Assembly: GCF_000420945.1 (NCBI RefSeq)
Contig: NZ_ATVX01000005.1
Span: 124,001-188,000, forward strand
DNA length: 64,000 bases
Origin: Butyrivibrio sp. VCB2006
GTDB taxonomy: Bacteria > Bacillota > Clostridia > Lachnospirales > Lachnospiraceae
Reading direction: 5' to 3'
Each line of letters starts with the position of its first letter. Positions within the stretch are counted from its first letter, which is position 1. Of this stretch, positions 1 through 64,000 are shown in pieces. The position numbers and the translations under genes are program-made. The notes below the pieces were generated by a model. It was not told where the DNA came from and did not search any database. It was given only the letters and a program-made list of their open reading frames with translations.

Positions 1-239
1 AATTCTCGCATATAAGGCCTAACGGTAAGGCCTGGTATACTGTATCCGACCTCACAAATGGTGAAAACCTGGCCCATGCTAGAAATTATAATCAGCAGAA
101 GCCTGAAAATGTGGTCTATGCATGGACCCTTAGTTCTAAGCACTATGCTAATCTCGTAAGGAACTCTTTTACCTCGGTTGGAATAGCTTATTATGTGGGG
201 GACAATGGAGATACCTATATAGCATGTGAGTTTCGCTGA
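1..239 (+). CDS. CAP/SCP-family extracellular protein, C-terminal fragment
   Basis: Only the last 78 codons are inside the window; the frame runs from base 3 to a TGA at 237-239. The visible part matches the end of a CAP (SCP/PR-1-like, CYS-rich secretory) domain: GENLAHARNY, then a V-Y-A-W segment, SSKHYANLV, SVGIAYY and a final tyrosine-rich strand ending ACEFR. In this family the GEN(I/L)A and W..S..H..N positions are the conserved core, and the domain usually sits at the C-terminus of secreted or wall-bound Clostridial proteins. The specific function is unknown. It is convergent with the fucose genes and shares a terminator with them, so it probably lies outside the glycan locus and marks its left edge. 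Confidence 0.75.
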   Translation, partial: FSHIRPNGKAWYTVSDLTNGENLAHARNYNQQKPENVVYAWTLSSKHYANLVRNSFTSVGIAYYVGDNGDTYIACEFR

Positions 240-265
240 TGGATTTTAAATTGATATGTATGAAT

Positions 266-312
266 AAAAAGAACCCAGTCATTCGACTTTTGATCGAAGA
301 CTGGGTTTTATT
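266..312. terminator. Bidirectional intrinsic terminator
   Basis: A perfect 9-bp stem pairs 272-280 (aacccagtc) with 299-307 (gactgggtt). It is extended inward by 282-286 (ttcga) with 294-298 (tcgaa) around a 7-nt loop. A T-rich run follows on the plus strand (306-309) and an A-run precedes it (266-270), which reads as U on the minus strand. It lies between the plus-strand CAP gene and the minus-strand fcl gene, so it can end both transcripts. Confidence 0.85.
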
Positions 313-329
313 ATGTGTTGTTAAAAGAA

Positions 330-1271
330 TTATCTCTCGGCACGCATAGGATTGTTTAAGAAGTCCTCGTATGCGAGACGGATACCGTCATCAAGCTCTG
401 TTGTGTATTTCCAGCCAAGCTTTTCAGCCTTGGAAACATCAAGAAGCTTACGAGGTGTGCCGTTTGGCTTAGTAGGATCCCAACGGATTTCTCCGGTGTA
501 GCCTACAATAGCTGCAACCTTCTCGGTAAGTTCCTTGATAGTAAGCTCTTTTCCTGTTCCTGCATTGACTGTCTCGTCACCGCTGTAGTTGTTCATAAGG
601 AATACACAGAGGTTAGCAAGGTCATCAACATAAAGGAACTCACGAAGTGGGCTTCCGTCTCCCCAACAGGTTACGTATGGAAGGTTCTGCTCCTTGGCTT
701 CATGGAAGCGGCGGATAAGAGCCGGAAGTACGTGTGAATGTGTTGGGTGATAGTTATCGTTAGGACCATAAAGGTTAGTAGGCATAACTGAAATGTAGTC
801 TGTGCCGTACTGTTTGTTAAGGTACTCGCAGTACTTAAGTCCGGAAATCTTAGCAAGAGCATAAGCCTCGTTGGTCTTCTCAAGCTCTGATGTAAGGAGA
901 CAGTCCTCCTTCATTGGCTGAGGAGCCATTCTTGGATAGATGCAGGATGAACCAAGGAATTCAACCTTCTTACATCCATTTTTCCAAGCTGAGTGAATAA
1001 CATTCATCTCGAGAATCATGTTCTCATACATGAAGTCTGCAAGAGCCTCTGAGTTACCCATGATACCGCCAACCTTAGCAGCTGCAAGGAATACGTACTC
1101 AGGCTTTTCTTCCTCGAAAAACTTTTCAACCTGATCCTGTCTTGTGAGATCAAGTTCTTTATGTGTACGGGTAATGATGTTTGTATAACCCTGTTTATTA
1201 AGTTCTCTTACGATTGCAGAACCAACCATTCCTCTGTGGCCTGCAACATATATCTTAGCGTTCTTTTCCAC
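330..1271 (-). CDS. fcl: GDP-L-fucose synthase
   Basis: The product converts GDP-4-keto-6-deoxy-D-mannose to GDP-L-fucose (3,5-epimerase/4-reductase, NADPH-dependent, cytosolic). It is an extended SDR protein with an N-terminal nucleotide-binding motif [10 protein letters not shown], the GSSCIYP segment containing the catalytic serine, and YALAK containing the Tyr-x3-Lys pair. I choose the GTG start at 1271, giving 313 residues, normal for the family. A GAAAGG ribosome site (complement of 1280-1285) lies 8 nt upstream, and the first residues [12 protein letters not shown] then match where the family begins. The longer open frame to 1343 would run into gmd. It is downstream of gmd with a 37-nt gap, so the two form one operon. 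The GT11 fucosyltransferase at 62381 is a likely consumer. Confidence 0.93.
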
Positions 1272-1279
1272 TTTATTTG

Positions 1280-1285
1280 CCTTTC
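1280..1285 (-). promoter_or_regulatory. Ribosome binding site that sets the fcl GTG start
   Basis: On the minus strand this reads GAAAGG, 8 nt before a GTG codon at 1271. No comparable site precedes the upstream ATG at 1343, which lies inside the end of gmd. This supports the shorter, family-length protein. Confidence 0.6.
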
Positions 1286-1308
1286 TGAAACAATTTCGCT
1301 TATAAGAA

Positions 1309-2400
1309 TTACTTGTCGATACCCTTTTCAAGGAACTCAGCAAGGTTGAATTTAACGTGCTCGTTGGCTCTTTCTACTGCAACCTTCTTCATATCATGCT
1401 CAACCATGATCTTAACAAGCTCTTCGAAGGAAGTTGTCTGTGGATTCCAGTGGAGCTTCTCTTTTGCCTTGGTAGGATCACCTAAAAGGTTAACAACGTC
1501 TGTAGGTCTGTAGAAATCAGGAGATACTTCAACAAGAACCTTACCTGTTTCCTTGTCATAACCCTTCTCATCAGCGCCTTCACCCTTGAACTCAAGCTCG
1601 ATACCTGCATAGTGGAATGCAAGCTGTGCAAATTCACGAACAGAGTGCTGAACACCTGTAGCGATAACGAAATCTTCAGGCTTATCGTTCTGAAGAATGA
1701 GCCACATACATTCTACATAATCCTTGGCATATCCCCAGTCACGAAGAGATGAAAGGTTACCAAGATAGAGCTTATCCTGCTTGCCCTGAGCAATTCTGCT
1801 GGCAGCAAGAGTAATCTTACGTGTTACGAAGGTCTCACCACGTCTCTCTGACTCGTGGTTGAAAAGGATGCCTGAGCAGCAGAACATGTTGTAAGCTTCT
1901 CGGTACTCTTTGATGATCCAGTAGCCATAGAGCTTAGCTACAGCATATGGGCTGTATGGATGGAAAGGAGTATTTTCACTCTGAGGAACTTCCTCAACCT
2001 TACCATAAAGCTCTGATGTTGATGCCTGATAAATACGGCATGTATCAGCAAGTCCACACTGACGAACAGCCTCAAGGACTCTAAGAACACCTGTAGCGTC
2101 TACATCAGCTGTGAACTCAGGTGAATCAAAGGATACCTGAACGTGTGACTGAGCAGCCAGGTTGTAGATTTCATCAGGACGAACCTTACCTACTACTCCA
2201 AGAATGCTCATTGAGTCACCAAGATCACCGTAGTGAAGATGGAAATGCTCGTGTCCTTCAAGGTGAGCGATTCTTTCTCTGTAGTCAACGGATGATCTAC
2301 GGATAATTCCGTGAACGTCATAGCCCTTCTCAAGAAGGAACTCTGCAAGATAAGAACCATCCTGACCTGTTATACCTGTAATAAGTGCTTTTTTAGCCAT
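1309..2400 (-). CDS. gmd: GDP-mannose 4,6-dehydratase
   Basis: The product dehydrates GDP-D-mannose to GDP-4-keto-6-deoxy-D-mannose, the first committed step toward GDP-L-fucose. It is a 363-residue extended SDR with [14 protein letters not shown] near the N-terminus, ASTSELYG carrying the catalytic Thr/Ser-Glu region, [11 protein letters not shown] carrying Tyr-x3-Lys, and [18 protein letters not shown], a GMD signature. The ATG at 2400 is chosen because GAGAGG lies 8 nt upstream and [15 protein letters not shown] is the usual family start. An in-frame ATG at 2445 would add 15 unconserved residues and overlap the predicted promoter. It is first in a two-gene minus-strand operon with fcl and diverges from the AraC-type regulator gene. 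Confidence 0.96.
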
Positions 2401-2448
2401 ATTATTTTCCTCTCGATAAAAAATAAAACATTTGCATATTTCCAACTA

Positions 2449-2477
2449 ATTATAAATGCTAAATTTAACTATTTAAA
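2449..2477 (-). promoter_or_regulatory. Sigma-A-type promoter candidate for gmd-fcl
   Basis: On the minus strand a perfect TATAAT (complement of 2449-2454) follows a weaker TTTAAA (complement of 2472-2477) at 17 bp. Transcription would begin near 2442, giving a leader of about 40 nt before the gmd ATG. The -10 is convincing and the -35 is only four of six matches. Confidence 0.5.
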
Positions 2478-2507
2478 TTCACTTTCTTGATTTTGATTTG
2501 CATTATC

Positions 2508-2537
2508 TTGACATGGAAGCTAAACTTATGATATGAG
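2508..2537 (+). promoter_or_regulatory. Promoter candidate reading into the hairpin and the AraC-type gene
   Basis: A perfect TTGACA (2508-2513) is followed after 18 bp by TATGAG (2532-2537), a moderate -10. The start would fall near 2543, almost exactly where the left arm of the inverted repeat begins (2541). The transcript would therefore open with the long hairpin. A TATGAT at 2527-2532 is only 13 bp from the -35 and was not preferred. Confidence 0.4.
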
Positions 2538-2540
2538 TAC

Positions 2541-2666
2541 GGTTATGCGCTATAAATATGTGAATGTATCTCGTAGTTCTGAACATTTCGATGAGCCAAA
2601 TCAATGGATTTGTCTCATCTACATAGAACTATAATCGATACATTTACATATTCATAGCTTATAACC
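2541..2666. repeat. Long imperfect inverted repeat (about 126 nt)
   Basis: The left arm 2541-2602 and right arm 2607-2666 pair across a 4-nt loop in matched blocks: 2541-2546/2661-2666, 2549-2553/2654-2658, 2555-2561/2646-2652, 2563-2570/2637-2644, 2575-2580/2625-2630, 2590-2595/2614-2619 and 2597-2602/2607-2612. That is 44 Watson-Crick positions separated by small internal loops and single mismatches; the mismatch 2562/2645 would be a G.U pair in plus-strand RNA. There is no U-tract after it, so it is not a simple terminator, and I see no flanking target duplication. It could be a structured 5' leader, a regulator-binding region or a decayed MITE-like element. Confidence 0.7.
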
Positions 2667-2704
2667 TGACTATGTAGACTTATATTTATAGTTTAGCATA
2701 TATC

Positions 2705-2711
2705 AAGGAGG
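2705..2711 (+). promoter_or_regulatory. Ribosome binding site for a TTG start
   Basis: A perfect AAGGAGG ends 5 nt before the TTG at 2717. No ATG or GTG in the same frame lies at a usable distance, and the protein is full length from this codon, so the TTG is the likely initiator. Confidence 0.7.
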
Positions 2712-2716
2712 CCCTA

Positions 2717-3577
2717 TTGAAAGACCAGTTGTTTCAAGGTGAATATGTTTCTTCAAACAGAATGCTGTATACACCATCGGAATTTGCCAAGTCTAATCTG
2801 ATGTATTTGCAGGAAATTGGTTCGCTAAAAGCTAAGAAAACTCATACCAGTAAGAGACAAAATCTTGATTCATTTTTGTTTTTCTATGTAAAAGAGGGCA
2901 GTGGAATCCTGGACTATGGCGGAAGGGAATATACGGTAAAGAGCGGTGACTGTGTCTTTATCAACTGCAAAAACCCATATATGCACAGAACCTCGGAAGA
3001 TCTGTGGACTCTGGAGTGGATCCATTTTAACGGAGAAAGTGTGCTTCCTATATACCTTAAGTATGTGGAAAGAGGCGGACAGCCGGTGTTCAGGCCGGAA
3101 AGTGGATTTGCACCGGAGAGGATATGGGAAGATATAAATTCTACCGCCAGATCTTCGGATTATATCAGGGACATACGAATCAATGAGAACCTTTCAAGGC
3201 TTATCACTTTTCTTATGAGCTTTAGCTGGAATCCAGAGGCGGAACCTGTTTCCAATAATTCTCAGACTATCATAAATCTTAAGGACTATCTTGATACGCA
3301 TTATCAGGAAAAGATAACTCTTGATATGCTTGCGGACACTTTCCTTGTAAATAAGTATTCTCTTTCTAGAGGCTTTAAGGAACAGTATGGAACCTCTATA
3401 ATCAATTATCTTTTGATAACCAGAATCACCCATGCCAAGCAGATGCTGAGGTTTACGGATGAGTCTGTGGAAGAGGTTGGAAATAAGTGCGGCATATCGC
3501 CACTTTATTATTTTTCCAGGATATTTAAGCAGATAGAAGGCATAAGCCCTATGGAGTACAGACTACAGTGGAAATGA
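2717..3577 (+). CDS. AraC-family transcriptional regulator with cupin-like sensor domain
   Basis: A 286-residue two-domain regulator. Residues about 30-110 form an AraC-binding/cupin-like domain (FFYVKEGSGILDYGGREY, then SGDCVFINCKNPYMH). The last 100 residues are the double helix-turn-helix of the AraC/XylS family: ITLDMLADTFLVNKYSLSRGFK, then EVGNKCGISPLYYFSRIFKQ and GISPMEYR. Initiation is at TTG with an excellent ribosome site. The gene sits between the divergent gmd-fcl operon and the 12-gene glycan operon that begins 100 bp downstream. That position suggests it controls one or both, probably in response to a carbohydrate-related ligand, but the ligand and targets are unknown. No terminator separates it from the next gene. 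Confidence 0.88.
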   Translation: MKDQLFQGEYVSSNRMLYTPSEFAKSNLMYLQEIGSLKAKKTHTSKRQNLDSFLFFYVKEGSGILDYGGREYTVKSGDCVFINCKNPYMHRTSEDLWTLEWIHFNGESVLPIYLKYVERGGQPVFRPESGFAPERIWEDINSTARSSDYIRDIRINENLSRLITFLMSFSWNPEAEPVSNNSQTIINLKDYLDTHYQEKITLDMLADTFLVNKYSLSRGFKEQYGTSIINYLLITRITHAKQMLRFTDESVEEVGNKCGISPLYYFSRIFKQIEGISPMEYRLQWK

Positions 3578-3586
3578 GCCAAGTCA

Positions 3587-3615
3587 TTGAAAGAAACGGC
3601 CTAAAAGTGTAAAAT
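3587..3615 (+). promoter_or_regulatory. Sigma-A-type promoter for the 12-gene glycan operon
   Basis: TTGAAA (3587-3592), 17-bp spacer, TAAAAT (3610-3615): each hexamer matches consensus at five of six positions with ideal spacing. It begins 9 bp after the AraC-type gene stops, and would start RNA near 3622, about 55 nt before the first ATG at 3678. A perfect TATAAT at 3655-3660 lies too close to the ribosome site to be the main promoter. Confidence 0.65.
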
Positions 3616-3677
3616 GTTTGGTAGGATTGCGTTATTATGCTTATAAGACGCTAATATAATTTATTGGGAGAAGTACA

Positions 3678-4616
3678 ATGGAACTTTTGAGTGTTATTGT
3701 TCCCTGCTATAACGAACAGGACAACATAATTGATTTTTATGATGAGCTTTTTAAGACAGAGAGCTTTTTTAAAGAGAGAAATGTAGATATTGAGCTGATT
3801 TTCGTAAACGACGGCTCCAAGGATAATACTGTCCCTGTGGTAAAAGAGCTTCATGAGAGGGACGGAAGAGTACATCTTATCAACTTTTCAAGGAACTTTG
3901 GTAAAGAGGCCGGAATGTACGCCGGACTTCAGAAGGCTAAGGGCGACTATGTAGTAGTTATGGACTGTGATCTTCAGGATCCACCGGCTCTTTTACCTGA
4001 GATGTACAGATGTATTGTGGAGGAAGGCTATGACAGCGTAGCCACAAGACGTGTGGACAGAAAGGGTGAGCCTCCTATCAGATCATTCTTTGCAAGACAG
4101 TTTTATAAGTTGATCAATAAGATGTCCAAGACTGAGATTGTTGACGGAGCAAGGGATTACAGACTTATGACAAGACAGTTTGTGGATTCTATTCTTTCCC
4201 TTGAGGAGTACAATCGTTTCTCCAAGGGTATCTTCGGATGGGTTGGATTTAAGACCAAGTGGCTTGAGTTTGAGAATATCGAGAGGAAGAAGGGAGAGAC
4301 CAAGTGGTCCTTTTGGAAGCTGTTCCTCTATGCCCTTGACGGTATTGTGGCATTCTCAACAGCACCTCTTGCAATGGCATCGGTACTGGGAGTTTTGTTC
4401 TGCTTTATTGCTCTGATATTTATTATTTTCATTGTTGTAAGGCAGCTCACAGTTGGTGATCCTTATAATACTGTAGGATGGGCATCAACTGTCTGCATTA
4501 TTTCCCTGGTAAGCGGTGTACAGCTCTTTTGCATGGGTATTATCGGACAGTACCTGTCCAAGACATACCTTGAGGTTAAAAAACGTCCTATGTACATTGT
4601 AAAAGAGGAGTTATAA
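3678..4616 (+). CDS. GtrB/DPM1-like GT2 glycosyltransferase (polyprenyl-phosphate sugar synthase)
   Basis: The 312-residue protein has a GT-A catalytic domain (residues 1-230) and two C-terminal membrane helices (about 232-262 and 270-295). Motifs visible are LSVIVPCYNEQDNI at the start, FVNDGSKDNT, VVMDCDLQDPP (the DxD/QDP metal site typical of dolichyl-phosphate-mannose-synthase-like enzymes) and GARDYRLM. Family members transfer a sugar from NDP-sugar or UDP-sugar to undecaprenyl phosphate, giving a donor for GT-C enzymes outside the membrane. It is first in the operon, and GT-C-like proteins at 13374 and 15616 could use its product. GGGAGA precedes the ATG. It overlaps the next gene by 1 bp. 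A paralogue lies at 35341. Confidence 0.85.
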   Translation: MELLSVIVPCYNEQDNIIDFYDELFKTESFFKERNVDIELIFVNDGSKDNTVPVVKELHERDGRVHLINFSRNFGKEAGMYAGLQKAKGDYVVVMDCDLQDPPALLPEMYRCIVEEGYDSVATRRVDRKGEPPIRSFFARQFYKLINKMSKTEIVDGARDYRLMTRQFVDSILSLEEYNRFSKGIFGWVGFKTKWLEFENIERKKGETKWSFWKLFLYALDGIVAFSTAPLAMASVLGVLFCFIALIFIIFIVVRQLTVGDPYNTVGWASTVCIISLVSGVQLFCMGIIGQYLSKTYLEVKKRPMYIVKEEL

Positions 4617-5362
4617 TGGTCAGCATTATTGTTCCCGTTTACAATGCAGCTAAATATATTGAGAACACCATAAAGATGGTGAGTGATCAAACCTACAATG
4701 ATTGGGAGCTTATTCTGGTGGACGATGCATCAACCGACGGAAGCGCTGATGTGATCGAGAACATTATAAAAGGCCAGGGTAAGCGCATCAGACTCATCAG
4801 GAAGAACAACAATGAAGGGGCAGCAGCTGCCAGAAACACAGGTATTGATGCTTCTTCAGGAAGATTTATCGCATTCCTTGATGCAGATGATGTCTGGATG
4901 CCGCAGAAGCTTGAGAAACAGGTGGCATTCATGGAAAAGACCGGAGCAGCATTTTCTTTTCACTCCTATGAGTTTGGAGATGAGGATGCCAATCCGACGG
5001 GCAGAGTTGTCAGAGCACCTAAGGAGCTCAGATTCAGGCAGGCTTTGTCCAGAACCGTGATCTTTACGACAACTGTTATGTTCGACACAGAGAAGATAGA
5101 CATGGAGATTATCCATATGCCTCAGGTACCCAGTGAGGATACAGCCACCTGGTGGAGAATCCTTAAGAGCGGGTATGTGGCTTATGGCCTTGACGAGAAT
5201 ATGGCCATTTACAGAAGGCCGGCTAAATCCTTGTCATCTAATAAATTTATAGCTATACAAAGAATCTGGTTCTTGTATAGAAATATTGCAGATCTGTCGA
5301 TTGTGCAGTCCTTTTACTATTTTGTGGGATGGGCTGTCAGAGCAACACTTCGCAGACTGTGA
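4616..5362 (+). CDS. GT2 family glycosyltransferase
   Basis: The 248-residue protein is a single GT-A domain: MVSIIVPVYNAAKYI, LVDDASTDGS, NEGAAAARNTGID and FLDADDVWMPQKLE (DxD-type metal site), then an acceptor region with SEDTATWWRIL. It resembles the short TuaG/teichuronic-acid type of GT2. It probably adds one residue to a lipid-linked repeat on the cytoplasmic face; donor and linkage cannot be read from sequence. Its ATG overlaps the stop of the preceding gene by one base, indicating translational coupling. Confidence 0.85.
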   Translation: MVSIIVPVYNAAKYIENTIKMVSDQTYNDWELILVDDASTDGSADVIENIIKGQGKRIRLIRKNNNEGAAAARNTGIDASSGRFIAFLDADDVWMPQKLEKQVAFMEKTGAAFSFHSYEFGDEDANPTGRVVRAPKELRFRQALSRTVIFTTTVMFDTEKIDMEIIHMPQVPSEDTATWWRILKSGYVAYGLDENMAIYRRPAKSLSSNKFIAIQRIWFLYRNIADLSIVQSFYYFVGWAVRATLRRL

Positions 5363-5382
5363 CCGGTAAAAGGGGATTTTGT

Positions 5383-6789
5383 ATGAAAAACGTTGAATCA
5401 GCCAAGAGAATTCTGGTTCTTTTTCTGGGGTTTATTGGTTTGGGGATGCAGACCGCTGTATATGCTTTCTTTTGGTTTAGAACGTATTATCCTATTGTTT
5501 CTGCGACCCGTATAAGCCAGGATGGATATGTCCTTGGTGGTGGACTTAAGCTGTATTTCAGAGGTCATGTTCTTATTTTAGGAATTTACTTCATACTTCT
5601 TTTGTTCTTTTCAAATACCTATGGAGGACTGAAAATAGGTTATCTTAAGCCTATGGATGTGTTCTTTTCACAGATTTTCGCCCTCTTTATGGTGAATTTC
5701 ATATCTTATTTTCAGATTTCACTTTTGAGAAACTGGCTTGTTAAGGCTTGGCCAATGGTGATGATATTTGTTATCCAGCTGGCGATTTCTTTCCTGTGGG
5801 CCTATGCTACAAACGGCTTGTATATGAAGATATTTAAGCCAAGGCAGCTTCTTTTGGTAAGTGGTATTTATCCCGTAGACGATATAACCAAGAAATTCAA
5901 CACAAGAAAAGATAAGTATCATATTGCCAAGTACATGAATATTTCCGAGGGAATTGAAAAGATTTATGAAGAGTGCCTTGGAAACTATGACGGCGTTATT
6001 ATTTGGGATGTTCCGAGTGAGTACAGGAACGGTCTTGTTAAGTATTGCTACGGCAGAAACATAAGAATTTATGTAATGCCCAAGATCACGGATGTTCTTT
6101 TGAAGGGATCAACACAGCTTCACCTGTTTGATACTCCTGTTCTGCTTCTTAGGGAATATGCTATTAAGATCGAGAAGAGGGCTATAAAGAGACTGATTGA
6201 TATTGTGTTATCTCTTTTACTGATAGTTCTCTGTTCTCCTGTCATGCTTATTACAGCTATTGCCATTAAGCTTTATGACGGAGGCCCTGTTCTGTACAAG
6301 CAGGTTAGATGTACTCAGTATCAGAGGCAGTTCAAGATCATGAAGTTCAGAAGCATGCGTGTGGACGCTGAAAAAGATGGTGTTGCGCGTCTTGCTTCCA
6401 AGAATGATTCAAGAATCACACCTATAGGTAAGTTTATCAGAACATGCAGAATAGACGAGCTTCCACAGCTGTTTAACATTCTTGTGGGAGATATGGCATT
6501 TATCGGACCAAGACCTGAGAGACCTGAGATAATTGCTCAGTATCTTGAGGAAATGCCGGAATTTGCCTTCAGAATGAAGGTTAAGGCCGGACTTGCAGGC
6601 TATGCGCAGGTTTATGGCAAGTACAATACAACGCCTTATGATAAGCTCAAACTGGATCTTACATATATTGAAAATTATTCTGTTTGGCTTGATATTAAGT
6701 TGATGCTCTTAACAGTCAAGATTTTGTTTACGCCTGATAGCACAGAGGGTGTTGATGATGATCAGGTTACTGCTCAGAAAAAGGCATAA
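5383..6789 (+). CDS. Polyprenyl-phosphate glycosylphosphotransferase, large WbaP/CpsE type
   Basis: This is the initiating enzyme: it transfers a sugar-1-phosphate from an NDP-sugar to undecaprenyl phosphate. The 468-residue protein has four N-terminal membrane segments, a Rossmann-like middle region with VSGIYPVDDI, and a C-terminal bacterial sugar-transferase domain (about 265-455). Motifs are KRLIDIVLSL (re-entrant helix), GPVLYKQVR, KFRSMR, CRIDELPQLFNIL with the catalytic Asp-Glu pair, and GPRPERPE. The ATG at 5383 is used because AGGGGA lies 6 nt upstream; an earlier ATG at 5329 would overlap the upstream GT by 34 bases with no homology. A second, short initiating transferase is at 43907. 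Confidence 0.92.
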   Translation: MKNVESAKRILVLFLGFIGLGMQTAVYAFFWFRTYYPIVSATRISQDGYVLGGGLKLYFRGHVLILGIYFILLLFFSNTYGGLKIGYLKPMDVFFSQIFALFMVNFISYFQISLLRNWLVKAWPMVMIFVIQLAISFLWAYATNGLYMKIFKPRQLLLVSGIYPVDDITKKFNTRKDKYHIAKYMNISEGIEKIYEECLGNYDGVIIWDVPSEYRNGLVKYCYGRNIRIYVMPKITDVLLKGSTQLHLFDTPVLLLREYAIKIEKRAIKRLIDIVLSLLLIVLCSPVMLITAIAIKLYDGGPVLYKQVRCTQYQRQFKIMKFRSMRVDAEKDGVARLASKNDSRITPIGKFIRTCRIDELPQLFNILVGDMAFIGPRPERPEIIAQYLEEMPEFAFRMKVKAGLAGYAQVYGKYNTTPYDKLKLDLTYIENYSVWLDIKLMLLTVKILFTPDSTEGVDDDQVTAQKKA

Positions 6790-6810
6790 GTTCTGATTTG
6801 GGAGAAGGGT

Positions 6811-7947
6811 ATGGAAAGAGGAAGTAAGGGACATAGAGAAGAAACTCTGAATTTACGGTGCTTTTATTTAAGGCTCCTTAGGAAGATTTGGATAGTTCCT
6901 GTGGCTGCAATTGTTGGCGCATGTCTGTGCCTTGGAATATATACGCTTGTTACGGTGACTTATGGGCCGGCCAGAAGCTACAAGGCAGATGCAAGGCTAT
7001 ATGTGAGCTTTGCTTATGATGAGAATAAAGGTACGCTGGTAGATCACTACAATGCCTATACCTGGCAGCATATGCTGATGCCCACAGATGATATCCTTAA
7101 TCCCATCATCAAAGAGCTTGAGGCAGAGCAGATTTTTGTAACAGAGAATGATGGCCCTTCCGCTACCTACGGAAATGCCAAGTCGATCACCAAGGATGAA
7201 CTTTTAGCTTCTATAAATGCAGATACTCCTTCGGATGTAAGACTGATGCTTCTTTCAGCGGAGAATGCGGACAAGGAGCTTGCGGATGCTATTTTGAGAG
7301 CTAGTGTTAAGTCTCTTGAAAATTACGGCAATACAAATAAGGCTTTTGATTCAATCAAGTGTCTTAGTATAGATGAAGCAAAGCTCGTTACCTATTCTGA
7401 CAGAAGTGTGGCGGCAGTTCTGTTTGGAGCTATATGCGCAGCTGTAGTGGCTATTTTGATAATGCTCTTAATAGCAGCTATAGATGATGCAATCTTTATT
7501 CAGGAAGATGCGCAGAAGCGCTATGGCGTAAATGTTCTGGGAATCCAGTGTGAAAAACCTATAGAGTTCTTTAATAATGAACTGGTGGCAGCATTTGGAA
7601 AGGCTACTGAGGGAACAGGCAAGGTTGCGGTTATTTCTGTAGACAGTATAGACAGCGATAAGGCTTCTGCAGAGGATACAGAGCACATTAAGGCTTTGAT
7701 AGCAGGCACTGAGGCATCAGAGCATGTGGGACTTGTTCCAATGTCAGTTCCCGGAACGGTTCTTGATAATTACAGAAAAATAGGCACCTGCGACGGAGTG
7801 ATTGTTTGTGTTCCGTTTGGAATCAGAAACGGAGCCATGACAGAGCACATTCTGACACAGCTCAAAAAGCACGAATGTCCTGTGCTTGGAATGATAATTG
7901 TCAGGGCGGACGGCAGGTTTATGCGTGCCTACTACGGCATCAGATAA
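6811..7947 (+). CDS. Wzz/CpsC-like chain-length protein with degenerate BY-kinase-like tail
   Basis: The 378-residue protein has membrane helices at about 28-50 and 199-225 flanking a 150-residue outer domain, the layout of Wzz/CpsC polysaccharide co-polymerases. The cytoplasmic tail (226-378) resembles a CpsD/BY-kinase fold: VAVISVDS strand, then SDKASAED where the P-loop would be (Lys284 kept, glycines lost), then CDGVIVCVPFGIRNGAMTEH, PVLGMIIVR and a final RAYYGIR. No intact Walker A or DxD-type Walker A' is visible, and no separate kinase is encoded in the window. I infer that it controls chain length or polymerase activity without a functional tyrosine kinase. It directly abuts the next gene. 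Confidence 0.75.
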   Translation: MERGSKGHREETLNLRCFYLRLLRKIWIVPVAAIVGACLCLGIYTLVTVTYGPARSYKADARLYVSFAYDENKGTLVDHYNAYTWQHMLMPTDDILNPIIKELEAEQIFVTENDGPSATYGNAKSITKDELLASINADTPSDVRLMLLSAENADKELADAILRASVKSLENYGNTNKAFDSIKCLSIDEAKLVTYSDRSVAAVLFGAICAAVVAILIMLLIAAIDDAIFIQEDAQKRYGVNVLGIQCEKPIEFFNNELVAAFGKATEGTGKVAVISVDSIDSDKASAEDTEHIKALIAGTEASEHVGLVPMSVPGTVLDNYRKIGTCDGVIVCVPFGIRNGAMTEHILTQLKKHECPVLGMIIVRADGRFMRAYYGIR

Positions 7948-8787
7948 ATGGTAAAAGATATGGACGAGAACAGGCTGCAGATTTTGATCTCAGCAGTAAA
8001 TAAGGAGGCTGAAAAGCTTCCGGAAATGATGAATATAGAGTCTGATGCGGTTATCGTTAACCAGATTATCGGTGAGGATGATACCGCGGGGGACGGGAAT
8101 GATAGTCAGGGCAAGGATTTAGAGATAAGCTTTGGAACACATAAGGCCAAGATACTTAACAGGCGTGAAAAGGGTGTAGGCAGATCGAGAAATCTTGCTT
8201 TTGATAATTCTGACCATGAGATCATCCAGTTCGGGGATGATGATATTGTTTACGATAGTGGATATTCAGACAGGATACTGGCTGAATTCGATGCCCATAA
8301 GGAAGCGGATGTTCTTTTGTTCAACGTCAAGGCACAGCCCGGAAGAGAGACCTACTGGAACGAGGACTATGCCAGGGTTACCTGGAAGAACTACGGCAGA
8401 TATCCTGCATATGCCATTTGTGCAAGGCGAGATAAGCTTCTTGCGAGCAATGTGAGATATTCTCTTTTATTCGGTGGCGGAGCGCCATATATGAACGGTG
8501 AGGATAGTCTCTTTTTACATGACTGTCTGAAAGCAGGGCTTTGTGTATATAGGACTACTACTGCTATAGGACATGAGAGAGTAAGCGAGTCTACATGGTT
8601 TAAGGGATACACAGAGAAATTCTTCTTTGACAGGGGAGTTTTATACCATTTTCTGTATGGGAAAATGGCTTTTGCGTTGGGATTTAGATTTTTATTCAAG
8701 AACAGAACTGAGATGTGTTCTGAACTTGGACTTTTTAAGTGCTACAGGTTACTGATGTCCGGAGTCAGGCATGGGAGGACGATTTAA
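7948..8787 (+). CDS. GT-A type (GT2-like) glycosyltransferase, atypical N-terminus
   Basis: The 279-residue protein lacks the usual IIVPxYN opening. It has NRLQILISAVNKEA, ADAVIVNQ-like strand SDAVIVNQII, EKGVGRSRNLAFDNS and FGDDDIVYDSGY, which contains an acidic metal site, then RRDKLLASNVRYS and GEDSLFLHDCLKAG, an acceptor/base region typical of capsule GT2-like enzymes. The ATG at 7948 follows the preceding stop with no gap and has no clear ribosome site, so it is probably translationally coupled. The ATG at 7960 is an alternative. Donor and acceptor are unknown. Confidence 0.7.
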   Translation: MVKDMDENRLQILISAVNKEAEKLPEMMNIESDAVIVNQIIGEDDTAGDGNDSQGKDLEISFGTHKAKILNRREKGVGRSRNLAFDNSDHEIIQFGDDDIVYDSGYSDRILAEFDAHKEADVLLFNVKAQPGRETYWNEDYARVTWKNYGRYPAYAICARRDKLLASNVRYSLLFGGGAPYMNGEDSLFLHDCLKAGLCVYRTTTAIGHERVSESTWFKGYTEKFFFDRGVLYHFLYGKMAFALGFRFLFKNRTEMCSELGLFKCYRLLMSGVRHGRTI

Positions 8788-8793
8788 GAGCAA

Positions 8794-9921
8794 ATGTCAG
8801 TGTATTTATCTCTTACAGTGATAGTGCTGCTACTGGCACTTTTAATTAAACAGACTGACGGTAAATGCGGCGTAATGCGCATATATCAAGGGATGAGCAG
8901 GCAACAGATGATCAATCTTGTCACCTGCCTTGTTATTTTTGTGCTATTATTTGCTGTTTCCGCTCTTAGACTTAATGTAGGTAACGATTATCTCAAATAT
9001 GTTGAGTTTATGCATCTGGCCTATAGTAATGCCTATGTTCCCACAGAGATTGGCTTTAACATGCTGGCTAAGATAATCTATTTTCTCTGCGGCTTTGAGA
9101 ACTATCTTTTGATCTTTGCTATTTTTGCTTTTGCAACAATATATTTTTTTATGAAGGCAATGTATGAACAGAGCAAATGGTTTACGCTGAGTTTTGTAAT
9201 GTTCATGCTGCTGGGCTATTATTTTCAGTCACTTAGCACAGTCAGATATTATCTGGCACTGTCTATTGCCCTTTATGCTGTAAAGTTTGTGATTAACAGA
9301 GATTGGCCAAGATTTGTACTTATTACTTTGTTAGGGAGCCTTTTTCATAAATCTCTTTTGCTGATACTGCTCTTATACGTGGTGGCACAGCTGAAATGGA
9401 AGAGATGGATGTACGCAGGTCTTGGAATACTTGGTATTTCCTGTCTGTTTCTCAAGGACTTCTATCTTAAGATTGTGATTTACCTATATCCCTCCTACAA
9501 GAATACAGAGTACCTTGAGGGAGGAACAAGCATTGTAAACATAGTCAGATGCATTGTTATTTTTGCTTTTTCCATGTGGCTTTATAAGGACGTGATAAAA
9601 GACAGCAGAGAGAACAGATTCTATTTTATATGCAATATAATGGCGCTGGTTTTGTATGTTTTCGGATCCTTCATACCGGTTATTTCCAGAGTGGGCTATT
9701 ACCTGACAGTTACCCATATCCTGTTTGTACCTGCCCTGGTGGTTGGAATTAAGGATGAGGACAAAAGAAAAATAGCTACCGCCGCCACAATGATAGCTTG
9801 CGTTATTTATTTCGTTCTTTATATGAGAGGGGCAGGAAATGATGGTATTCGAATACTTCCGTACCAGACATTTCTTTTCCATGACCTGCCACTTACGCTT
9901 TCTGAGAGAGGCTACTATTAA
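8794..9921 (+). CDS. EpsG-family polysaccharide polymerase-like membrane protein
   Basis: The 375-residue integral membrane protein has about ten hydrophobic segments. The segment ALRLNVGNDYLKYVEFM near residue 55 matches the R-x-x-x-G-x-D-Y-x-x-Y hallmark of EpsG proteins, and RYYLALSIALYAVKF near residue 150 is the second conserved region. EpsG proteins are thought to polymerise repeats outside the membrane in Gram-positive exopolysaccharide operons. Its position beside a Wzz-like protein and a WbaP-like initiator supports the role. No Wzx-type flippase is in this operon, so the flippase must be encoded elsewhere, possibly by one of the ABC genes at 26576 or 63264. Confidence 0.82.
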   Translation: MSVYLSLTVIVLLLALLIKQTDGKCGVMRIYQGMSRQQMINLVTCLVIFVLLFAVSALRLNVGNDYLKYVEFMHLAYSNAYVPTEIGFNMLAKIIYFLCGFENYLLIFAIFAFATIYFFMKAMYEQSKWFTLSFVMFMLLGYYFQSLSTVRYYLALSIALYAVKFVINRDWPRFVLITLLGSLFHKSLLLILLLYVVAQLKWKRWMYAGLGILGISCLFLKDFYLKIVIYLYPSYKNTEYLEGGTSIVNIVRCIVIFAFSMWLYKDVIKDSRENRFYFICNIMALVLYVFGSFIPVISRVGYYLTVTHILFVPALVVGIKDEDKRKIATAATMIACVIYFVLYMRGAGNDGIRILPYQTFLFHDLPLTLSERGYY

Positions 9922-9935
9922 GGGAGAATAATTCT

Positions 9936-10874
9936 ATGAAGAAAACCTTTTTTACAATTATCATAGTGTCCTATAACCCGGGAGAGAAGCTTTTTGAGAC
10001 TATCAGAAGCGTTGAGAAGCAGACTTTTACAGATTACAGGATTCTGGTAAAAGATGGCATGTCTACAGACGGTTCTGTTGATAAGCTTAAAGAGGCTTAT
10101 AACGTGGCAATGGCCGGAACTGATGAGGATAAGACCATTACACTTTTGGAGAGCTGTGATAACGGTATCTATCATGGGATGAATATTGCAACTGCTTATC
10201 TTAAGGGCAGGATCATAGAGAACAGGGCAATCAAGGAGGATGCGGCAAGCACTGAGGATGTAAAGCTCCTTAGAGCAGGAGAGAGCCCATCATATGTCTT
10301 TTTCCTTAATTGCGGTGACAGATTCTATGATGAAAATGTCCTTAGAAACATGTATGAAGCCATAAAGGGCAAGATCGAGAAGGAAGGAACAACTCTTCCA
10401 GCCATTTTTTACGGAGATATTTTTGATAGACAGACAGGCTATAAAGTCGCATCAAATCCGCAAATAAATGATTACGCATGTTATAGAAATCTTCCGTCTC
10501 ATCAGGCGTGCTTTTATGACGAGAGGCTGATCTATAAGAATCCCTTTGACCTCAAGTATAAGGTGAGAGCTGACTACGAACAGTTCCTTAGGTGCTTTTA
10601 CAGGGATAAGGCCCTTACTTACTATGTGCCGATGGTGGTTTCAAGCTACGAGGGAGGCGGCTACTCTGACCAGAACAAGAAGCTTTCCGAGGAGGAGAGA
10701 AAAGAGATTATTAAGCATTATCTGACCGGGGCTCAGATAAGGAAGTATGACTTCCTTAGAATAGCCACGCTGTCAGGACTACGTACAGTGCTTTCATCCA
10801 ATAAGATAACAGCAGGTTTTTATAATGCCGTTAAGACTGCAATCTATGGGCTTAAGGGTGGTAAGGAGGAGTAA
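9936..10874 (+). CDS. GT2 family glycosyltransferase
   Basis: The 312-residue protein opens with FFTIIIVSYNPGEKL and has VKDGMSTDGSVDK, CDNGIYHGMN and VFFLNCGDRFYDE, the motif order of WcaA/WcaE-like GT2 enzymes, in which N-x-G-D replaces the strict DxD. A residue cluster near 155-190 (FYGDIFD, LPSHQACFYD) matches the same subgroup. It is expected to extend the lipid-linked repeat unit. AAGGGAG precedes the ATG. Two bases separate it from the next gene, so the pair is probably co-translated. Confidence 0.85.
   Translation: MKKTFFTIIIVSYNPGEKLFETIRSVEKQTFTDYRILVKDGMSTDGSVDKLKEAYNVAMAGTDEDKTITLLESCDNGIYHGMNIATAYLKGRIIENRAIKEDAASTEDVKLLRAGESPSYVFFLNCGDRFYDENVLRNMYEAIKGKIEKEGTTLPAIFYGDIFDRQTGYKVASNPQINDYACYRNLPSHQACFYDERLIYKNPFDLKYKVRADYEQFLRCFYRDKALTYYVPMVVSSYEGGGYSDQNKKLSEEERKEIIKHYLTGAQIRKYDFLRIATLSGLRTVLSSNKITAGFYNAVKTAIYGLKGGKEE
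10863..10871 (+). promoter_or_regulatory. Ribosome binding site for a TTG start
   Basis: AAGGAGGAG ends 5 nt before TTG at 10877, the same arrangement as the AraC-type gene. It lies inside the end of the preceding coding sequence. No ATG in the frame is near, and LKVLWLCNIMLP read from the TTG is a normal GT4 N-terminus. Confidence 0.65.
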
Positions 10875-10876
10875 TA

Positions 10877-12163
10877 TTGAAGGTTTTATGGCTATGTAAT
10901 ATTATGCTCCCGGCGTATGCCAAAGCTCATAACCTTGAGCATTCAGTAAGAGAGGGATGGCTGTCGGGATGCTTTGACAGATTGTGCAGAGAACCGTTTG
11001 CGGAAAGAAAGATTGAGCTTGGAGTGTGCTTTCCTGCTACAGGAGAGATTGCTTCTTCCAAGGAAGTAATCGACGGCGTCACATATTATGGTTTTTGGGA
11101 GGATTTAAACCATCCGGAGAAGTATGATGGGACGGTAGAGAATCGGTTTCATGTGATTCTGGATGATTTTAAGCCGGATGTGATTCACATTTTCGGCACT
11201 GAGTTTCCACATACACTGGCAATGCTCCGTTGTTTCGGCAATCCTTCAAAGGCTCTCGTGGGAATCCAGGGAGTATGCGGGAAGATTGCTGAAGAATACA
11301 TGGCAGGTATTCCTGAGGAAGTACAGAAAAGTGCTACTTTGAGGGATAAACTTAAAGAGGATTCTCTTTTGCAGCAGCAGGAGAAGTATAGGATCCGTGC
11401 CGAGCATGAGAGGGAAGCGATTCTCTTGACCGGAAATATTACCGGAAGAACTGCTTTCGACAAGGAAGAGACTGCAAAGATCAATCCCTCGGCCAGGTAT
11501 TTTGCAATGAATGAGACTATGAGACCTTCCTTCTACGAAGATAAATGGGAGGAAAAGAACGTTAGGCCTCACAGCATCTTTTTATCTCAAGGTGATTACC
11601 CTCTTAAGGGATTCCATTTTGTGCTGAGTGCGATGCCTAGGATTCTGGAGAAATATCCTGATGCCCATTTGTATGTGGCAGGAAATAACATAATCGGAAA
11701 AGGCCAGAGTAAGTACCCGTATTTTCTTAGGGCAAGTGCTTACGGCAAGTATTTGAAGTCAATCATTGGGGCAAATAAGCTCAAGAAAAAGGTGACAATG
11801 GTTGGCATGCTGAGTGAAGAAGAGATGAAACAGCAGATGCTACAGAGCAGCTTGTTTGTATGTGCTTCTGTTGTGGAGAATTCTCCTAATTCGCTGGCTG
11901 AGGCCATGCTTCTTGGAATGCCCATTGTGGCAGCAAAGGTTGGCGGCGTTCCCAGCATGATTCAGGGGAATAAAGAGTGCAGTTTCTTTGAGTCAGGAGA
12001 TGCCGAGGGGCTTGCTGATGCTGTGATACAGATGTGGGATGAGCCGGTTATATCCGGTGTGTACGGCGATAATGCAAGGAAACATGCGCATTTTACACAT
12101 GATCCCGATGCTAATTACAAGAGACTTATAGAGATTTACGAGAAGATAAATAATCAGGAATGA
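10877..12163 (+). CDS. GT4 family glycosyltransferase (GT-B fold)
   Basis: The 428-residue protein starts at TTG (strong ribosome site). The N-terminal half has VLWLCNIMLPAYA and FKPDVIHIFGTEFPHT. The C-terminal half has PHSIFLSQGDYPLKGFHFVLSAM, HLYVAGNN, VTMVGMLSEEEM and SLFVCASVVENSPNSLAEAMLLGMPIVA-type sequence with the E-x7-E nucleotide-sugar site, followed by AKVGGVPSMI. This is a retaining GT4-type enzyme acting in the cytoplasm; the specific sugar is unknown. It lies mid-operon between a GT2 and another GT4. Confidence 0.86.
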   Translation: MKVLWLCNIMLPAYAKAHNLEHSVREGWLSGCFDRLCREPFAERKIELGVCFPATGEIASSKEVIDGVTYYGFWEDLNHPEKYDGTVENRFHVILDDFKPDVIHIFGTEFPHTLAMLRCFGNPSKALVGIQGVCGKIAEEYMAGIPEEVQKSATLRDKLKEDSLLQQQEKYRIRAEHEREAILLTGNITGRTAFDKEETAKINPSARYFAMNETMRPSFYEDKWEEKNVRPHSIFLSQGDYPLKGFHFVLSAMPRILEKYPDAHLYVAGNNIIGKGQSKYPYFLRASAYGKYLKSIIGANKLKKKVTMVGMLSEEEMKQQMLQSSLFVCASVVENSPNSLAEAMLLGMPIVAAKVGGVPSMIQGNKECSFFESGDAEGLADAVIQMWDEPVISGVYGDNARKHAHFTHDPDANYKRLIEIYEKINNQE

Positions 12164-12182
12164 TATACAGGTGGATAAAGGC

Positions 12183-13370
12183 ATGGTAGTTACCTTTGTT
12201 TCCAACTACATAAATCATCACCAGCTTCCGTTTTGCAATGCTATGGATGCAATGGAGGATGTTGAGTTCCATTTCATCCAGACTTCGCCTATGGAAGAAA
12301 AACGTGTTCAGATGGGCTGGGGGATGGATCCTTCGGATATTTCCTTTGTTTCACTTTATTATCAGGATGAGGAAAAATGCAGAAGGCTCATTTTAGGTAG
12401 TGATGTGACGATTCTTGGCTGGTCGGATGGACTCATTGCAGATTTGGAAAAAGAGAGGCTTTCTTCCGGAAGGCTTACCTTCAGGGTTAGTGAAAGAATC
12501 TATAGGGAAGGTCAATGGAAGGCTATAAGTCCAAGGGGCCTTGCCTCCAAGTATAATGAGCACGTCAAATACAGAAAAAAGCCTGTGTACCTGCTATGCG
12601 CAGGAGCATATGTGGCATCTGATTTTGATCTGATCGGAAGTTACCCGGGTAAGAAGCTCAAATGGGGATATTTTCCACAGCAGGAAATCAGTGAATTCAA
12701 AAAGCCTGAACTTGGAAATGCAATAAATATCTGCTGGGCAGGAAGAATCATTGAACTTAAGCACTGCGAATATGCAATTGAGGTAGCAAAGCTATTGTCC
12801 GATAAGGGCTATGACTATCACCTTGATATTGTTGGAGATGGCAACAAGAGAGCGGATATAGAGAGTCTTATTGATAAATATGGGTTAAAAGATAAAGTGA
12901 CTATGCATGGTTCCAAGAAACCAAAGGAAGTTTTGGAATTTATGCAGAGGGCAGATGTATTTCTTTTTACCAGTAATTATCTTGAAGGCTGGGGCGCAGT
13001 AGTTAACGAGGCTATGCAAAGCGGCTGCGCGGTAGTTGCTTCGAGGGAAGCAGGTTCTGTACCTTATCTGATCCAGGATGGCATAAATGGACTAAGCTAT
13101 GGTGGTGGAAGCCTTAAGGCTTTAGAGTCAAAGGTATTGTATTTATTTGAAAATAGAGATAAAATTCGAGAGTTTGGCGAAAGGGCAAAAGAAACCATAA
13201 CAAGATGGTGGAATGCGGAAAACGGAGCCGAAGAACTGGTTAGATTTTCCAGGGAAGCCCTAAACGGAAAAGAGCCGGAGCCCAGTGCAGAAGGACCTAT
13301 GAGCGTAGCGCCAAATCTCAAACCTGCGGGACTTATTAGAACCATGCAGGAAAAAAACAGATTGGAATAA
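12183..13370 (+). CDS. GT4 family glycosyltransferase (GT-B fold)
   Basis: Begins MVVTFVSNYINHHQLPFCNAM, the usual opening of a Clostridial GT4 subgroup with an HHQ.PF motif. The second domain shows CWAGRIIELKHCEYAIE, IVGDGNKRADIE, HGSKKPKEVLEFM and LEGWGAVVNEAMQSG (E-x7-E region), then REAGSVPYLIQDG. I choose the ATG at 12183 with AGGTGG 8 nt upstream (395 residues). A GTG at 12171 would add four residues and has a weaker site. The last 35 residues are proline/glycine-rich and not conserved-looking. Donor sugar unknown. Confidence 0.85.
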   Translation: MVVTFVSNYINHHQLPFCNAMDAMEDVEFHFIQTSPMEEKRVQMGWGMDPSDISFVSLYYQDEEKCRRLILGSDVTILGWSDGLIADLEKERLSSGRLTFRVSERIYREGQWKAISPRGLASKYNEHVKYRKKPVYLLCAGAYVASDFDLIGSYPGKKLKWGYFPQQEISEFKKPELGNAINICWAGRIIELKHCEYAIEVAKLLSDKGYDYHLDIVGDGNKRADIESLIDKYGLKDKVTMHGSKKPKEVLEFMQRADVFLFTSNYLEGWGAVVNEAMQSGCAVVASREAGSVPYLIQDGINGLSYGGGSLKALESKVLYLFENRDKIREFGERAKETITRWWNAENGAEELVRFSREALNGKEPEPSAEGPMSVAPNLKPAGLIRTMQEKNRLE

Positions 13371-13373
13371 AGA

Positions 13374-14597
13374 ATGAGAACTATTGATAAGATTTTTGAT
13401 GTTGAATTTAAAATTGGAGATGTGAAGATAAAGTGCTTTGACGTGCTTGTGGCTATTGTGCTCACAGCATTGGGGCTGATGTTCAGATTCTCTTTATATG
13501 ATGTTGTATCAGGAGATTATAAGACAGCCTTTGCTGATTGGATGAGTGAATGCCACGCCGCAGGCGGTTTTGCATATCTTGGTATTAAGCCGGGAGTATC
13601 AGATGCCAGCACTTTTGACTATAACTGTATGTTCCAGTATCTGATCGTAATTCTGCATTACATCGGCGGAAATATGTCTGATATGTATCTGGTTAAGACA
13701 TTGTCTGTGATTTTTGATTTTGTCTGTGCTATTAACCTTGCGCGAATAGCATATCATGTATCAGGTAAAAACATTCAGAAGGCTATGCTTGCTTATTTTG
13801 CAGTACTGTTTCTTCCTACAGTGGTACTTAACAGCGCAGCATGGGCCCAGAATGATTCAATCTATACAGCCTTTATTTTGCTTTCTCTTTTGCATGTACT
13901 TAAGGGAAATGATTTCAGGGCATTTATGTACCTAGCTATTTCCTATAGCTTTAAGCAGCAGGCAATATTCTTTATGCCATTCATAATACTGATGTGGCTT
14001 AAGAATAAGATAAAGATCAGATATATACTTGCAATCCCCGTGTTCCATGTTGTGGCTATGATTCCTGCAGCAATTGCCGGAAGAAAATGGGGAGACCTTC
14101 TTGGAATCTATGGAAATCAGGTTGAAATGTTCACAAGACTTTCCATGAATTATCCTAGTATTTACACAATCATAACATCTGATCTTGATAGAAGTATCAG
14201 AAAGCTCATTATCCGAGGCGGTGTTATGGCAACAGTTATCATATTCGGTATGATAGCGTACTACATGTATAAAAAGAAGTTTGCCATTACAGGTAAGTTC
14301 ATGATAACGCTGGTTATTTTTACAGCGGAGCTTTGCTGCTTCTGTCTTCCTGTTATGCATGAAAGATATGGCTATATGCCTGAGATGCTGGCGGTAGTAT
14401 ATGCTCTGTACAGCTACAAGAGACTTCCGATTTGTGCATTCCTTCAGGTTATCTCCATGATCACCTATACCAGATACCTGTTTGGCGCTACAGTGTCTTA
14501 TTTGTGGCCACTTTCAGTTGCGATGCTGGTAATTATCCTTACAGTTGGCTATGATCTCTACAAGCAGATGCAGATTCCGGAGGGAGCAAATGTCTGA
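13374..14597 (+). CDS. GT-C membrane glycosyltransferase, Gpi18/PIG-V-like
   Basis: The 407-residue protein has about ten hydrophobic segments. An early acidic loop (SGDYKTAFADWMSE) lies where GT-C enzymes carry their catalytic Asp. The motif NSAAWAQNDSIYTAF corresponds to the W-G-Q-x-D-S-I signature of the bacterial mannosyltransferase group related to Gpi18, and CLPVMHERYGYMPEM is the matching HERY region. Such enzymes take sugars from polyprenyl-phosphate carriers on the outer membrane face, which fits the GtrB-like enzyme that heads the operon. Overlaps the next gene by 8 bp. Confidence 0.72.
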   Translation: MRTIDKIFDVEFKIGDVKIKCFDVLVAIVLTALGLMFRFSLYDVVSGDYKTAFADWMSECHAAGGFAYLGIKPGVSDASTFDYNCMFQYLIVILHYIGGNMSDMYLVKTLSVIFDFVCAINLARIAYHVSGKNIQKAMLAYFAVLFLPTVVLNSAAWAQNDSIYTAFILLSLLHVLKGNDFRAFMYLAISYSFKQQAIFFMPFIILMWLKNKIKIRYILAIPVFHVVAMIPAAIAGRKWGDLLGIYGNQVEMFTRLSMNYPSIYTIITSDLDRSIRKLIIRGGVMATVIIFGMIAYYMYKKKFAITGKFMITLVIFTAELCCFCLPVMHERYGYMPEMLAVVYALYSYKRLPICAFLQVISMITYTRYLFGATVSYLWPLSVAMLVIILTVGYDLYKQMQIPEGANV

Positions 14598-15597
14598 ATT
14601 TGACAAAAAGATATCGGTTGTTATCCCTGCATATAATATAGAGGACCTGCTTGGAAAGTGCGTGGAGTCTATTGTTAATCAGGATTATCCGGGAGAACTT
14701 CTTGAGATAATTGTGGTGGATGACGGATCGACAGATGGAACCGGTAAGGTTGCTGATGAACTTGCGGATAGGTATAGTAATGTCTTTTGCCTCCACAAGG
14801 AAAATGGCGGATCCAGCAGTGCCAGAAATTTGGGAATTAGTCATGCAACCGGTGAATATATCGGATTTGTGGATAGTGATGACTATGTGGATGGTCGCAT
14901 GTATAGCACTCTTATGAGGGCAGCAACTACCTACGATGCTGATATGGTCCAAATTTCCAGAGACGAGATTTCCGAGGATGGGACGAAACGACCCGATGTG
15001 GTAATCCCTCCAAGTGAACCGTTGGTAATTGAGCCAAAAGAGCATTTGAGAACTCTTTTGATGCACACAGGTGATGCATCTTTTTGCACTAAGCTTGTTA
15101 AGAGAGCTTTTTTTACAGAAGATATGCTCTTTCCTGAAGGAGAGCTTAATGAGGATTTCTATCTGATGATACATATGCTTGGAAAGGTCAACAAGGTGGT
15201 GATACTTCCTCAGCAGTATTATCACGTTTATTACAGACTTGGCAGTAATTCCAGGAAGAAAGCAGAGGATAAGGACTATTTTCCGTCTGTATTTACGGAT
15301 ATTGTCAGAAATGCTGATGTGGCCCTGGAACTGGTGGGGAAGAACTATCCTGAACTGGTTGATGTGGCAAGACGTTTTGGATATGTGCAGAGGCTTGACT
15401 ATCTGCTGCATATTCCGGTTTCAAAAATGACAAGAGACAATGATTTTTATAGGGACGTTGTCAGAAATGTCAGAGGAAATCTGGGCCGGATACTTGGCAA
15501 TAGATATTTAACAGGTAAGCAGAAGATATATCTTATGATACTTGCGCTTAACCCCAGAGGAATACGTGCACTTCATGCTAAAGTTCGCGGCTTATAG
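14590..15597 (+). CDS. GT2 family glycosyltransferase
   Basis: The 335-residue protein has ISVVIPAYNIEDLLGKCVES, VVDDGSTDGTGKVA, ENGGSSSARNLGISHATG and IGFVDSDDYVDGRMY (DxD), followed by SFCTKLVKRAFF and PEGELNEDFYLMIH, the WcaA/EpsJ-like layout. ATG at 14590 is preceded by GGAGGGAG within the end of the upstream gene; an in-frame ATG at 14545 is rejected because it adds 15 residues of non-GT sequence. The C-terminal 110 residues include a basic, possibly membrane-associated tail (RGNLGRILGNRY). Confidence 0.87.
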   Translation: MSEFDKKISVVIPAYNIEDLLGKCVESIVNQDYPGELLEIIVVDDGSTDGTGKVADELADRYSNVFCLHKENGGSSSARNLGISHATGEYIGFVDSDDYVDGRMYSTLMRAATTYDADMVQISRDEISEDGTKRPDVVIPPSEPLVIEPKEHLRTLLMHTGDASFCTKLVKRAFFTEDMLFPEGELNEDFYLMIHMLGKVNKVVILPQQYYHVYYRLGSNSRKKAEDKDYFPSVFTDIVRNADVALELVGKNYPELVDVARRFGYVQRLDYLLHIPVSKMTRDNDFYRDVVRNVRGNLGRILGNRYLTGKQKIYLMILALNPRGIRALHAKVRGL

Positions 15598-15615
15598 AGG
15601 TAGGTATAAATTTTC

Positions 15616-17190
15616 ATGAAAAGATTGGGCATAATACTGGTTTTCGTATTTTCAATATTGGTAAATGTTTACTTTGGCTTCCAGAAGTCAGGTTTTCACG
15701 AAGACGAGTATTATACCTATTATTCTACCAATAGAAGTATCGGGCTATACCAGCCTGACAGACAGTGGCAGGACAGACAGACCATACTTGATGAATTTGT
15801 AGTTAAACCGGGAGAGGGCTTTAACTATGGGCTTGTTAAGCTTGTTCAATCCTGGGATGTTCACCCGCCGCTTTACTACATGATTTTTCATACTATCTGT
15901 TCATTCGCCACGGGTGTATTTACAAAATGGCCAGGTATCATAACCAATCTTATAGCTTTTTCCTTAACGTTTCTGGTCCTTGACCTCATCCTAAGAAGGC
16001 TCAGGGCATCATATTTCGTTGAGGTTATGGCTCTTTTATTCTACGGAGTTAATCCCCAGACGATTTCCTGTAATATGCTTATCAGAATGTATGCCTGGTT
16101 ATCTCTTTTTGTGGCACTTTGCGCCTATCTCCACATCAGAATGGTTCAGGAATATGATGAGAAAAAAGCTAAAGAGGGCTTTGGAAGATTCTTTCTGACG
16201 ATGTTTCTGCCCATAATGATCACATCATATTTGGGATTTCTTACCCAGTATTTTTACCTGTTTTTCTTCGTTTCCATTGGAGTAGCCTTTGCCGCATGGC
16301 TGGTATTTGTAAGAAAAGACATAAGGCTTGGGGCTATATATGTGATCAGCTGCGCCGTTTCTCTGGCCCTGGCAGTTTTTACATACCCTGCCAGTGTTCA
16401 TCATATGCTGGGAGGCTACAGAGGAAATGAGGCCGCAGGAAGTATTTTTGATATTGGAAATACTGTGATGAGGCTGTCTTTCTTTGCAGGGCTTCTTAAT
16501 GACTTTGTATTTGCCGGAGTACTGTGGGTTTTGGGTATTGTAATCCTTGTAGGACTTGGATACAAGTTGTATCTTAAGAAGGCAAATGGTTTAGCACCTG
16601 AATTTGTGATATTTGCAGTTGGAGTAATAGGGTATTTTCTTATTACCGCCAAAGCTGCGCTTTTAGTTGGAAGTGCCTCGAATAGATACGAAATGCCTGC
16701 ATATGGGCTTGTGATAGTGATAGTTGCAGTACTTTTGCAGAGGGCGTTACGACTTGATACAAGTGCTTCAAAAGGCGTTCAGCTCGCAGGAAAAATAATG
16801 ATGCTGGCTGCAGGAGCAGTTTTGCTATTTAAAGGTATAGTGGTAGATGATAGAGTACTTTTCATGTATCCGGAGGATAAAGACAAAATTGCTTATGCCG
16901 CTGAGAATCATGATCAGGTGGCTGTTGTCATGTATAATCCTGCTACTCCGCATAACGTCTGGAGGCTCACAGATGAGCTCCTTGAGTATGATAAGGTCTT
17001 CTATATGGATGAAGAGAATACGGAACCTATAACGGAAGATAATCTGATAAATGCTGGGAAGATCATACTGTATGTGGCAGATGATGAGAGTCAGGATGAG
17101 GCACTGGATAATCTGAAGAAATCCACAGGAAAGGAACAGATGGAGTTGCAATCGTTTGAAGATATGTGGGTTACATATGAATTGAAGTGA
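15616..17190 (+). CDS. GT39/ArnT-like GT-C membrane glycosyltransferase
   Basis: The 524-residue protein has an N-terminal signal-anchor helix, then SGFHEDEYYTYYSTN with the acidic D-E pair typical of the first loop of PMT/ArnT-like enzymes, and SWDVHPPLYYMIFHTI, the D-x-H-P-P-L-Y signature. About ten membrane segments follow, then a soluble C-terminal domain of roughly 110 residues. The family uses polyprenyl-phosphate-linked sugars at the outer membrane face. Last gene of the operon; a strong terminator follows at 17271. Acceptor could be the polymer made here or a protein. Confidence 0.82.
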   Translation: MKRLGIILVFVFSILVNVYFGFQKSGFHEDEYYTYYSTNRSIGLYQPDRQWQDRQTILDEFVVKPGEGFNYGLVKLVQSWDVHPPLYYMIFHTICSFATGVFTKWPGIITNLIAFSLTFLVLDLILRRLRASYFVEVMALLFYGVNPQTISCNMLIRMYAWLSLFVALCAYLHIRMVQEYDEKKAKEGFGRFFLTMFLPIMITSYLGFLTQYFYLFFFVSIGVAFAAWLVFVRKDIRLGAIYVISCAVSLALAVFTYPASVHHMLGGYRGNEAAGSIFDIGNTVMRLSFFAGLLNDFVFAGVLWVLGIVILVGLGYKLYLKKANGLAPEFVIFAVGVIGYFLITAKAALLVGSASNRYEMPAYGLVIVIVAVLLQRALRLDTSASKGVQLAGKIMMLAAGAVLLFKGIVVDDRVLFMYPEDKDKIAYAAENHDQVAVVMYNPATPHNVWRLTDELLEYDKVFYMDEENTEPITEDNLINAGKIILYVADDESQDEALDNLKKSTGKEQMELQSFEDMWVTYELK

Positions 17191-17270
17191 ATGCAGCAGA
17201 TATGGGCTGAAAATATGCGATTTGTGAGACATTTGCACGAGGAAGATAATTCATGAGTATATAAGAAAAA

Positions 17271-17328
17271 AGAAGTTATTCCGTTTATGGTTCGTTTGAT
17301 TTTAGAACCATGGAATAACTTCTCTTTG
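17271..17328. terminator. Bidirectional intrinsic terminator
   Basis: A 12-bp perfect stem pairs 17271-17282 with 17312-17323, and an inner 7-bp stem pairs 17287-17293 with 17305-17311 around an 11-nt loop. The left strand carries a 4-nt bulge. CTTT follows on the right and an A6 run precedes on the left, which becomes U-rich on the minus strand. It separates the plus-strand operon ending at 17190 from the minus-strand operon ending at 17377. Confidence 0.88.
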
Positions 17329-17376
17329 ATTATATGCCATGAATTACGACGAGGAAACGCGAACAAATCGTATATT

Positions 17377-19128
17377 TCAGTCTAAGTTGTATACGTAGAT
17401 AGTGTATGGACTGCTTTCATCGGTATAAATTCCGATCAATGTGATTCCAAGCTCGTCTGCATTGGAAAACTCAATTCTTGAGAAGATGTACTTACAGTCA
17501 AGGCTCTTGAGCTCGTCTAGATTAACAACAAGTCTTGTGTCCGTTACTTCAAGGTTTCGAAGCGGTGCATAAGTGTTCTCATCAGAACCTGAGTAAAGAC
17601 TTACTCGTGCGCCCCATCCCTCAAAATAGGATTTAAGTGAAGGAGAACCTTCAAGGGCAGGCTCTATGATACTGGTCCATTTATCTTTGTATTCCTGAGC
17701 ATACATACCAAGATATCCATCTACAGTGGCAATTCCGTTGTAGTTAAGAACTGCCGGGTGCATGCCGTAGGCTGCAGACCATTCGCCGTTATAATCAATA
17801 TCATCGATTATTTTATCAAACAGCTTGGTTGAGTAGAACTCGTTGTAGTTTACATAGGTTGTTTCACGGTGCTTGATGATCTTGAAGGCCTGGTTGTAAC
17901 AGGTGTAGTAGAAATCATTGTAAACCTGAGGAACAAACATAACTACCAGAACCGCAAGGGTGACAATTATATTTGCCAGAGGCTTAAGGTTCTTTTTGCC
18001 ATAGTCATACATTCTGACGCATACAAGAAGAAGCTCGGCGTACCACAGGAACGTATTAAAGTAAGCTGTTCTTGCAAACTCAAAACCTGTAAGCGGTGGA
18101 ACCAGCATCTCAAAGAGATGTCTGAATGGAGCATACTGGTATAGGCCGAAGATAAGTACATTGAAGATAATCCAGAGCATTACAAGATTGATTGGATCCT
18201 TCATGATCTTGCCAGCCTGCTTATTTCTAATGTAAGCTGCGTTTATAATAACGATTGCAATTAAAACTACGCCAAGAACAATGTAGGTGTGAGAATCTTC
18301 TGAGTGGAAGGAGGCATCTGCAAACTCTGTAAGTGCAGTAAGCATTGCCTGACCAAAGCTGATCTCACCGTGTTCCATGGTGGTTCTGATGGTAATTGTG
18401 TCGGATAAGAGCATTTCCTTGAAGAGTCTGTATTCAAAGAGAATGTATCCGGCTGAAAGAATCACAATTGAAGCAAAGGTGCTCTTTGGAAACTTCTTAT
18501 CTCTGATCCAGAGAATTATTACGGCAACTACCATATAGGAGAGAATGAAGAATCCATGATATGAGAAATAAGATAACAATGGATATAAAAATACTCCTAT
18601 ATAAAGTGGAAGCCTTTTTTTGAAGGTTTCTGCAAAGTAAAGCTTTCTGAGCAGAAGAATGATAAACGGAACGGAAGTAAAGGCAATTCCATAGGTTGGG
18701 AATACAGGGATCATTCCATAGGCTGCTGCTATCACAATGATAAGGGGCTTATACTGCTCATAGCGGTCCTTGTAGACATCCTTGGCAAGTAATGTAAAAG
18801 AAATGATACCAACTGCTATCTTGGCAGCATATCCGGCAAGGTATGCCCAAACTCCTGGAAGCAGAATATAGAACAGATTGTAGACAAGGAACTCCGATCC
18901 GAACAAATCTCTTGGGACTCCGTGAAGAATCGGAGCATCAGCACCCTGTTTGAACCAAAGGCCTGCCTTTTTGAGCATTTCGTAGTGAGCCATAAAAAGG
19001 TCCAGGTTGTCGTGAATCTGGAAATAGCTTTCACCTCTAAATATAAGGAACACTGCGGCCTGAATAGCCAGCAGTGTTCCTGTTAAATATAGATACCAAT
19101 ACTTTTTGATAGTATTTATCTTAGTCAT
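17377..19128 (-). CDS. Large polytopic membrane protein, YkoS/DUF6044-like
   Basis: The 583-residue protein has about eleven hydrophobic segments in the first 400 residues and a soluble C-terminal domain. The N-terminal outer loop contains YFQIHDNLDLFMAHYEML and then LHGVPRDLFGSEF, a conserved-looking acidic region reminiscent of GT-C folds. Later motifs are YHGFFILSYM and ARTAYFNTFLWYAEL. I recall similar proteins grouped as DUF6044/YkoS, but I am not certain. Its ATG overlaps the TGA of the amidotransferase gene by 4 bases, so the two are coupled. A role in transferring or translocating the sugar modified by that amidotransferase is inference. Confidence 0.6.
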   Translation of the reverse strand: MTKINTIKKYWYLYLTGTLLAIQAAVFLIFRGESYFQIHDNLDLFMAHYEMLKKAGLWFKQGADAPILHGVPRDLFGSEFLVYNLFYILLPGVWAYLAGYAAKIAVGIISFTLLAKDVYKDRYEQYKPLIIVIAAAYGMIPVFPTYGIAFTSVPFIILLLRKLYFAETFKKRLPLYIGVFLYPLLSYFSYHGFFILSYMVVAVIILWIRDKKFPKSTFASIVILSAGYILFEYRLFKEMLLSDTITIRTTMEHGEISFGQAMLTALTEFADASFHSEDSHTYIVLGVVLIAIVIINAAYIRNKQAGKIMKDPINLVMLWIIFNVLIFGLYQYAPFRHLFEMLVPPLTGFEFARTAYFNTFLWYAELLLVCVRMYDYGKKNLKPLANIIVTLAVLVVMFVPQVYNDFYYTCYNQAFKIIKHRETTYVNYNEFYSTKLFDKIIDDIDYNGEWSAAYGMHPAVLNYNGIATVDGYLGMYAQEYKDKWTSIIEPALEGSPSLKSYFEGWGARVSLYSGSDENTYAPLRNLEVTDTRLVVNLDELKSLDCKYIFSRIEFSNADELGITLIGIYTDESSPYTIYVYNLD

Positions 19129-20270
19129 GATTCGTAATCTTCTCCTACGGTAAACTTAGGAACCCACTTACCATCTTTCTTCTCAAAGAGATCCTTGTTT
19201 ACGTACTTATCAACAACTTCCCAGAATTCTTCTTCTGTGATGGACAGATATTTGCATGTGGCATCGATGTACTGCTGACCGCAACGTCCGTCATATTCGT
19301 CAACATACCACTTACCATCTTCTCTGCTGAAGCGTCCTTCTCTGATGTCATAGCAGATTTCGTCTGTAGCATAGCCGAAACCGAACTTGAGATACTTGAT
19401 CATCTGGTTAGGAATCTGAAGGTCACTGTCAAGGGCTGTATATCTTCTGTAACGACCAAGATCATGAAGATCTCCGGTTCTGCCTTGAAGACCTCTTGCG
19501 ATAGCAAAGTCAGCATTTGTTACCTGTGACCATTCCTTGGTGTAGTACTGAAGGAAGATTGCCTTGATTCCCTTAGCCTGCATCTCTTCTACAGTAGGAA
19601 TCTTGTAAAGGAAAAGATCCTTCTCGGTAATGTTATTGGAAAGATCAACGAAGCTGTCTACGCTGGCACCACGGATTGTCTCAAGCTGCATTACAGAGAA
19701 TGCATTACCTGTAGCTTCCTGGTTCTTGGCAGCGCCAAGGGTAAGAGCTGCGTTTTCACCCTGAATGATAAGAGGGATGTTAAACTTAACCGCCATAATG
19801 TAGGATGATGCCCACAGGCAGTATTCTGAAGCCGCAATGATATTTCCTCTTTCGAAGAATGATTTTCTAGCCAGCTTCTTGGCAACAACAGGATTTGGTC
19901 TGATAGAAATAATATCAAATCCAAGGTTGTTAAGGTTATCTATGTTGTGACGACCGATATCTGTGATTTCATCAGGCACACAGTTGATAAGAAGTGGATT
20001 AAGTCCAAGCTTCTCCTTGGCGTATACTGCCTGGAATGTGGAATCCTTACCACCTGAAACACCGATAATACAGTCATAGGTATTACCACGCTTCTTGGCC
20101 TCGGCCTTTGCTTCTTCAGCAAATCCCTTAAGTTCAGCTTCACGGGCAGCCCAATCTATAGTTGCCTTAGATTCTTCATATCTGCAGGCGAAACAAATCT
20201 GTTCATCGTCAAAAACAATACCTGGTCTTGTGTCCGGCTGCAGACAACGCTTACAATATCGCATTTTCAT
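19125..20270 (-). CDS. N-acetyl-sugar amidotransferase (PseA/WbpG/WbuX family)
   Basis: The 381-residue protein has an N-terminal zinc-ribbon-like MRYCKRCLQPDTRPGI followed by CFACRYEE, then IIGVSGGKDSTFQAVY, the PP-loop for ATP, and IIQGENAALTLG. The family forms acetamidino groups on sugars: PseA makes the amidino derivative of pseudaminic acid, and WbpG-type enzymes act on diNAc-mannuronate precursors. The ATG at 20270 has GGAG 9 nt upstream; the open frame to 20351 adds residues without family similarity. It diverges from the pseudaminic-acid genes at 20345-25853, so a PseA-like role is the best guess. A partner glutaminase (HisH-like) is not seen in the window. Confidence 0.85.
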   Translation of the reverse strand: MKMRYCKRCLQPDTRPGIVFDDEQICFACRYEESKATIDWAAREAELKGFAEEAKAEAKKRGNTYDCIIGVSGGKDSTFQAVYAKEKLGLNPLLINCVPDEITDIGRHNIDNLNNLGFDIISIRPNPVVAKKLARKSFFERGNIIAASEYCLWASSYIMAVKFNIPLIIQGENAALTLGAAKNQEATGNAFSVMQLETIRGASVDSFVDLSNNITEKDLFLYKIPTVEEMQAKGIKAIFLQYYTKEWSQVTNADFAIARGLQGRTGDLHDLGRYRRYTALDSDLQIPNQMIKYLKFGFGYATDEICYDIREGRFSREDGKWYVDEYDGRCGQQYIDATCKYLSITEEEFWEVVDKYVNKDLFEKKDGKWVPKFTVGEDYES

Positions 20271-20310
20271 GTGCGTATTCTCCTTTTTTGGGCTATTTTT
20301 AAGTCGCTTT

Positions 20311-20340
20311 ATTTTACATCTAAATAATAAGGTAAGGCAA
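20311..20340 (-). promoter_or_regulatory. Promoter candidate for the amidotransferase operon
   Basis: On the minus strand TTGCCT (complement of 20335-20340) and TAAAAT (complement of 20311-20316) are separated by 18 bp. The -10 is good and the -35 fair. RNA would begin near 20304, about 35 nt before the ATG at 20270. It occupies the 74-bp divergent gap, leaving little room for a separate plus-strand promoter. Confidence 0.4.
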
Positions 20341-20344
20341 GTGG

Positions 20345-21478
20345 ATGACAAGGAAACCTTTTGATTATATAATAAATGGCATGAATAGCGAAAAATCTAA
20401 TAGGCGAGTATATATTTGCCACACATATTACCATGCGTATATTGCAGTAGTAAAAGAGCTGATCGGAAGGCGTGAAAAGAGTGGAAGTGCTGACATTATT
20501 CTCAGCACCATGTCCAATGATTTCGAGAGCCTTGAGGACAGACTAAGGTCAGCAAACGTATTTGACAATATTTATACCTATGATGAGCAGGAGGACGTTA
20601 CCTCGGAGGAAGTGATGAAGTATCACAGAGACAGAGGAAACATCGTCCTTAATTTGGTACAGAGAATTACTTATACAAAGCTCCTTGGTAAACTTCAGGA
20701 AAGTTATATACCAACTGATATCTCACAGTACAGCGATGTTTATGTGTTCTGCGATTCTGATCCTATAGGATACTATCTCAATTACAAAAAGATACATTAT
20801 CATGCCGTAGAGGATGGGCTTAATTCAGGTCTTTTGGATGATCAGGCAAGAAACGCCAACAGAGGTGCATGGCCTCTTAAGAAGGCTATGGCAAAGCTTG
20901 GTCTTATATTTATTGAGAGCGGATATAGCAAGTATTGCCTGGATTATGAAGTTAATGATATTAGTGCAAACCATAGCCTTCCTCCAAATGTGGTGGAGAT
21001 TTCCAGGGAAGGCTTGAACAAGAAGCTTACAGACGAAGATCACAGAACACTGGTGGAAATATTCCTACCTGATCCGGACAGACTGGTTAACCAGCTTCTT
21101 GAAAAGAACCCGGAGGATGCAAACAAACCAAACGTTATGATATTAACAGAACCCTTGTGTGAACTGGATGTCAGAAAGCAGATGTTTGCTGATATTGTGG
21201 ATGAGTACAAGGATAATTACAGGATAATCATTAAACCTCATCCTAGAGATCTACTTGACTATGAGCATGAGTTTCCGGGGGTAGTGGTCGTAAAAGACAG
21301 ATTCCCGATGGAAGTTCTCGGAGATATCAAGGGCTTTAAGGTGGATAAGCTTGTCTCGGTAATTACTCAGGTGGATAATGTGTACTTTGCAGAGGAGATT
21401 GTTTACCTGGGATTGGATTTCCTTGATAAATACGAGGACCCAAGCATCCACAGGAAAACCGAATTGTTGGATAAATAA
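20345..21478 (+). CDS. GT52-like (sialyltransferase-type) glycosyltransferase
   Basis: The 377-residue protein has YICHTYYHAYIAVVKEL at the start (residues about 23-39), YSDVYVFCDSDPIGYYLN, HAVEDGLNS and a C-terminal RIIIKPHPRDLLDYE, the order seen in GT52/Lst-like transferases and related nonulosonate transferases. The K-P-H-P-R-D segment is the CMP-sugar-binding type motif of these families. It is the first gene of the pseudaminic-acid block, so transfer of a nonulosonic acid from its CMP donor is the natural assignment. The ATG at 20345 has AAGG 7 nt upstream; an ATG at 20381 is possible and would begin just before the conserved region. Confidence 0.7.
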   Translation: MTRKPFDYIINGMNSEKSNRRVYICHTYYHAYIAVVKELIGRREKSGSADIILSTMSNDFESLEDRLRSANVFDNIYTYDEQEDVTSEEVMKYHRDRGNIVLNLVQRITYTKLLGKLQESYIPTDISQYSDVYVFCDSDPIGYYLNYKKIHYHAVEDGLNSGLLDDQARNANRGAWPLKKAMAKLGLIFIESGYSKYCLDYEVNDISANHSLPPNVVEISREGLNKKLTDEDHRTLVEIFLPDPDRLVNQLLEKNPEDANKPNVMILTEPLCELDVRKQMFADIVDEYKDNYRIIIKPHPRDLLDYEHEFPGVVVVKDRFPMEVLGDIKGFKVDKLVSVITQVDNVYFAEEIVYLGLDFLDKYEDPSIHRKTELLDK

Positions 21479-21504
21479 TAGTTGTTATTTGCAGGGGGAT
21501 ATAT

Positions 21505-21939
21505 ATGCAGCTTAGAAGGGCTACAATGGATGATGCCCTGGATGTTCTGGTTTGGAGAAACGATGAGACTACCAGACAAAATTCTTTTACCCAGGATTTA
21601 ATATCACAGGAAGATCATCTGAAATGGTTTAAAAGAAAACTTGAGGACGAAAATTGCATTATGTATATCCTTGAAGATGGAACATCGGTTGGCAGTATCA
21701 GACTTGATGTGACAGATAATATCGGAGAGATCAGTTACATGATCGCTCCCGATAAAAGAGGCAAGGGATATGGCAAGAAAATCCTGAAGCTTGTGGAGCA
21801 GACATCAGAGGCCGGGGAAATTAAGTCTTTGGTTGGATTTGTAAATGAGAGTAATCCGGCTTCCGCAAAATGCTTTGAGAGTAATGGATATGTGAAATTG
21901 ATAGCAAATAATATCTATTGCTATATTAAAACTAGATGA
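21505..21939 (+). CDS. GNAT N-acetyltransferase, PseH-like by context
   Basis: The 144-residue GCN5-related acetyltransferase begins MQLRRATMDDALDVLVWRND and carries the acetyl-CoA motif APDKRGKGYGKKIL (residues about 88-101, R-x-x-G-x-G type), then VGFVNESNPASAKCFESNGY. In the pseudaminic pathway PseH acetylates the 4-amino group made by PseC before PseG acts, and this gene lies directly before pseI and pseG. The length is close to PseH enzymes, but GNAT proteins are diverse, so the substrate is inferred from position. Confidence 0.72.
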   Translation: MQLRRATMDDALDVLVWRNDETTRQNSFTQDLISQEDHLKWFKRKLEDENCIMYILEDGTSVGSIRLDVTDNIGEISYMIAPDKRGKGYGKKILKLVEQTSEAGEIKSLVGFVNESNPASAKCFESNGYVKLIANNIYCYIKTR

Positions 21940-21974
21940 TGAATACTGAATACAAATAGACTACGAGGAATAAA

Positions 21975-23030
21975 ATGTTTAACGAGTGTATCAAGATAGG
22001 AAATTTATCGGTCGGAAAAGATCAGAAGACCATGATTGTGGCTGAACTTTCCGGTAACCATAACGGGGATTATAACAGAGCAGTTGAGATCATTCATGCT
22101 GCCGCAGAAGCGGGAGCAGATGCAGTTAAGCTTCAGACCTATACAGCGGATACAATAACAATTGACTGCGATAAACCCTGGTTTATGACTTCCGAGGGAA
22201 GCTTATGGGAAGGCAGAACACTGCACGATTTGTACAAGGAGGCCTATACTCCATGGGAGTGGCACGCAGGTCTTATCGAGGAAGCAAATAAGCTTGGCCT
22301 TGAGTGCTTTTCTTCTCCATTTGATTTTACTGCAGTTGATTATCTTGAGAATTTAAATGTTCCTGCTTATAAGATTGCCAGCTTTGAGATCAATGATATA
22401 CCGCTGATCAGGAAAATTGCAGCACTTCATAAGCCAATCATTTTTGCGACAGGCATTGCTTATGAAGAGGACATAAGACTTGCTCTTGATACCTGTCTAG
22501 AGGAAGGAAATAAGGACGTAATTCTTCTTAAGTGCGTAAGTGCTTATCCTACACCCTATGACATGGTTAATCTTAGGATGATGGAAGACCTTGCAGATAA
22601 GTACAAATGTATTGTAGGTCTTTCAGACCATACACCGGGAAGTGTTGTTGCCACAGGAAGCATTGTTCTTGGAGGCAAGATGATAGAGAAACACTTGACA
22701 CTTAACAGATCCGCAGGCGGTGTTGATGATGCTTTCTCAATGGAACCGGCCGAGTTTGCAGAGATGGTCAAGAATGTTCGTATTATGGAGCAGGCTCTGG
22801 GACAAAAGGAATATGCTATATCCGATAAGCAGGCTTCCGAGAGAAGGCTCAGCAGATCTCTTTTTGTAGTAGAGGATATAAAGGCCGGAGACAAGCTTAC
22901 TCCGGAGAATGTAAGATCAATAAGACCCGGAAACGGAATGCATACCAAGCACTATGAAGAGGTTCTTGGCATGACAGCTGTTTGTGACATTGAGAAAGGC
23001 ACCCCACTTAGCTGGGAACTTATTAAATAA
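21975..23030 (+). CDS. pseI: Pseudaminic acid synthase
   Basis: The product condenses 2,4-diacetamido-2,4,6-trideoxy-L-altrose with phosphoenolpyruvate to give pseudaminic acid. The 351-residue protein has a NeuB-type TIM barrel with VAELSGNHNGDYNRAVEII, GADAVKLQTYTADTIT, the PseI-typical LWEGRTLHDLYKEAYTPWEW, PFDFTAVDYLE and GLSDHTPG. A C-terminal SAF/antifreeze-like domain (about 285-351) contains RSIRPGNGMHTKHYEEVLG. The wording around LWEGRTL and TPWEWH separates PseI from NeuB and LegI. The ATG has AGGAAT upstream. It works with PseG before it and PseF after it in the pathway; PseB and PseC are not in the window. Confidence 0.93.
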   Translation: MFNECIKIGNLSVGKDQKTMIVAELSGNHNGDYNRAVEIIHAAAEAGADAVKLQTYTADTITIDCDKPWFMTSEGSLWEGRTLHDLYKEAYTPWEWHAGLIEEANKLGLECFSSPFDFTAVDYLENLNVPAYKIASFEINDIPLIRKIAALHKPIIFATGIAYEEDIRLALDTCLEEGNKDVILLKCVSAYPTPYDMVNLRMMEDLADKYKCIVGLSDHTPGSVVATGSIVLGGKMIEKHLTLNRSAGGVDDAFSMEPAEFAEMVKNVRIMEQALGQKEYAISDKQASERRLSRSLFVVEDIKAGDKLTPENVRSIRPGNGMHTKHYEEVLGMTAVCDIEKGTPLSWELIK

Positions 23031-23038
23031 CTATAGGT

Positions 23039-24124
23039 ATGATTGGAATCAGAGCAGACGCCAACAGCATAATCGCAACAGGCCACGTGATGAGGTGCAT
23101 CACTATTGCCAAGGCTATTAGAGAACTGGGAGAAAAAGCCACATTCTTTTTTGCAGACCAGGAATCTCTTAGGCTGTATCAGAATAACGCATCATCGGAT
23201 GAGTTTGATGTGGTTGTTCTGGACAGCGATTGGCGGGATATGGACGGCGAAGCGGATAAACTTAAGACAGAACTTAGAAACAGAAATATTCAGACTCTTC
23301 TTGTGGATTCTTACAGTGTAACAAGAGACTATTTTGAAAAGCTACGAAGTGTGTGCAGAATAGCATATATGGACGATCTTCACAAAGATGAGTACCCTGT
23401 GAATTTTCTGATAAATTACAGTGGTTATTCTAATGAAATGGGATATGAGGAGGCTTATAAGGAACTTAAGGGTTTTAATGACGAAAAGACCCGCCTCTGC
23501 CTTGGGCTGCAATATGCGCCTTTGAGAGAACAGTTTTATAAGCTTGTTATAGATACTGATAACGAGAAATATTTTGAGGATAAGAATAGGCTCCATGTCC
23601 TTGTTTCTACAGGTGGAGCGGATATGTGCGGAATGCTTCTTCCTATACTTGATATGCTGGAAAACAGCCCCCTGGGGAGTAGGGCTCTGTGGCATATTGT
23701 TGTTGGAGATTATGTTGATAATCCTGATGAGATAATTGGAAGAGCCGAAGCTAATCCAAACGTTGTTGTCCACAGATCTGTCAGGAATATGGCATATCTT
23801 ATGAAAAACAGCAACGCAGCAGTTATGGCCGGGGGTACAATGCTTACGGAATGTGCCGCCTGCGGCTTGCCAACTGTTTTTTACCAGGTGGCGGATAATC
23901 AAAAATATAACGTCCAGTATTGGGGGAAAACTGAGGGCATGGTTTTTGCCGGCGATGTGTCAAAAGAAACAGCGAAGCCTGGCGTTATAGGGGTAATTGA
24001 GCAAAGTCTCATGGACTGGCTCGATGAACCACAAAAGCTACTTACAATGTCCCATAATCTTCAGGGGATTACAGACGGAAAAGGCGCCATCCGTATTGCC
24101 AAGGCGCTCATAGGAGAGGTATGA
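23039..24124 (+). CDS. pseG: UDP-2,4-diacetamido-trideoxy-L-altrose hydrolase
   Basis: PseG removes UDP to release the free sugar used by PseI. The 361-residue GT-B-like protein opens IGIRADANSIIATGHVMRC, with the G-H-x-M-R-C segment containing the catalytic-type histidine (His16). The second domain has VLVSTGGADMCGMLLP, VHRSVRNMAYLM and MAGGTMLTECAACGLPTV, the UDP-binding region. Length is typical. It follows pseI with an 8-nt gap and overlaps the next GT2 gene by 4 bases. A second, half-length relative is at 25910. Confidence 0.9.
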   Translation: MIGIRADANSIIATGHVMRCITIAKAIRELGEKATFFFADQESLRLYQNNASSDEFDVVVLDSDWRDMDGEADKLKTELRNRNIQTLLVDSYSVTRDYFEKLRSVCRIAYMDDLHKDEYPVNFLINYSGYSNEMGYEEAYKELKGFNDEKTRLCLGLQYAPLREQFYKLVIDTDNEKYFEDKNRLHVLVSTGGADMCGMLLPILDMLENSPLGSRALWHIVVGDYVDNPDEIIGRAEANPNVVVHRSVRNMAYLMKNSNAAVMAGGTMLTECAACGLPTVFYQVADNQKYNVQYWGKTEGMVFAGDVSKETAKPGVIGVIEQSLMDWLDEPQKLLTMSHNLQGITDGKGAIRIAKALIGEV

Positions 24125-25155
24125 AACTAAGTATTATCGTTCCTGTTTATAACATGGCCCGGGATAAAAAGCTTGAGTTCTGTATGGACTCTCTTATTGG
24201 GCAGAATCTTAGTGACTTTGAGATAATAGCTGTAGATGACTGCTCTACAGACAATTCACTTGTTATTTTAAAAGACTATGAAAGCAGATTTCCTGACAAG
24301 GTAAAGGTTATTCACAGCGAAGTCAACAAACATCAGGGCGGAGCTAAGAATATTGGAATTAGAGAAGCTTGCGGTGAGTGGATTGGCTTTATAGATGCTG
24401 ATGACTGGATTGATCCGGACATGTACAGACAGATGCTTGAAAAGGCTGAGGCAACAGGTGCTGACATGGTGGGCTGTGATCTGACTCTGGTTAGTGAGCA
24501 CACCTATGAAGTCTCCGATGATATTGAACGCAACGGAAGCAAAAAGCTATGCGGCGCTCTTGATCATGAGAAAAAGAAACAACTGTTATTGGATGGCGGA
24601 AGACTTGTGGTAAAGATATATAAAAGGGCCACAATCCTGGAGAATAAGCTCTTTTTCCCGGAAAATATCTTCTATGAAGATAATGCCATGAGCAATTCTT
24701 ACTTGTTAACTGCCAATCACTATGAATATATTGACAAGCCCTGGTATTATTACTATCAGCATGAAGCTTCCACAGTACATTCTTTCTCTGAGAAAATGTG
24801 CCGAGACAGGATGGAAGCGGGACGAATCATGCTAAGTGAAGCCAGAAGACTTGGTTTTATCAGTGAATTCAGACCTGAGATAGAATTTATCTTTACACAG
24901 CTCTTTTACGTTAATACACTATTTACTTATATGCCCTGCGTTAAACCGGCAAAGCTGTCTTTTGTAAAAGAACTGACTGATGAAATGATGGAAACATTTC
25001 CTGATTTTGAGAAAAACAGCTATTATGTAGAAAGACTTAATCAGGAAGAGAAAAGGCTTATACATATGGCATGCGGATCACCGCTGCTGTTTTATATCTA
25101 CTACAAGCTCCTTTGGGGCTATAGGAATCTAAGAAAAAGGCTGGGAAACAAATAA
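24121..25155 (+). CDS. GT2 family glycosyltransferase
   Basis: The 344-residue protein has LSIIVPVYNMARDKKLEFC, AVDDCSTDNS, NKHQGGAKNIGIREACG and IGFIDADDWIDPDMY (DxD), then KIYKRATILENKLFFPENI and YEDNAMSNSYLL, typical of Gram-positive capsule GT2 enzymes. It is coupled at both ends (ATGA overlap with pseG, one-base overlap with pseF), so it is embedded in the pseudaminic block and probably builds the acceptor that carries the nonulosonate. Donor unknown. Confidence 0.86.
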   Translation: MKLSIIVPVYNMARDKKLEFCMDSLIGQNLSDFEIIAVDDCSTDNSLVILKDYESRFPDKVKVIHSEVNKHQGGAKNIGIREACGEWIGFIDADDWIDPDMYRQMLEKAEATGADMVGCDLTLVSEHTYEVSDDIERNGSKKLCGALDHEKKKQLLLDGGRLVVKIYKRATILENKLFFPENIFYEDNAMSNSYLLTANHYEYIDKPWYYYYQHEASTVHSFSEKMCRDRMEAGRIMLSEARRLGFISEFRPEIEFIFTQLFYVNTLFTYMPCVKPAKLSFVKELTDEMMETFPDFEKNSYYVERLNQEEKRLIHMACGSPLLFYIYYKLLWGYRNLRKRLGNK

Positions 25156-25853
25156 TGAAAGCACTTGCACTTATTACCGCCAGAGGTGGTAGCAAGAGAA
25201 TCCCGAGAAAGAACATTAAGGATTTCAATGGAAAGCCGATTATAGCTTATTCTATAGAGGCTGCCCTTGGCTCGGGAGTATTTGATGAGGTTATGGTATC
25301 CACTGATGACGATGAAATTGCTGAGATTGCAAAATCTTATGGCGCGCAGGTTCCATTCCTTAGAAGTGAAAAAACATCCAATGATTTTGCCACTACAGCT
25401 GATGTAATAAATGAAGTAATCAGCGAATATGAGAAACGTGGCAAGAAATTTGATATAATTACCTGTATTTATCCTACGGCTCCTTTTATCACTGCCAAGA
25501 AGCTTAAAAATGCTGTGGAAGAGCTTAGTGCCTCAGATGCTGATACACTGATTCCTGTGGTAAGATTCTCGTATCCGCCACAGAGAGCTATGGAAATACA
25601 TGATGGAAGACTGGTATTCAGACAGCCGGAAAATCTGTCAAAGAGATCTCAGGATCTTGAACCTCATTACCATGACGCAGGTCAGTTTTATGTGACAAGA
25701 ACCGAGAGCTTTTTGAAAACAAACAGCCTTCTTGTGGGAAGCATTCTTCCCCTTGAACTTTCAGAACTTGAAGTTCAGGATATTGATAATGAAGTTGATT
25801 GGAAGCTTGCAGAACTTAAATATAACCTGATAAGCAAAGATATTACTGAATAA
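25155..25853 (+). CDS. pseF: Pseudaminic acid cytidylyltransferase
   Basis: Activates pseudaminic acid to CMP-pseudaminic acid. The 232-residue protein matches the usual PseF length. It starts LALITARGGSKRIPRKNIK, the CTP-binding loop, and has YSIEAAL, STDDDEIAEIA, CIYPTAPFI and RFSYPPQRAMEI, a PseF-like substrate region, followed by HYHDAGQFYV. The distinction from NeuA and LegF rests on the YPPQRA region and on PseI/PseG context. The ATG shares one base with the preceding stop. Confidence 0.9.
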   Translation: MKALALITARGGSKRIPRKNIKDFNGKPIIAYSIEAALGSGVFDEVMVSTDDDEIAEIAKSYGAQVPFLRSEKTSNDFATTADVINEVISEYEKRGKKFDIITCIYPTAPFITAKKLKNAVEELSASDADTLIPVVRFSYPPQRAMEIHDGRLVFRQPENLSKRSQDLEPHYHDAGQFYVTRTESFLKTNSLLVGSILPLELSELEVQDIDNEVDWKLAELKYNLISKDITE

Positions 25854-25909
25854 GAACAAATAATCTGTATTCACTGTAACCTGATGTAGCAAACACATGA
25901 GGAAAACAA

Positions 25910-26548
25910 ATGGATAAAAATGTTGTTATTAGTGAAGTATCAAAAATAGTGGCTGAATTCTCCAAGACACCCTATGAAGTGAATCCCCGCGCCAAAAAAG
26001 TATTTCTTTCTGCGGGAGATACTGATGAGTATCATGTCCTTGGGAATTTATTGTCTGAGATTTATGTATCAGACAGCCCATGCCGTAAGGTTTTAGACAC
26101 TACAGGCCTGACCTGTGAGGTTATGGTTGGGGAGAATTTTGACAGTGAATACAAGAAACAGCTAAAAGAGCTTGCGGATAAGGTTAGCGCTATTATATTA
26201 CATGATCATGTTGATAACATGGCTGAACTGATGAGCAGCTGCGATTTTGCTGTATCAGCGGGAGGAAGAGTTATTTATCAGCTTTGCTCGGTAGGGGTGC
26301 CTACTGTTGTATTTAGTATGTCTGATCCGGAGGCAGAATTTGTCCAGTATTTTGACAGTGTTGGTGCTGCCAAGTATGCAGGAGATGCAAGAAAGGACAA
26401 GAGACTCTTCCAAAAAATTGCTACCTGGGGAACTGCAGCAGTTGATAACCAGGGCTTCAGAGCCAGGATGAGCAAGAATGCCAAAGAAATATCGTCTGAA
26501 AAGAATATTGAGAATATAGCGGAACTTATTTTAAAAGTTACTAAGTAA
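25910..26548 (+). CDS. Half-size PseG/SpsG-like protein (C-terminal GT-B domain only)
   Basis: The 212-residue protein aligns with only the second half of PseG: KVFLSAGDTDEYHVLGNLL corresponds to the start of that domain, HDHVDNMAELMSSCDFAVS to the VRNMAYLM region, and AGGRVIYQLCSVGVPTVVF to AGGTMLTECAACGLPTV. The N-terminal domain with the catalytic-type G-H-x-x-R histidine is absent, and the first 27 residues are not recognisable. The start is a normal ATG with GAGGAAAA upstream and the frame is intact, so this is not an obvious decayed gene. It probably binds UDP or a UDP-sugar; catalysis by itself seems unlikely. It lies 56 bp after pseF. Confidence 0.7.
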   Translation: MDKNVVISEVSKIVAEFSKTPYEVNPRAKKVFLSAGDTDEYHVLGNLLSEIYVSDSPCRKVLDTTGLTCEVMVGENFDSEYKKQLKELADKVSAIILHDHVDNMAELMSSCDFAVSAGGRVIYQLCSVGVPTVVFSMSDPEAEFVQYFDSVGAAKYAGDARKDKRLFQKIATWGTAAVDNQGFRARMSKNAKEISSEKNIENIAELILKVTK

Positions 26549-26575
26549 CCGCTTGGAAGGATACTATATTTATTT

Positions 26576-28327
26576 ATGCGTAGGATTTTAAAAAAGATAA
26601 ATGTACTGCTTGATAGAAAACAAAAGCTCCAGATGGTAGGAATTGTATTTCTTATGCTGATTGGCGGAATCCTTGAATCCTTGGGAATCGCCCTGATCGC
26701 ACCTATTATGCAGATTGTAATGGACCCGGAGAAGGTTCAGGAAAACGAGATTCTTTCAACAGTTTACAATACCTTTAATATGACAAACACTACTCAGCTT
26801 GCGAAACTTATTATGGTTTGCCTGATCCTTGTGTTTGTAGTCAAGAATTTAATGCTGTTTTTGATCAATGTGGTTCAGCTTAAGTTTACCTACACTAATC
26901 AGTTTGCTACTTCAAGGCGAATGATGATCAATTTCATGCAGAGGCCTTATGAATACTATCTAAATGCAGACACCAGCGTAATCCAGAGAAGTATTACCTC
27001 TGATGTCAACAACATGTATGCGCTGATTCTAAGCATTCTGCAGCTTACAAGTGAAGTGATTGTTTTCATGTGTCTTATAGGAATCCTTCTTAGTCAGGAC
27101 GCTCAGATGACAATAACAATAGCAGCTCTTTTGGTGACAGTGCTTCTTATTATCAAGTTTGTGATCAAGCCTATTATGGTCAAGGCCGGTCAGGACAATC
27201 AGGATTATTACAGTGGACTTTATAAGTGGATCAATGAGTCTGTAACCGGAATCAAAGAGATCAAGATTGCCAACAAGGAAAACTATTTTATCAATGGCTA
27301 TGCTGATTGCGGAGCAGGCTATGTGTATGCTGTTCAGAAGTACAATCTGTATAACTCCACACCAAGACTTCTTATCGAAACAATAGCTATTGCCGGAATG
27401 GTTGGTTATATGCTCTTTGATATGTCCAAGGGAGTTGCGCTTTCAGATCTTGTGCCACAGCTTACAGTTCTGGCGGCAGCGGCAGCAAGACTTCTTCCAA
27501 GTGCTAACAGAATCAATAACTACCTGACTTCAATTGCTTATTTTGAGCCATTCATGATGAATGTTACAGATAATCTCCAGCAGGAGATCAATGATGGTTC
27601 TGTTTCTTATGACAGCGAATCATATAGGAAAAAAGTAGTTGTAGATAAGCTTCCAGTTACCAAGGATATTGAGATGAAGGATATCTGCTACAAATATCCT
27701 AATACTGACTCTCTTATTCTGGATAAGGCCTGCATGAGCATTCCTGTAGGTAAGTCTGTTGGTATCGTAGGAACTTCAGGTGCAGGAAAGACCACCATCG
27801 TTGATGTGCTGCTTGGCCTTCTTAAGCCAATAAGCGGCAATATTTTTGCAGATGGAACTGATGTTATGAACAACTATCAGGGCTGGCTTAAAAATATCGG
27901 ATATATTCCGCAGACAATATTCATGGTGGATTCAACAATCCGTAAGAATGTGGCTTTTGGCTATGCTGATGATGAAATAGACGATGCCAAGGTTTGGCAG
28001 GCACTTAGAGAGGCTTCTCTTGATGAATTTGTAAAGAGCCTTCCGGAAGGCCTTGATACTCAGATTGGTGAGAGAGGAATAAGACTCTCCGGTGGACAGA
28101 GACAGAGAATTGGTATTGCAAGGGCTCTTTTTGAGGACCCAGAGGTGCTGGTTCTTGATGAGGCTACATCAGCTCTTGATAATGAGACTGAGGCAGCAAT
28201 CATGGATTCTATCAATAAACTTCATGGTAAAAAGACACTGATCATCATCGCACACAGACTTCAGACTATCGAAAAGTGTGATATGGTCTACAGAATTGAA
28301 GACGGTAAGGCAACAAGGGACCGTTAA
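26576..28327 (+). CDS. PglK-like ABC flippase for lipid-linked oligosaccharide
   Basis: The 583-residue half-transporter has a six-helix membrane domain (about 20-320) and an ATPase domain (about 345-583). Walker A is GTSGAGKTT, the signature is LSGGQRQRIGIARAL, Walker B is VLVLDEATSALD, and the switch histidine is in IIAHRL. The N-terminal LMLIGGILESLGIALIAPIM pattern and location among glycan genes match the PglK/WlaB group, which flip undecaprenyl-diphosphate oligosaccharides. No Wzx protein is in the window, so this is a candidate for that step. The gene at 63264 is a paralogue with the same N-terminal pattern. Confidence 0.87.
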   Translation: MRRILKKINVLLDRKQKLQMVGIVFLMLIGGILESLGIALIAPIMQIVMDPEKVQENEILSTVYNTFNMTNTTQLAKLIMVCLILVFVVKNLMLFLINVVQLKFTYTNQFATSRRMMINFMQRPYEYYLNADTSVIQRSITSDVNNMYALILSILQLTSEVIVFMCLIGILLSQDAQMTITIAALLVTVLLIIKFVIKPIMVKAGQDNQDYYSGLYKWINESVTGIKEIKIANKENYFINGYADCGAGYVYAVQKYNLYNSTPRLLIETIAIAGMVGYMLFDMSKGVALSDLVPQLTVLAAAAARLLPSANRINNYLTSIAYFEPFMMNVTDNLQQEINDGSVSYDSESYRKKVVVDKLPVTKDIEMKDICYKYPNTDSLILDKACMSIPVGKSVGIVGTSGAGKTTIVDVLLGLLKPISGNIFADGTDVMNNYQGWLKNIGYIPQTIFMVDSTIRKNVAFGYADDEIDDAKVWQALREASLDEFVKSLPEGLDTQIGERGIRLSGGQRQRIGIARALFEDPEVLVLDEATSALDNETEAAIMDSINKLHGKKTLIIIAHRLQTIEKCDMVYRIEDGKATRDR

Positions 28328-28388
28328 ACTATACTTAGAATAATTACTGCCAAAAGCGGACGTTGTCTGCAGAGGGCAAGGAGGCTTT

Positions 28389-29525
28389 ATGTCTGGTGGG
28401 GAAGGACTGACCAAAAAGAGAAATGCGAATTTTGAACTGCTAAGGATTGTGGCTATGCTCATGATCCTGGTGCTTCATTATAATTCTCATGCGGATGTGC
28501 TGCTTCATTTGGGCGTTCCGGCCACCAAAGTTCAGCTTTTTGCTACGATATTAGAGGGTTTTTGCATTACCGGACTTAATACCTATGTGTTTCTCAGCGG
28601 ATTCTTTTTATCCAAGTCCAAGATAAGACCCAGCCGCATATTACAGCTGATATGTCAGGTGTACTTCTACACCATTTTGATATCGGTTGCCATGATGATT
28701 GTGGGTGTATATGTTGTCCATACAGATGACTCTGTCTTTAAAACAGTTCAGTATCTTTTCCCAATTTCTTCTGAGCACTACTGGTTTGTAACTGCCTATA
28801 TAATAATGTACGTCTTTGCACCAATCATGAACGCTGCAGTTAATACACTTTCCAGAAAACAGCTTAAGTATTCAATATTGGGACTCTTAGTATGGTTCTG
28901 CTTTATCAAGAGCATTGTTCCTGTAATGTTTGTTACGGATCATTTTGGATACGACTTTGGCTGGTTTTTGTGTCTGTATCTTATCGCTGCCTATGTCAGA
29001 AAATATGATGTGGTTCTTTTTTACAATGCAAAGAGAAGCGCACTGGTATTTGTCGTATCATGCCTTATGATAGGCTTTATGTGCATTGCTATTTACTATT
29101 TCAACTATAGATTTGGCGGCCTCAATTATTACGCAGAGGTTCCTATTCATTTGAATTTCATATTTACTCTTACAGGCTCCCTGGGACTTTTCTCATTTTT
29201 CAGGTTCTACAAGATGAGAGAAAGCCGCTTTGCAGATGCAGTAAGATTTGTGGCACCCCTTACTTTTGGTGTATATCTTCTTCACATGCATTTGGAAATA
29301 AAAGACAGGTGGGTTATTTGGCTTACACACCTTCTTGGGGAAGTGCCTACGGGAAGTATTATTTTATATGTATGGCATCTGCTTAGATCAGTGATCATTG
29401 TTTTTGCAGCCGGTGTTTTTGTGGACTGGATCAGAAAGATGATATTTGAATATGTGGGCAGAGTGCTGCAGGGTACATGGCTCTTTAAGAAAATCAGACA
29501 GTGGGATGATGAGTTATGTCAATAA
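28389..29525 (+). CDS. Acyltransferase family 3 membrane protein
   Basis: The 378-residue protein has about ten membrane segments and opens KRNANFELLRIVAMLMILVLHYNSHAD, the N-x-x-x-E-x-x-R motif and the membrane-embedded histidine of the acyltransferase-3 family (OafA/WecH). SEHYWFVTAYIIMYVFAP near residue 130 is the second family region. Such proteins O-acetylate surface polysaccharides. The ATG at 28389 has AAGGAGG only 4 nt upstream, closer than usual. It overlaps the next gene by 10 bp. Confidence 0.82.
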   Translation: MSGGEGLTKKRNANFELLRIVAMLMILVLHYNSHADVLLHLGVPATKVQLFATILEGFCITGLNTYVFLSGFFLSKSKIRPSRILQLICQVYFYTILISVAMMIVGVYVVHTDDSVFKTVQYLFPISSEHYWFVTAYIIMYVFAPIMNAAVNTLSRKQLKYSILGLLVWFCFIKSIVPVMFVTDHFGYDFGWFLCLYLIAAYVRKYDVVLFYNAKRSALVFVVSCLMIGFMCIAIYYFNYRFGGLNYYAEVPIHLNFIFTLTGSLGLFSFFRFYKMRESRFADAVRFVAPLTFGVYLLHMHLEIKDRWVIWLTHLLGEVPTGSIILYVWHLLRSVIIVFAAGVFVDWIRKMIFEYVGRVLQGTWLFKKIRQWDDELCQ

Positions 29526-31276
29526 ATATCAGAAGTTACTTTATGCCTTATAAGCGTTTTCAGAAGCCCTTGGAAAAGTATTTCTTTCCATTGGTTTTAT
29601 TGCTGTATCCGCTTATAGGTGTAAACTCAGGCCTGGATATTACTGACACCATGTATAACCTGGCTAATTACGAATACATTGACCATGTTTATCCTATGTG
29701 GCTTTTTTCCACATTCCTTAGTAACGTGACAGGAAGCATTATCATGAAGCTTCCTTTTGCAGGAACAATGCTGGGCTTTAGCGTGTACTGCAGCTTTATA
29801 ATAAGTATCATAGCACTTGTTGCTTATTATTCTCTTCAGGATTACATGCCTGGATGGATGATATTTATCGGCCTTTTTATGGCTGAGAGCTTATCCTGGT
29901 GCCCAAGAGTAATAATGTACAACTATCTGACATATCTTCTAATGACTTTGGGAGTGATCTTCCTGTTGAAGGGATTATTTGCCTGGGAGAAACAGGGGCA
30001 TCTGCTTTTTTGGGCTGGTGTATTTCTGGGCCTTAATGTTATGGCTCGTTTTCCCAATGTTGTAGAAGCGGCATTCATACTTGTTCTGTGGTTTTACTGT
30101 GCCATAACAAAGGAGGAGTTCCTGGGAGCTCTTAGAAAAACAGGGATTTGTATCGGGGGCTATCTGGTAGGACTAGGAATTCCTTATTTGATAATAAGTG
30201 TTATTCATGGACCGCTTGCCTACTTTGACATGATTTCAAGCCTGTTTGGAATGACGGAGACTGCTTCTGATTATTCTTCCGGTGGTATGATTTCTATGAT
30301 TATATCCGGTTACACAAGCAGTGCTTCTGCAATGCTGATTTTACTGCCTTGCCTGGTTGCAGGTTTTGTGATGTTTCTTCTTTGGGAAGATAAGTATGTC
30401 TGGGTAAAAAAGCTGTTGTTTAGCCTGGGACTTCTGGTTATTGTAAGATACTATTTTGCTATGGGAGTTCTTACTAGGAATTACCACTATTATGACAGCG
30501 TTTTCAAAATCTCAATGATGTTTATAATAATAGCTCTGGTTTTGAGCATTGTTGGCAGCACGGGTTTTTTGAATGGAAGTAAGCAGGAACAGACACTGGC
30601 GTTTACAACTCTTTTGATAATACTGATAACGCCTCTTGGAAGTAACAATTATACTTATCCTGTAATCAATAATCTTTACATAGTTGCGCCTATAGCTCTC
30701 TGGCTCATGAGAAGGCTTATGCAAAGACTGGGAGAGAGAGAATACAATTTTGCCTGGCAGAGTATGATAACAATGGTTATCATTGTAACTCTGGTACAGG
30801 GAACAATTTTTCATGGCAAATTTGCGTTTGTTGACGGCGCTGATGGTCAGAAAAGAGATACTGTTTCCACAACAATTGAAAAGGCACGGGGAATGGTATC
30901 AACAGAAGGTAACATCACTTCTTTGGAAGAGCTTAGCCAGGTAATTGAAAAAGTCAGAGATGATAACAGTCAGGTATTGTTATTCGGAGGAGTTCCGGGG
31001 CTTGCGTATCTCTTTGACCTTGAACCTGCCATTGGCACGGTATGGCCCGATCTTGACAGCTATACTACAGCTAATTTTGACAGTGAACTGATGGAAATGT
31101 CCGTTTCCGAAAATCCTACTCCGATTATCATTATTGGCAAGGACATGCAGGATTATGCCAACATTGCCGCCAAGTATGATATTTTATTGGACTATATTGA
31201 TAATCACGATTATAATAGTGTCTTTGAGAGCGAAAGATTTATGGTTTTCGCAAATGGATTTGAAAGTGAGGAATGA
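29516..31276 (+). CDS. GT-C-like polytopic membrane protein, function unassigned
   Basis: The 586-residue protein has about eleven hydrophobic segments over residues 20-430 and a soluble C-terminal domain of about 130 residues. The first outer loop has NSGLDITDTMYNLANYEYI, an acidic region after the first helix as in GT-C enzymes, and SWCPRVIMYNYLTYLL and FLGLNVMARFPNVVEA follow. I do not recognise a named family with confidence. It lies directly before the GtrA gene and near GT-C-like genes 32956 and 36275, which supports transfer of a polyprenyl-phosphate sugar outside the membrane, but that is inference. Confidence 0.6.
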   Translation: MSINIRSYFMPYKRFQKPLEKYFFPLVLLLYPLIGVNSGLDITDTMYNLANYEYIDHVYPMWLFSTFLSNVTGSIIMKLPFAGTMLGFSVYCSFIISIIALVAYYSLQDYMPGWMIFIGLFMAESLSWCPRVIMYNYLTYLLMTLGVIFLLKGLFAWEKQGHLLFWAGVFLGLNVMARFPNVVEAAFILVLWFYCAITKEEFLGALRKTGICIGGYLVGLGIPYLIISVIHGPLAYFDMISSLFGMTETASDYSSGGMISMIISGYTSSASAMLILLPCLVAGFVMFLLWEDKYVWVKKLLFSLGLLVIVRYYFAMGVLTRNYHYYDSVFKISMMFIIIALVLSIVGSTGFLNGSKQEQTLAFTTLLIILITPLGSNNYTYPVINNLYIVAPIALWLMRRLMQRLGEREYNFAWQSMITMVIIVTLVQGTIFHGKFAFVDGADGQKRDTVSTTIEKARGMVSTEGNITSLEELSQVIEKVRDDNSQVLLFGGVPGLAYLFDLEPAIGTVWPDLDSYTTANFDSELMEMSVSENPTPIIIIGKDMQDYANIAAKYDILLDYIDNHDYNSVFESERFMVFANGFESEE

Positions 31277-31286
31277 TAGAATATTT

Positions 31287-31781
31287 ATGGAAGATACAAA
31301 GAAAGATATTTTTGACAGGATCATGTCACTGCCTGTTCTGAATATATTTGAACCTTTTTATAAAAAGTACAAGGAAGGTCTTTTATACCTCTTCTTCGGA
31401 GGACTGACTTTCTTCCTTAGTATTTTTCTTTTCTGGTTCATGGACAGCGTTATGCATCTCAATGAGATTGTCAACAATAGTATTGACTGGGTTATTTGCG
31501 TTGCATTCCAGTTTTTTACCAACAGAACCTGGGTGTTTGATGGTAAAGTAGATACCAAGAAGGATTTCCTTAAGCAGGCCGGATCATTTACACTTGGAAG
31601 ACTTTTTACCCTGGTAGTAGAAGACTTACTAATTTTTATCTTTATTACTTTGATGGGATTTCCAAAGATGCCTGTTAAGCTTGGGGCAACTTTTGTAGTA
31701 ATTGTACTTAACTATGTTATAAGTAAACTGATAGTATTCAAAAAGCCGGCACAGACTAAGGAATCTGCCACAGAGGAGTAA
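31287..31781 (+). CDS. GtrA-family membrane protein
   Basis: The 164-residue protein has four hydrophobic segments. It contains YLFFGGLTFFLSIFLFWFM and VAFQFFTNRTWVFDGK, the F-x-x-N-R-x-W-x-F signature of GtrA proteins, which are proposed to flip undecaprenyl-phosphate-linked sugars. The ATG at 31287 is chosen from family length; the open frame upstream to 31134 would overlap the previous gene by 143 bases and lacks similarity. A GAGGA lies rather far upstream (14 nt). GtrB-like partners are at 3678 and 35341. Confidence 0.85.
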   Translation: MEDTKKDIFDRIMSLPVLNIFEPFYKKYKEGLLYLFFGGLTFFLSIFLFWFMDSVMHLNEIVNNSIDWVICVAFQFFTNRTWVFDGKVDTKKDFLKQAGSFTLGRLFTLVVEDLLIFIFITLMGFPKMPVKLGATFVVIVLNYVISKLIVFKKPAQTKESATEE

Positions 31782-31784
31782 ACT

Positions 31785-32921
31785 ATGCGTATAAACTTTA
31801 ATGTACCTCCTTTTACAGGAAAAGAATTCGATTATATCAAGGAATGCGTTGAGAATCAGAAGATTTGCGGTGATGGTCCATATACTGCAAAGGCTAATGA
31901 GTGGATTGAGAAAAAGACAGGTGTAAGCAAAGCACTTCTTACAACCTCCTGTACTCATGCTACAGAGATGTCAGCAATTTTGGCAGGCATCAAAGAAGGT
32001 GATGAAGTAATCCTTCCTTCCTATACATTTGTTTCTACAGCAAATGCATTTGTTCTTCGCGGTGCCAAGGTTGTTTTTGTTGATATCAGACCTGACACCA
32101 TGAATATTGATGAAAATCTTATAGAACAGGCTATTACCTCCAAGACCAGAGCAATTGTTCCTGTTCACTACGCAGGTGTTGCCTGTGAGATGGACACCAT
32201 CATGGACATTGCCAAGAGACATAATCTTATTGTTATCGAGGATGCTGCTCAGGGCGTTATGTCTTCCTATAAGGGTAAGGCCCTTGGCTCAATCGGTGAT
32301 TTTGGTAACTACAGTTTCCATGAGACCAAGAATTATAGTATGGGTGAAGGCGGAGCCCTTCTTCTTAGAGATGAGAAGTACGTGGATGATGCTATTATCA
32401 TCAGAGAAAAGGGTACTAACCGCACACTCTACAAGCTTGGTAAGGTTGATAAGTACAGCTGGATCGAACCAGGCTCATCATATCTTCCAAGTGAGATGAA
32501 TGCTGCATATCTCTATGCACAGCTTGAAAAGGCTGATGAAATCAACGATGCAAGAATGGATCACTGGAACAGATATTACGAGGCTTTAAGGCCTCTTCAG
32601 GAAAAAGGTCTCATAGAGCTTCCTGTAGTACCTGAGGGCTGCGTTCACAATGCCCACATGTTTTATCTTAAGTGTAAGGACTTGGAGGAGAGAACAGGTC
32701 TTATCAATTATCTTCAGAGCAATGATATTCTTCCTGCATCACATTATGTACCTCTCCATTCTTCTAAGGCCGGACTTATCTATGGCGAGTTCAGAGGAGA
32801 GGATAGATATACAACCAAAGAAAGTGAGAGACTCCTCAGACTTCCTATGTACTACAAGCTTACAGATGAGGATCTTGATGAGGTTGTCATGAGAGTTAAG
32901 GAGTACTACAAGTTTTCTTGA
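31785..32921 (+). CDS. wecE: dTDP-4-amino-4,6-dideoxygalactose transaminase (WecE/RffA)
   Basis: The 378-residue PLP aminotransferase of the DegT/DnrJ/EryC1 family has very strong WecE features: NVPPFTGKEFDYIKE, KICGDGPYTAKANEWIEKKTG, ALLTTSCTHATEMSA, PDTMNIDENLIEQAIT, HYAGVACEMDTIM, and SFHETKNYSMGEGGALLL with the PLP lysine in HETKN. WecE converts dTDP-4-keto-6-deoxyglucose to dTDP-Fuc4N. The upstream enzymes RmlA and RmlB are not in the window and must be elsewhere. A GNAT gene at 34793 could provide the acetylation step. GAGGAG precedes the ATG. Confidence 0.9.
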   Translation: MRINFNVPPFTGKEFDYIKECVENQKICGDGPYTAKANEWIEKKTGVSKALLTTSCTHATEMSAILAGIKEGDEVILPSYTFVSTANAFVLRGAKVVFVDIRPDTMNIDENLIEQAITSKTRAIVPVHYAGVACEMDTIMDIAKRHNLIVIEDAAQGVMSSYKGKALGSIGDFGNYSFHETKNYSMGEGGALLLRDEKYVDDAIIIREKGTNRTLYKLGKVDKYSWIEPGSSYLPSEMNAAYLYAQLEKADEINDARMDHWNRYYEALRPLQEKGLIELPVVPEGCVHNAHMFYLKCKDLEERTGLINYLQSNDILPASHYVPLHSSKAGLIYGEFRGEDRYTTKESERLLRLPMYYKLTDEDLDEVVMRVKEYYKFS

Positions 32922-32955
32922 GGCTAAATAACACAAAAACTTGGTTGGGGCGCTT

Positions 32956-34791
32956 ATGAAAAAGTCACGAATGAATATGAGCATAATAGTATCCGCTGTG
33001 GCAGTACTGACTGTAATGGTAGTGACACTTATGTTTGGTGACTATTTTTTCGACCTTAACGATGATGTTTTGATGAAAGATATACTCTCAGGGGCCTACA
33101 CAGGTGCTCCTGAGGGGCGTAATATACAGATGCTGTATCCAATTAGCTGGTTTATCTCGCTATTTTATAAAACAGGGATAAATCTTGACTGGTACGGCAT
33201 CTTTTTATGTGCAATGCAGTATTTGTGCCTGTATTTGGTTACATCAAGGCTCTGCAGAAAAGCAGCAGATTCAAAAAGGGCTGTGTTATACGCGGCCTGC
33301 ATAGCAGTGGCTACCCTGGGCTTTTTCTGGCCTCATTTTTTATTTGTCCAGTATACCTTTGTATGCGGAATGCTCTCTTCTACAGCGGCATTTCTGATTC
33401 TTCTTTCTGACAAGGAGGATAAAAAAGATAACTATATTGCCCTCATTCTGATTCTGGTAGCCTATCTTATCAGGTCGGAGATGCTTCTTTTGACCCTTCC
33501 CATGGTAGGTGTTGCCATACTGATCAAATGGGCATTATCCATGCAGGAATACTGCAGGGCTTCAGTTATGTCTTTTGTAGGGGAAAAGAAACAGCTATTT
33601 AGAAAGTACCTTGGTCTGTGCTTTATGGTTGCTGCAGGGCTTATAATCTGCACTGTGATCCATAAGATTGCCTATTCTCCTGCTGAGTGGAAGGAATTCA
33701 ACAGATTTTTTGACAACAGAACAGAGCTTTATGACTTCCAATATATTCCTGACTATGCAGAAAACAAGGACTTCTACGATAGTGTAGGGCTCTCTGAAAG
33801 TGAGCAAAAGCTCCTAGAGAATTATAACTTTGCGTTGGATGATGAGATAAATGCCGATTTGGTGGGCGAGGTGGCAGAATATGCGGCCCAGACTAAGAGC
33901 GCCGATGAGCCATTATCAGCAAGGCTTTCCAAATCCATGTCGTTATACATATACAGACTTCATCATGTGTCAAAACCAAAGTCCTATGAGTATCCAATGA
34001 CAGATTTTCCTTGGAATATTGGGATTATAGTGCTGTACATTGCCACCGCTCTGGCCCTTTTTGTAATTCATAAGAAAAATAAGCATTACAAGGTTGTTTC
34101 CTGTCTTCTTCTGATTACTCTTTTAGCATGCAGAACAGTACTGTGGCTTTATATTATAATGAGAGGTAGGGATCCGATCCGCATAACTCATCCGCTGTAT
34201 CTTATGGAACTTCTGATTCTTACAGGGATGATTGTACTGTTATCAGAGTCAAAGGGTGAGAAATCTTCTGAAAAGAATTCGAATAAACTTTGGTTTGTGG
34301 CACTTGCCATCGGTCTCATCGGAGCTGCTTCAATTCCAATGCAGAGTAGCGTGATAAACCATGAGAATACAATACGTCAGGCTATGCTTGATAAATACCG
34401 GGCTTTATATGACTATTTTGACGACAACAAAGACAACTACTATTTTATAGACGTTTATACCAGTGTGACACTTGGAGATGCAGCTACGGAGGAATCCGCT
34501 ACCTTTTCAGAGAAGATGTTTGACAGAGTGGATAACAGCTTTGCAAACCATGATCTTCTGGGAGGATGGGCATCAAAGAGCCCTATTTACCAGGATAAGC
34601 TGGAAAACGCAGGTTTTTTGAATGTTCAGGATGCCCTTATTTCTGACGGTGTTTATTTTGTTCAGAATAAAACTTCAGATACGGAATGGCTATTGAATTA
34701 TTACAGGGAAAAGGGAATTGGCATCAGCATAGAACAGACGGATATGATTGCTGATACCTTTGGAATATATAAGTTAGAAAGAGTTGAGTAA
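32956..34791 (+). CDS. GT-C-like polytopic membrane protein, function unassigned
   Basis: The 611-residue protein has about twelve hydrophobic segments. After the first helix it carries FGDYFFDLNDDVLMKDILSG, an N-D-D acidic motif where GT-C enzymes place catalytic acids, then APEGRNIQMLYPISWFISL. A hydrophilic stretch of about 100 residues (235-335) interrupts the helices, and a 150-residue soluble tail ends the protein. I do not recognise a named family. The ATG at 32956 is preferred over an in-frame TTG at 32941. It sits between WecE and its candidate acetyltransferase. Confidence 0.6.
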   Translation: MKKSRMNMSIIVSAVAVLTVMVVTLMFGDYFFDLNDDVLMKDILSGAYTGAPEGRNIQMLYPISWFISLFYKTGINLDWYGIFLCAMQYLCLYLVTSRLCRKAADSKRAVLYAACIAVATLGFFWPHFLFVQYTFVCGMLSSTAAFLILLSDKEDKKDNYIALILILVAYLIRSEMLLLTLPMVGVAILIKWALSMQEYCRASVMSFVGEKKQLFRKYLGLCFMVAAGLIICTVIHKIAYSPAEWKEFNRFFDNRTELYDFQYIPDYAENKDFYDSVGLSESEQKLLENYNFALDDEINADLVGEVAEYAAQTKSADEPLSARLSKSMSLYIYRLHHVSKPKSYEYPMTDFPWNIGIIVLYIATALALFVIHKKNKHYKVVSCLLLITLLACRTVLWLYIIMRGRDPIRITHPLYLMELLILTGMIVLLSESKGEKSSEKNSNKLWFVALAIGLIGAASIPMQSSVINHENTIRQAMLDKYRALYDYFDDNKDNYYFIDVYTSVTLGDAATEESATFSEKMFDRVDNSFANHDLLGGWASKSPIYQDKLENAGFLNVQDALISDGVYFVQNKTSDTEWLLNYYREKGIGISIEQTDMIADTFGIYKLERVE

Positions 34792-34792
34792 T

Positions 34793-35320
34793 ATGAGTGA
34801 TATGGAAATTTTGACCCAGGGTAATCTGGTAAGCTTTAGAATGATAACAAGGCAGGATACTGACCTTGTTGTTAAGTGGCGTAATAACCCAAGAGTTAGA
34901 GATAACTTCGTTTACAGAGAGTATTTTACAAATGAAATACATGAGAAATGGCTTGAAGACTTCGTATTTGCTGGCAAGGTAGTTCAGATGATCATCCTTG
35001 AAAAGGACAGCAATAGGCCAGTTGGAAGTGTGTATTTTAAATATACAACAGAAGACAAAACCGAGGCAGAGTACGGCATTTTTATAGGTGAGGATGATGC
35101 TATCGGCAAGGGCTACGGCAATGAAACTGCCAAACTTGCAACAGCTTATGCTAAAGACTCCCTTGGAATCAAAAAACTTATACTCAGAGCTTTTTGTTAT
35201 AATACAGCAGCAATAAAGAGCTATGAGAATGCAGGCTTTGTTAAATATCAGGACCTTCCGGCGGTAGAGTGCAGTGATGGTCAAAAAAGTGATATGATAC
35301 TCATGGAGAATTGTTTATAA
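34793..35320 (+). CDS. GNAT acetyltransferase, RimJ/L-like; WecD-like role by context
   Basis: The 175-residue protein begins MSDMEILTQGNLVSFRMI and has the acetyl-CoA motif GEDDAIGKGYGNETAKLA and RAFCYNTAAIKSYENAGFVKYQ. It resembles sugar N-acetyltransferases of the RimJ/RimL type. With the WecE-like aminotransferase two genes upstream, acetylation of dTDP-Fuc4N to dTDP-Fuc4NAc is the best guess. It could instead be a second PseH-like enzyme. Start: the ATG at 34793 follows the preceding stop immediately; an ATG at 34802 is possible. Confidence 0.72.
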   Translation: MSDMEILTQGNLVSFRMITRQDTDLVVKWRNNPRVRDNFVYREYFTNEIHEKWLEDFVFAGKVVQMIILEKDSNRPVGSVYFKYTTEDKTEAEYGIFIGEDDAIGKGYGNETAKLATAYAKDSLGIKKLILRAFCYNTAAIKSYENAGFVKYQDLPAVECSDGQKSDMILMENCL

Positions 35321-35340
35321 ATCGAAAGGTGATTTACCAA

Positions 35341-36288
35341 ATGACAGATAAGAGAATCAGCTTTGTTATTCCCTGCTATAGATCAGAGAAAACACTGGGC
35401 TCAGTAATAGAGGAAATTGAAAAGACAATGGCTACCCGAAACGGTTTTAGCCATGACATTATTCTTGTAAACGACGGTTCTCCGGATAATACCTGGGAAA
35501 CCATTCTTTCCGAGGCTTCAAAGGCAGGGGATGGACATATTATCGGCATAAATTTTGCCAAGAACTTTGGACAGCATGCAGCGCTTATGGCCGGACTTAA
35601 CAGATCAACCGGGGACTATGTGGTGTGTCTTGATGATGATGGTCAGACTCCTGCAGACGAGGTATTTAAGCTTATTGATGCTCTGGAAAATGGCGCAGAT
35701 GTTGCATACGCCAGATATGGACACAAGCAGCACAACATATTCAGAAACTTCGGAACCTTTATGAATGAGACTATGGCCTCGGTAATGCTTGGAAAGCCCA
35801 AGGATCTTTTTGTATCAAGTTACTTTGCTGTAAGAAGATTTGTTGTGGATGAAATGGTCAAGTACGAGAGCTCATACCCTTACGTTATAGGCCTGGTCCT
35901 TAGGACCACCAAGAACATTGTGAATGTGGATGTTAATCACAGAAAACGTGAGGTGGGACAGAGCGGCTATACATTTTCAAAGCTTCTTGGCCTATGGATA
36001 AACGGCTTTACGGCGTTTAGCATAAAGCCACTTAGAATTGCTACTTTCACAGGTTTTTCTTTTGCCTTTATCGGCTTCATATATGGGATTTATACCATCA
36101 TCAAGAAGTTTGTAAATCCTGATGTACCGGTAGGATTTTCGGCACTGATGAGCGCTGTAATATTCATTGGGGGCATGCTTATGCTGATGCTTGGCATGAT
36201 AGGTGAGTATTTGGGCAGAGTTTATATATCTCAGAACAAGAATCCACAATTTGTAATTCGCGAGACTACGGAAGATGGAAAAAAGTGA
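35341..36288 (+). CDS. GtrB/DPM1-like GT2 glycosyltransferase
   Basis: The 315-residue protein has an N-terminal GT-A domain: ISFVIPCYRSEKTLG, LVNDGSPDNT, NFAKNFGQHAALMAG and VVCLDDDGQTPADEV (acidic metal site with the Q characteristic of GtrB). Two C-terminal helices follow (about 235-265 and 275-300). It probably loads a sugar onto undecaprenyl phosphate for GtrA (31287) to flip. The ATG at 35341 follows GAAAGGTG; a TTG at 35311 is rejected. It overlaps the next gene by 14 bases. Confidence 0.86.
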   Translation: MTDKRISFVIPCYRSEKTLGSVIEEIEKTMATRNGFSHDIILVNDGSPDNTWETILSEASKAGDGHIIGINFAKNFGQHAALMAGLNRSTGDYVVCLDDDGQTPADEVFKLIDALENGADVAYARYGHKQHNIFRNFGTFMNETMASVMLGKPKDLFVSSYFAVRRFVVDEMVKYESSYPYVIGLVLRTTKNIVNVDVNHRKREVGQSGYTFSKLLGLWINGFTAFSIKPLRIATFTGFSFAFIGFIYGIYTIIKKFVNPDVPVGFSALMSAVIFIGGMLMLMLGMIGEYLGRVYISQNKNPQFVIRETTEDGKK

Positions 36289-37978
36289 ATTGGGGAAATT
36301 AAGTGTAAATACGAATAATAAGAGTAGTAAAATAGCCTGGCTTTTGTCAGGCTTATTTGGCGTTTTATCAGCTATTTTTATTGTCTGGGGTTATCAGCTT
36401 GAAAAGGCTGACTGTATCAACCTTTCAGATCAGAACTCACTATTGGTTCTTGTCCTGATGATACTGGTCTTTACTATAGATACCAAGCATATTTGGGATA
36501 ATTATACCCAGAGCTTTCATGGCAGAAAGTTTATGGGAACCTTCAGACTGGAGAATTACTTTAAAAAGGTGGAGGATCCGGTCAGGAAAAATGACTTTTG
36601 GATTAACTGGGCAGTTCTTGTTGCTCTTACACTTCCGGTATTATTGGGCGTTTTTCCGGGGTTTTTTGTGTATGATGCTCAGGATGAGCTTATGGAAGTT
36701 ATAACCAGAAGCTTTACAACACATCATCCGCTTTTGCATGTTTTGTTCCTTGGTGGAACTATAGCACTGGTGCATAAGTTTACCGGTTCCTGGAATGCCG
36801 GAATTGCAACCTACATTATCATACAGATGCTGATAATTACCGCTGTCTTTGCTTACGTCATTACCTATATGAGGAAAAAAGGCGTTTCAAGGAAGGGCAA
36901 GATAGTCTGGATTCTCTATTATGGACTTTTTCCCACAATAGTAATGTTTACGCTCTGTTCCTGCAAGGATGGACTTTTTTCGGCGCTGATGGTTCTTTTG
37001 ACTGTATATTTGATACAGATGACAGAAGACATAGAGGGATTTTTAGGAGATAAGCGAAAGGTAGCTGCAGTTATCTTTGTTGCAACGCTTCTTCCATGCT
37101 TTAGACATAACGGCTTTTATGCATATCTTGTGTTTGTGCCCTTTGCATTGGTGTATTTCAGAAAACAGCTCAAGTCTGTGTTGGTTCCAATGCTGGTGCT
37201 TCCGATAGTTCTTTACCTGATCATATCAACAGTTTTATCGGCAGCCCTCGGATGCCAGGGAACCCATAATCAGGAAAAGCTTACTGTTCCAATTATGCAG
37301 ATGGCCAGAGTCTATACCTATGACCGCGACAGTATGACACAGGATGAGATAGACACGTTAAAAGAGTATATTCCGGAAACCAACTTGGATCTGTATACCC
37401 CAAGGGTATCCGATCTGGTGAAGGTTGCCTTTAATAATGACAAGTATGATAAGGATTCACATAGCTTTTGGAAGCTGTGGTTTTCACTACTTAAAAAGCA
37501 CCCAATGACCTACCTTAACAGCTGGATGCTTACTTCCTACGGATACTGGTATCCTGCTGCAAACATTAACGTTTACAAGGAAACCACTGTATTTACATTT
37601 ACATATGAGAAAAGTTCTTACTTTGGATATGAGGTAGAACAGCCCGGAGAAAGGACAAGTCTTATACCTGCAATTGATGAGTTATACAGATACTTGTCCA
37701 TTGGAAGTCTTCATGAAGATAACAGGGTATTGTCACTTTTGTTTTCACCGGGGCTTTTGTTTATAGTTTATCTGTTTGCAGTTCTTTACAGGCTTTCACA
37801 GGGGAATTTCAAGAGAGTATTGCCCTTTGTTCCACTATGCCTTACCTGGCTGACAGTACTTCTTGGGCCGACTTATCTGCCAAGATATGTTCTGTATCTT
37901 TGGACATGCCTTCCGCTCCTTGCGGTTACCGGCTCTGTGACGGATTTGATTAAGAATAATAGGTATGATAATATTTAA
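36275..37978 (+). CDS. Polytopic membrane protein, DUF6020-like (putative GT-C)
   Basis: The 567-residue protein has about twelve hydrophobic segments. Conserved-looking regions are LLGVFPGFFVYDAQDELME and SFTTHHPLLHVLFLGGTI, which recall the acidic loop plus H-H-P-L-L-H motif of GT39-like GT-C enzymes, and CSCKDGLFSALMVLL. A soluble stretch follows around 370-470. I believe this group is listed as DUF6020, not with certainty. Immediately downstream of, and overlapping, the GtrB-like gene, it is the best candidate to use that enzyme's undecaprenyl-phosphate sugar. Confidence 0.65.
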   Translation: MEKSELGKLSVNTNNKSSKIAWLLSGLFGVLSAIFIVWGYQLEKADCINLSDQNSLLVLVLMILVFTIDTKHIWDNYTQSFHGRKFMGTFRLENYFKKVEDPVRKNDFWINWAVLVALTLPVLLGVFPGFFVYDAQDELMEVITRSFTTHHPLLHVLFLGGTIALVHKFTGSWNAGIATYIIIQMLIITAVFAYVITYMRKKGVSRKGKIVWILYYGLFPTIVMFTLCSCKDGLFSALMVLLTVYLIQMTEDIEGFLGDKRKVAAVIFVATLLPCFRHNGFYAYLVFVPFALVYFRKQLKSVLVPMLVLPIVLYLIISTVLSAALGCQGTHNQEKLTVPIMQMARVYTYDRDSMTQDEIDTLKEYIPETNLDLYTPRVSDLVKVAFNNDKYDKDSHSFWKLWFSLLKKHPMTYLNSWMLTSYGYWYPAANINVYKETTVFTFTYEKSSYFGYEVEQPGERTSLIPAIDELYRYLSIGSLHEDNRVLSLLFSPGLLFIVYLFAVLYRLSQGNFKRVLPFVPLCLTWLTVLLGPTYLPRYVLYLWTCLPLLAVTGSVTDLIKNNRYDNI

Positions 37979-38019
37979 TGATGGCTTTTTGCGCCTAAAA
38001 ATTCTGGGAACCTTAGATT

Positions 38020-40650
38020 ATGAGACAGATTATTAGTAAGAAAACAGCAATTACTTTAACTGCATTACTCATTACGCTAGTAGCTATTCTGAGTATTTTT
38101 CCGTTTAGAATTTGGACCGGTGTTCAGGAATATTCTGCCGGAGGTAAATTTACGGAGAACTCAGGGGTAGTCAATTACGAATACACCCTGATGCAGAAAA
38201 TAGTAGCTCAATATGACAGGCTTAGCAGTGTTGACGTTTATGTATCTGAAATGGTAAATGGCAGATATATAGGCGTTTCTGTGTATGATGAAAACGCCGG
38301 TGAGATACTGAGGACTTTTATAGATACAGAAGGGGTCGAGATTCCAGGCTTCGTTAATGTGCCTATGGAGCTTAATGTAGAAGTCGGCAAGGAATACTAT
38401 ATAGGAATTAAGGGATGTAGATCCAAATATACGGTGGGACTTGAGGATCTGTCAGATGAAGTCGGATATGTGGGAAGCCTTTTTTACAACTGGGAAGAGA
38501 TTCCGGGCAGACATATTTATGCCACCTATAACTACAGGATCCCTATGGCCAAGAGCCTGTCTCTTATAGGAATTCTTGCATTGACTGTAGCATGCATTGT
38601 TGTTTTACTTGTTACAGAGCTGTTTTTCAAAAAGCATCCTGAGCTTAACACCTTATCAACAGGCGAAAGCGCTATCAGGGTTGTGGCTAATCCTATAGCG
38701 GCAGTGTGCTTTGCCACTCTGATGATTATGGTATTTCCGCTTAGAGTCTTTGATTCAAGGGCTGTGGATATAATTTTTTATGAGTTGGGTCTTATTATTG
38801 CCGCAGGTATGACATTTTATGCAATAAATCACAAGGTTGTAAGCCACAAGTATGGAATATCCTTCTGGGAAGGCGTATCAGACAAAAACAAAGTTATCTA
38901 TGTCCTTCAGATGCTGATGATCGCTCTTGCTATATGGCATGCCAGCGATTATATGAACGGACTTTATGATATTTATCACACCTTATCTGAGAGAAGAATG
39001 ATAATCTGCCTGTTACTTTTGATTATCCTCACCTTTGCATTTAAGGATGTGTTTAATGTATTTAATCTTATTTGGCTTGTGATATCCATTGTGGGAGCCA
39101 TCAATTATTACAGAGCAAATTCCTTTACTCCTGAGGAAAAAGAGTTTGATCTTAAGAACATGGCTCTTAAGTATCTCATATGGATTGTTATCCTGGCAGG
39201 ATTTGTTGTTATTTGTCTCGTAAGGACAATGATTTCCAGAATCGCTCACAATATACGCAGCAAAAAGAAAGCCTTTGGAACCAGCTATCGCATTAGCTGG
39301 TTTGGATGTGCGCTGATCATTCTTTTTGCAATGCTTATTATCTTCAGGAACACAAGAACCTGGGGAATTTACCTGGCACTTATCTATGGCGGTCTGTATT
39401 TCAGGCTATATTACTGGAAGGGCAAGAAGGACTGGTACAAGATTCTTTCCGGTGGCCTTATGCTCAACTTTGCCATTTCACTGGGATTTTCTTTGCTTCA
39501 CAGATATTTCCCGGGATATGTAAGCGGAAGATTTGGTTTCATCTTCCACACAGTAACAGTTACTGCCGAATACCTTACCTTTATGGGAGCGGCAGCTACG
39601 GTTATGCTGGTTATTAAGGTTGTGGCTTTCCCTAAGGGACAACGTTTTGCGGAGCTGTTTAAGACAGCATGGAAAGAGATCATTCTTTTTGGATGGATCA
39701 TGGCATATGCCATATTTACAGTATCAAGAACAGCATATGCAGCAATCTGCGCGGTTGTTTTGTGTGTAATCCTTGTGGTGATAAGCCAGTACAAGAAGCA
39801 GTTCCTGAGAATCGTTGGGGTAATGCTGGTGTCAGTACTTGTATGCTTCCCAGCAGCCTTTACACTTCAGAGAATTGTACCAACCATGGTTGCACAGCCT
39901 GTATTTTATGTGATTGATGATGCAGACTATGCCATCAGAGGCGGCGCATCCTGGGATAACCCCAACTTTATGTGCGTTGAAAGATTTGTAAATCTTTTTG
40001 GAATTAAGATTTTGGGCATCGATGCAGGAGATTATATCTACCCTGCCGATGTTCATAACTATGATAGAAATGGTCAGCCAATTTTGGATAACTATGGTTA
40101 CCCGATTGATAACTCCGTAGAAGAGTATTATCAGCAGGAACAGGGAAGGATAACTCTTCCGGAGGCTGTAGGCGACTATCTTGTTTCAAACGGATTTACT
40201 CATGCTGAGTTCATAATGCTTATGGATACTCTAAACGGATATGTTGATGAGAATAGCAGACTTGATGTTATTTCCAACGGACGTATCACTGTTTTCAAAT
40301 CATATCTTAATGAACTTAACATGAAGGGGCATGATGAAATGGGGGCACTTCTTCCAAACGGAGAAATTGCAGTACATGCCCATAATACATATATTCAGGT
40401 AGCCTATGACAATGGAATTGTCACAGGTGTGATTTTTGTGATGCTGATTCTGTTTGCTATAGTCGCAGGCATCAGCATGTACAAGAGAAATAAGGAAAAT
40501 GATCCTCTCACGCTTATTTCTTTTGCTATTACTATAGGTTTTGTTGTGGCAGGAATGACAGAGTGGGTATTCCATCTGTGCAATCCTATGACTGTTGCAC
40601 TGATGCTGTCTTTCGCGGGGATGATTTTTAAGGATAAGAAGAATGAGTAA
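38020..40650 (+). CDS. O-antigen ligase/polymerase-family (Wzy_C) membrane protein with N-terminal outer domain
   Basis: The 876-residue protein has one N-terminal helix, an extracytoplasmic beta-rich domain (about 30-170; repeated Y/V/G-rich strands such as KEYYIGIKG), and about a dozen further helices. A large outer loop (about 625-795) ends in AVHAHNTYIQVAYDNGI, the H-A-H-N-x-x-x-x signature of O-antigen ligases and Wzy_C polymerases. It is much longer than usual ligases because of the N-terminal domain. It may polymerise or ligate the second glycan of this locus, complementing the EpsG-like protein at 8794. Overlaps capD by 8 bp. Confidence 0.8.
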   Translation: MRQIISKKTAITLTALLITLVAILSIFPFRIWTGVQEYSAGGKFTENSGVVNYEYTLMQKIVAQYDRLSSVDVYVSEMVNGRYIGVSVYDENAGEILRTFIDTEGVEIPGFVNVPMELNVEVGKEYYIGIKGCRSKYTVGLEDLSDEVGYVGSLFYNWEEIPGRHIYATYNYRIPMAKSLSLIGILALTVACIVVLLVTELFFKKHPELNTLSTGESAIRVVANPIAAVCFATLMIMVFPLRVFDSRAVDIIFYELGLIIAAGMTFYAINHKVVSHKYGISFWEGVSDKNKVIYVLQMLMIALAIWHASDYMNGLYDIYHTLSERRMIICLLLLIILTFAFKDVFNVFNLIWLVISIVGAINYYRANSFTPEEKEFDLKNMALKYLIWIVILAGFVVICLVRTMISRIAHNIRSKKKAFGTSYRISWFGCALIILFAMLIIFRNTRTWGIYLALIYGGLYFRLYYWKGKKDWYKILSGGLMLNFAISLGFSLLHRYFPGYVSGRFGFIFHTVTVTAEYLTFMGAAATVMLVIKVVAFPKGQRFAELFKTAWKEIILFGWIMAYAIFTVSRTAYAAICAVVLCVILVVISQYKKQFLRIVGVMLVSVLVCFPAAFTLQRIVPTMVAQPVFYVIDDADYAIRGGASWDNPNFMCVERFVNLFGIKILGIDAGDYIYPADVHNYDRNGQPILDNYGYPIDNSVEEYYQQEQGRITLPEAVGDYLVSNGFTHAEFIMLMDTLNGYVDENSRLDVISNGRITVFKSYLNELNMKGHDEMGALLPNGEIAVHAHNTYIQVAYDNGIVTGVIFVMLILFAIVAGISMYKRNKENDPLTLISFAITIGFVVAGMTEWVFHLCNPMTVALMLSFAGMIFKDKKNE

Positions 40651-42589
40651 GAAAAAAGAGCCTTTTAATTATCAAAAACTTTATAGAAGAACGGGCCTTA
40701 TTATCTACGATATTATCAGCATAATTTTTGCTAGTTATATTGCTATTTTGATGAGATATGAGTTTAGGCTTGATACTATTCCGGATCACTTTTTAACTCC
40801 GGTTAATACCTTTTTGCCTATAAACATACTGCTGACCTTTGGCGTGTTCTATTTGTTCAAACTTTATGACAGCCTTTGGGCCTATGCAGGAGAAAGAGAA
40901 CTTCAGAATCTGGTTATGGCCTGTGTTATTTCAGGTGTTATCAATGCGATTGGCCTTCAGTTCTTTAAATCCCAGTCACAGCCGGTTCCACAGAGTTACT
41001 ATTTCCTGTACACCTTCATTCTGTTGTCAATGATCTTTGTAAGCAGGTTTTCTTACAGATTCCTTCGCAGTCAGAAGCACAGGGTAGAGAACAGGAACAA
41101 CAGCAAGGCTGTAATGATAATCGGAGCAGGAGAAGCTGCCAACATTATCATCAAGGATATTATTACAAGTAACTACTCTACCATGTCCGTTAAGTGCATC
41201 ATTGATGATGACACAAATAAGTGGGGCAAGTATATCCAGGGAATCAGAGTTGTCGGTGGCAGAGATAAGATTGAAGAGTGTGCTGATCTCTACGATATTG
41301 ATGAGATCATTGTGGCAATGCCTTCAGTATCAAGACCGGAACTTAAAAAGATCCTGGAGATATGCAAGAATACAAACTGTAAGCTCCGTTCGCTTCCGGG
41401 AATGTATCAGCTGGTTAACGGAGAGGTTAACGTATCAAGACTTCGTGAAGTTGAGGTAGAAGACCTTCTTGGAAGAGATCCTATTGCGGTAGATATGGAC
41501 CAGATTGCCGGATATGTAAGCGGCAAGGTTGTTATGGTTACAGGAGGCGGCGGATCAATCGGTTCAGAGCTTTGCCGTCAGATCGCAGGTCATAAGCCAA
41601 AGCGCCTTATCATAGTGGATATCTACGAGAACAATGCCTATGACATCCAGCAGGAGCTGGTTCGCAAGTATCCTGAAATGGATCTTGTAGTACTTATAGC
41701 TTCAGTTAGAAATACCCTGAGGATCAACTCTATTTTTGAACAGTACAAGCCTGATATTGTTTATCACGCGGCTGCTCATAAGCATGTTCCTCTTATGGAG
41801 GACAGCCCGGGAGAGGCTATCAAGAACAATGTATTTGGTACCTGGAAGACTGCAATGGCAGCTGCCATGAACGGCACCAAGAAGTTTGTACTTATCTCCA
41901 CAGATAAAGCTGTTAACCCAACCAATGTCATGGGAGCCAGCAAGAGAATCTGCGAGATGATTGTTCAGACCTTTAACAAGCACTATGATACAGAGTTTGT
42001 TGCTGTAAGATTCGGTAACGTTCTTGGATCCAACGGTTCGGTTATTCCGCTTTTCAAGAAGCAGATAGCTGCAGGAGGTCCTGTTACAGTTACAGACCCT
42101 AACATCATCAGATACTTCATGACAATTACCGAGGCAGTTTCACTGGTTCTTCAGGCCGGTGCCTACGCAAAGGGCGGTGAGATATTCGTCCTTGATATGG
42201 GTGAGCCAGTCAAGATCCTTGATCTTGCAGAAAACCTTATAAAGCTTTCCGGATATAAGGTTGGAGAGGATATCAAGATTGAATTTACCGGACTTCGTCC
42301 AGGTGAGAAACTTTACGAAGAGATGCTAATGGATGAGGAGGGACTTCAGGAGACATCCAACAAGATGATCCATATCGGTAAGCCTATTGAGATGGATGAG
42401 ATGAAGTTCTTTTCGCAGCTTGAGAAGCTTAATGTTGCAGCCAAGGAGGAATCTCCAAACATTAGGGAGCTGGTAAAAGAGATTGTTGAAACCTATCATC
42501 CTGATGTTCACAGATATGTTATGACAAGAGACAGAAAAGAAGCGCTTGAAAAAACTTCTGAAATTATAAACAGTGGTCTTTCTCAGTAA
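40643..42589 (+). CDS. capD: Membrane-bound UDP-GlcNAc 4,6-dehydratase (CapD/PglF/WbpM type)
   Basis: The product makes UDP-2-acetamido-2,6-dideoxy-xylo-hexos-4-ulose. The 648-residue protein has four N-terminal helices (about 15-130), a first Rossmann domain with IIGAGEAANIII, and a catalytic SDR domain with VTGGGGSIGSELCRQI, YHAAAHKHVPLME, ISTDKAVNPTNVMGASKR (the M-x3-K variant of the SDR active site used by this class) and GLRPGEKLYEEML. The next genes encode a DegT aminotransferase and a PglC-like transferase, so it supplies a bacillosamine-type initiating sugar. Confidence 0.93.
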   Translation: MSKKKEPFNYQKLYRRTGLIIYDIISIIFASYIAILMRYEFRLDTIPDHFLTPVNTFLPINILLTFGVFYLFKLYDSLWAYAGERELQNLVMACVISGVINAIGLQFFKSQSQPVPQSYYFLYTFILLSMIFVSRFSYRFLRSQKHRVENRNNSKAVMIIGAGEAANIIIKDIITSNYSTMSVKCIIDDDTNKWGKYIQGIRVVGGRDKIEECADLYDIDEIIVAMPSVSRPELKKILEICKNTNCKLRSLPGMYQLVNGEVNVSRLREVEVEDLLGRDPIAVDMDQIAGYVSGKVVMVTGGGGSIGSELCRQIAGHKPKRLIIVDIYENNAYDIQQELVRKYPEMDLVVLIASVRNTLRINSIFEQYKPDIVYHAAAHKHVPLMEDSPGEAIKNNVFGTWKTAMAAAMNGTKKFVLISTDKAVNPTNVMGASKRICEMIVQTFNKHYDTEFVAVRFGNVLGSNGSVIPLFKKQIAAGGPVTVTDPNIIRYFMTITEAVSLVLQAGAYAKGGEIFVLDMGEPVKILDLAENLIKLSGYKVGEDIKIEFTGLRPGEKLYEEMLMDEEGLQETSNKMIHIGKPIEMDEMKFFSQLEKLNVAAKEESPNIRELVKEIVETYHPDVHRYVMTRDRKEALEKTSEIINSGLSQ

Positions 42590-42612
42590 AATGGGAGACA
42601 AGGAGTAATATT

Positions 42613-43884
42613 ATGGAACTTAAGCCATTCGAAAGCAAAATCTATCTTTCTTCACCTACAATGCATGGGGAAGAAATCAAGTACATTCAGGAAGCCTATG
42701 ACACCAACTGGATGTCCACAATAGGCACTAACATCAACGAGGCCGAGAAGATGATCTGCGAGAAGGTTGGCTGCAAGGATGCAGTGGCTCTTTCTGCCGG
42801 AACAGCAGCTCTTCATCTTGCAATCAAGCTCGCAGGTGAAAGACTTTACGGACAGACCAAGGTTGGTCATGGAAGTCTTGAGGGACACAAGGTATTCTGC
42901 TCAGATATGACCTTCGATGCCACAGTTAATCCTATTGCCTATGAAGGCGGAGAGGCTGTATTTATCGATACAGAGTATGACACCTGGAACATGAGCCCTA
43001 AGGCCCTTGAGAAGGCTTTTGAGATTTACCCTGAGGTTAGACTTGTTGTAATTGCTCACCTCTACGGAACTCCAGGCAAGATGGATGAAATCCGCAATAT
43101 CTGCGATAAGCATAATGCGCTTATTGTAGAGGATGCTGCCGAGTCTCTGGGCGCAACCTATAAGGGCAAGCAGACCGGAATTCTCGGTGATTACGGCATT
43201 ATTTCTTTTAACGGAAACAAGATCATTACAGGATCTGCTGGCGGAATGTTCCTGACAAATAATGAAGAGGATGCCCACAAGGTTCGTAAGTGGTCAACCC
43301 AGGCAAGAGAAGATGCTACCTGGTATCAGCACGAGGAGCTTGGCTATAACTACCGTATGAGCAATGTAATCGCCGGTGTTGTTAGAGGACAGATTCCGTA
43401 TCTTGAGGAGCACATTGCTCAGAAGAAGGCTATTTATGAGCGTTACAAGGAAGGCTTTAAGGATCTTCCTGTGACCATGAATCCATATGATGAGAGCTGC
43501 AGTGAGCCTAATTACTGGCTTTCATGTATCCTGATCGATAAGGACGCTATGTGCAAGCAGGTTCGTGGAGAAAAAGATGTTCTTTATTCAACAGAGCCCG
43601 GAAAGAGCTGCCCTACTGAGATTTTGGAGACAATTGCCAAGTACAATGCAGAGGGAAGACCAATCTGGAAACCTATGCATATGCAGCCTGTTTACAGAAT
43701 GAATCCGTTTATTACAGAAAGCGGAAACGGAAGAGCAAGAAGCAATGCTTACATCAATGAGGGAGCAGTTCCTGATGTGGGTATGGACATTTTTGAAAGA
43801 GGTCTATGCCTTCCAAGTGACAACAAGATGACTCCGCAGCAGCAGGATGTGATCATTGAGATAATTAAGCGCTGCTTTGCATAA
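42613..43884 (+). CDS. DegT/DnrJ/EryC1 PLP aminotransferase (PglE/EpsN-like)
   Basis: The 423-residue protein has IYLSSPTMHGEEIKYIQEA, ALSAGTAALHLAIKLAG, VEDAAESLGATYKG and SFNGNKIITGSAGGMFL, in which the lysine of N-G-N-K binds PLP. It is slightly long for PglE because of an insertion around residues 78-96. Directly behind the dehydratase gene it should aminate the 4-keto sugar to UDP-2-acetamido-4-amino-2,4,6-trideoxyglucose. In bacillosamine pathways an N-acetyltransferase (PglD) comes next; none is present here. Confidence 0.88.
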   Translation: MELKPFESKIYLSSPTMHGEEIKYIQEAYDTNWMSTIGTNINEAEKMICEKVGCKDAVALSAGTAALHLAIKLAGERLYGQTKVGHGSLEGHKVFCSDMTFDATVNPIAYEGGEAVFIDTEYDTWNMSPKALEKAFEIYPEVRLVVIAHLYGTPGKMDEIRNICDKHNALIVEDAAESLGATYKGKQTGILGDYGIISFNGNKIITGSAGGMFLTNNEEDAHKVRKWSTQAREDATWYQHEELGYNYRMSNVIAGVVRGQIPYLEEHIAQKKAIYERYKEGFKDLPVTMNPYDESCSEPNYWLSCILIDKDAMCKQVRGEKDVLYSTEPGKSCPTEILETIAKYNAEGRPIWKPMHMQPVYRMNPFITESGNGRARSNAYINEGAVPDVGMDIFERGLCLPSDNKMTPQQQDVIIEIIKRCFA

Positions 43885-43906
43885 TTAACGCATTTGCCGA
43901 GGTTTT

Positions 43907-44521
43907 ATGTATAAACATTTTTTTAAAAGACTATTTGATATAGTGTTATCCCTTATAGTTATAATCCTTTTCTCATGGCTGTATATTATTCTGGCAATCC
44001 TTGTCAGGACTAAGCTTGGAAGCCCAATTATCTTCAAGCAGCAGCGCCCCGGTAAGGATGAAAAGATATTTGGAATGTACAAGTTCAGGTCCATGACTGA
44101 TGAGAAGGATGAGAACGGAAATCTTCTTCCTGATGAAGTAAGACTGACCTCCTTTGGTAAGAAACTCAGAGCAACCAGTCTTGACGAGCTCCCTGAGTTT
44201 TTCAACATTCTCAAAGGAGACATGAGCTTTATAGGGCCAAGACCACTTCTGGTCAAGTATCTGCCTTACTATAACGAGAGGGAGAGACTTCGCCACAGTG
44301 TAAGACCGGGACTTACCGGCCTGGCACAGGCTAACGGCAGGAACGCAATTTCCTGGGAAAAGAAATTTGAATACGATGTTTATTATGTAGAACATTTGAC
44401 TTTCCTTATGGATTTGAAGGTTATAATTGATACTGTGAAGACTGTTTTGTCCCATGACGGAGTTGTGCTTAATGCACTTCCTGATTTTGACGAATACAGA
44501 CAGCAGCAGGCTAAAGAGTGA
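43907..44521 (+). CDS. Short phosphoglycosyltransferase (PglC/EpsL-like)
   Basis: The 204-residue monotopic enzyme transfers the amino-sugar phosphate to undecaprenyl phosphate. It has [18 protein letters not shown] (re-entrant helix), [39 protein letters not shown] with the catalytic Asp-Glu dyad, [16 protein letters not shown] and [14 protein letters not shown], all of the PglC core. It lacks the four-helix N-terminal domain of the larger initiator at 5383. Ends with a GTGA overlap into the next gene. Confidence 0.93.
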
Positions 44522-45456
44522 GCAGATTTATGGCGTACATGACACCTATATGCAAACTTAATAGTGATGAGTTTAAGTCTCTCTATGTAAAAAGAGAAGA
44601 CATGATCCCCTACTCCTTTGGTGGAAACAAGGCAAGAAAAGCGTTCTTGTTTTTTGAGGATATTGATAAGGGAGATTATGACTATGTGGTGACCTATGGC
44701 AGCAGCCATTCCAATCACTGCAGAGTGGTAGCCAATATGGCGGCAGAAAGGGGCATGAAATGTGTTATCATCGGCCCGCAGGAAGTAAGTGACAGTACCT
44801 ATAACAGTCGCATGATGGAACTGTTTGGGGCAGAGATCATCACAGTTCCTGTAAATGACGTCAGCGCCACAATAGATAGTAAAATGCAGGAACTTACAGA
44901 TTACGGACACAAGCCATATTTCATCATGGGCGGCGGACATGGAAATATCGGTACTCAGGCTTATGTAGAGTGCTATGATGAAATCATAGAGTTTGAAAAA
45001 GAGAATAAGATTCATTTTGACTATATCTTTTTTGCTTCCGGAACAGGAACTACTCAGGCAGGTCTTGTATGCGGCCAGCTGATACATGGGGATGACCGAA
45101 AAATCATCGGTATCAGCATTGCCAGGAAGAATCCAAGAGGCAGGGATGTGGTTATAGACAGCATTAGAGATTACCTTAATGGTGAATACTCAGAGGGTGA
45201 GATTCAGGACAAGACCATTTTCCTGGATGACTATACCGGAGATGGTTATGGTGTGGACAGTACAGAAATACAGGGCACTATAGAAAAATCACTTGTTATG
45301 TATGGAATGCCACTGGATAGCACCTATACAGGAAAAGCATTCCTTGGTATGGAGAAATATATCAGACAGAACAGTATAGCTGATAAGAACATTCTTTTTA
45401 TCCACACCGGAGGAACACCACTGTTTTTTGATGAGCTGAATAAAATGCGGAGGTGA
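44518..45456 (+). CDS. ACC deaminase/D-cysteine desulfhydrase-like PLP enzyme
   Basis: The 312-residue fold-type II PLP protein has [21 protein letters not shown], where the lysine of G-G-N-K-x-R-K is the PLP lysine, then [21 protein letters not shown] for the substrate carboxylate, [15 protein letters not shown] for PLP phosphate, and [12 protein letters not shown] near the end. The family includes ACC deaminase and D-cysteine desulfhydrase, which deaminate small amino acids. Here it is coupled to a PglC-like gene and an ATP-grasp gene, suggesting it prepares or edits an amino-acid-like substituent for the glycan. The actual substrate is unknown. The start is GTG at 44518 (overlap GTGA); ATG at 44530 is an alternative. 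Confidence 0.82.
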
Positions 45457-45458
45457 AT

Positions 45459-46463
45459 ATGAGCACAAACATATTAGTATTGAGTGCAGGAACAAGAAAT
45501 AAGTTAGTACAGGCTTTCAAGCATGAACTTGCCAATAACGGAAAGGTTATTGCTACAGACTGTTCCAATATTGGACCGGCAATTTATGATGCCGATAAGG
45601 CTGTTATCGTTCCCAAGATCAAGGATCCTTTCTATGTAGATGAGATTTTGGGACTTTGTAAAAGAGAAAAAATAGATGGAGTATTCAGCCTCATTGACCC
45701 TGAGCTGTCTCTTCTTGCAGAGAACGCAGACAGATTCACTGAAATAGGGGTAACTCCTATTGTGTCTTCTTACGAGCTTTGCGAGACAAGCCTTGATAAA
45801 TACCAGATGTATGAGATGCTGGTTAAGCTGGGCATTCCAACAGCAAAGTGTTATCTTTCAATTGAAGACTTTGAGAATGCAATGTCAGAGGGAGATGTTA
45901 GTTTCCCTGTTTTTGTTAAGCCAAGAAAGGGAAGCGCTTCTATCAACATAAATGCAGTTGAATCCAAGGAAATGCTGATAGCTCTTTTCCATGATTATGA
46001 CGACCTTATCATTCAGGAGTATATGAAGGGCCAGGAGTATGGCGCTGATGTGTATATCGATATGATCTCAGGAAAGTGCACATCAATTTTCCTCAAGGAA
46101 AAAATTAAGATGAGAGCAGGCGAGACTGATAAGTCCGTATCTGTTAAGGATGAGAATCTCTTTAAACAGATAGTATCCTTTGTTGAGACTGTTGGTTACA
46201 GAGGAATGATCGATATAGATCTTTTCTACGATAACGCTACAGATACCTGGTATCTGTCAGAGGTTAATCCAAGATTTGGCGGCGGTTATCCACATGCTTA
46301 CGCATGCGGAGTAAACTTCCCAAGACAGATCATCAATAATCTTAAAGGAATTGAGAATCCGGTGAACATTGGCGATTACCAGGAAGGCGTGTACATGATG
46401 AAATACAATGAACTCTGTGTTCTTCCGGAAGAAAAGCTTGTTATAACCGAGCGAAATAATTAA
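45459..46463 (+). CDS. ATP-grasp ligase (CarB-like)
   Basis: The 334-residue protein has a pre-ATP-grasp Rossmann part (NILVLSAGTRNKLVQAF, KIDGVFSLIDPEL) and an ATP-grasp domain with FPVFVKPRKGSASI, IIQEYMKGQEYGADVYID and LSEVNPRFGGGYPHAYACG, the metal and ATP residues of CarB-type ligases. Such enzymes form amide or peptide bonds through an acyl-phosphate. I infer acylation of the 4-amino sugar, or another amine on the glycan, with an amino acid or similar acid. The ATG at 45459 follows GGAGGT; GTG at 45453 is rejected. Two bases separate it from the PLP enzyme gene. Confidence 0.85.
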   Translation: MSTNILVLSAGTRNKLVQAFKHELANNGKVIATDCSNIGPAIYDADKAVIVPKIKDPFYVDEILGLCKREKIDGVFSLIDPELSLLAENADRFTEIGVTPIVSSYELCETSLDKYQMYEMLVKLGIPTAKCYLSIEDFENAMSEGDVSFPVFVKPRKGSASININAVESKEMLIALFHDYDDLIIQEYMKGQEYGADVYIDMISGKCTSIFLKEKIKMRAGETDKSVSVKDENLFKQIVSFVETVGYRGMIDIDLFYDNATDTWYLSEVNPRFGGGYPHAYACGVNFPRQIINNLKGIENPVNIGDYQEGVYMMKYNELCVLPEEKLVITERNN

Positions 46464-46483
46464 GAAAAGTAAGGATAAGTAGT

Positions 46484-47581
46484 ATGCCTAAGGCACTTAT
46501 TTTGGCAAATTCATCAAGCGGTCTTTATGACTTTCGAAATGAACTGCTATTGAGACTGTTAAAGGAAGGCTATGAAGTAGTGATCAGCCTTCCTGATGAT
46601 TTAAAAAACAAAGAACTTAATGAAGAGGGCTGCAGAGTTATTCATACGGACATTAACAGGCGCGGAGTTAATCCCATTCAGGATATGGCTCTTTTCAATG
46701 CCTACAAGAAGCTTCTTAAGGCTGAAAAACCTGACGTTGTTCTTACATATACTATTAAGCCCAACATTTACGGCGGATTTGCCTGCAGATGTCTTCATAT
46801 ACCGTATATGTCCACGATTACAGGACTTGGTTCCACCTTTGAAAGAGGCGGAATGCTGCTTAAGCTCATAGTGGCCATGTATAAGGTATCACTTAAGAAA
46901 TGCAGATGTCTCTTTTTCCAGAATGATACCAACAGAAAGATATTTGAGCAGCACGGAATCAGAGCAGGGAAACATGTGACTGTAAGCGGTTCGGGAGTTA
47001 ATCTTGAAAAACACAGATTTGAAGAATATCCCGGACATGCGGATGATATAACAAGATTCCTTTACATAGGAAGACTCATGAAGGAAAAGGGAACCGAGGA
47101 GTACCTATGCAGTGCTCAAAAGCTTCATGAGAAGTATGGAGACAAGGTATCTTTTGCGGCAGTTGGATACTTTGAGGATGATTACGAGGAACTGGTGAAT
47201 AAAGCTCAGAAGGAAGGCTATCTTAAGATGATACCTTTCCAGAAGGATATTCATCCTTATATGAAAGAGGCGGATGCCATTGTTCACCCATCCTACCATG
47301 AGGGAATGAGTAATGTCCTTATGGAGGCAGCAGCCACCGGAAGACCTGTTATCTGTTCAGACATAAGCGGATGTAAGGAAATAGTAAACAGAGATGTTTC
47401 CGGAATCCTATTTGAGCCAAGAAATAAAGAGAGCCTTTATGAAGCGTTGGAACGTTTTATGAGCCTTGACTTAGATCAGAGAAAAGAAATGGGTCTGGCC
47501 GGAAGAAAATGGGTCACAGAGCATTTTGACAGAATGCGCGTGGTTGACGCATATGTGCGAGAATTGACAGAAGTAGTATAA
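46484..47581 (+). CDS. GT4 family glycosyltransferase (PglA-like)
   Basis: The 365-residue protein has ALILANSSSGLYDFRNELL, TDINRRGVNPIQDM, LTYTIKPNIYGGF and ISTITGLGSTFERGG in the acceptor half, and FLYIGRLMKEKGTEEYL, HPSYHEGMSNVLMEAAATG (E-x7-E) and CSDISGCKEIV in the donor half. This layout is close to PglA and related enzymes that add the second sugar to undecaprenyl-diphosphate-bacillosamine, fitting the PglC-like transferase three genes upstream. Last gene of the run; a 51-bp gap follows. Confidence 0.87.
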   Translation: MPKALILANSSSGLYDFRNELLLRLLKEGYEVVISLPDDLKNKELNEEGCRVIHTDINRRGVNPIQDMALFNAYKKLLKAEKPDVVLTYTIKPNIYGGFACRCLHIPYMSTITGLGSTFERGGMLLKLIVAMYKVSLKKCRCLFFQNDTNRKIFEQHGIRAGKHVTVSGSGVNLEKHRFEEYPGHADDITRFLYIGRLMKEKGTEEYLCSAQKLHEKYGDKVSFAAVGYFEDDYEELVNKAQKEGYLKMIPFQKDIHPYMKEADAIVHPSYHEGMSNVLMEAAATGRPVICSDISGCKEIVNRDVSGILFEPRNKESLYEALERFMSLDLDQRKEMGLAGRKWVTEHFDRMRVVDAYVRELTEVV

Positions 47582-47632
47582 TAGCTATGTAATTTTTTGA
47601 TAAGAGAACATATTTAGTGTGGAGGAAACACA

Positions 47633-48949
47633 ATGAGTTTATATGAAAAGCTCCTTTCAGGAGAAGAGAAACTTTCATTAGTAGGTCTTGGCTACGTTGG
47701 TATGCCAATCGCAGTTGCTTATGCCAAGAAGATCAAGGTAGTAGGTTATGATTTCAACGCTGCCAAGGTTGAGCTATACAAGCAGGGAATTGATCCAACA
47801 AGAGAAGTTGGTAACGATGCTATCAAGGAGACAACTGTAGAATTCACAGCAGATCCTGAAAAGCTTCGCGAGTGTAAATTCCACGTTGTAGCAGTACCTA
47901 CACCTGTTAATGACGATCACACTCCTGATCTTTCACCTGTAGAGGGAGCAAGCCGTACACTTGGTAAGTACCTTACAAAGGGATCAATAGTTGTATATGA
48001 GTCAACTGTATACCCTGGTGTTACAGAGGATATCTGTGTGCCAATCCTTGAGCAGGAATCAGGCCTTAAGTGCGGCGTAGATTTCAAGGTTGGATATTCA
48101 CCAGAGCGTATCAACCCAGGTGACAAGGTACACAGACTTGATACTATTACCAAGATCGTTTCAGGTATGGATGAAGAGACCCTGGAGGAAGTAGCAAATG
48201 TATATAGCCTTGTTGCTCTTGCAGGTGTATATAAGGCTCAGTCAATCAAGGTTGCTGAGGCTGCCAAGGTTATCGAGAACTCACAGCGTGATATCAACAT
48301 CGCTTTCATGAACGAGCTTTCAATCATCTTCAACAAGATGGGTATCGACACAAAGAGCGTTCTTGAGGCAGCAGGTACAAAGTGGAACTTCCTTCCATTC
48401 AGACCGGGACTTGTTGGTGGACACTGTATCGGTGTAGACCCATATTACCTCACATACAAGGCTGAGGAACTTGGATATCATTCACAGATCATTCTCTCAG
48501 GCCGTCGTATCAACGATGACATGGGTAAATATATTGCAGAGTCAGCTGTAAAGAGACTCATTGCTAATGACATTCCTGTCAAGAACGCTAAGGTTGCAAT
48601 CCTTGGCTTTACTTTCAAGGAGAACTGTCCTGATACACGTAACACTAAGGTTATCGACATCTACAAGGAGCTTGGTGAGTACGGAATCACTCCTGTAGTA
48701 GTAGATCCTCAGGCAGATGCAGACGAAGCTAAGAGACTTTATGGTATCGAGTTTGATACACTTGATGCTGTTAAGGATATGGACGCAGTTATCATGGCTG
48801 TGGCACATGAAGATTTCAAGGAATACAAGCCAGCAGACATTGCTAAGTTCTTCAATGCTAAGCATGCTACAAAGGTATTCATGGACCTCAAGGGTATTTA
48901 CAACCTTGAAGACTACAAAGCTCCTGAGTTTGATTACTGGAGACTGTAA
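47633..48949 (+). CDS. tviB: UDP-N-acetylhexosamine 6-dehydrogenase (TviB family)
   Basis: Oxidises UDP-GlcNAc to UDP-GlcNAcA with two NAD. The 438-residue protein has LSLVGLGYVGMPIAVAYAKK, VYESTVYPGVTEDICVP, GYSPERINPGDK, AEAAKVIENSQRDINIAFMNE, and FRPGLVGGHCIGVDPYYLT with catalytic Cys265; these match TviB of the Vi-antigen pathway closely. The C-terminal domain has GFTFKENCPDTRNTK. Arginine is often CGT/CGC here, while neighbouring GT genes mostly use AGA, suggesting higher expression or a different codon history. GGAGGAAACACA precedes the ATG. The epimerase TviC follows. Confidence 0.93.
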   Translation: MSLYEKLLSGEEKLSLVGLGYVGMPIAVAYAKKIKVVGYDFNAAKVELYKQGIDPTREVGNDAIKETTVEFTADPEKLRECKFHVVAVPTPVNDDHTPDLSPVEGASRTLGKYLTKGSIVVYESTVYPGVTEDICVPILEQESGLKCGVDFKVGYSPERINPGDKVHRLDTITKIVSGMDEETLEEVANVYSLVALAGVYKAQSIKVAEAAKVIENSQRDINIAFMNELSIIFNKMGIDTKSVLEAAGTKWNFLPFRPGLVGGHCIGVDPYYLTYKAEELGYHSQIILSGRRINDDMGKYIAESAVKRLIANDIPVKNAKVAILGFTFKENCPDTRNTKVIDIYKELGEYGITPVVVDPQADADEAKRLYGIEFDTLDAVKDMDAVIMAVAHEDFKEYKPADIAKFFNAKHATKVFMDLKGIYNLEDYKAPEFDYWRL

Positions 48950-49018
48950 TTTGCAGCATGACGAGAACGAAGTGAAATCATGCGTATATCATATGGATAT
49001 ATGGAAGGATATAAGAAA

Positions 49019-49993
49019 ATGGGATTTAGAGATTTAAAATTTCCGGAAGGTTCAGTCTTCCTTGTAACAGGTGGCGCAGGATTTATCGGATCAAATATTT
49101 GTGAAGCACTTCTTGATATGGGCTATACAGTAAGATGTATGGATAACCTTTCTACAGGTCATATCGAGAACATTCAGCCTTTTATGAGCAACCCTAAATT
49201 CACATTCATCGAGAAGGACATCAGAGACCTTGATGCATGTATGGAGGCTACTAAGGGAGTAGACTACGTTTTGAATGAGGCCGCTTGGGGCTCTGTTCCA
49301 AGAAGTATTGAGATGCCTCTTTTATATGAGGAAATCAATATCAGAGGAACACTTAATATGATGGAAGCTTCAAGACAGAACGGTGTTAAGAAGTTTGTTT
49401 ATGCTTCCAGTTCTTCTGTTTACGGAGATTCTACGGTTCTTCCTAAAAAGGAAGGTCAGGAAGGAAACGTTCTTTCACCATATGCTCTTACCAAGAAGAC
49501 TGATGAGGAATACGGTAAGCTTTACAAAAAGCTCTATGGTCTTGATACATACGGACTTAGATACTTCAACGTATTCGGAAGAAGACAGGATCCAAATGGT
49601 GCCTATGCTGCTGTAATTCCTAAATTCCTTCGTCAGCTCATGAACGGAGAAACACCAACTATCAACGGTGATGGTAAGCAGTCAAGAGACTTTACTTATG
49701 TTGATAATGTAATTGAAGGTAACCTTCGTGCCTGCCTTGCATCTTCAGAAGCTGCCGGAGAGGCTTACAATATCGGTGCAGGCGGAAGAGAATTCCTGAT
49801 AGATGTTTATCACCATCTTACAGATGCACTTGGAATGGATGTTGAGCCTATCTTTGGACCACCACGTGCAGGTGATATAAGAGATTCAAATGCCGATATT
49901 TCCAAGGCAAGACTGAATCTGGGTTATGACCCATCATTTGATTTCAAGGCCGGAATTACACTGGCAATAGAATGGTACAAGGAAAACCTATGA
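49019..49993 (+). CDS. tviC: UDP-GlcNAc/GlcNAcA 4-epimerase (TviC/WbpP family)
   Basis: The 324-residue extended SDR has VFLVTGGAGFIGSNICEALL, the TviC/WbpP-type AAWGSVPRSIEMP, YASSSSVYGDST with the catalytic serine, SPYALTKKTDEEYG with Tyr-x3-Lys, and LRYFNVFGRRQDPNGAYAAV. It probably converts UDP-GlcNAcA to UDP-GalNAcA after TviB. In WbpP and TviC the first motif is AALGSVPRS; the Leu-to-Trp change is notable. The ATG at 49019 is chosen because GGAAGGA lies 9 nt upstream; earlier ATGs at 48980 and 49001 lack a site. Confidence 0.9.
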   Translation: MGFRDLKFPEGSVFLVTGGAGFIGSNICEALLDMGYTVRCMDNLSTGHIENIQPFMSNPKFTFIEKDIRDLDACMEATKGVDYVLNEAAWGSVPRSIEMPLLYEEINIRGTLNMMEASRQNGVKKFVYASSSSVYGDSTVLPKKEGQEGNVLSPYALTKKTDEEYGKLYKKLYGLDTYGLRYFNVFGRRQDPNGAYAAVIPKFLRQLMNGETPTINGDGKQSRDFTYVDNVIEGNLRACLASSEAAGEAYNIGAGGREFLIDVYHHLTDALGMDVEPIFGPPRAGDIRDSNADISKARLNLGYDPSFDFKAGITLAIEWYKENL

Positions 49994-50024
49994 TGGCTGA
50001 TGCCTCATATGATACGGATATTAT

Positions 50025-50774
50025 ATGAAAATCGCAATTCGAATGGATGACATCACACCTGATATGGACTTTGAGAAGTTCTACAAGTTCAAGGCAATCT
50101 TGGACAAGCATGATATCAAGCCCCTTATTGGTGTGGTGCCTGATAATAAAGACAAGAAATTAAAAAAGAGTGCCCCCAGAGAGGACTTCTGGGAGTACAT
50201 CAGAGGTCTTCACCAGCAAGGCTGGGTAGTAGCAATGCATGGATATAATCATGTATATACTACAAGGGAAGCAGGAATGTTCCCCATAAGCGATAAGTCT
50301 GAGTTTGCAGGCGTAGCTTATCCCAGACAGGATGAAATGATTAGGGAAGGAAAGCGCATACTTAAGAGTCATGGAATAATCACTGACTTTTTCATGGCGC
50401 CTTCACATTCCTATGACAGAAATACCCTGAAAGCTCTCAAAGTAAACGGCTTTTACAGAATTACAGATGGCTTTGGCACTCAGCCCTATGAGATGGATGG
50501 AATAACCTTTTATCCGATTTCTGTTAGTAAGGCCAAGACTTTATCCAGTAAGGAAGAGGGTATAGTTACATTTGTATATCATGCAGGTACTATGTCAGAC
50601 AGAGACTTTGATGCCTTTGAGAAGCTCTTTAGCAGAGCGGATGTGGTATCTTATGACGAATTCATGCATTACGATTCACAAATCCGGGGACTTAAGGAAG
50701 AAGCCCAGGAGTTTTTGACTGCTAAAGCCAAATTTTATGCAGTCAGATTAAAAAGAAACCTTTCAAAGAAATAA
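50025..50774 (+). CDS. DUF2334-like polysaccharide deacetylase-fold protein
   Basis: The 249-residue protein has KIAIRMDDITPDMDF (Asp-Asp of the carbohydrate-esterase-4-like metal site), VVAMHGYNHVYTT with the H-G-x-x-H metal ligands and FFMAPSHSYDRNTLKAL, the order of DUF2334 and distant polysaccharide deacetylases. No signal peptide or membrane helix is seen, so it would act in the cytoplasm, perhaps on a lipid-linked intermediate or a nucleotide sugar. That location is unusual for a polymer deacetylase. Substrate unknown. Confidence 0.78.
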   Translation: MKIAIRMDDITPDMDFEKFYKFKAILDKHDIKPLIGVVPDNKDKKLKKSAPREDFWEYIRGLHQQGWVVAMHGYNHVYTTREAGMFPISDKSEFAGVAYPRQDEMIREGKRILKSHGIITDFFMAPSHSYDRNTLKALKVNGFYRITDGFGTQPYEMDGITFYPISVSKAKTLSSKEEGIVTFVYHAGTMSDRDFDAFEKLFSRADVVSYDEFMHYDSQIRGLKEEAQEFLTAKAKFYAVRLKRNLSKK

Positions 50775-50785
50775 GGGTGGACCAG

Positions 50786-52231
50786 ATGGAATACGGGTAT
50801 GGACAAATACGTATACTCCACGTATTAGGGGGACTTGGCGTTGGTGGAGCAGAATGCCGTATCGTTGATCTTTATCGCAATATGGATAGAGACAAGATAC
50901 AATTTGATTTCCTAGTACACTATTCGCCGGAAAAAACAGGAAAAAAGAGTCCGACTTCTGATGAACTTATGGCAGTCAGGGAGCCGGACTATTTTGATAA
51001 TAGCGTAAAAAAGCTGGGAGGCAGAATTTTCTGCGTCCCTAAGTTTGTTGGAACAAACCTTGTTGAATACAAGGCTGCGCTTAAGAGGCTTTTTAAGGAG
51101 CATCAAGGCGAGTGGAAAATGGTGCAGGGTCATATGACCAGTACAGCAGCTATTTATCTTCCTATAGCTAAGAAATCAGGTATTCCAATTTGTATCGCCC
51201 ATGCCAGAAGTGCAGGAGTAGACAATGGTGTCAAGGGAATTGCCACCAAGATATTCAGGGCCCCGCTTCAGAGGGAAGGTCTCACAGATTATAATTTCGC
51301 CTGCTCCAAGGAAGCCGGTATTGCTGTGTTCGGTAAAGATATGGTTAATGCCGGAAATGTGCGTATTATTCCAAACGCCATTGATCTTGGACATTTTACG
51401 TATAACGAAGCAGTGAGAAATAAGATCAGAAAAGAGCTTGGGGTCAGCAATGCTCTTGTAATAGGTCATGTGGGAAGCTTTAGATATGCCAAGAACCACG
51501 AATTTCTCCTTAATGTATTTGCACAGATGTGCAGGATTTTGGATAATGATGATCTTAATCAGTACAGCATGCTTCACGGCATGAGAGTCAGATTACTAAT
51601 GCTGGGCAAGGGGCCACTGATGGATGATATGAAGCATCTGGCAGACAGACTCCATATCTATGACCGCTGTATTTTTGCAGGTAATAAGAGCAATGCCAGC
51701 GAGTACTATCAGGCAATGGACTATTTCTGCTTCCCGTCAAGGTATGAAGGACTTCCTGGAAGCGTTGTTGAGGCGCAGGCAGCAGGACTTCAATGCCTTG
51801 TTTCAGATGCGATAACCCCTGAGGTTAATGTTACAGAACTTGTTTCAATGCGCAGTATTAACTCTGAGCCAAGAGATTGGGCCCGCAAGATATTGGATGA
51901 CCTTTTATTTCATGAGGATTATCATAGCGATGCCCTGGCTGAGGAAATCAAGCTCAACAAGACTCTGACCGCAATAGCAGGTGAGAGACCGGAGAGTATA
52001 TTTGAAACTGAAGATATGCCTGACTTTGATCTTCTTGATGAGGGCACAGGCTTTGAAAAGGTTAATGTTCCCAAACATGCGGATAGAGATATTCACAGAT
52101 CTATAGAGTATTCTATCGGAGATAGAAAGCAGTCTTCAGCATATATACAGGGAAAACTTAAGGCAGCAGGCTTTGATGTTAAATCCCAGGCTAAGCTTAT
52201 GGGCTTTTTCTACGAAAGAGGACATTTTTAA
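50786..52231 (+). CDS. GT4 family glycosyltransferase, EpsF-like
   Basis: The 481-residue protein has RILHVLGGLGVGGAECRIVDL (nucleotide-loop glycine motif), WKMVQGHMTSTAAIYLP and ICIAHARSAG in the first domain. The second has IGHVGSFRYAKNHEFLLNVF, MLGKGPLMDDMK and FPSRYEGLPGSVVEAQAAG (E-x7-E), then DAITPEVNVT, as in EpsF-like enzymes. The tail of about 100 residues beyond the GT fold is acidic and unassigned. The ATG at 50786 follows GGGTGG; GTG at 50777 is an alternative. Confidence 0.86.
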   Translation: MEYGYGQIRILHVLGGLGVGGAECRIVDLYRNMDRDKIQFDFLVHYSPEKTGKKSPTSDELMAVREPDYFDNSVKKLGGRIFCVPKFVGTNLVEYKAALKRLFKEHQGEWKMVQGHMTSTAAIYLPIAKKSGIPICIAHARSAGVDNGVKGIATKIFRAPLQREGLTDYNFACSKEAGIAVFGKDMVNAGNVRIIPNAIDLGHFTYNEAVRNKIRKELGVSNALVIGHVGSFRYAKNHEFLLNVFAQMCRILDNDDLNQYSMLHGMRVRLLMLGKGPLMDDMKHLADRLHIYDRCIFAGNKSNASEYYQAMDYFCFPSRYEGLPGSVVEAQAAGLQCLVSDAITPEVNVTELVSMRSINSEPRDWARKILDDLLFHEDYHSDALAEEIKLNKTLTAIAGERPESIFETEDMPDFDLLDEGTGFEKVNVPKHADRDIHRSIEYSIGDRKQSSAYIQGKLKAAGFDVKSQAKLMGFFYERGHF

Positions 52232-53433
52232 TGGATGGCACAAAGAAAAATTTGATGCTTATGGTCCCTATGCTTCATCAGGGTGGATTTGAGCGTGTGT
52301 GCGTCGCAACCGCCAAGCTGATGCAGGACTACTATAATGTTGTGGTTTGTATATTCAGCTCCAAGGATATCAACTACGATGTTACAGGACTTAATATTGT
52401 GGATATAGATGTGCCTTCCAAGAAAGGTACAGTCAACAAAATCCTCAATGTATTTAAGCGCGTCAACAAGGTTAAAAAACTTAAAAAAGAATTGAAGATA
52501 GATATTTCTTACAGCTTTGGAAGTTCTGCAAATTACGTAAATGTTCTTTCCAGAGGCAAAGAAAAGGTGCTGACAGGACTTCGATGCCAGACAGATATGG
52601 AAAGACCGGATCAGATTAAGCTCTTTTGCAGCAGATCAGATCAGGTGTTGTCCTGTTCAAGAGAAATTATGAGGCAGCTTTCATCAGATTATAATTATGA
52701 TAAGAGCTCCTATATCTACAATCCGCTTGATGTGCAGGATATTCAGGCAAAGAGCCTTGAAGAAATCACAGATTACCCCTTTGAAAATGAAGAGGGAGTT
52801 AAGGTTATATCCTGCTCTGGCAGAAATGATTACATAAAAGGAATATGGCATCTTCTTAAGGCATTTGCCCTTGTTTATAAAAAGCATCCAGAAGCGCGCC
52901 TATTGGTTTTGGGCTCCGGAAACTGGGATGAATACAAGGAACTTGCCGATAAACTTGGAGTTGGCGAAAAGGCCTCTTTTGCCGGCCTTAAAAAGAATCC
53001 TTTTGCATATGTTGGAAAATCAGATATCTATGTATGCAGCTCCAATCATGAAGGTTTTCCAAACGCAGTGCTTGAAGCAATGGCGTTAAAAAAGCCGGTT
53101 ATTTCCGCGGACTGTAAGACCGGTCCAAGAGAAATTCTTCTTTCTGATGAAGAGTACAATGAACTGGTTGCCAAAAAGCCTGACGGAGCAAGCGTTTCGG
53201 AGTGCGTTCACGGCGAGTATGGCATTCTGATCCCGGATATGGATGAGAATGTAAATATGGACCCTGAGTATATCACTGACGGCGAGAGAATACTTGCTGA
53301 TGAGATATGCAGTTTACTTGAGAGTGATAAGTCCAGAGAGTATTATAGTGATAAGGCATATGAGCGTGCCCTTGACTATGCCCCTGATAACTATAAAGAA
53401 AGCATCCACAAGATACTTTCAGAATATGAATAA
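52231..53433 (+). CDS. GT4 family glycosyltransferase
   Basis: The 400-residue protein has LMLMVPMLHQGGFERVCVATA, SYSFGSSANYVNVLS, TGLRCQTDMERP, then VISCSGRNDYIKGIWHLLKAF, VLGSGNWDEYK, and YVCSSNHEGFPNAVLEAMALK (E-x7-E) with SADCKTGPREIL, a subgroup related to GalNAc/glucosyl transferases of Gram-positive capsules. The start codon shares a base with the preceding stop. Three GT4 genes in this block have the G-G-x-E-R-V opening, so they are related. Confidence 0.86.
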   Translation: MDGTKKNLMLMVPMLHQGGFERVCVATAKLMQDYYNVVVCIFSSKDINYDVTGLNIVDIDVPSKKGTVNKILNVFKRVNKVKKLKKELKIDISYSFGSSANYVNVLSRGKEKVLTGLRCQTDMERPDQIKLFCSRSDQVLSCSREIMRQLSSDYNYDKSSYIYNPLDVQDIQAKSLEEITDYPFENEEGVKVISCSGRNDYIKGIWHLLKAFALVYKKHPEARLLVLGSGNWDEYKELADKLGVGEKASFAGLKKNPFAYVGKSDIYVCSSNHEGFPNAVLEAMALKKPVISADCKTGPREILLSDEEYNELVAKKPDGASVSECVHGEYGILIPDMDENVNMDPEYITDGERILADEICSLLESDKSREYYSDKAYERALDYAPDNYKESIHKILSEYE

Positions 53434-53454
53434 TGCTAGCAAGGCAGAAAATAT

Positions 53455-54555
53455 ATGAAATCAATAGCATTCCATTTAAATTGCCTTTGTCAGGGCGGAG
53501 CGGAAAGAGTAGTTACTAACCTGGCAAACCGCTTTGCAGAGGAAGGCATAAAAGTATATGTCGCCACAGAATGGTATGACGAGAATGAATTTGAGCTTGA
53601 TGAAAGAGTCACGAGAGTTCATGTCGGACTAAGAGAAGGCGATGAAAAAAAGAGCAGAGTTACGAAATTTCTTTTAAGGGTTAAGTACTTAAAGGAATTT
53701 GTTAGAGAGTATAAGCCGGATATTTTGGTGGCATTTGCCCACAGAGCCAATTACAGGGCTCTTATGGCGGCAGGAAACACTAAAATGCCGGTGGTTATTT
53801 CCGTGAGAATTAATCCGATTGGCTATTACGATGCCTTTTCGGATAAGATTCAGATAAAATGGCTGTTCCCAAAGGCTGCCGGATGCGTTTTCCAGACTCA
53901 GGAGCAAAAGGAGTTCTTTAAGCCATATTTGCAGGACAATTCAGTAGTAATCATGAATCCTATTAACTCCAAGTATTTCAAGGTTAAGAGGAGTGATACC
54001 CCTGATAAGTGCGTAGTTCACCACGCAAGGCTTGTGGATTTTAAGAACCAGCCGATGCTTCTTAGGGCGTTCCTTAAGGTACATGAAAAGCATCCGGACT
54101 ATGAACTTAAGGTATACGGACCGGATTCTTTTGACGGCACCAAGGAAATTCTGGAGAAAATAATAGCTGACAACAAGGCTGAAAGCTTTATTCACCTTAT
54201 GGGCCCCTGTGATAAGCTTGACGAGGAGATACCTAAGGGTGAGGTTTATGCATATTCTTCGGATTATGAAGGTATGCCCAATTCACTTCTTGAAGCCATG
54301 GCTATGGGAATGCCGGTGGTTTCAACTGATTGTCCTTGCGGCGGCCCTAAGGCTGTAATCAGAGATGGTGAAAATGGCTTTTTGATCCCGGTGGGAGATG
54401 AAGATGCTCTTGCTGACAGAATCTGTAAGCTCATCGAGGACAAAGAGCTGGCAAACAGGATGGGAGCAAAGGCCAGAGAAATTGAGCAGATCGCAAGCGT
54501 AGAAGCTATCTTTGTTCAGTGGAAAGACTATCTGGAAAAAGTGACTAGAACATGA
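53455..54555 (+). CDS. GT4 family glycosyltransferase
   Basis: The 366-residue protein has SIAFHLNCLCQGGAERVVTNL, LVAFAHRANYRALMAAG, VVISVRINPIGYYD, then VVHHARLVDFKNQPMLLRAF, and YSSDYEGMPNSLLEAMAMGMP (E-x7-E) with STDCPCGGPKAVIRDGENG. It is paralogous to the protein at 56517, sharing the opening motif and the S-T-D-C-P-C-G-G-P sequence. Standard cytoplasmic retaining GT; sugar unknown. Confidence 0.87.
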   Translation: MKSIAFHLNCLCQGGAERVVTNLANRFAEEGIKVYVATEWYDENEFELDERVTRVHVGLREGDEKKSRVTKFLLRVKYLKEFVREYKPDILVAFAHRANYRALMAAGNTKMPVVISVRINPIGYYDAFSDKIQIKWLFPKAAGCVFQTQEQKEFFKPYLQDNSVVIMNPINSKYFKVKRSDTPDKCVVHHARLVDFKNQPMLLRAFLKVHEKHPDYELKVYGPDSFDGTKEILEKIIADNKAESFIHLMGPCDKLDEEIPKGEVYAYSSDYEGMPNSLLEAMAMGMPVVSTDCPCGGPKAVIRDGENGFLIPVGDEDALADRICKLIEDKELANRMGAKAREIEQIASVEAIFVQWKDYLEKVTRT

Positions 54556-54576
54556 TAACGGAGCAAACGATTATTT

Positions 54577-56520
54577 ATGTGTGGAATTTGCGGATACATA
54601 TCTAAAAAGAGAATATCAGAAGATGACCTCAGGATCATGAATGATACCATGTATCATCGTGGTCCTAATGATAGTGGTGTTGCTATCTATGAGGGAACCG
54701 ATGGTTACAGCATCGGCCTTGCCCAGAGAAGACTTTCGATACTTGATCTTTCTCCTCTTGGTCATCAGCCAATGCATTCGGAAAATGGCAGAATAACCAT
54801 TGTCTTCAACGGTGAGATATATAATTTCCTCGAGCTTAAAGAAGAACTTAACGGATACCCTTTTAAGTCAAACTGCGACACTGAGGTAATCATTGCGGCA
54901 TACCTTCGCTGGGGCATTCAGATGGTGGACCATATCCATGGTATGTTTGCTATAGCTCTCTATGATAGGGAAACTCAGGATGTTTACCTGATAAGAGACA
55001 GAATAGGTAAGAAACCACTCTTTTACTGGATTGATAATAACAATATCGTATTTGCCTCAGAGCTTAAGCCTATTATGAAGTGCCCCGGATTTAAGGGAGA
55101 AATCAGAAGACAGCTCCTTCCAAGATATCTGTATCAGCAGTATATAATGGCTCCCGATACAATTTTTGAGAATGTGTACAAGCTTGAACCCGGTACAATT
55201 CTCAAGTTCAGAAACGGAAATATCAAAAAGTGGAAATATTGGGATGTTAAAGAAGTTTACGCAAGGGAAAGTGCAAACCCTGTAACCAGCTATGAAGAGG
55301 CCAAAGAGGGCCTTAAGCAGCGCCTTAGACATTCCGTTGCCGGAAGAATGATAGCTGACGTGCCTCTAGGAACATTCCTGTCAGGCGGATATGATTCATC
55401 TCTTGTAACAGCGATTGCACAGGAACTTTCAGATAAGCCTGTAAAAACATTTTGTATTGGCTTTGATGTTCCTCAGTATAACGAGGCTGCTTATGCCAAG
55501 GAGGTAGCTGCCCACCTTGGATGTGACCATACAGAACTCTATATTTCGGAAAAAGAGATGTTCGAGCTGGTCAGCAGTATTCCGCAGTATTATGATGAGC
55601 CTTTCGCAGACAACTCAGAAATCCCATCAATGCTGGTGTGTAAGCTGGCTAAAAAAGATGTAACAGTTGCTCTTTCAGGTGACGGTGGAGATGAGTTCTT
55701 CTGCGGTTATAATATTTATGACAACGTAAGACAGGCACAGATGCTTGAGATTCCGGGAGCAATCGTAAACGGGATCGGCAAGATACCTGTTCCCGGTGGC
55801 AGACTGATTGATAAGATGCCATTCAGGGTTAAGGTGGTTGCCGGAAACAGAGATCCGGAGACCAAGACACAGCTTGTTTCCGAAGGATATGTAAGAGCAT
55901 CCCATGCTTTTATTACAGGACAGGAAACCCTGGATATTCCAATGACAGCAAGGCAGTATCTGGAGACAGATTATAATCTTGGGGATAATATTGCTCCTGT
56001 TCTTTATCCTATGGAGTCCATATATAAGGTGGATAACTTCCAGGTCAGAAGGATGCTTCTTGATATGGATACTTATCTTCCTGAGGATATTCTGGTTAAG
56101 ATGGACAGAGCTTCCATGAAGTATTCGTTGGAGGCCAGATGCCCGATCATGGATACTGATGTAATGGAGTATTCCTTCAGAATACCTCATAAGTTCAAGT
56201 ATTGTAATGGCGATAAGAAGCATATCCTCAAGGATATTGCTTATGATTACATTCCTAAGGAGCTTTTGGACAGACCAAAGACAGGTTTTGGTGTTCCTAT
56301 GGATCAGTGGCTCAGAGGCCCTTTAAGGGAGCAGCTGCTTGATTACAGTAGTACGTCCTTCCTTAAAAAGCAGGGAGTATTTGATCCGGATTATGTATCC
56401 AGATTTATAAACAACTACGTAGTAAACGGAGATGCCGGCCCGGCAACAGGTGCAAACTACAGTAAGATTGCCTGGTCATTCTATATTTTCCAGCAATGGT
56501 ATAACTACCACATTTTATGA
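54577..56520 (+). CDS. asnB: Asparagine synthase-like glutamine amidotransferase
   Basis: The 647-residue protein has an N-terminal class II glutaminase domain with nucleophile Cys2 (MCGICGYISKK), RRLSILDLS, FNGEIYNFLE and a C-D-T-E-V segment, and a synthetase domain whose PP-loop is FLSGGYDSSL (269-275), with SGDGGDEFFCGY later. In glycan loci such enzymes amidate sugar carboxylates to uronamides or act on side-chain acids. With TviB/TviC upstream, amidation of a HexNAcA residue is the likely role, in place of free asparagine synthesis. Tyr replaces the usual Ile in the PP-loop. Overlaps the next GT4 by ATGA. Confidence 0.87.
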   Translation: MCGICGYISKKRISEDDLRIMNDTMYHRGPNDSGVAIYEGTDGYSIGLAQRRLSILDLSPLGHQPMHSENGRITIVFNGEIYNFLELKEELNGYPFKSNCDTEVIIAAYLRWGIQMVDHIHGMFAIALYDRETQDVYLIRDRIGKKPLFYWIDNNNIVFASELKPIMKCPGFKGEIRRQLLPRYLYQQYIMAPDTIFENVYKLEPGTILKFRNGNIKKWKYWDVKEVYARESANPVTSYEEAKEGLKQRLRHSVAGRMIADVPLGTFLSGGYDSSLVTAIAQELSDKPVKTFCIGFDVPQYNEAAYAKEVAAHLGCDHTELYISEKEMFELVSSIPQYYDEPFADNSEIPSMLVCKLAKKDVTVALSGDGGDEFFCGYNIYDNVRQAQMLEIPGAIVNGIGKIPVPGGRLIDKMPFRVKVVAGNRDPETKTQLVSEGYVRASHAFITGQETLDIPMTARQYLETDYNLGDNIAPVLYPMESIYKVDNFQVRRMLLDMDTYLPEDILVKMDRASMKYSLEARCPIMDTDVMEYSFRIPHKFKYCNGDKKHILKDIAYDYIPKELLDRPKTGFGVPMDQWLRGPLREQLLDYSSTSFLKKQGVFDPDYVSRFINNYVVNGDAGPATGANYSKIAWSFYIFQQWYNYHIL

Positions 56521-57749
56521 TGACTAATAACAAAGCAAGCAAAAAGCATATAGCCATGTATATAGGATCTCTTCAAAAGGGCGGTGCAGAGAGAGTAATG
56601 GTAAATCTGGCGGAGTATTTTTGGAGCCAGGGCTACAAGGTTACTTTTGTTACTACCTATCTTGCCCATGAAGAGTATCAGGTTGAGCACGCCTGCTGGA
56701 AGGTGGTTCCTGCAGGAGCCGACGGTGCAACTTTAGCCTGCGACACAGAGGAAAACCCTGTCTGGGTAAACCTTGAAGGCGACGAGAAGGGCGGAATACG
56801 AAGAGTCTTTTCTGCACTTCTTAAGGAGGAGCAGAAGAGCAGGGCAGCCAATCTTAAGCTTAGAAAAGAAAAGCTTCGGAAAATCTGGAAAGAGCTTAAA
56901 CCTGACATTGTTCTTAGCTTTATAGGCAAGAATAATATCATGGCACTTTCGACAGCAACCAGAGAGGATATCAAGGTTGTTGTATCTGTTCGTGCCGATC
57001 CCTATATGGAGTATGATACAAAGGCACTTAAGACCGGAATGCTGATGACCTTCGGGAAGGCAGCAGGTGTCGTTGTGCAGACCACTCAGGCAGAAAAGTT
57101 TTTCCCTGCCTACATCAGGAGAAAATGTACTATACTCCCCAACTCTATAAATCCATCCTTTATCAGGAAAAGATATGTAGGGGAAAGGGAAAAAAGTATT
57201 GTTATGGTGGGAAGGCTTGATGAGAACAAAAATCAGGCCATGGTAATGGAAGCTTTCTCTGAGATTGTTCGTGAAGGCTTTAGCGACTATAAACTTAAGC
57301 TTTACGGAGATGGCCCTGACAGGCTTAAACTGCAGCGACTTGCAGTGTCTCTGGGAATTGGCTCCAATGTAGAGTTTGCAGGCAACGTTGAACACGTTGC
57401 AGAACACATAGAGAAGGCAGCCATGTTTGTTCTGGCTTCAAGCCAGGAGGGTATGCCTAACGCTCTTATAGAGGCAATGAGTCTTGGACTTCCATGCATT
57501 TCTACAGATTGCCCCTGCGGCGGACCAAGGGATTTGATTGAAGACGGTAAAACTGGTCTTCTTGTTCCTGTTGCAGATAAGGATGCTATGAAGATGGCAA
57601 TTTTGCGTCTTATCAAGAATAAAGAAATGGCCGACAAGATTGGCCAAAATGCTACCTATGTTCAGGGCGAATACAGTCCTGAAGAAGTTAATAGGAAATG
57701 GAAAGAGTATTTTGAAGAGATACTCGCAAAGAAAAAGGGAAAAGCTTAA
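56517..57749 (+). CDS. GT4 family glycosyltransferase with N-terminal insertion
   Basis: The 410-residue protein has KKHIAMYIGSLQKGGAERVMV, LSFIGKNNIMALSTATR, VVSVRADPYMEYD, VMVGRLDENKNQAMVMEAF, KLYGDGPDRLKLQ and LASSQEGMPNALIEAMSLGLP (E-x7-E) with STDCPCGGPRDLI. Compared with its paralogue at 53455 it carries about 45 extra residues (roughly 53-98) between the first beta strands and the acceptor loop, rich in Lys/Glu. That insertion may set acceptor specificity. Coupled to both neighbours. Confidence 0.87.
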   Translation: MMTNNKASKKHIAMYIGSLQKGGAERVMVNLAEYFWSQGYKVTFVTTYLAHEEYQVEHACWKVVPAGADGATLACDTEENPVWVNLEGDEKGGIRRVFSALLKEEQKSRAANLKLRKEKLRKIWKELKPDIVLSFIGKNNIMALSTATREDIKVVVSVRADPYMEYDTKALKTGMLMTFGKAAGVVVQTTQAEKFFPAYIRRKCTILPNSINPSFIRKRYVGEREKSIVMVGRLDENKNQAMVMEAFSEIVREGFSDYKLKLYGDGPDRLKLQRLAVSLGIGSNVEFAGNVEHVAEHIEKAAMFVLASSQEGMPNALIEAMSLGLPCISTDCPCGGPRDLIEDGKTGLLVPVADKDAMKMAILRLIKNKEMADKIGQNATYVQGEYSPEEVNRKWKEYFEEILAKKKGKA

Positions 57750-59269
57750 TGCAGTTTAATTCTTATATTTTTATACTGTGCTTTTTGCCTCTCGCACTGA
57801 TCATATACTTTGCGCTTCACCATTTCGGCAAGGATAAATGGGCCAAGGCATACCTTCTTGGTATGAGCCTTTGGTTCTATGGCTATTTTAATGCTTCATA
57901 TCTTGCCATCATATGCGTGAGTATTTGTGTGAACTTCCTGATATCCAGGAGGATGGCAAACGCAGCTGCTAAAAATAAAAAAGGTTATCTTTGGGTAGGC
58001 ATAGTATTTAACGTGGCTCTGATTTTTTACTTTAAGTACTATGACTTCTTTTTGAGTAATATAAATACAGTTTTCAGAACTGATTTTGTTCTTAGAAATA
58101 TAATGCTTCCTCTGGGAATCAGCTTTTTTACATTCCAGCAGATATCCTTCGTTGTGGATTCCTATAAGGGGGAGACAAAAGATTATTCTTTCCTGGACTA
58201 TGCTCTTTTTGTATCCTTTTTCCCACAGCTTGTTGCAGGTCCTATAGTTCTTCATTCTGAGTTGATTCCACAGTTTAAGGATAAGAAAAATTGGTCTGTT
58301 AATTTTGATAATCTCTCGGAGGGCCTTATTCTATTTACCAGAGGTCTTGCGAAAAAGATACTGATAGCGGATACTTTTGGAAACGCAGTTGATTTCGGCT
58401 TTTCAAAGGCAGCACTGTATGCTACCGGTGAAAATGCGCTTACTCCAAGAGAAATAATGATTGTTATGCTGGCCTATACATTCCAGATTTATTTTGATTT
58501 CAGCGGATACAGTGATATGGCCACTGGTCTTGGAAGATTGTTTAATTTCAAGATTCCAATGAACTTCAATTCTCCTTACAAGGCTTTATCCGTTGCTGAT
58601 TTCTGGAAGCGATGGCATATGACTCTTACCAGATTCCTTACGAATTATATCTATATTCCTCTTGGTGGAAACAGAAAGGGTAAGGTAAGAACATATATCA
58701 ATGTAATGATAGTATTTCTTATAAGCGGATTGTGGCATGGGGCCAACTGGACCTTCATTCTTTGGGGTGTTATCCATGGTCTTGGCCAGTGCTTCAATAA
58801 GCTGACTCATGGGTTGTACGTGAAAATATGTGATACTCTTAATAAGCTTAAAACAGGCCGTCTGTGGCTCTTTGTACTTAAGGTGGTCCAGTGGTGCGTT
58901 ACCTTTGTATTTATTAATGTGACATGGCTTTTGTTTAGGGCAGATAGTGTTAAACAGTTCCTCGAGCTGATAAAGAGACTCTTTGTTCCTTACTATTATT
59001 TGGGAGATGAGGTACTGGAGTATTTCAGAATTCCCAAAATCAGGTATTTGTTTGCACTTATAGGTGCAAATCCTTCAGAGCATTGGACACTGATTTTCTG
59101 TACCGTTTTCATAATGCTTATGGCACTGATCCTGGTACTGGCCTTTCCGAATAATTACGAGAGCAAGAAAAAAAGAAATGTATGGAACCTTGTGGGTACC
59201 TGCGTTCTCTTTGTAATATGCGTTCTGTCTCTTGGCAAAGTATCAACGTTTTTGTATTTTAATTTTTGA
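57749..59269 (+). CDS. MBOAT-family O-acyltransferase (AlgI/DltB-like)
   Basis: The 506-residue protein has about eleven hydrophobic segments. Family motifs are MLPLGISFFTFQQISFVVD, FFPQLVAGPIVLHSE, YTFQIYFDFSGYSDMATGLG, FWKRWHMTLTRFL and SGLWHGANWTFILWG with the active-site histidine at residue 330. AlgI- and DltB-type enzymes move an acyl group, usually acetyl, across the membrane to a partner SGNH protein; the gene for such a partner follows. Its ATG shares a base with the preceding stop. Confidence 0.92.
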   Translation: MQFNSYIFILCFLPLALIIYFALHHFGKDKWAKAYLLGMSLWFYGYFNASYLAIICVSICVNFLISRRMANAAAKNKKGYLWVGIVFNVALIFYFKYYDFFLSNINTVFRTDFVLRNIMLPLGISFFTFQQISFVVDSYKGETKDYSFLDYALFVSFFPQLVAGPIVLHSELIPQFKDKKNWSVNFDNLSEGLILFTRGLAKKILIADTFGNAVDFGFSKAALYATGENALTPREIMIVMLAYTFQIYFDFSGYSDMATGLGRLFNFKIPMNFNSPYKALSVADFWKRWHMTLTRFLTNYIYIPLGGNRKGKVRTYINVMIVFLISGLWHGANWTFILWGVIHGLGQCFNKLTHGLYVKICDTLNKLKTGRLWLFVLKVVQWCVTFVFINVTWLLFRADSVKQFLELIKRLFVPYYYLGDEVLEYFRIPKIRYLFALIGANPSEHWTLIFCTVFIMLMALILVLAFPNNYESKKKRNVWNLVGTCVLFVICVLSLGKVSTFLYFNF

Positions 59270-59297
59270 TTTTATAGTTTGAACTGATGAGGAAATA

Positions 59298-60392
59298 ATG
59301 TCGGGTAAAAAGTTCTTTATCACAAGTTTAATATTGATATTGGGAATCTTCCTGCTTTTTGGCGGCATGGTTTTCTATATTGATCCGTTTTTCCACTATA
59401 GAGCCCCAAATGGCAAGTTCTATTATGAGCTCTATGAGCAAAGATCTCAGAATGATGGAATTACCAAGTACTTTGATTATGATTCTATGATCATAGGAAC
59501 CTCCATGGCAGAGAATTTTAAGGCTTCTCTTTTTGATGAACTTATGGGTACTAATTCCGTTAAGGTTTCCTATTCAGGTGCTACCTACAAGGAACTTAAT
59601 GATGACCTTATGGTTGCCTATAGATCAGGGCATGACCCCAAATATGTTCTAAGGCCCCTGGATTATTCTCTACTGGTGGTGGATAAGGATGAAATAAGAA
59701 CTGATATGGGAGAGTATCCTGTATGGCTTACAAACAGTAATCCCTTTGATGATGTGAAATACCTGCTGAACAGAGATGTTATAATTAACTATACTCTTCC
59801 TGTAATCCTAAGGTACATCAGGGGCGTAGAAGGTGGATATACTAGTTTCGATGAGTATAGCTACACCGGAGACAATAATGTTTTCAGTAAAGAACTGATA
59901 CTTCAGAATGTGCAAGAATTCACGCAGGGCGCGGAGGTTGCACCTACAAGTGAAGATTACACAATACTCACGGAGAATATGGAACAGAATGTGGTGTCGC
60001 TTGCCAGAATGCACCCTGAGACAACATTTCTGTATTTCTTTCCACCCTATTCAATGGCATATTGGGGCGGACTTAGAAGTGAGGGTAAGTTAAATCAGAT
60101 GCTGGAGTACAAAAAGGCAGCAATAGAGCAGATGCTTGAGTGTGATAACATTCATATTTACAGCTTCACTCTTTTTACTGATATTACTACCAATCTTGAT
60201 AATTATAGGGACGTAGCCCATTACTGTCCCGAAGTTAATGATTTTATCATGAAGAATATTGCTGATGGGGAAGAAGCACAGCAGAGTGAATACACAGGAT
60301 TTGGCAGGATTACAGCCGGCAATAAGGATGAATATCTTTTGATGGAAAAAGAGTATTTGAATTCCTTTGACTATGGTCAACTTCTTAAATGA
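59298..60392 (+). CDS. SGNH/DltD/AlgX-like O-acyltransferase partner of MBOAT
   Basis: The 364-residue protein has one N-terminal membrane anchor (about 6-28) and an extracytoplasmic domain. DYDSMIIGTSMAENF contains a G-T-S nucleophile motif (Ser69) and YRDVAHYCPEVND supplies Asp305 and His308 spaced D-x-x-H as in SGNH enzymes. The gene follows the MBOAT gene at 28 bp, as in alginate and cell-wall O-acetylation pairs. It probably transfers acetyl from the MBOAT channel to the exported polysaccharide. Confidence 0.82.
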   Translation: MSGKKFFITSLILILGIFLLFGGMVFYIDPFFHYRAPNGKFYYELYEQRSQNDGITKYFDYDSMIIGTSMAENFKASLFDELMGTNSVKVSYSGATYKELNDDLMVAYRSGHDPKYVLRPLDYSLLVVDKDEIRTDMGEYPVWLTNSNPFDDVKYLLNRDVIINYTLPVILRYIRGVEGGYTSFDEYSYTGDNNVFSKELILQNVQEFTQGAEVAPTSEDYTILTENMEQNVVSLARMHPETTFLYFFPPYSMAYWGGLRSEGKLNQMLEYKKAAIEQMLECDNIHIYSFTLFTDITTNLDNYRDVAHYCPEVNDFIMKNIADGEEAQQSEYTGFGRITAGNKDEYLLMEKEYLNSFDYGQLLK

Positions 60393-60404
60393 TGAGGAAA
60401 GTTT

Positions 60405-62288
60405 ATGTGCGGAATAGCGGGACTTATTAGGTACAAAAAGGATGCAAAAGAAAATATACAGAAGATGAATGACAGGATGATCCACAGAGGACCTGATGCA
60501 GATGGCGTATTTATCAGCCAGGATGGCAAGGTTGCTCTTGGACACAGAAGACTGTCTATTCTGGACCTGTCACAAAATGGTGCCCAGCCCATGGTCTCCC
60601 ACAGCGGCAGACTGGTGATGGTCTATAACGGAGAGATCTATAATAACAAAGTTCTGAAGGACAGGCTTGTTAGAGAAGGTAAAGTCACAGAGTTTAGGAG
60701 TACTTCCGATACGGAGGTCCTTCTGGAGGCCATTGAGCATTATGGAATAAAAGAAACCCTGACTCTTAGCAAGGGTATGTTTGGAATAGCTGTCTATGAT
60801 AAGGAGAAAAACACAGTAACTCTGGCGAGAGACAGAGTCGGTGAGAAACCTCTTTACTATGGAATTGTTGACGGTGCCTTTGCTTTTGCTTCTGACATTG
60901 GATGCCTTAGAGTTGTTGATGGTTTTGACAATGAGATAAATACTGATGTACTTGATATTTATTTTACAGAAGGCTACATCCCGGCGCCTTATTCAATCTA
61001 CAAGGGAATAAGCAAGCTGGAGGCCGGAACAATCCTCACTGTAGATGTTGACAGCTTTGAGACAAAGACTGAAAGCTACTGGTCCATGAAAGAGGTTGCC
61101 CATAAGGGACAGAGTAATCTTTTTACAGGTTCCAGAGAGGAAGCGGCAATTGAGCTGGAGAGACTGTTAAAGGAGTCCATCAAAGATCAGATGGTTGCTG
61201 ATGTTCCGGTTGGAGCATTTCTTTCTGCAGGAATAGACAGCAGCACTATAGTTGCGCTGATGCAGTCCATAGCACCGGGAAAGGTAAGATCCTTTACCAT
61301 CGGAATGGAGGATAAAGAATATAACGAAGCCCATATTGCTGCAGAAATAGCAAAACATTTAGGCACAACCCATACAGAGCAGTACATAACAGAAAAAGAT
61401 GCCAAGAATGTTATTCCGTCTCTTGCAAGAATGTTTGGTGAGCCTTTTGCAGACTCATCACAGATTCCCACATATCTGGTAAGCAAGATGACAAGGCAGC
61501 ATGTTACGGTATCTTTGTCCGGAGATGCCGGCGATGAGCTGTTTTGCGGATATACTTCCTATGATTCCATAAGCAGAATCTGGGGAAAGATGCATAATAT
61601 TCCATATTGGATCAGAAAACCGGCCAGCTCCATTGTGCTTCACAGTCCTCTTGCAAAGAAGGAAATCTATAGAATAAAGGGAACACTTCTCGGTGCAAAA
61701 GGCCCCTGTGACCTTCACAGAATGGAGCATGAGACGGATCCTTTGACAAAAGAAATTGCACTTACCCATAGCGGACTTCCTTACAAGTATACGCAGCTTG
61801 CCAATGACTTCATGAGCGAAGTTAATCATGAATGCATGCTGATGGATATGCTTGTGTATCACCCGGACGATATCCTGGTGAAGGTGGACAGAACAGCAAT
61901 GGCTGTTTCTCTTGAAACCAGAGTTCCTATGTTGGACAGGGATGTGGTGGAATTTGCCTGGTCACTTCCTATCGATTACCTTAGAAAAGACGGCGTTGGT
62001 AAGCTGGTACTTAGAGATGTTCTCTACAAGTATGTTCCAAGGGAAATGATGGAGAGGCCAAAAAAGGGATTTGCCATACCAATAGAAAAATGGCTTCTTG
62101 ATCCGGAACTTAGACCTTGGGCTGAAGATCTGCTTGATAAGGATAAGATAAGAGCTCAGGGAATACTTGATGCTGATGTTGTAGAGGGAATGTGGAGAGA
62201 TTTCACAGAAAGAGGAATCTACCGAATTCAGATATGGTACATTCTTATGTTCCAGCAGTGGTATGAAGCGGAATATGAGAGAAAATAA
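60405..62288 (+). CDS. asnB: Asparagine synthase-like glutamine amidotransferase (second copy)
   Basis: The 627-residue protein has Cys2 glutaminase (MCGIAGLIRYKK), GHRRLSILDLS, VYNGEIYNNKVL and TSDTEVLLEA, and a synthetase domain with FLSAGIDSSTIV (274-280) and LSGDAGDELFCGYTS. The second glycine of the usual S-G-G-x-D-S PP-loop is kept but the first is alanine. It is not a close copy of the enzyme at 54577, so the two may amidate different residues. AGGAAA precedes the ATG, and a transcription boundary follows. Confidence 0.87.
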   Translation: MCGIAGLIRYKKDAKENIQKMNDRMIHRGPDADGVFISQDGKVALGHRRLSILDLSQNGAQPMVSHSGRLVMVYNGEIYNNKVLKDRLVREGKVTEFRSTSDTEVLLEAIEHYGIKETLTLSKGMFGIAVYDKEKNTVTLARDRVGEKPLYYGIVDGAFAFASDIGCLRVVDGFDNEINTDVLDIYFTEGYIPAPYSIYKGISKLEAGTILTVDVDSFETKTESYWSMKEVAHKGQSNLFTGSREEAAIELERLLKESIKDQMVADVPVGAFLSAGIDSSTIVALMQSIAPGKVRSFTIGMEDKEYNEAHIAAEIAKHLGTTHTEQYITEKDAKNVIPSLARMFGEPFADSSQIPTYLVSKMTRQHVTVSLSGDAGDELFCGYTSYDSISRIWGKMHNIPYWIRKPASSIVLHSPLAKKEIYRIKGTLLGAKGPCDLHRMEHETDPLTKEIALTHSGLPYKYTQLANDFMSEVNHECMLMDMLVYHPDDILVKVDRTAMAVSLETRVPMLDRDVVEFAWSLPIDYLRKDGVGKLVLRDVLYKYVPREMMERPKKGFAIPIEKWLLDPELRPWAEDLLDKDKIRAQGILDADVVEGMWRDFTERGIYRIQIWYILMFQQWYEAEYERK

Positions 62289-62307
62289 AAGGCAGATAAT
62301 AAGTGGT

Positions 62308-62336
62308 TTGAGTAAAACAGCCTATTAGAGTATAAT
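62308..62336 (+). promoter_or_regulatory. Sigma-A-type promoter for the GT11/ABC genes
   Basis: TTGAGT (62308-62313), 17-bp spacer and perfect TATAAT (62331-62336). RNA would start near 62343, giving a leader of about 38 nt that includes GAGGGTGA (62366-62373) before the ATG at 62381. It is the best promoter in the right half of the window. Confidence 0.65.
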
Positions 62337-62380
62337 TAAACTGATTATTTGTGCAAATTTCTATTGAGGGTGACTAGTTT

Positions 62381-63253
62381 ATGATAATTATTCAGCTGAA
62401 GGGCGGAATGGGCAATCAGATGTTCCAGTACGCTTTATATAGGCAGCTCAAGAAGCTTGGCCGTGAAGTTAAGATCGATGACGTGACAGGATTTGTTGAC
62501 GACAAGCTTCGCATTCCTGTTTTGCAGAGATTTGGTATAGAGTATGACAGGGCCAGCAAGGCAGAAGTAGTTAAGCTTACTGATTCCAAGATGGATATTT
62601 TTAGCAGAATCAGAAGAAAGCTTACCGGCAGAAAGACCTTCAGGATAGATGAGGAAGAGGGAATGTTTGATCCCAGGATCCTTGAGGTTGAGGATGCTTA
62701 TCTTGTGGGCTACTGGCAGAGTGATAAATATTTTACCGATGAAGAGGTAGAAAGAGAGCTTAGAGATGCTTTCGAGAAGAGACCTCAGGATATCATGCAG
62801 GACAGCGTAAGCTGGACAATTCTGCAGCAAATAGAGTGCTGTGAGTCTGTAAGTCTTCATATCAGAAGAACAGATTATGTGGATGCGGAGCACAATCACA
62901 TTCACAATATTTGTACTGAAAAGTACTATAAGTCTGCAATTGATGAAGTGAGAAATACATATCCAAGTGCTGTATTCTTTATTTTTACAGATGATAAGGA
63001 ATGGTGCAGAGCCCATTTCAGAGGCCCGAATTTCTTTGTGGTTGATCTGGATGAGGATACCAATACTGATATTGCAGAGATGACTCTTATGAGCAGATGC
63101 AAGCACCACATAATGGCTAACAGTTCATTTAGCTGGTGGGCTACATGGCTTAACGATAATCCCAGTAAGATAGTTATTGCTCCGTCTAAGTGGATCAACA
63201 ACAGAAAGATGGACGATATCTATACTTCAAGGATGAAAAAGATAGCTATCTAA
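62381..63253 (+). CDS. GT11 alpha-1,2-fucosyltransferase-like glycosyltransferase
   Basis: The 290-residue protein begins IIIQLKGGMGNQMFQYALYR, the GT11 N-terminal signature, and has GYWQSDKYF, SLHIRRTDYVD (His160 onward, the H-x-R-R-x-D-Y GDP-fucose motif), and MANSSFSWWATWLND near the C-terminus. GT11 enzymes move L-fucose (rarely galactose) from GDP-fucose in alpha-1,2 linkage. The gmd-fcl operon at 330-2400 provides the donor. It is about 15 residues shorter than longer family members but all motifs are present. Confidence 0.92.
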   Translation: MIIIQLKGGMGNQMFQYALYRQLKKLGREVKIDDVTGFVDDKLRIPVLQRFGIEYDRASKAEVVKLTDSKMDIFSRIRRKLTGRKTFRIDEEEGMFDPRILEVEDAYLVGYWQSDKYFTDEEVERELRDAFEKRPQDIMQDSVSWTILQQIECCESVSLHIRRTDYVDAEHNHIHNICTEKYYKSAIDEVRNTYPSAVFFIFTDDKEWCRAHFRGPNFFVVDLDEDTNTDIAEMTLMSRCKHHIMANSSFSWWATWLNDNPSKIVIAPSKWINNRKMDDIYTSRMKKIAI

Positions 63254-63263
63254 AAGGAAAATT

Positions 63264-64000
63264 ATGGACAGTAGTAGTAAAAAGGTTAGTCTTTTAAAAA
63301 AGATTAGTTACATATTTGATAAAAAGCAAAAGGGACAGCTGGTTATACTGGCTGTCCTTATACTGATTGGTGGTGTTTTTGAAACACTGGGTGTATCTAT
63401 GATGCTTCCTGTGGTTTCAACCATTATCGTTCCGGATTCGTTACATGAATTTATAGAAAATCATGAATATCTGCAGCAAATTATAAATATACTGCATCTT
63501 GATAGTGACAAGAAGATTGCCTGTGCTCTTTTGGCTCTGATGATAGTTATTTTTGTAATCAAGAATGCATATCTTTTATTCCTTATTCACAGGCAGAACA
63601 CCTTTGTAGCAAGGGCTAGAAACGACATGATCAGTCGTGTCATGAGAGAGTTTTTGAACCGCCCTTACGAAGATTATCTCGGAGCAGATATTCCAACTGT
63701 TTTCAGAATAACAGACAGTGATATTCCAAGAGTATTCTCACTGGTTCTTGCAGCACTTTCTCTTTCTACAGAACTTGTAGTATCCACATGCCTTGGAATT
63801 GTACTTTTATTTGTAAACTGGCAGATGACTGTGCTTATGGTGGCAGTTCTTTTAATCATGACACTTATAAGCGTCAAGGTATTAAAGCCAAAACTCAATG
63901 ATATAGGCAGAAAGAATCAGGAAACCCAGAGTAGGATTGCCAGATGGAGAATTCAGGCTATTTACGGTCTCAAGGATGTTAAGGTACTTAACAGACAGGA
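63264..64000 (+). CDS. PglK-like ABC transporter, N-terminal membrane domain (cut by window end)
   Basis: The first 245 codons are present and the frame is open at base 64000. The N-terminus, KKISYIFDKKQKGQLVILAV and LIGGVFETLGVSMMLPVV, matches the protein at 26576 region by region (KKINVLLDRKQKLQMVG, LIGGILESLGIALIAPIM), as do FLNRPYEDYLGAD and the later helices. The ATPase domain must lie beyond the window. It is likely a second lipid-linked oligosaccharide flippase. AAGGAAAA precedes the ATG, and it follows the GT11 gene at 10 nt. Confidence 0.85.
   Translation, partial: MDSSSKKVSLLKKISYIFDKKQKGQLVILAVLILIGGVFETLGVSMMLPVVSTIIVPDSLHEFIENHEYLQQIINILHLDSDKKIACALLALMIVIFVIKNAYLLFLIHRQNTFVARARNDMISRVMREFLNRPYEDYLGADIPTVFRITDSDIPRVFSLVLAALSLSTELVVSTCLGIVLLFVNWQMTVLMVAVLLIMTLISVKVLKPKLNDIGRKNQETQSRIARWRIQAIYGLKDVKVLNRQ

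Follow-up and report, generated by a model that had tools for sequence, protein, structure and literature searches.

A conserved PLP enzyme and ATP-grasp ligase pair in a bacillosamine-type gene cluster of Butyrivibrio, a candidate module for aminoacylation of 4-amino sugars

Gene content of the locus

We analysed a stretch of 64,000 nucleotides from Butyrivibrio sp. VCB2006 (referred to below as the window). Five consecutive genes on the plus strand encode a CapD-type dehydratase, a LegC-like aminotransferase, a PglC-type phosphoglycosyl transferase, a PLP enzyme and an ATP-grasp ligase (Table 1). Profile matches bore out the order capD, DegT aminotransferase and PglC-like transferase given in a preliminary description of this DNA, and the dehydratase, aminotransferase and phosphoglycosyl transferase of the di-N-acetylbacillosamine pathway are thus all present in the window. 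The GT4 gene that comes next adjoins the ATP-grasp gene in many relatives too. The PLP gene may start at GTG 44518, which overlaps the PglC stop codon, or at ATG 44530. At its full extent the ATP-grasp reading frame overlaps the PLP stop by four bases (45453-45456); its likely start is ATG 45459, which is preceded by a GGAGG motif and lies two bases past the PLP stop, the spacing described previously.

Table 1. Features of the gene cluster (positions within the window).
Feature	Position	Strand	Evidence
CapD/PglF-type UDP-GlcNAc 4,6-dehydratase (Polysacc_synt_2)	40643..42589	+	PF02719 407.9 bits; best model PseB 185 bits, below cut-off
DegT-family aminotransferase, LegC/PglE-like	42613..43884	+	PF01041 245.3 bits; best NCBIfam model TIGR04181 (LegC family) 305 bits, cut-off 420
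PglC-type phosphoglycosyl transferase (Bac_transf)	43907..44521	+	PF02397 211.8 bits
PLP enzyme, fold II, D-cysteine desulfhydrase / CuyA / ACC deaminase superfamily	44518..45456	+	
PylC-like ATP-grasp ligase	45453..46463	+	NF009406 (PRK12767.1-5) 537.7 bits; PylC-like_N 126.4 bits
GGAGG ribosome-binding site of the ATP-grasp gene, within the 3' end of the PLP gene	45449..45453	+	sequence reading
GT4 glycosyltransferase, next operon gene after the ATP-grasp gene	46484..47581	+	

Active site of the PLP enzyme and family of the ligase

The PLP enzyme had been called ACC-deaminase-like because of a lysine motif. This motif is present, but it is common to the whole family, and the positions that separate its members are of the D-cysteine desulfhydrase type. 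Residues K38, S65-N66-H67, Y244, Y270 and T297 were invariant across 36 aligned rows (window included), and the D-cysteine desulfhydrase active-site pattern K, SNH, Y, YT, HTGG was found in the window enzyme. Residues T271 and T297 align with E295 and L322 of ACC deaminase, positions that we infer to be equivalent; the double change E295S/L322T abolished ACC deaminase activity of the UW4 enzyme, according to the part of the report cited here (PMC4048297). The protein fell below every curated cut-off among the NCBIfam models, the best being CuyA (190.9 bits, cut-off 450), with 173.7 bits on the D-cysteine desulfhydrase model TIGR01275 (cut-off 289.4) and 146.8 bits on the ACC deaminase model TIGR01274 (cut-off 392). 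On the residues at the E295 and L322 positions, together with these scores, we rejected ACC deaminase chemistry, and they do not support the earlier label as a guide to chemistry. Judged by its site, the enzyme is D-cysteine-desulfhydrase-like rather than ACC-deaminase-like. Arg203 was considered as a residue specific to the subfamily and dropped, since Arg also occupies the aligned position of the Salmonella D-cysteine desulfhydrase.

The solved structures closest to the PLP enzyme were 7ysk and 4d8t, and structure searches with this protein and with the ligase yielded family and fold only. The score of the ligase on NF009406 exceeds the curated cut-off of 271. A profile scan of the window ligase did not find PF18603, the C-terminal domain of L-amino acid ligases, which is present in relatives (L042:10440-11624 and L049).

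Conservation of the pair

Co-occurrence of the two families had been proposed as a check, and the pair proved to be conserved together. Of 80 related loci, 75 have an ATP-grasp gene downstream of the PLP gene at a distance of no more than 2.2 kb, and in 71 of these 75 the gap is 60 bases or less; two of the five other loci are contig ends. In an even sample of 299 genomes of the window's family, all 15 members of the PLP subfamily had an ATP-grasp gene nearby, versus none of 16 other members, and one additional fragment (G093) agreed with this linkage. A similar even sample of 398 genomes of the phylum gave 5/5 (own genome excluded) versus 0/24 other members examined. These counts indicate that the pairing is not due to chance. 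The ATP-grasp-linked PLP enzymes are split from the 16 unlinked ones by a branch with an SH-aLRT value of 97. Three loci are counterexamples: in L141 and L155 no sugar cluster could be recognised around the PLP gene, and L157 carries PglC and PLP genes without ATP-grasp.

The association is looser when seen from the ligase. Among 16 genomes of the family with a close ATP-grasp protein (at least 53% identical), the adjacent partner was the PLP enzyme in three and a LysA/FslC-like decarboxylase in five, while eight had neither, one of which (G263) has a fused ATP-grasp-PLP gene elsewhere. With PLP beside only three of the 16, the acid may differ or the PLP enzyme may be dispensable. The ATP-grasp tree implied at least 12 partner changes by parsimony, 37 of its 92 inner branches being weak and L043, L052 and L161 being long; we used it solely for the conclusion that ATP-grasp partners appear to be exchanged.

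The PglC-PLP interval and the missing PglD

The preliminary description noted that PglD was absent between the cluster genes and proposed that the pair stood in its place. Indeed, no PglD/EpsM-type acetyltransferase was present between these genes, and PF17836 (PglD_N) had no match at E<=0.001 in the whole own genome, with a profile that matched in 8 of 14 control genomes and can miss weak PglD relatives. It weakly reached a hexapeptide acyltransferase in L187 of G263 (22.3 bits, below cut-off). On another contig of the own genome, a hexapeptide acyltransferase scored 151.3 bits on the NeuD/PglB/VioB model TIGR03570 (cut-off 160.8); it adjoins a flagellin-like gene and has its own aminotransferase nearby, these neighbours being recognised by eye. 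PglD-like proteins (208-224 aa, with PglD_N) occurred in 4 of 21 genomes reached via PLP loci.

In relatives, the interval between the PglC and PLP genes forms a variable slot. In 49/80 loci it is occupied by an enzyme of an amine-acylating type: a GNAT, a formyltransferase, a FemAB-like protein or a second ATP-grasp. In L117, L129 and L131 the second ATP-grasp is followed by an amino-acid permease or a betaine-type BCCT transporter, as if the second ligase used an imported acid. No slot gene was present in any of the 19 PLP loci of the window's ATP-grasp clade where this could be determined. The link between slot and PLP enzyme is therefore confounded with descent, and we dropped the proposal that capping enzymes accompany PLP only. 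Standing in for PglD is too simple as a general account, although the window lineage has no slot gene; we rejected a replacement of PglD everywhere, because so many loci also hold an amine-acylating enzyme. This co-occurrence suggests that the pair adds a group and is not just a swap.

Gene fusions and sugar pathways

ATP-grasp-PLP fusions were found in seven genomes, and one of the two that were scanned (L049) carries PF18603. GNAT and PLP domains are fused in 11 of the 80 loci, PglC and decarboxylase in L190, and PglC and ATP-grasp in L192, a locus from the window's own family with the layout of PglB2. The gene set occurred with three kinds of sugar C4 aminotransferase: LegC-like, WecE-like (630 bits in L042 and 634 bits in L048 on the Fuc4N transaminase model, cut-off 375), and a type best matched by DesI. 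The last is found on E. coli plasmids, where DesI (dTDP-4-dehydro-6-deoxyglucose aminotransferase) was the best model at 289.9 bits (cut-off 650) and the nearest E. coli DNA relatives were mostly vioA, among the matches listed. The fusions and the three aminotransferase kinds support the view that the pair is tied to 4-amino-sugar nucleotides.

Proposed function and alternatives

We propose, with a probability of roughly 0.6, that the PLP enzyme and the ligase work as one module, which attaches an amino acid to the 4-amine of a 4-amino-6-deoxy sugar while the sugar is still nucleotide-linked, ahead of its loading on lipid by PglC. As judged from family membership, CapD and the DegT enzyme would make the 4-amino sugar, here most likely UDP-2-acetamido-4-amino-2,4,6-trideoxyhexose. 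The PLP enzyme would then make or invert a small amino acid. The ATP-grasp enzyme, from its family, fusions and position, would activate the carboxylate as an acyl phosphate and form an amide with the sugar 4-amine, a reaction proposed for neisserial PglB2 with glyceryl as the group transferred. In relatives outside the window lineage, the slot enzyme might acylate the amino acid's own amine. Finally, PglC would load the aminoacylated sugar phosphate on lipid. The group attached by the pair would thus probably be an amino acid. A D-cysteine-desulfhydrase-type site with its lysine/serine pair suits racemisation or beta-chemistry, hence our guess of a D-amino acid, for example D-alanine or D-serine. 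O-antigen chemistry has already revealed amino sugars that carry amino acids; the cited part of PMC3210612 describes products of the predicted type, namely 4-(N-acetyl-D-alanyl)amino-4,6-dideoxy-D-glucose and the N-acetylglycyl, formyl and hydroxybutyryl-alanyl forms of Qui4N. Of the original acylation hypothesis, the core is strengthened by conservation of the pair, the absence of PglD, the fusions and aminotransferases and the PglB2 precedent; ACC-deaminase chemistry and the simple exchange for PglD fall away.

Other uses of the pair were considered. The ligase could act on a uronic acid of this glycan, which the cluster makes, and link its carboxylate to an amine supplied by the PLP enzyme or, in relatives, by the LysA-like decarboxylase. 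The window does encode a TviB-like dehydrogenase (47633), a TviC-like epimerase (48980) and two AsnB-like amidotransferases, and LysA/FslC-like decarboxylases occupy the PLP position in five loci. However, a homologue of the dehydrogenase (at least 50%) was found in only 21/80 loci (17/50 of those with 4 kb on both sides), versus 76/80 (50/50) for PglC, and the PglC-ATP-grasp fusion and PglB2 point to a lipid-loading substrate, which makes this reading unlikely. A slightly less probable reading is that the ligase attaches a hydroxy acid (glycerate-like), as in PglB2, and that the PLP enzyme only deaminates a D-amino acid to provide the precursor, a keto or hydroxy acid. Members of the PLP family deaminate D-cysteine, D-serine or ACC (PMC4048297, in the part cited), and half of the close ATP-grasp proteins lack an adjacent PLP partner. 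Against this reading, the slot genes of all four types and the GNAT-PLP fusions suggest an amine for acylation, and no dedicated keto-acid reductase was found among the scanned window neighbours.

The slot enzymes could also themselves acylate the sugar 4-amine, leaving the pair another job. The 4-amine would then be acylated by the slot gene product, or by an unlinked N-acyltransferase in the window strain, and the pair would make a separate small amide or dipeptide off this sugar. The frequency of amine-acylating slot enzymes is in line with such a scheme, as is a further GNAT encoded in the window at 34784 (66.8 bits on the PseH model, cut-off 93.1). We regard it as the least probable of the three alternatives: the window lineage lacks the slot gene, GNAT 34784 adjoins an ArnC-like GT2 (also in L180 and L181) and lies near a WecE-like aminotransferase in the window, and the pair is found with three distinct 4-amino sugar pathways.

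If aminoacylation of the 4-amine is taken as the function, a wider picture can be drawn, which we hold only tentatively. It would be a modular route to aminoacyl-sugars, spread across Bacillota and E. coli plasmids. A dedicated PLP enzyme of fold II would produce the amino acid, perhaps in the D form; the ATP-grasp would couple it to the C4 amine of a UDP- or dTDP-linked 4-amino sugar; and a cap would come from an interchangeable slot enzyme, either of an acetyl, formyl or FemAB-like type or a second ATP-grasp with its own transporter. Such a route would provide the genes behind aminoacyl-sugars already known, for example N-acetyl-D-alanyl-Qui4N. If true, a single gene signature would predict which glycans of Bacillota and enterobacteria bear amino acids and would show how the acyl group changes while the rest of the pathway is kept; the assignment is directly testable with purified enzymes.

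Comparison with known systems

The pair had been presented as belonging to no described pathway. In the literature searched we found no description of the PLP partner, of the PLP/ATP-grasp pair or of the variable slot, but replacement of the acetyltransferase by an ATP-grasp enzyme is described. The known enzymes closest to the PLP enzyme are the D-cysteine desulfhydrases StDCyD and PaDCyD and the D-cysteate sulfo-lyase CuyA, with matching SNH, Y-T and HTGG residues; the window enzyme differs in its scores under the curated cut-offs and in its location in a glycan operon with an ATP-grasp gene. The ligase is closest to 2pn1 and to the PRK12767 proteins annotated as 'carbamoyl phosphate synthase-like', with 45-49% identity, a Z score of 39.0 and an rmsd of 1.5, the title of 2pn1 naming only a carbamoyl-phosphate-synthase-like protein and no substrate. 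It shares the N-terminal domain of PylC (3-methylornithine--L-lysine ligase), but scored only 31.1 bits on the PylC model (cut-off 248.3), and its fold similarity to PylC (4ffl, Z 25.5; 4ffr, Z 25.8) is like that to many other ATP-grasp folds.

In layout and proposed function, rather than by sequence comparison, the nearest precedent is neisserial PglB2, an ATP grasp / phosphoglycosyl transferase of 4-glyceramido-2-acetamido-2,4,6-trideoxyhexose synthesis. In both cases an ATP-grasp enzyme replaces the acetyltransferase of a bacillosamine-type pathway, beside or fused to a PglC-type transferase: the window order is PglC-PLP-ATP-grasp, the fused form occurs in the window's family, and no PglD-type acetyltransferase turned up in the PF17836 scan of the own genome. 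What PglB2 attaches is a glyceryl group, and the cited part of its description names no PLP partner, whereas the window ligase has an amino-acid-type PLP enzyme fixed beside it.

Gene order and protein families

The window is part of contig C5 of a 3.95 Mb genome. As the preliminary description had it, five genes follow one another on the forward strand, encoding a CapD-type dehydratase, a LegC-like DegT aminotransferase, a PglC-type phosphoglycosyl transferase, a PLP enzyme and an ATP-grasp ligase. The spacing of two bases that it gave for the last pair was also recovered: the ligase ATG lies 2 bases past the PLP stop, and a GGAGG is present within the 3' end of the PLP gene. The ligase scored 537.7 bits on NCBIfam NF009406 (cut-off 271) and its N-terminus is a PylC-like domain. 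The structure nearest to its predicted model (pLDDT 92.1) was 2pn1 (Z 39.0); a large number of ATP-grasp folds, PylC (4ffl, 4ffr) among them, matched at Z 25-27. The PLP enzyme fell under the cut-off of each NCBIfam model listed and was therefore treated as a separate subfamily. Its predicted structure (pLDDT 91.3) was nearest to D-cysteine desulfhydrases, followed by ACC deaminases.

Coordinates of the features discussed (window positions unless a related locus, L, is named)
Feature	Position	Strand	Basis
CapD-type dehydratase	40643-42589	+	
DegT aminotransferase	42613-43884	+	
PglC-type transferase	43907-44521	+	
PLP enzyme	44518-45456	+	
PLP gene start	GTG 44518 (overlaps PglC stop) or ATG 44530	+	sequence reading
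ATP-grasp ligase	45453-46463	+	
Slot transporters	L117:8536-9972, L129:8506-9993, L131:8458-9993		scan
509-aa protein, AsnB-like	L120:10970-12499, L128, L152:7073-8602		by eye
O-antigen-like block with GNAT-PLP-ATP-grasp, transposase genes either side (E. coli IncR plasmids)	L206:4108-12982, L207		
WecE-type Fuc4N transaminase (31785), PseH-like GNAT (34784), ArnC/PgfS-like GT2 (35311)	31785-36288		
Nonulosonic acid genes: GNAT, NeuB family, PseG (189.9 bits, above cut-off), GT2, CTP transferase	21505-25853		
Two asparagine-synthase-like amidotransferases, probably amidating uronic acids, in a polysaccharide cluster with TviB/TviC-like genes	54577-56520, 60405-62288		
DUF6044 protein (482 bits), inside the glycan region	17377-19128	opposite	

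Active site of the PLP enzyme

The PLP enzyme had been described as ACC-deaminase-like, an identity that did not survive alignment with solved relatives, on which the following residue comparison rests. In place of the SNQ of ACC deaminase it has SNH, and two positions that are Glu and Leu there carry Thr; these features rule out ACC deaminase. By the alignment, the two Thr probably correspond to E295 and L322. According to the available excerpt of PMC4048297, the double change E295S/L322T in the UW4 enzyme abolished ACC deaminase activity and raised D-cysteine desulfhydrase activity. K38, S65, N66, H67, Y244, Y270 and T297 were unchanged across 36/36 aligned rows, window included. The residues of this site suit reactions at the alpha proton of small amino acids, whether elimination, replacement or racemisation, rather than ring opening.

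Conservation of the pair

An alignment of three PLP sequences was searched against one genome per species (84,980 species), and 265 stretches were confirmed. The best 80 of these 265 loci belong, by title, to Lachnospiraceae, Oscillospiraceae, Christensenellaceae, Tissierellia, Bacillaceae, other Firmicutes and one Fusobacterium naviforme. A window-type ATP-grasp lies at most 2.2 kb downstream of the PLP gene in 75 of the 80; no more than 60 bases separate the two genes in 71 of these, and in 40 they overlap. The five remaining loci comprise two contig ends, L157 (PglC-PLP) and L141 and L155, where the PLP genes lie away from a recognisable sugar cluster. In L120, L128 and L152 a 509-aa gene separates the pair; the L152 product, the copy scanned, gave no Pfam or NCBIfam match.

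Because the 80 loci had been chosen by similarity, two evenly drawn genome samples were added. In the family sample (299 genomes, 42 matching including the window's own, 31 others examined, nine weak matches at E 4e-5 or worse left out), the ATP-grasp was fused, adjacent or about 5 kb off (L052) in 15/15 cases scoring at least 272 bits on the subfamily HMM and in 0/16 that scored no higher than 173 bits, some of which sit on contigs just 5-7 kb long (Fisher p 3e-9). One further genome (G093) has a fragment of 77 residues where a contig ends, and there too an ATP-grasp lies one gene further on. In the phylum sample (398 genomes, 89 matching, with 73 lower-scoring matches outside the counts), the five best besides the window (at least 222 bits) all had the ATP-grasp, whereas the 24 examined after them (183-205 bits) had none within 1.5 kb (p 8e-6). 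On a tree of 53 PLP domains, drawing on 21 of the 80 loci, the 37 linked to an ATP-grasp all fell on one side of a branch (SH-aLRT 97).

The expected co-occurrence thus holds from the PLP side, but from the ligase side the PLP partner is not obligate. In 16 family genomes with an ATP-grasp at least 53% identical, a PLP gene adjoins it in three, a LysA/FslC-like fold-III decarboxylase in five and neither in eight, where PglC adjoins the ATP-grasp; one of these eight (G263) carries an ATP-grasp-PLP fusion elsewhere. The decarboxylase occupies the PLP position, four times free before the ATP-grasp (L178, L186, L188, L189) and once fused to PglC (L190). A tree of 95 ATP-grasps, much of its support weak, needed at least 12 partner changes. 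The position of the ligase is therefore constant, and its helper enzymes vary.

Helper genes and fusions

The position between PglC and PLP, here called the slot, held in the best 80 of 265 loci a GNAT (26), a GNAT-PLP fusion (11), a second ATP-grasp (8), a FemAB-like/Acetyltransf_6 protein (3), a formyltransferase (1) or nothing (26), with 5 unassigned. In G615, too, the PLP gene comes after a formyltransferase (PF00551). GNATs were assigned by BLAST to a single scanned example (L130). Scans also covered one GNAT-PLP fusion (L120), the FemAB-like proteins, the formyltransferase and each of the eight second ATP-grasps. These enzyme types are all capable of amine acylation. In three loci the second ATP-grasp is followed by a transporter gene and then PLP (an amino-acid permease in L117, a BCCT betaine-type transporter in L129 and L131), which hints that an imported acid is ligated; in L145 and L170 a HAD-type hydrolase intervenes instead. 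The simplest reading is that slot enzymes act on the amine of the added amino acid, with an imported acid in some loci, although the sugar could be their target instead. The O-antigen of E. coli O121 contains N-acetylglycyl-Qui4N, and the analogous gene order there is DegT, WbqC-family protein, GNAT. The slot was empty in 19/19 determinable PLP loci of the window's own ATP-grasp clade, so the lack of a slot gene in loci without PLP is uninformative.

The fusions were of four kinds: GNAT-PLP, PglC-ATP-grasp (L192), PglC-LysA-like (L190) and, in seven genomes (G263, G058, G090, G229, G271, G209, G237), ATP-grasp-PLP. The ATP-grasp halves of the last are of a type other than the window's. Of two scanned, fused L049 contains PF18603 (L-amino acid ligase C-terminal domain) and fused L042 does not, a separate second ATP-grasp matching it there. 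ArnC-like GT2s accompany these fusions and their unfused relatives L039-L041 in the listed loci, several of which also encode EamA-type small membrane proteins (one scanned).

Aminotransferase contexts and the acceptor amine

Aminotransferases of L040, L042, L048, L049 and L050 are 61-66% identical to window gene 31785. On the model for dTDP-4-amino-4,6-dideoxygalactose transaminase, which has a cut-off of 375, the window gene scored 613 bits and two of these five 630 and 634. The stretch around this gene looks like a second 4-amino-sugar module, and the same kinds of aminotransferases and GT2s accompany fused ATP-grasp-PLP proteins in relatives. A third context was found on two E. coli IncR plasmids, in the order rfbB, rfbA, lipopolysaccharide biosynthesis gene, DegT aminotransferase, GNAT, PLP, ATP-grasp and glycosyltransferase. 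The PLP enzyme there is 37.7% identical and the ATP-grasp 31%, the latter scoring 349 bits against the 316 cut-off of NF009404. The best model for the plasmid aminotransferase was DesI, a 4-aminotransferase model (289.9 bits, under the 650 cut-off), and part of the gene aligns at 65-69% DNA identity with E. coli genes mostly annotated vioA. Among 5,426 E. coli genomes, most of the plasmid stretch occurred in four, always plasmid-borne; the 39 chromosomal matches listed of 167 covered the aminotransferase alone.

We place the action of the pair on the 4-amine mainly because it recurs beside three kinds of C4 aminotransferase, the family names putting the amine at C4. From family knowledge, CapD and DegT would yield a UDP-4-amino sugar, PglC would load it on lipid and the ATP-grasp would act by acyl-phosphate chemistry. 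By inference, the PLP enzyme would make or invert the acid, and slot enzymes would cap the amino acid. We give a probability of 0.58 to an amino acid as the acid and the 4-amine as its acceptor, taken together; a D-configuration is clearly less probable. Acetylation of the sugar was considered through PglD, noted earlier as missing between these genes: the window's own genome likewise had no PF17836 (PglD_N) match at E<=0.001, and 8/14 control genomes did. The PLP loci, 21 of the 80 being used, led to 21 genomes: 14 had no match, three (G308, G309, G319) matched only within frames of 404-679 aa, and four (those of L098, L107, L112, L148) encode a PglD-like protein of 208-224 aa somewhere. A NeuD/VioB-model relative on another contig of the window's genome, beside a flagellin-like gene (151 bits, cut-off 160.8), could in principle act in trans.

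Comparison with known systems

No description of the PLP/ATP-grasp pair was found in the open-licence PMC papers searched. The module, observed directly in its gene content, order, conservation, fusions and residue patterns, is real and conserved; its acid and acceptor are predictions. In the available excerpts of PMC11130364 and PMC6959607, Neisseria PglB2 (ATP grasp/phosphoglycosyl transferase) leads to a glyceramido-acetamido-trideoxyhexose instead of the acetylated sugar, one of them calling the transfer 'proposed'. For the ATP-grasp half of the module there is thus a precedent, and the PglC-ATP-grasp fusion of L192 has the PglB2 layout. Sugars like the predicted one are known: the excerpt of PMC3210612 lists 4-(N-acetyl-D-alanyl)amino-4,6-dideoxy-D-glucose, as well as Qui4N substituted with formyl, acetyl, N-acetylglycyl or hydroxybutyryl-L-alanyl groups. 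With its substrate a prediction, the module belongs with PglB2 and differs from it in its new partner enzyme and in helpers that can be exchanged.
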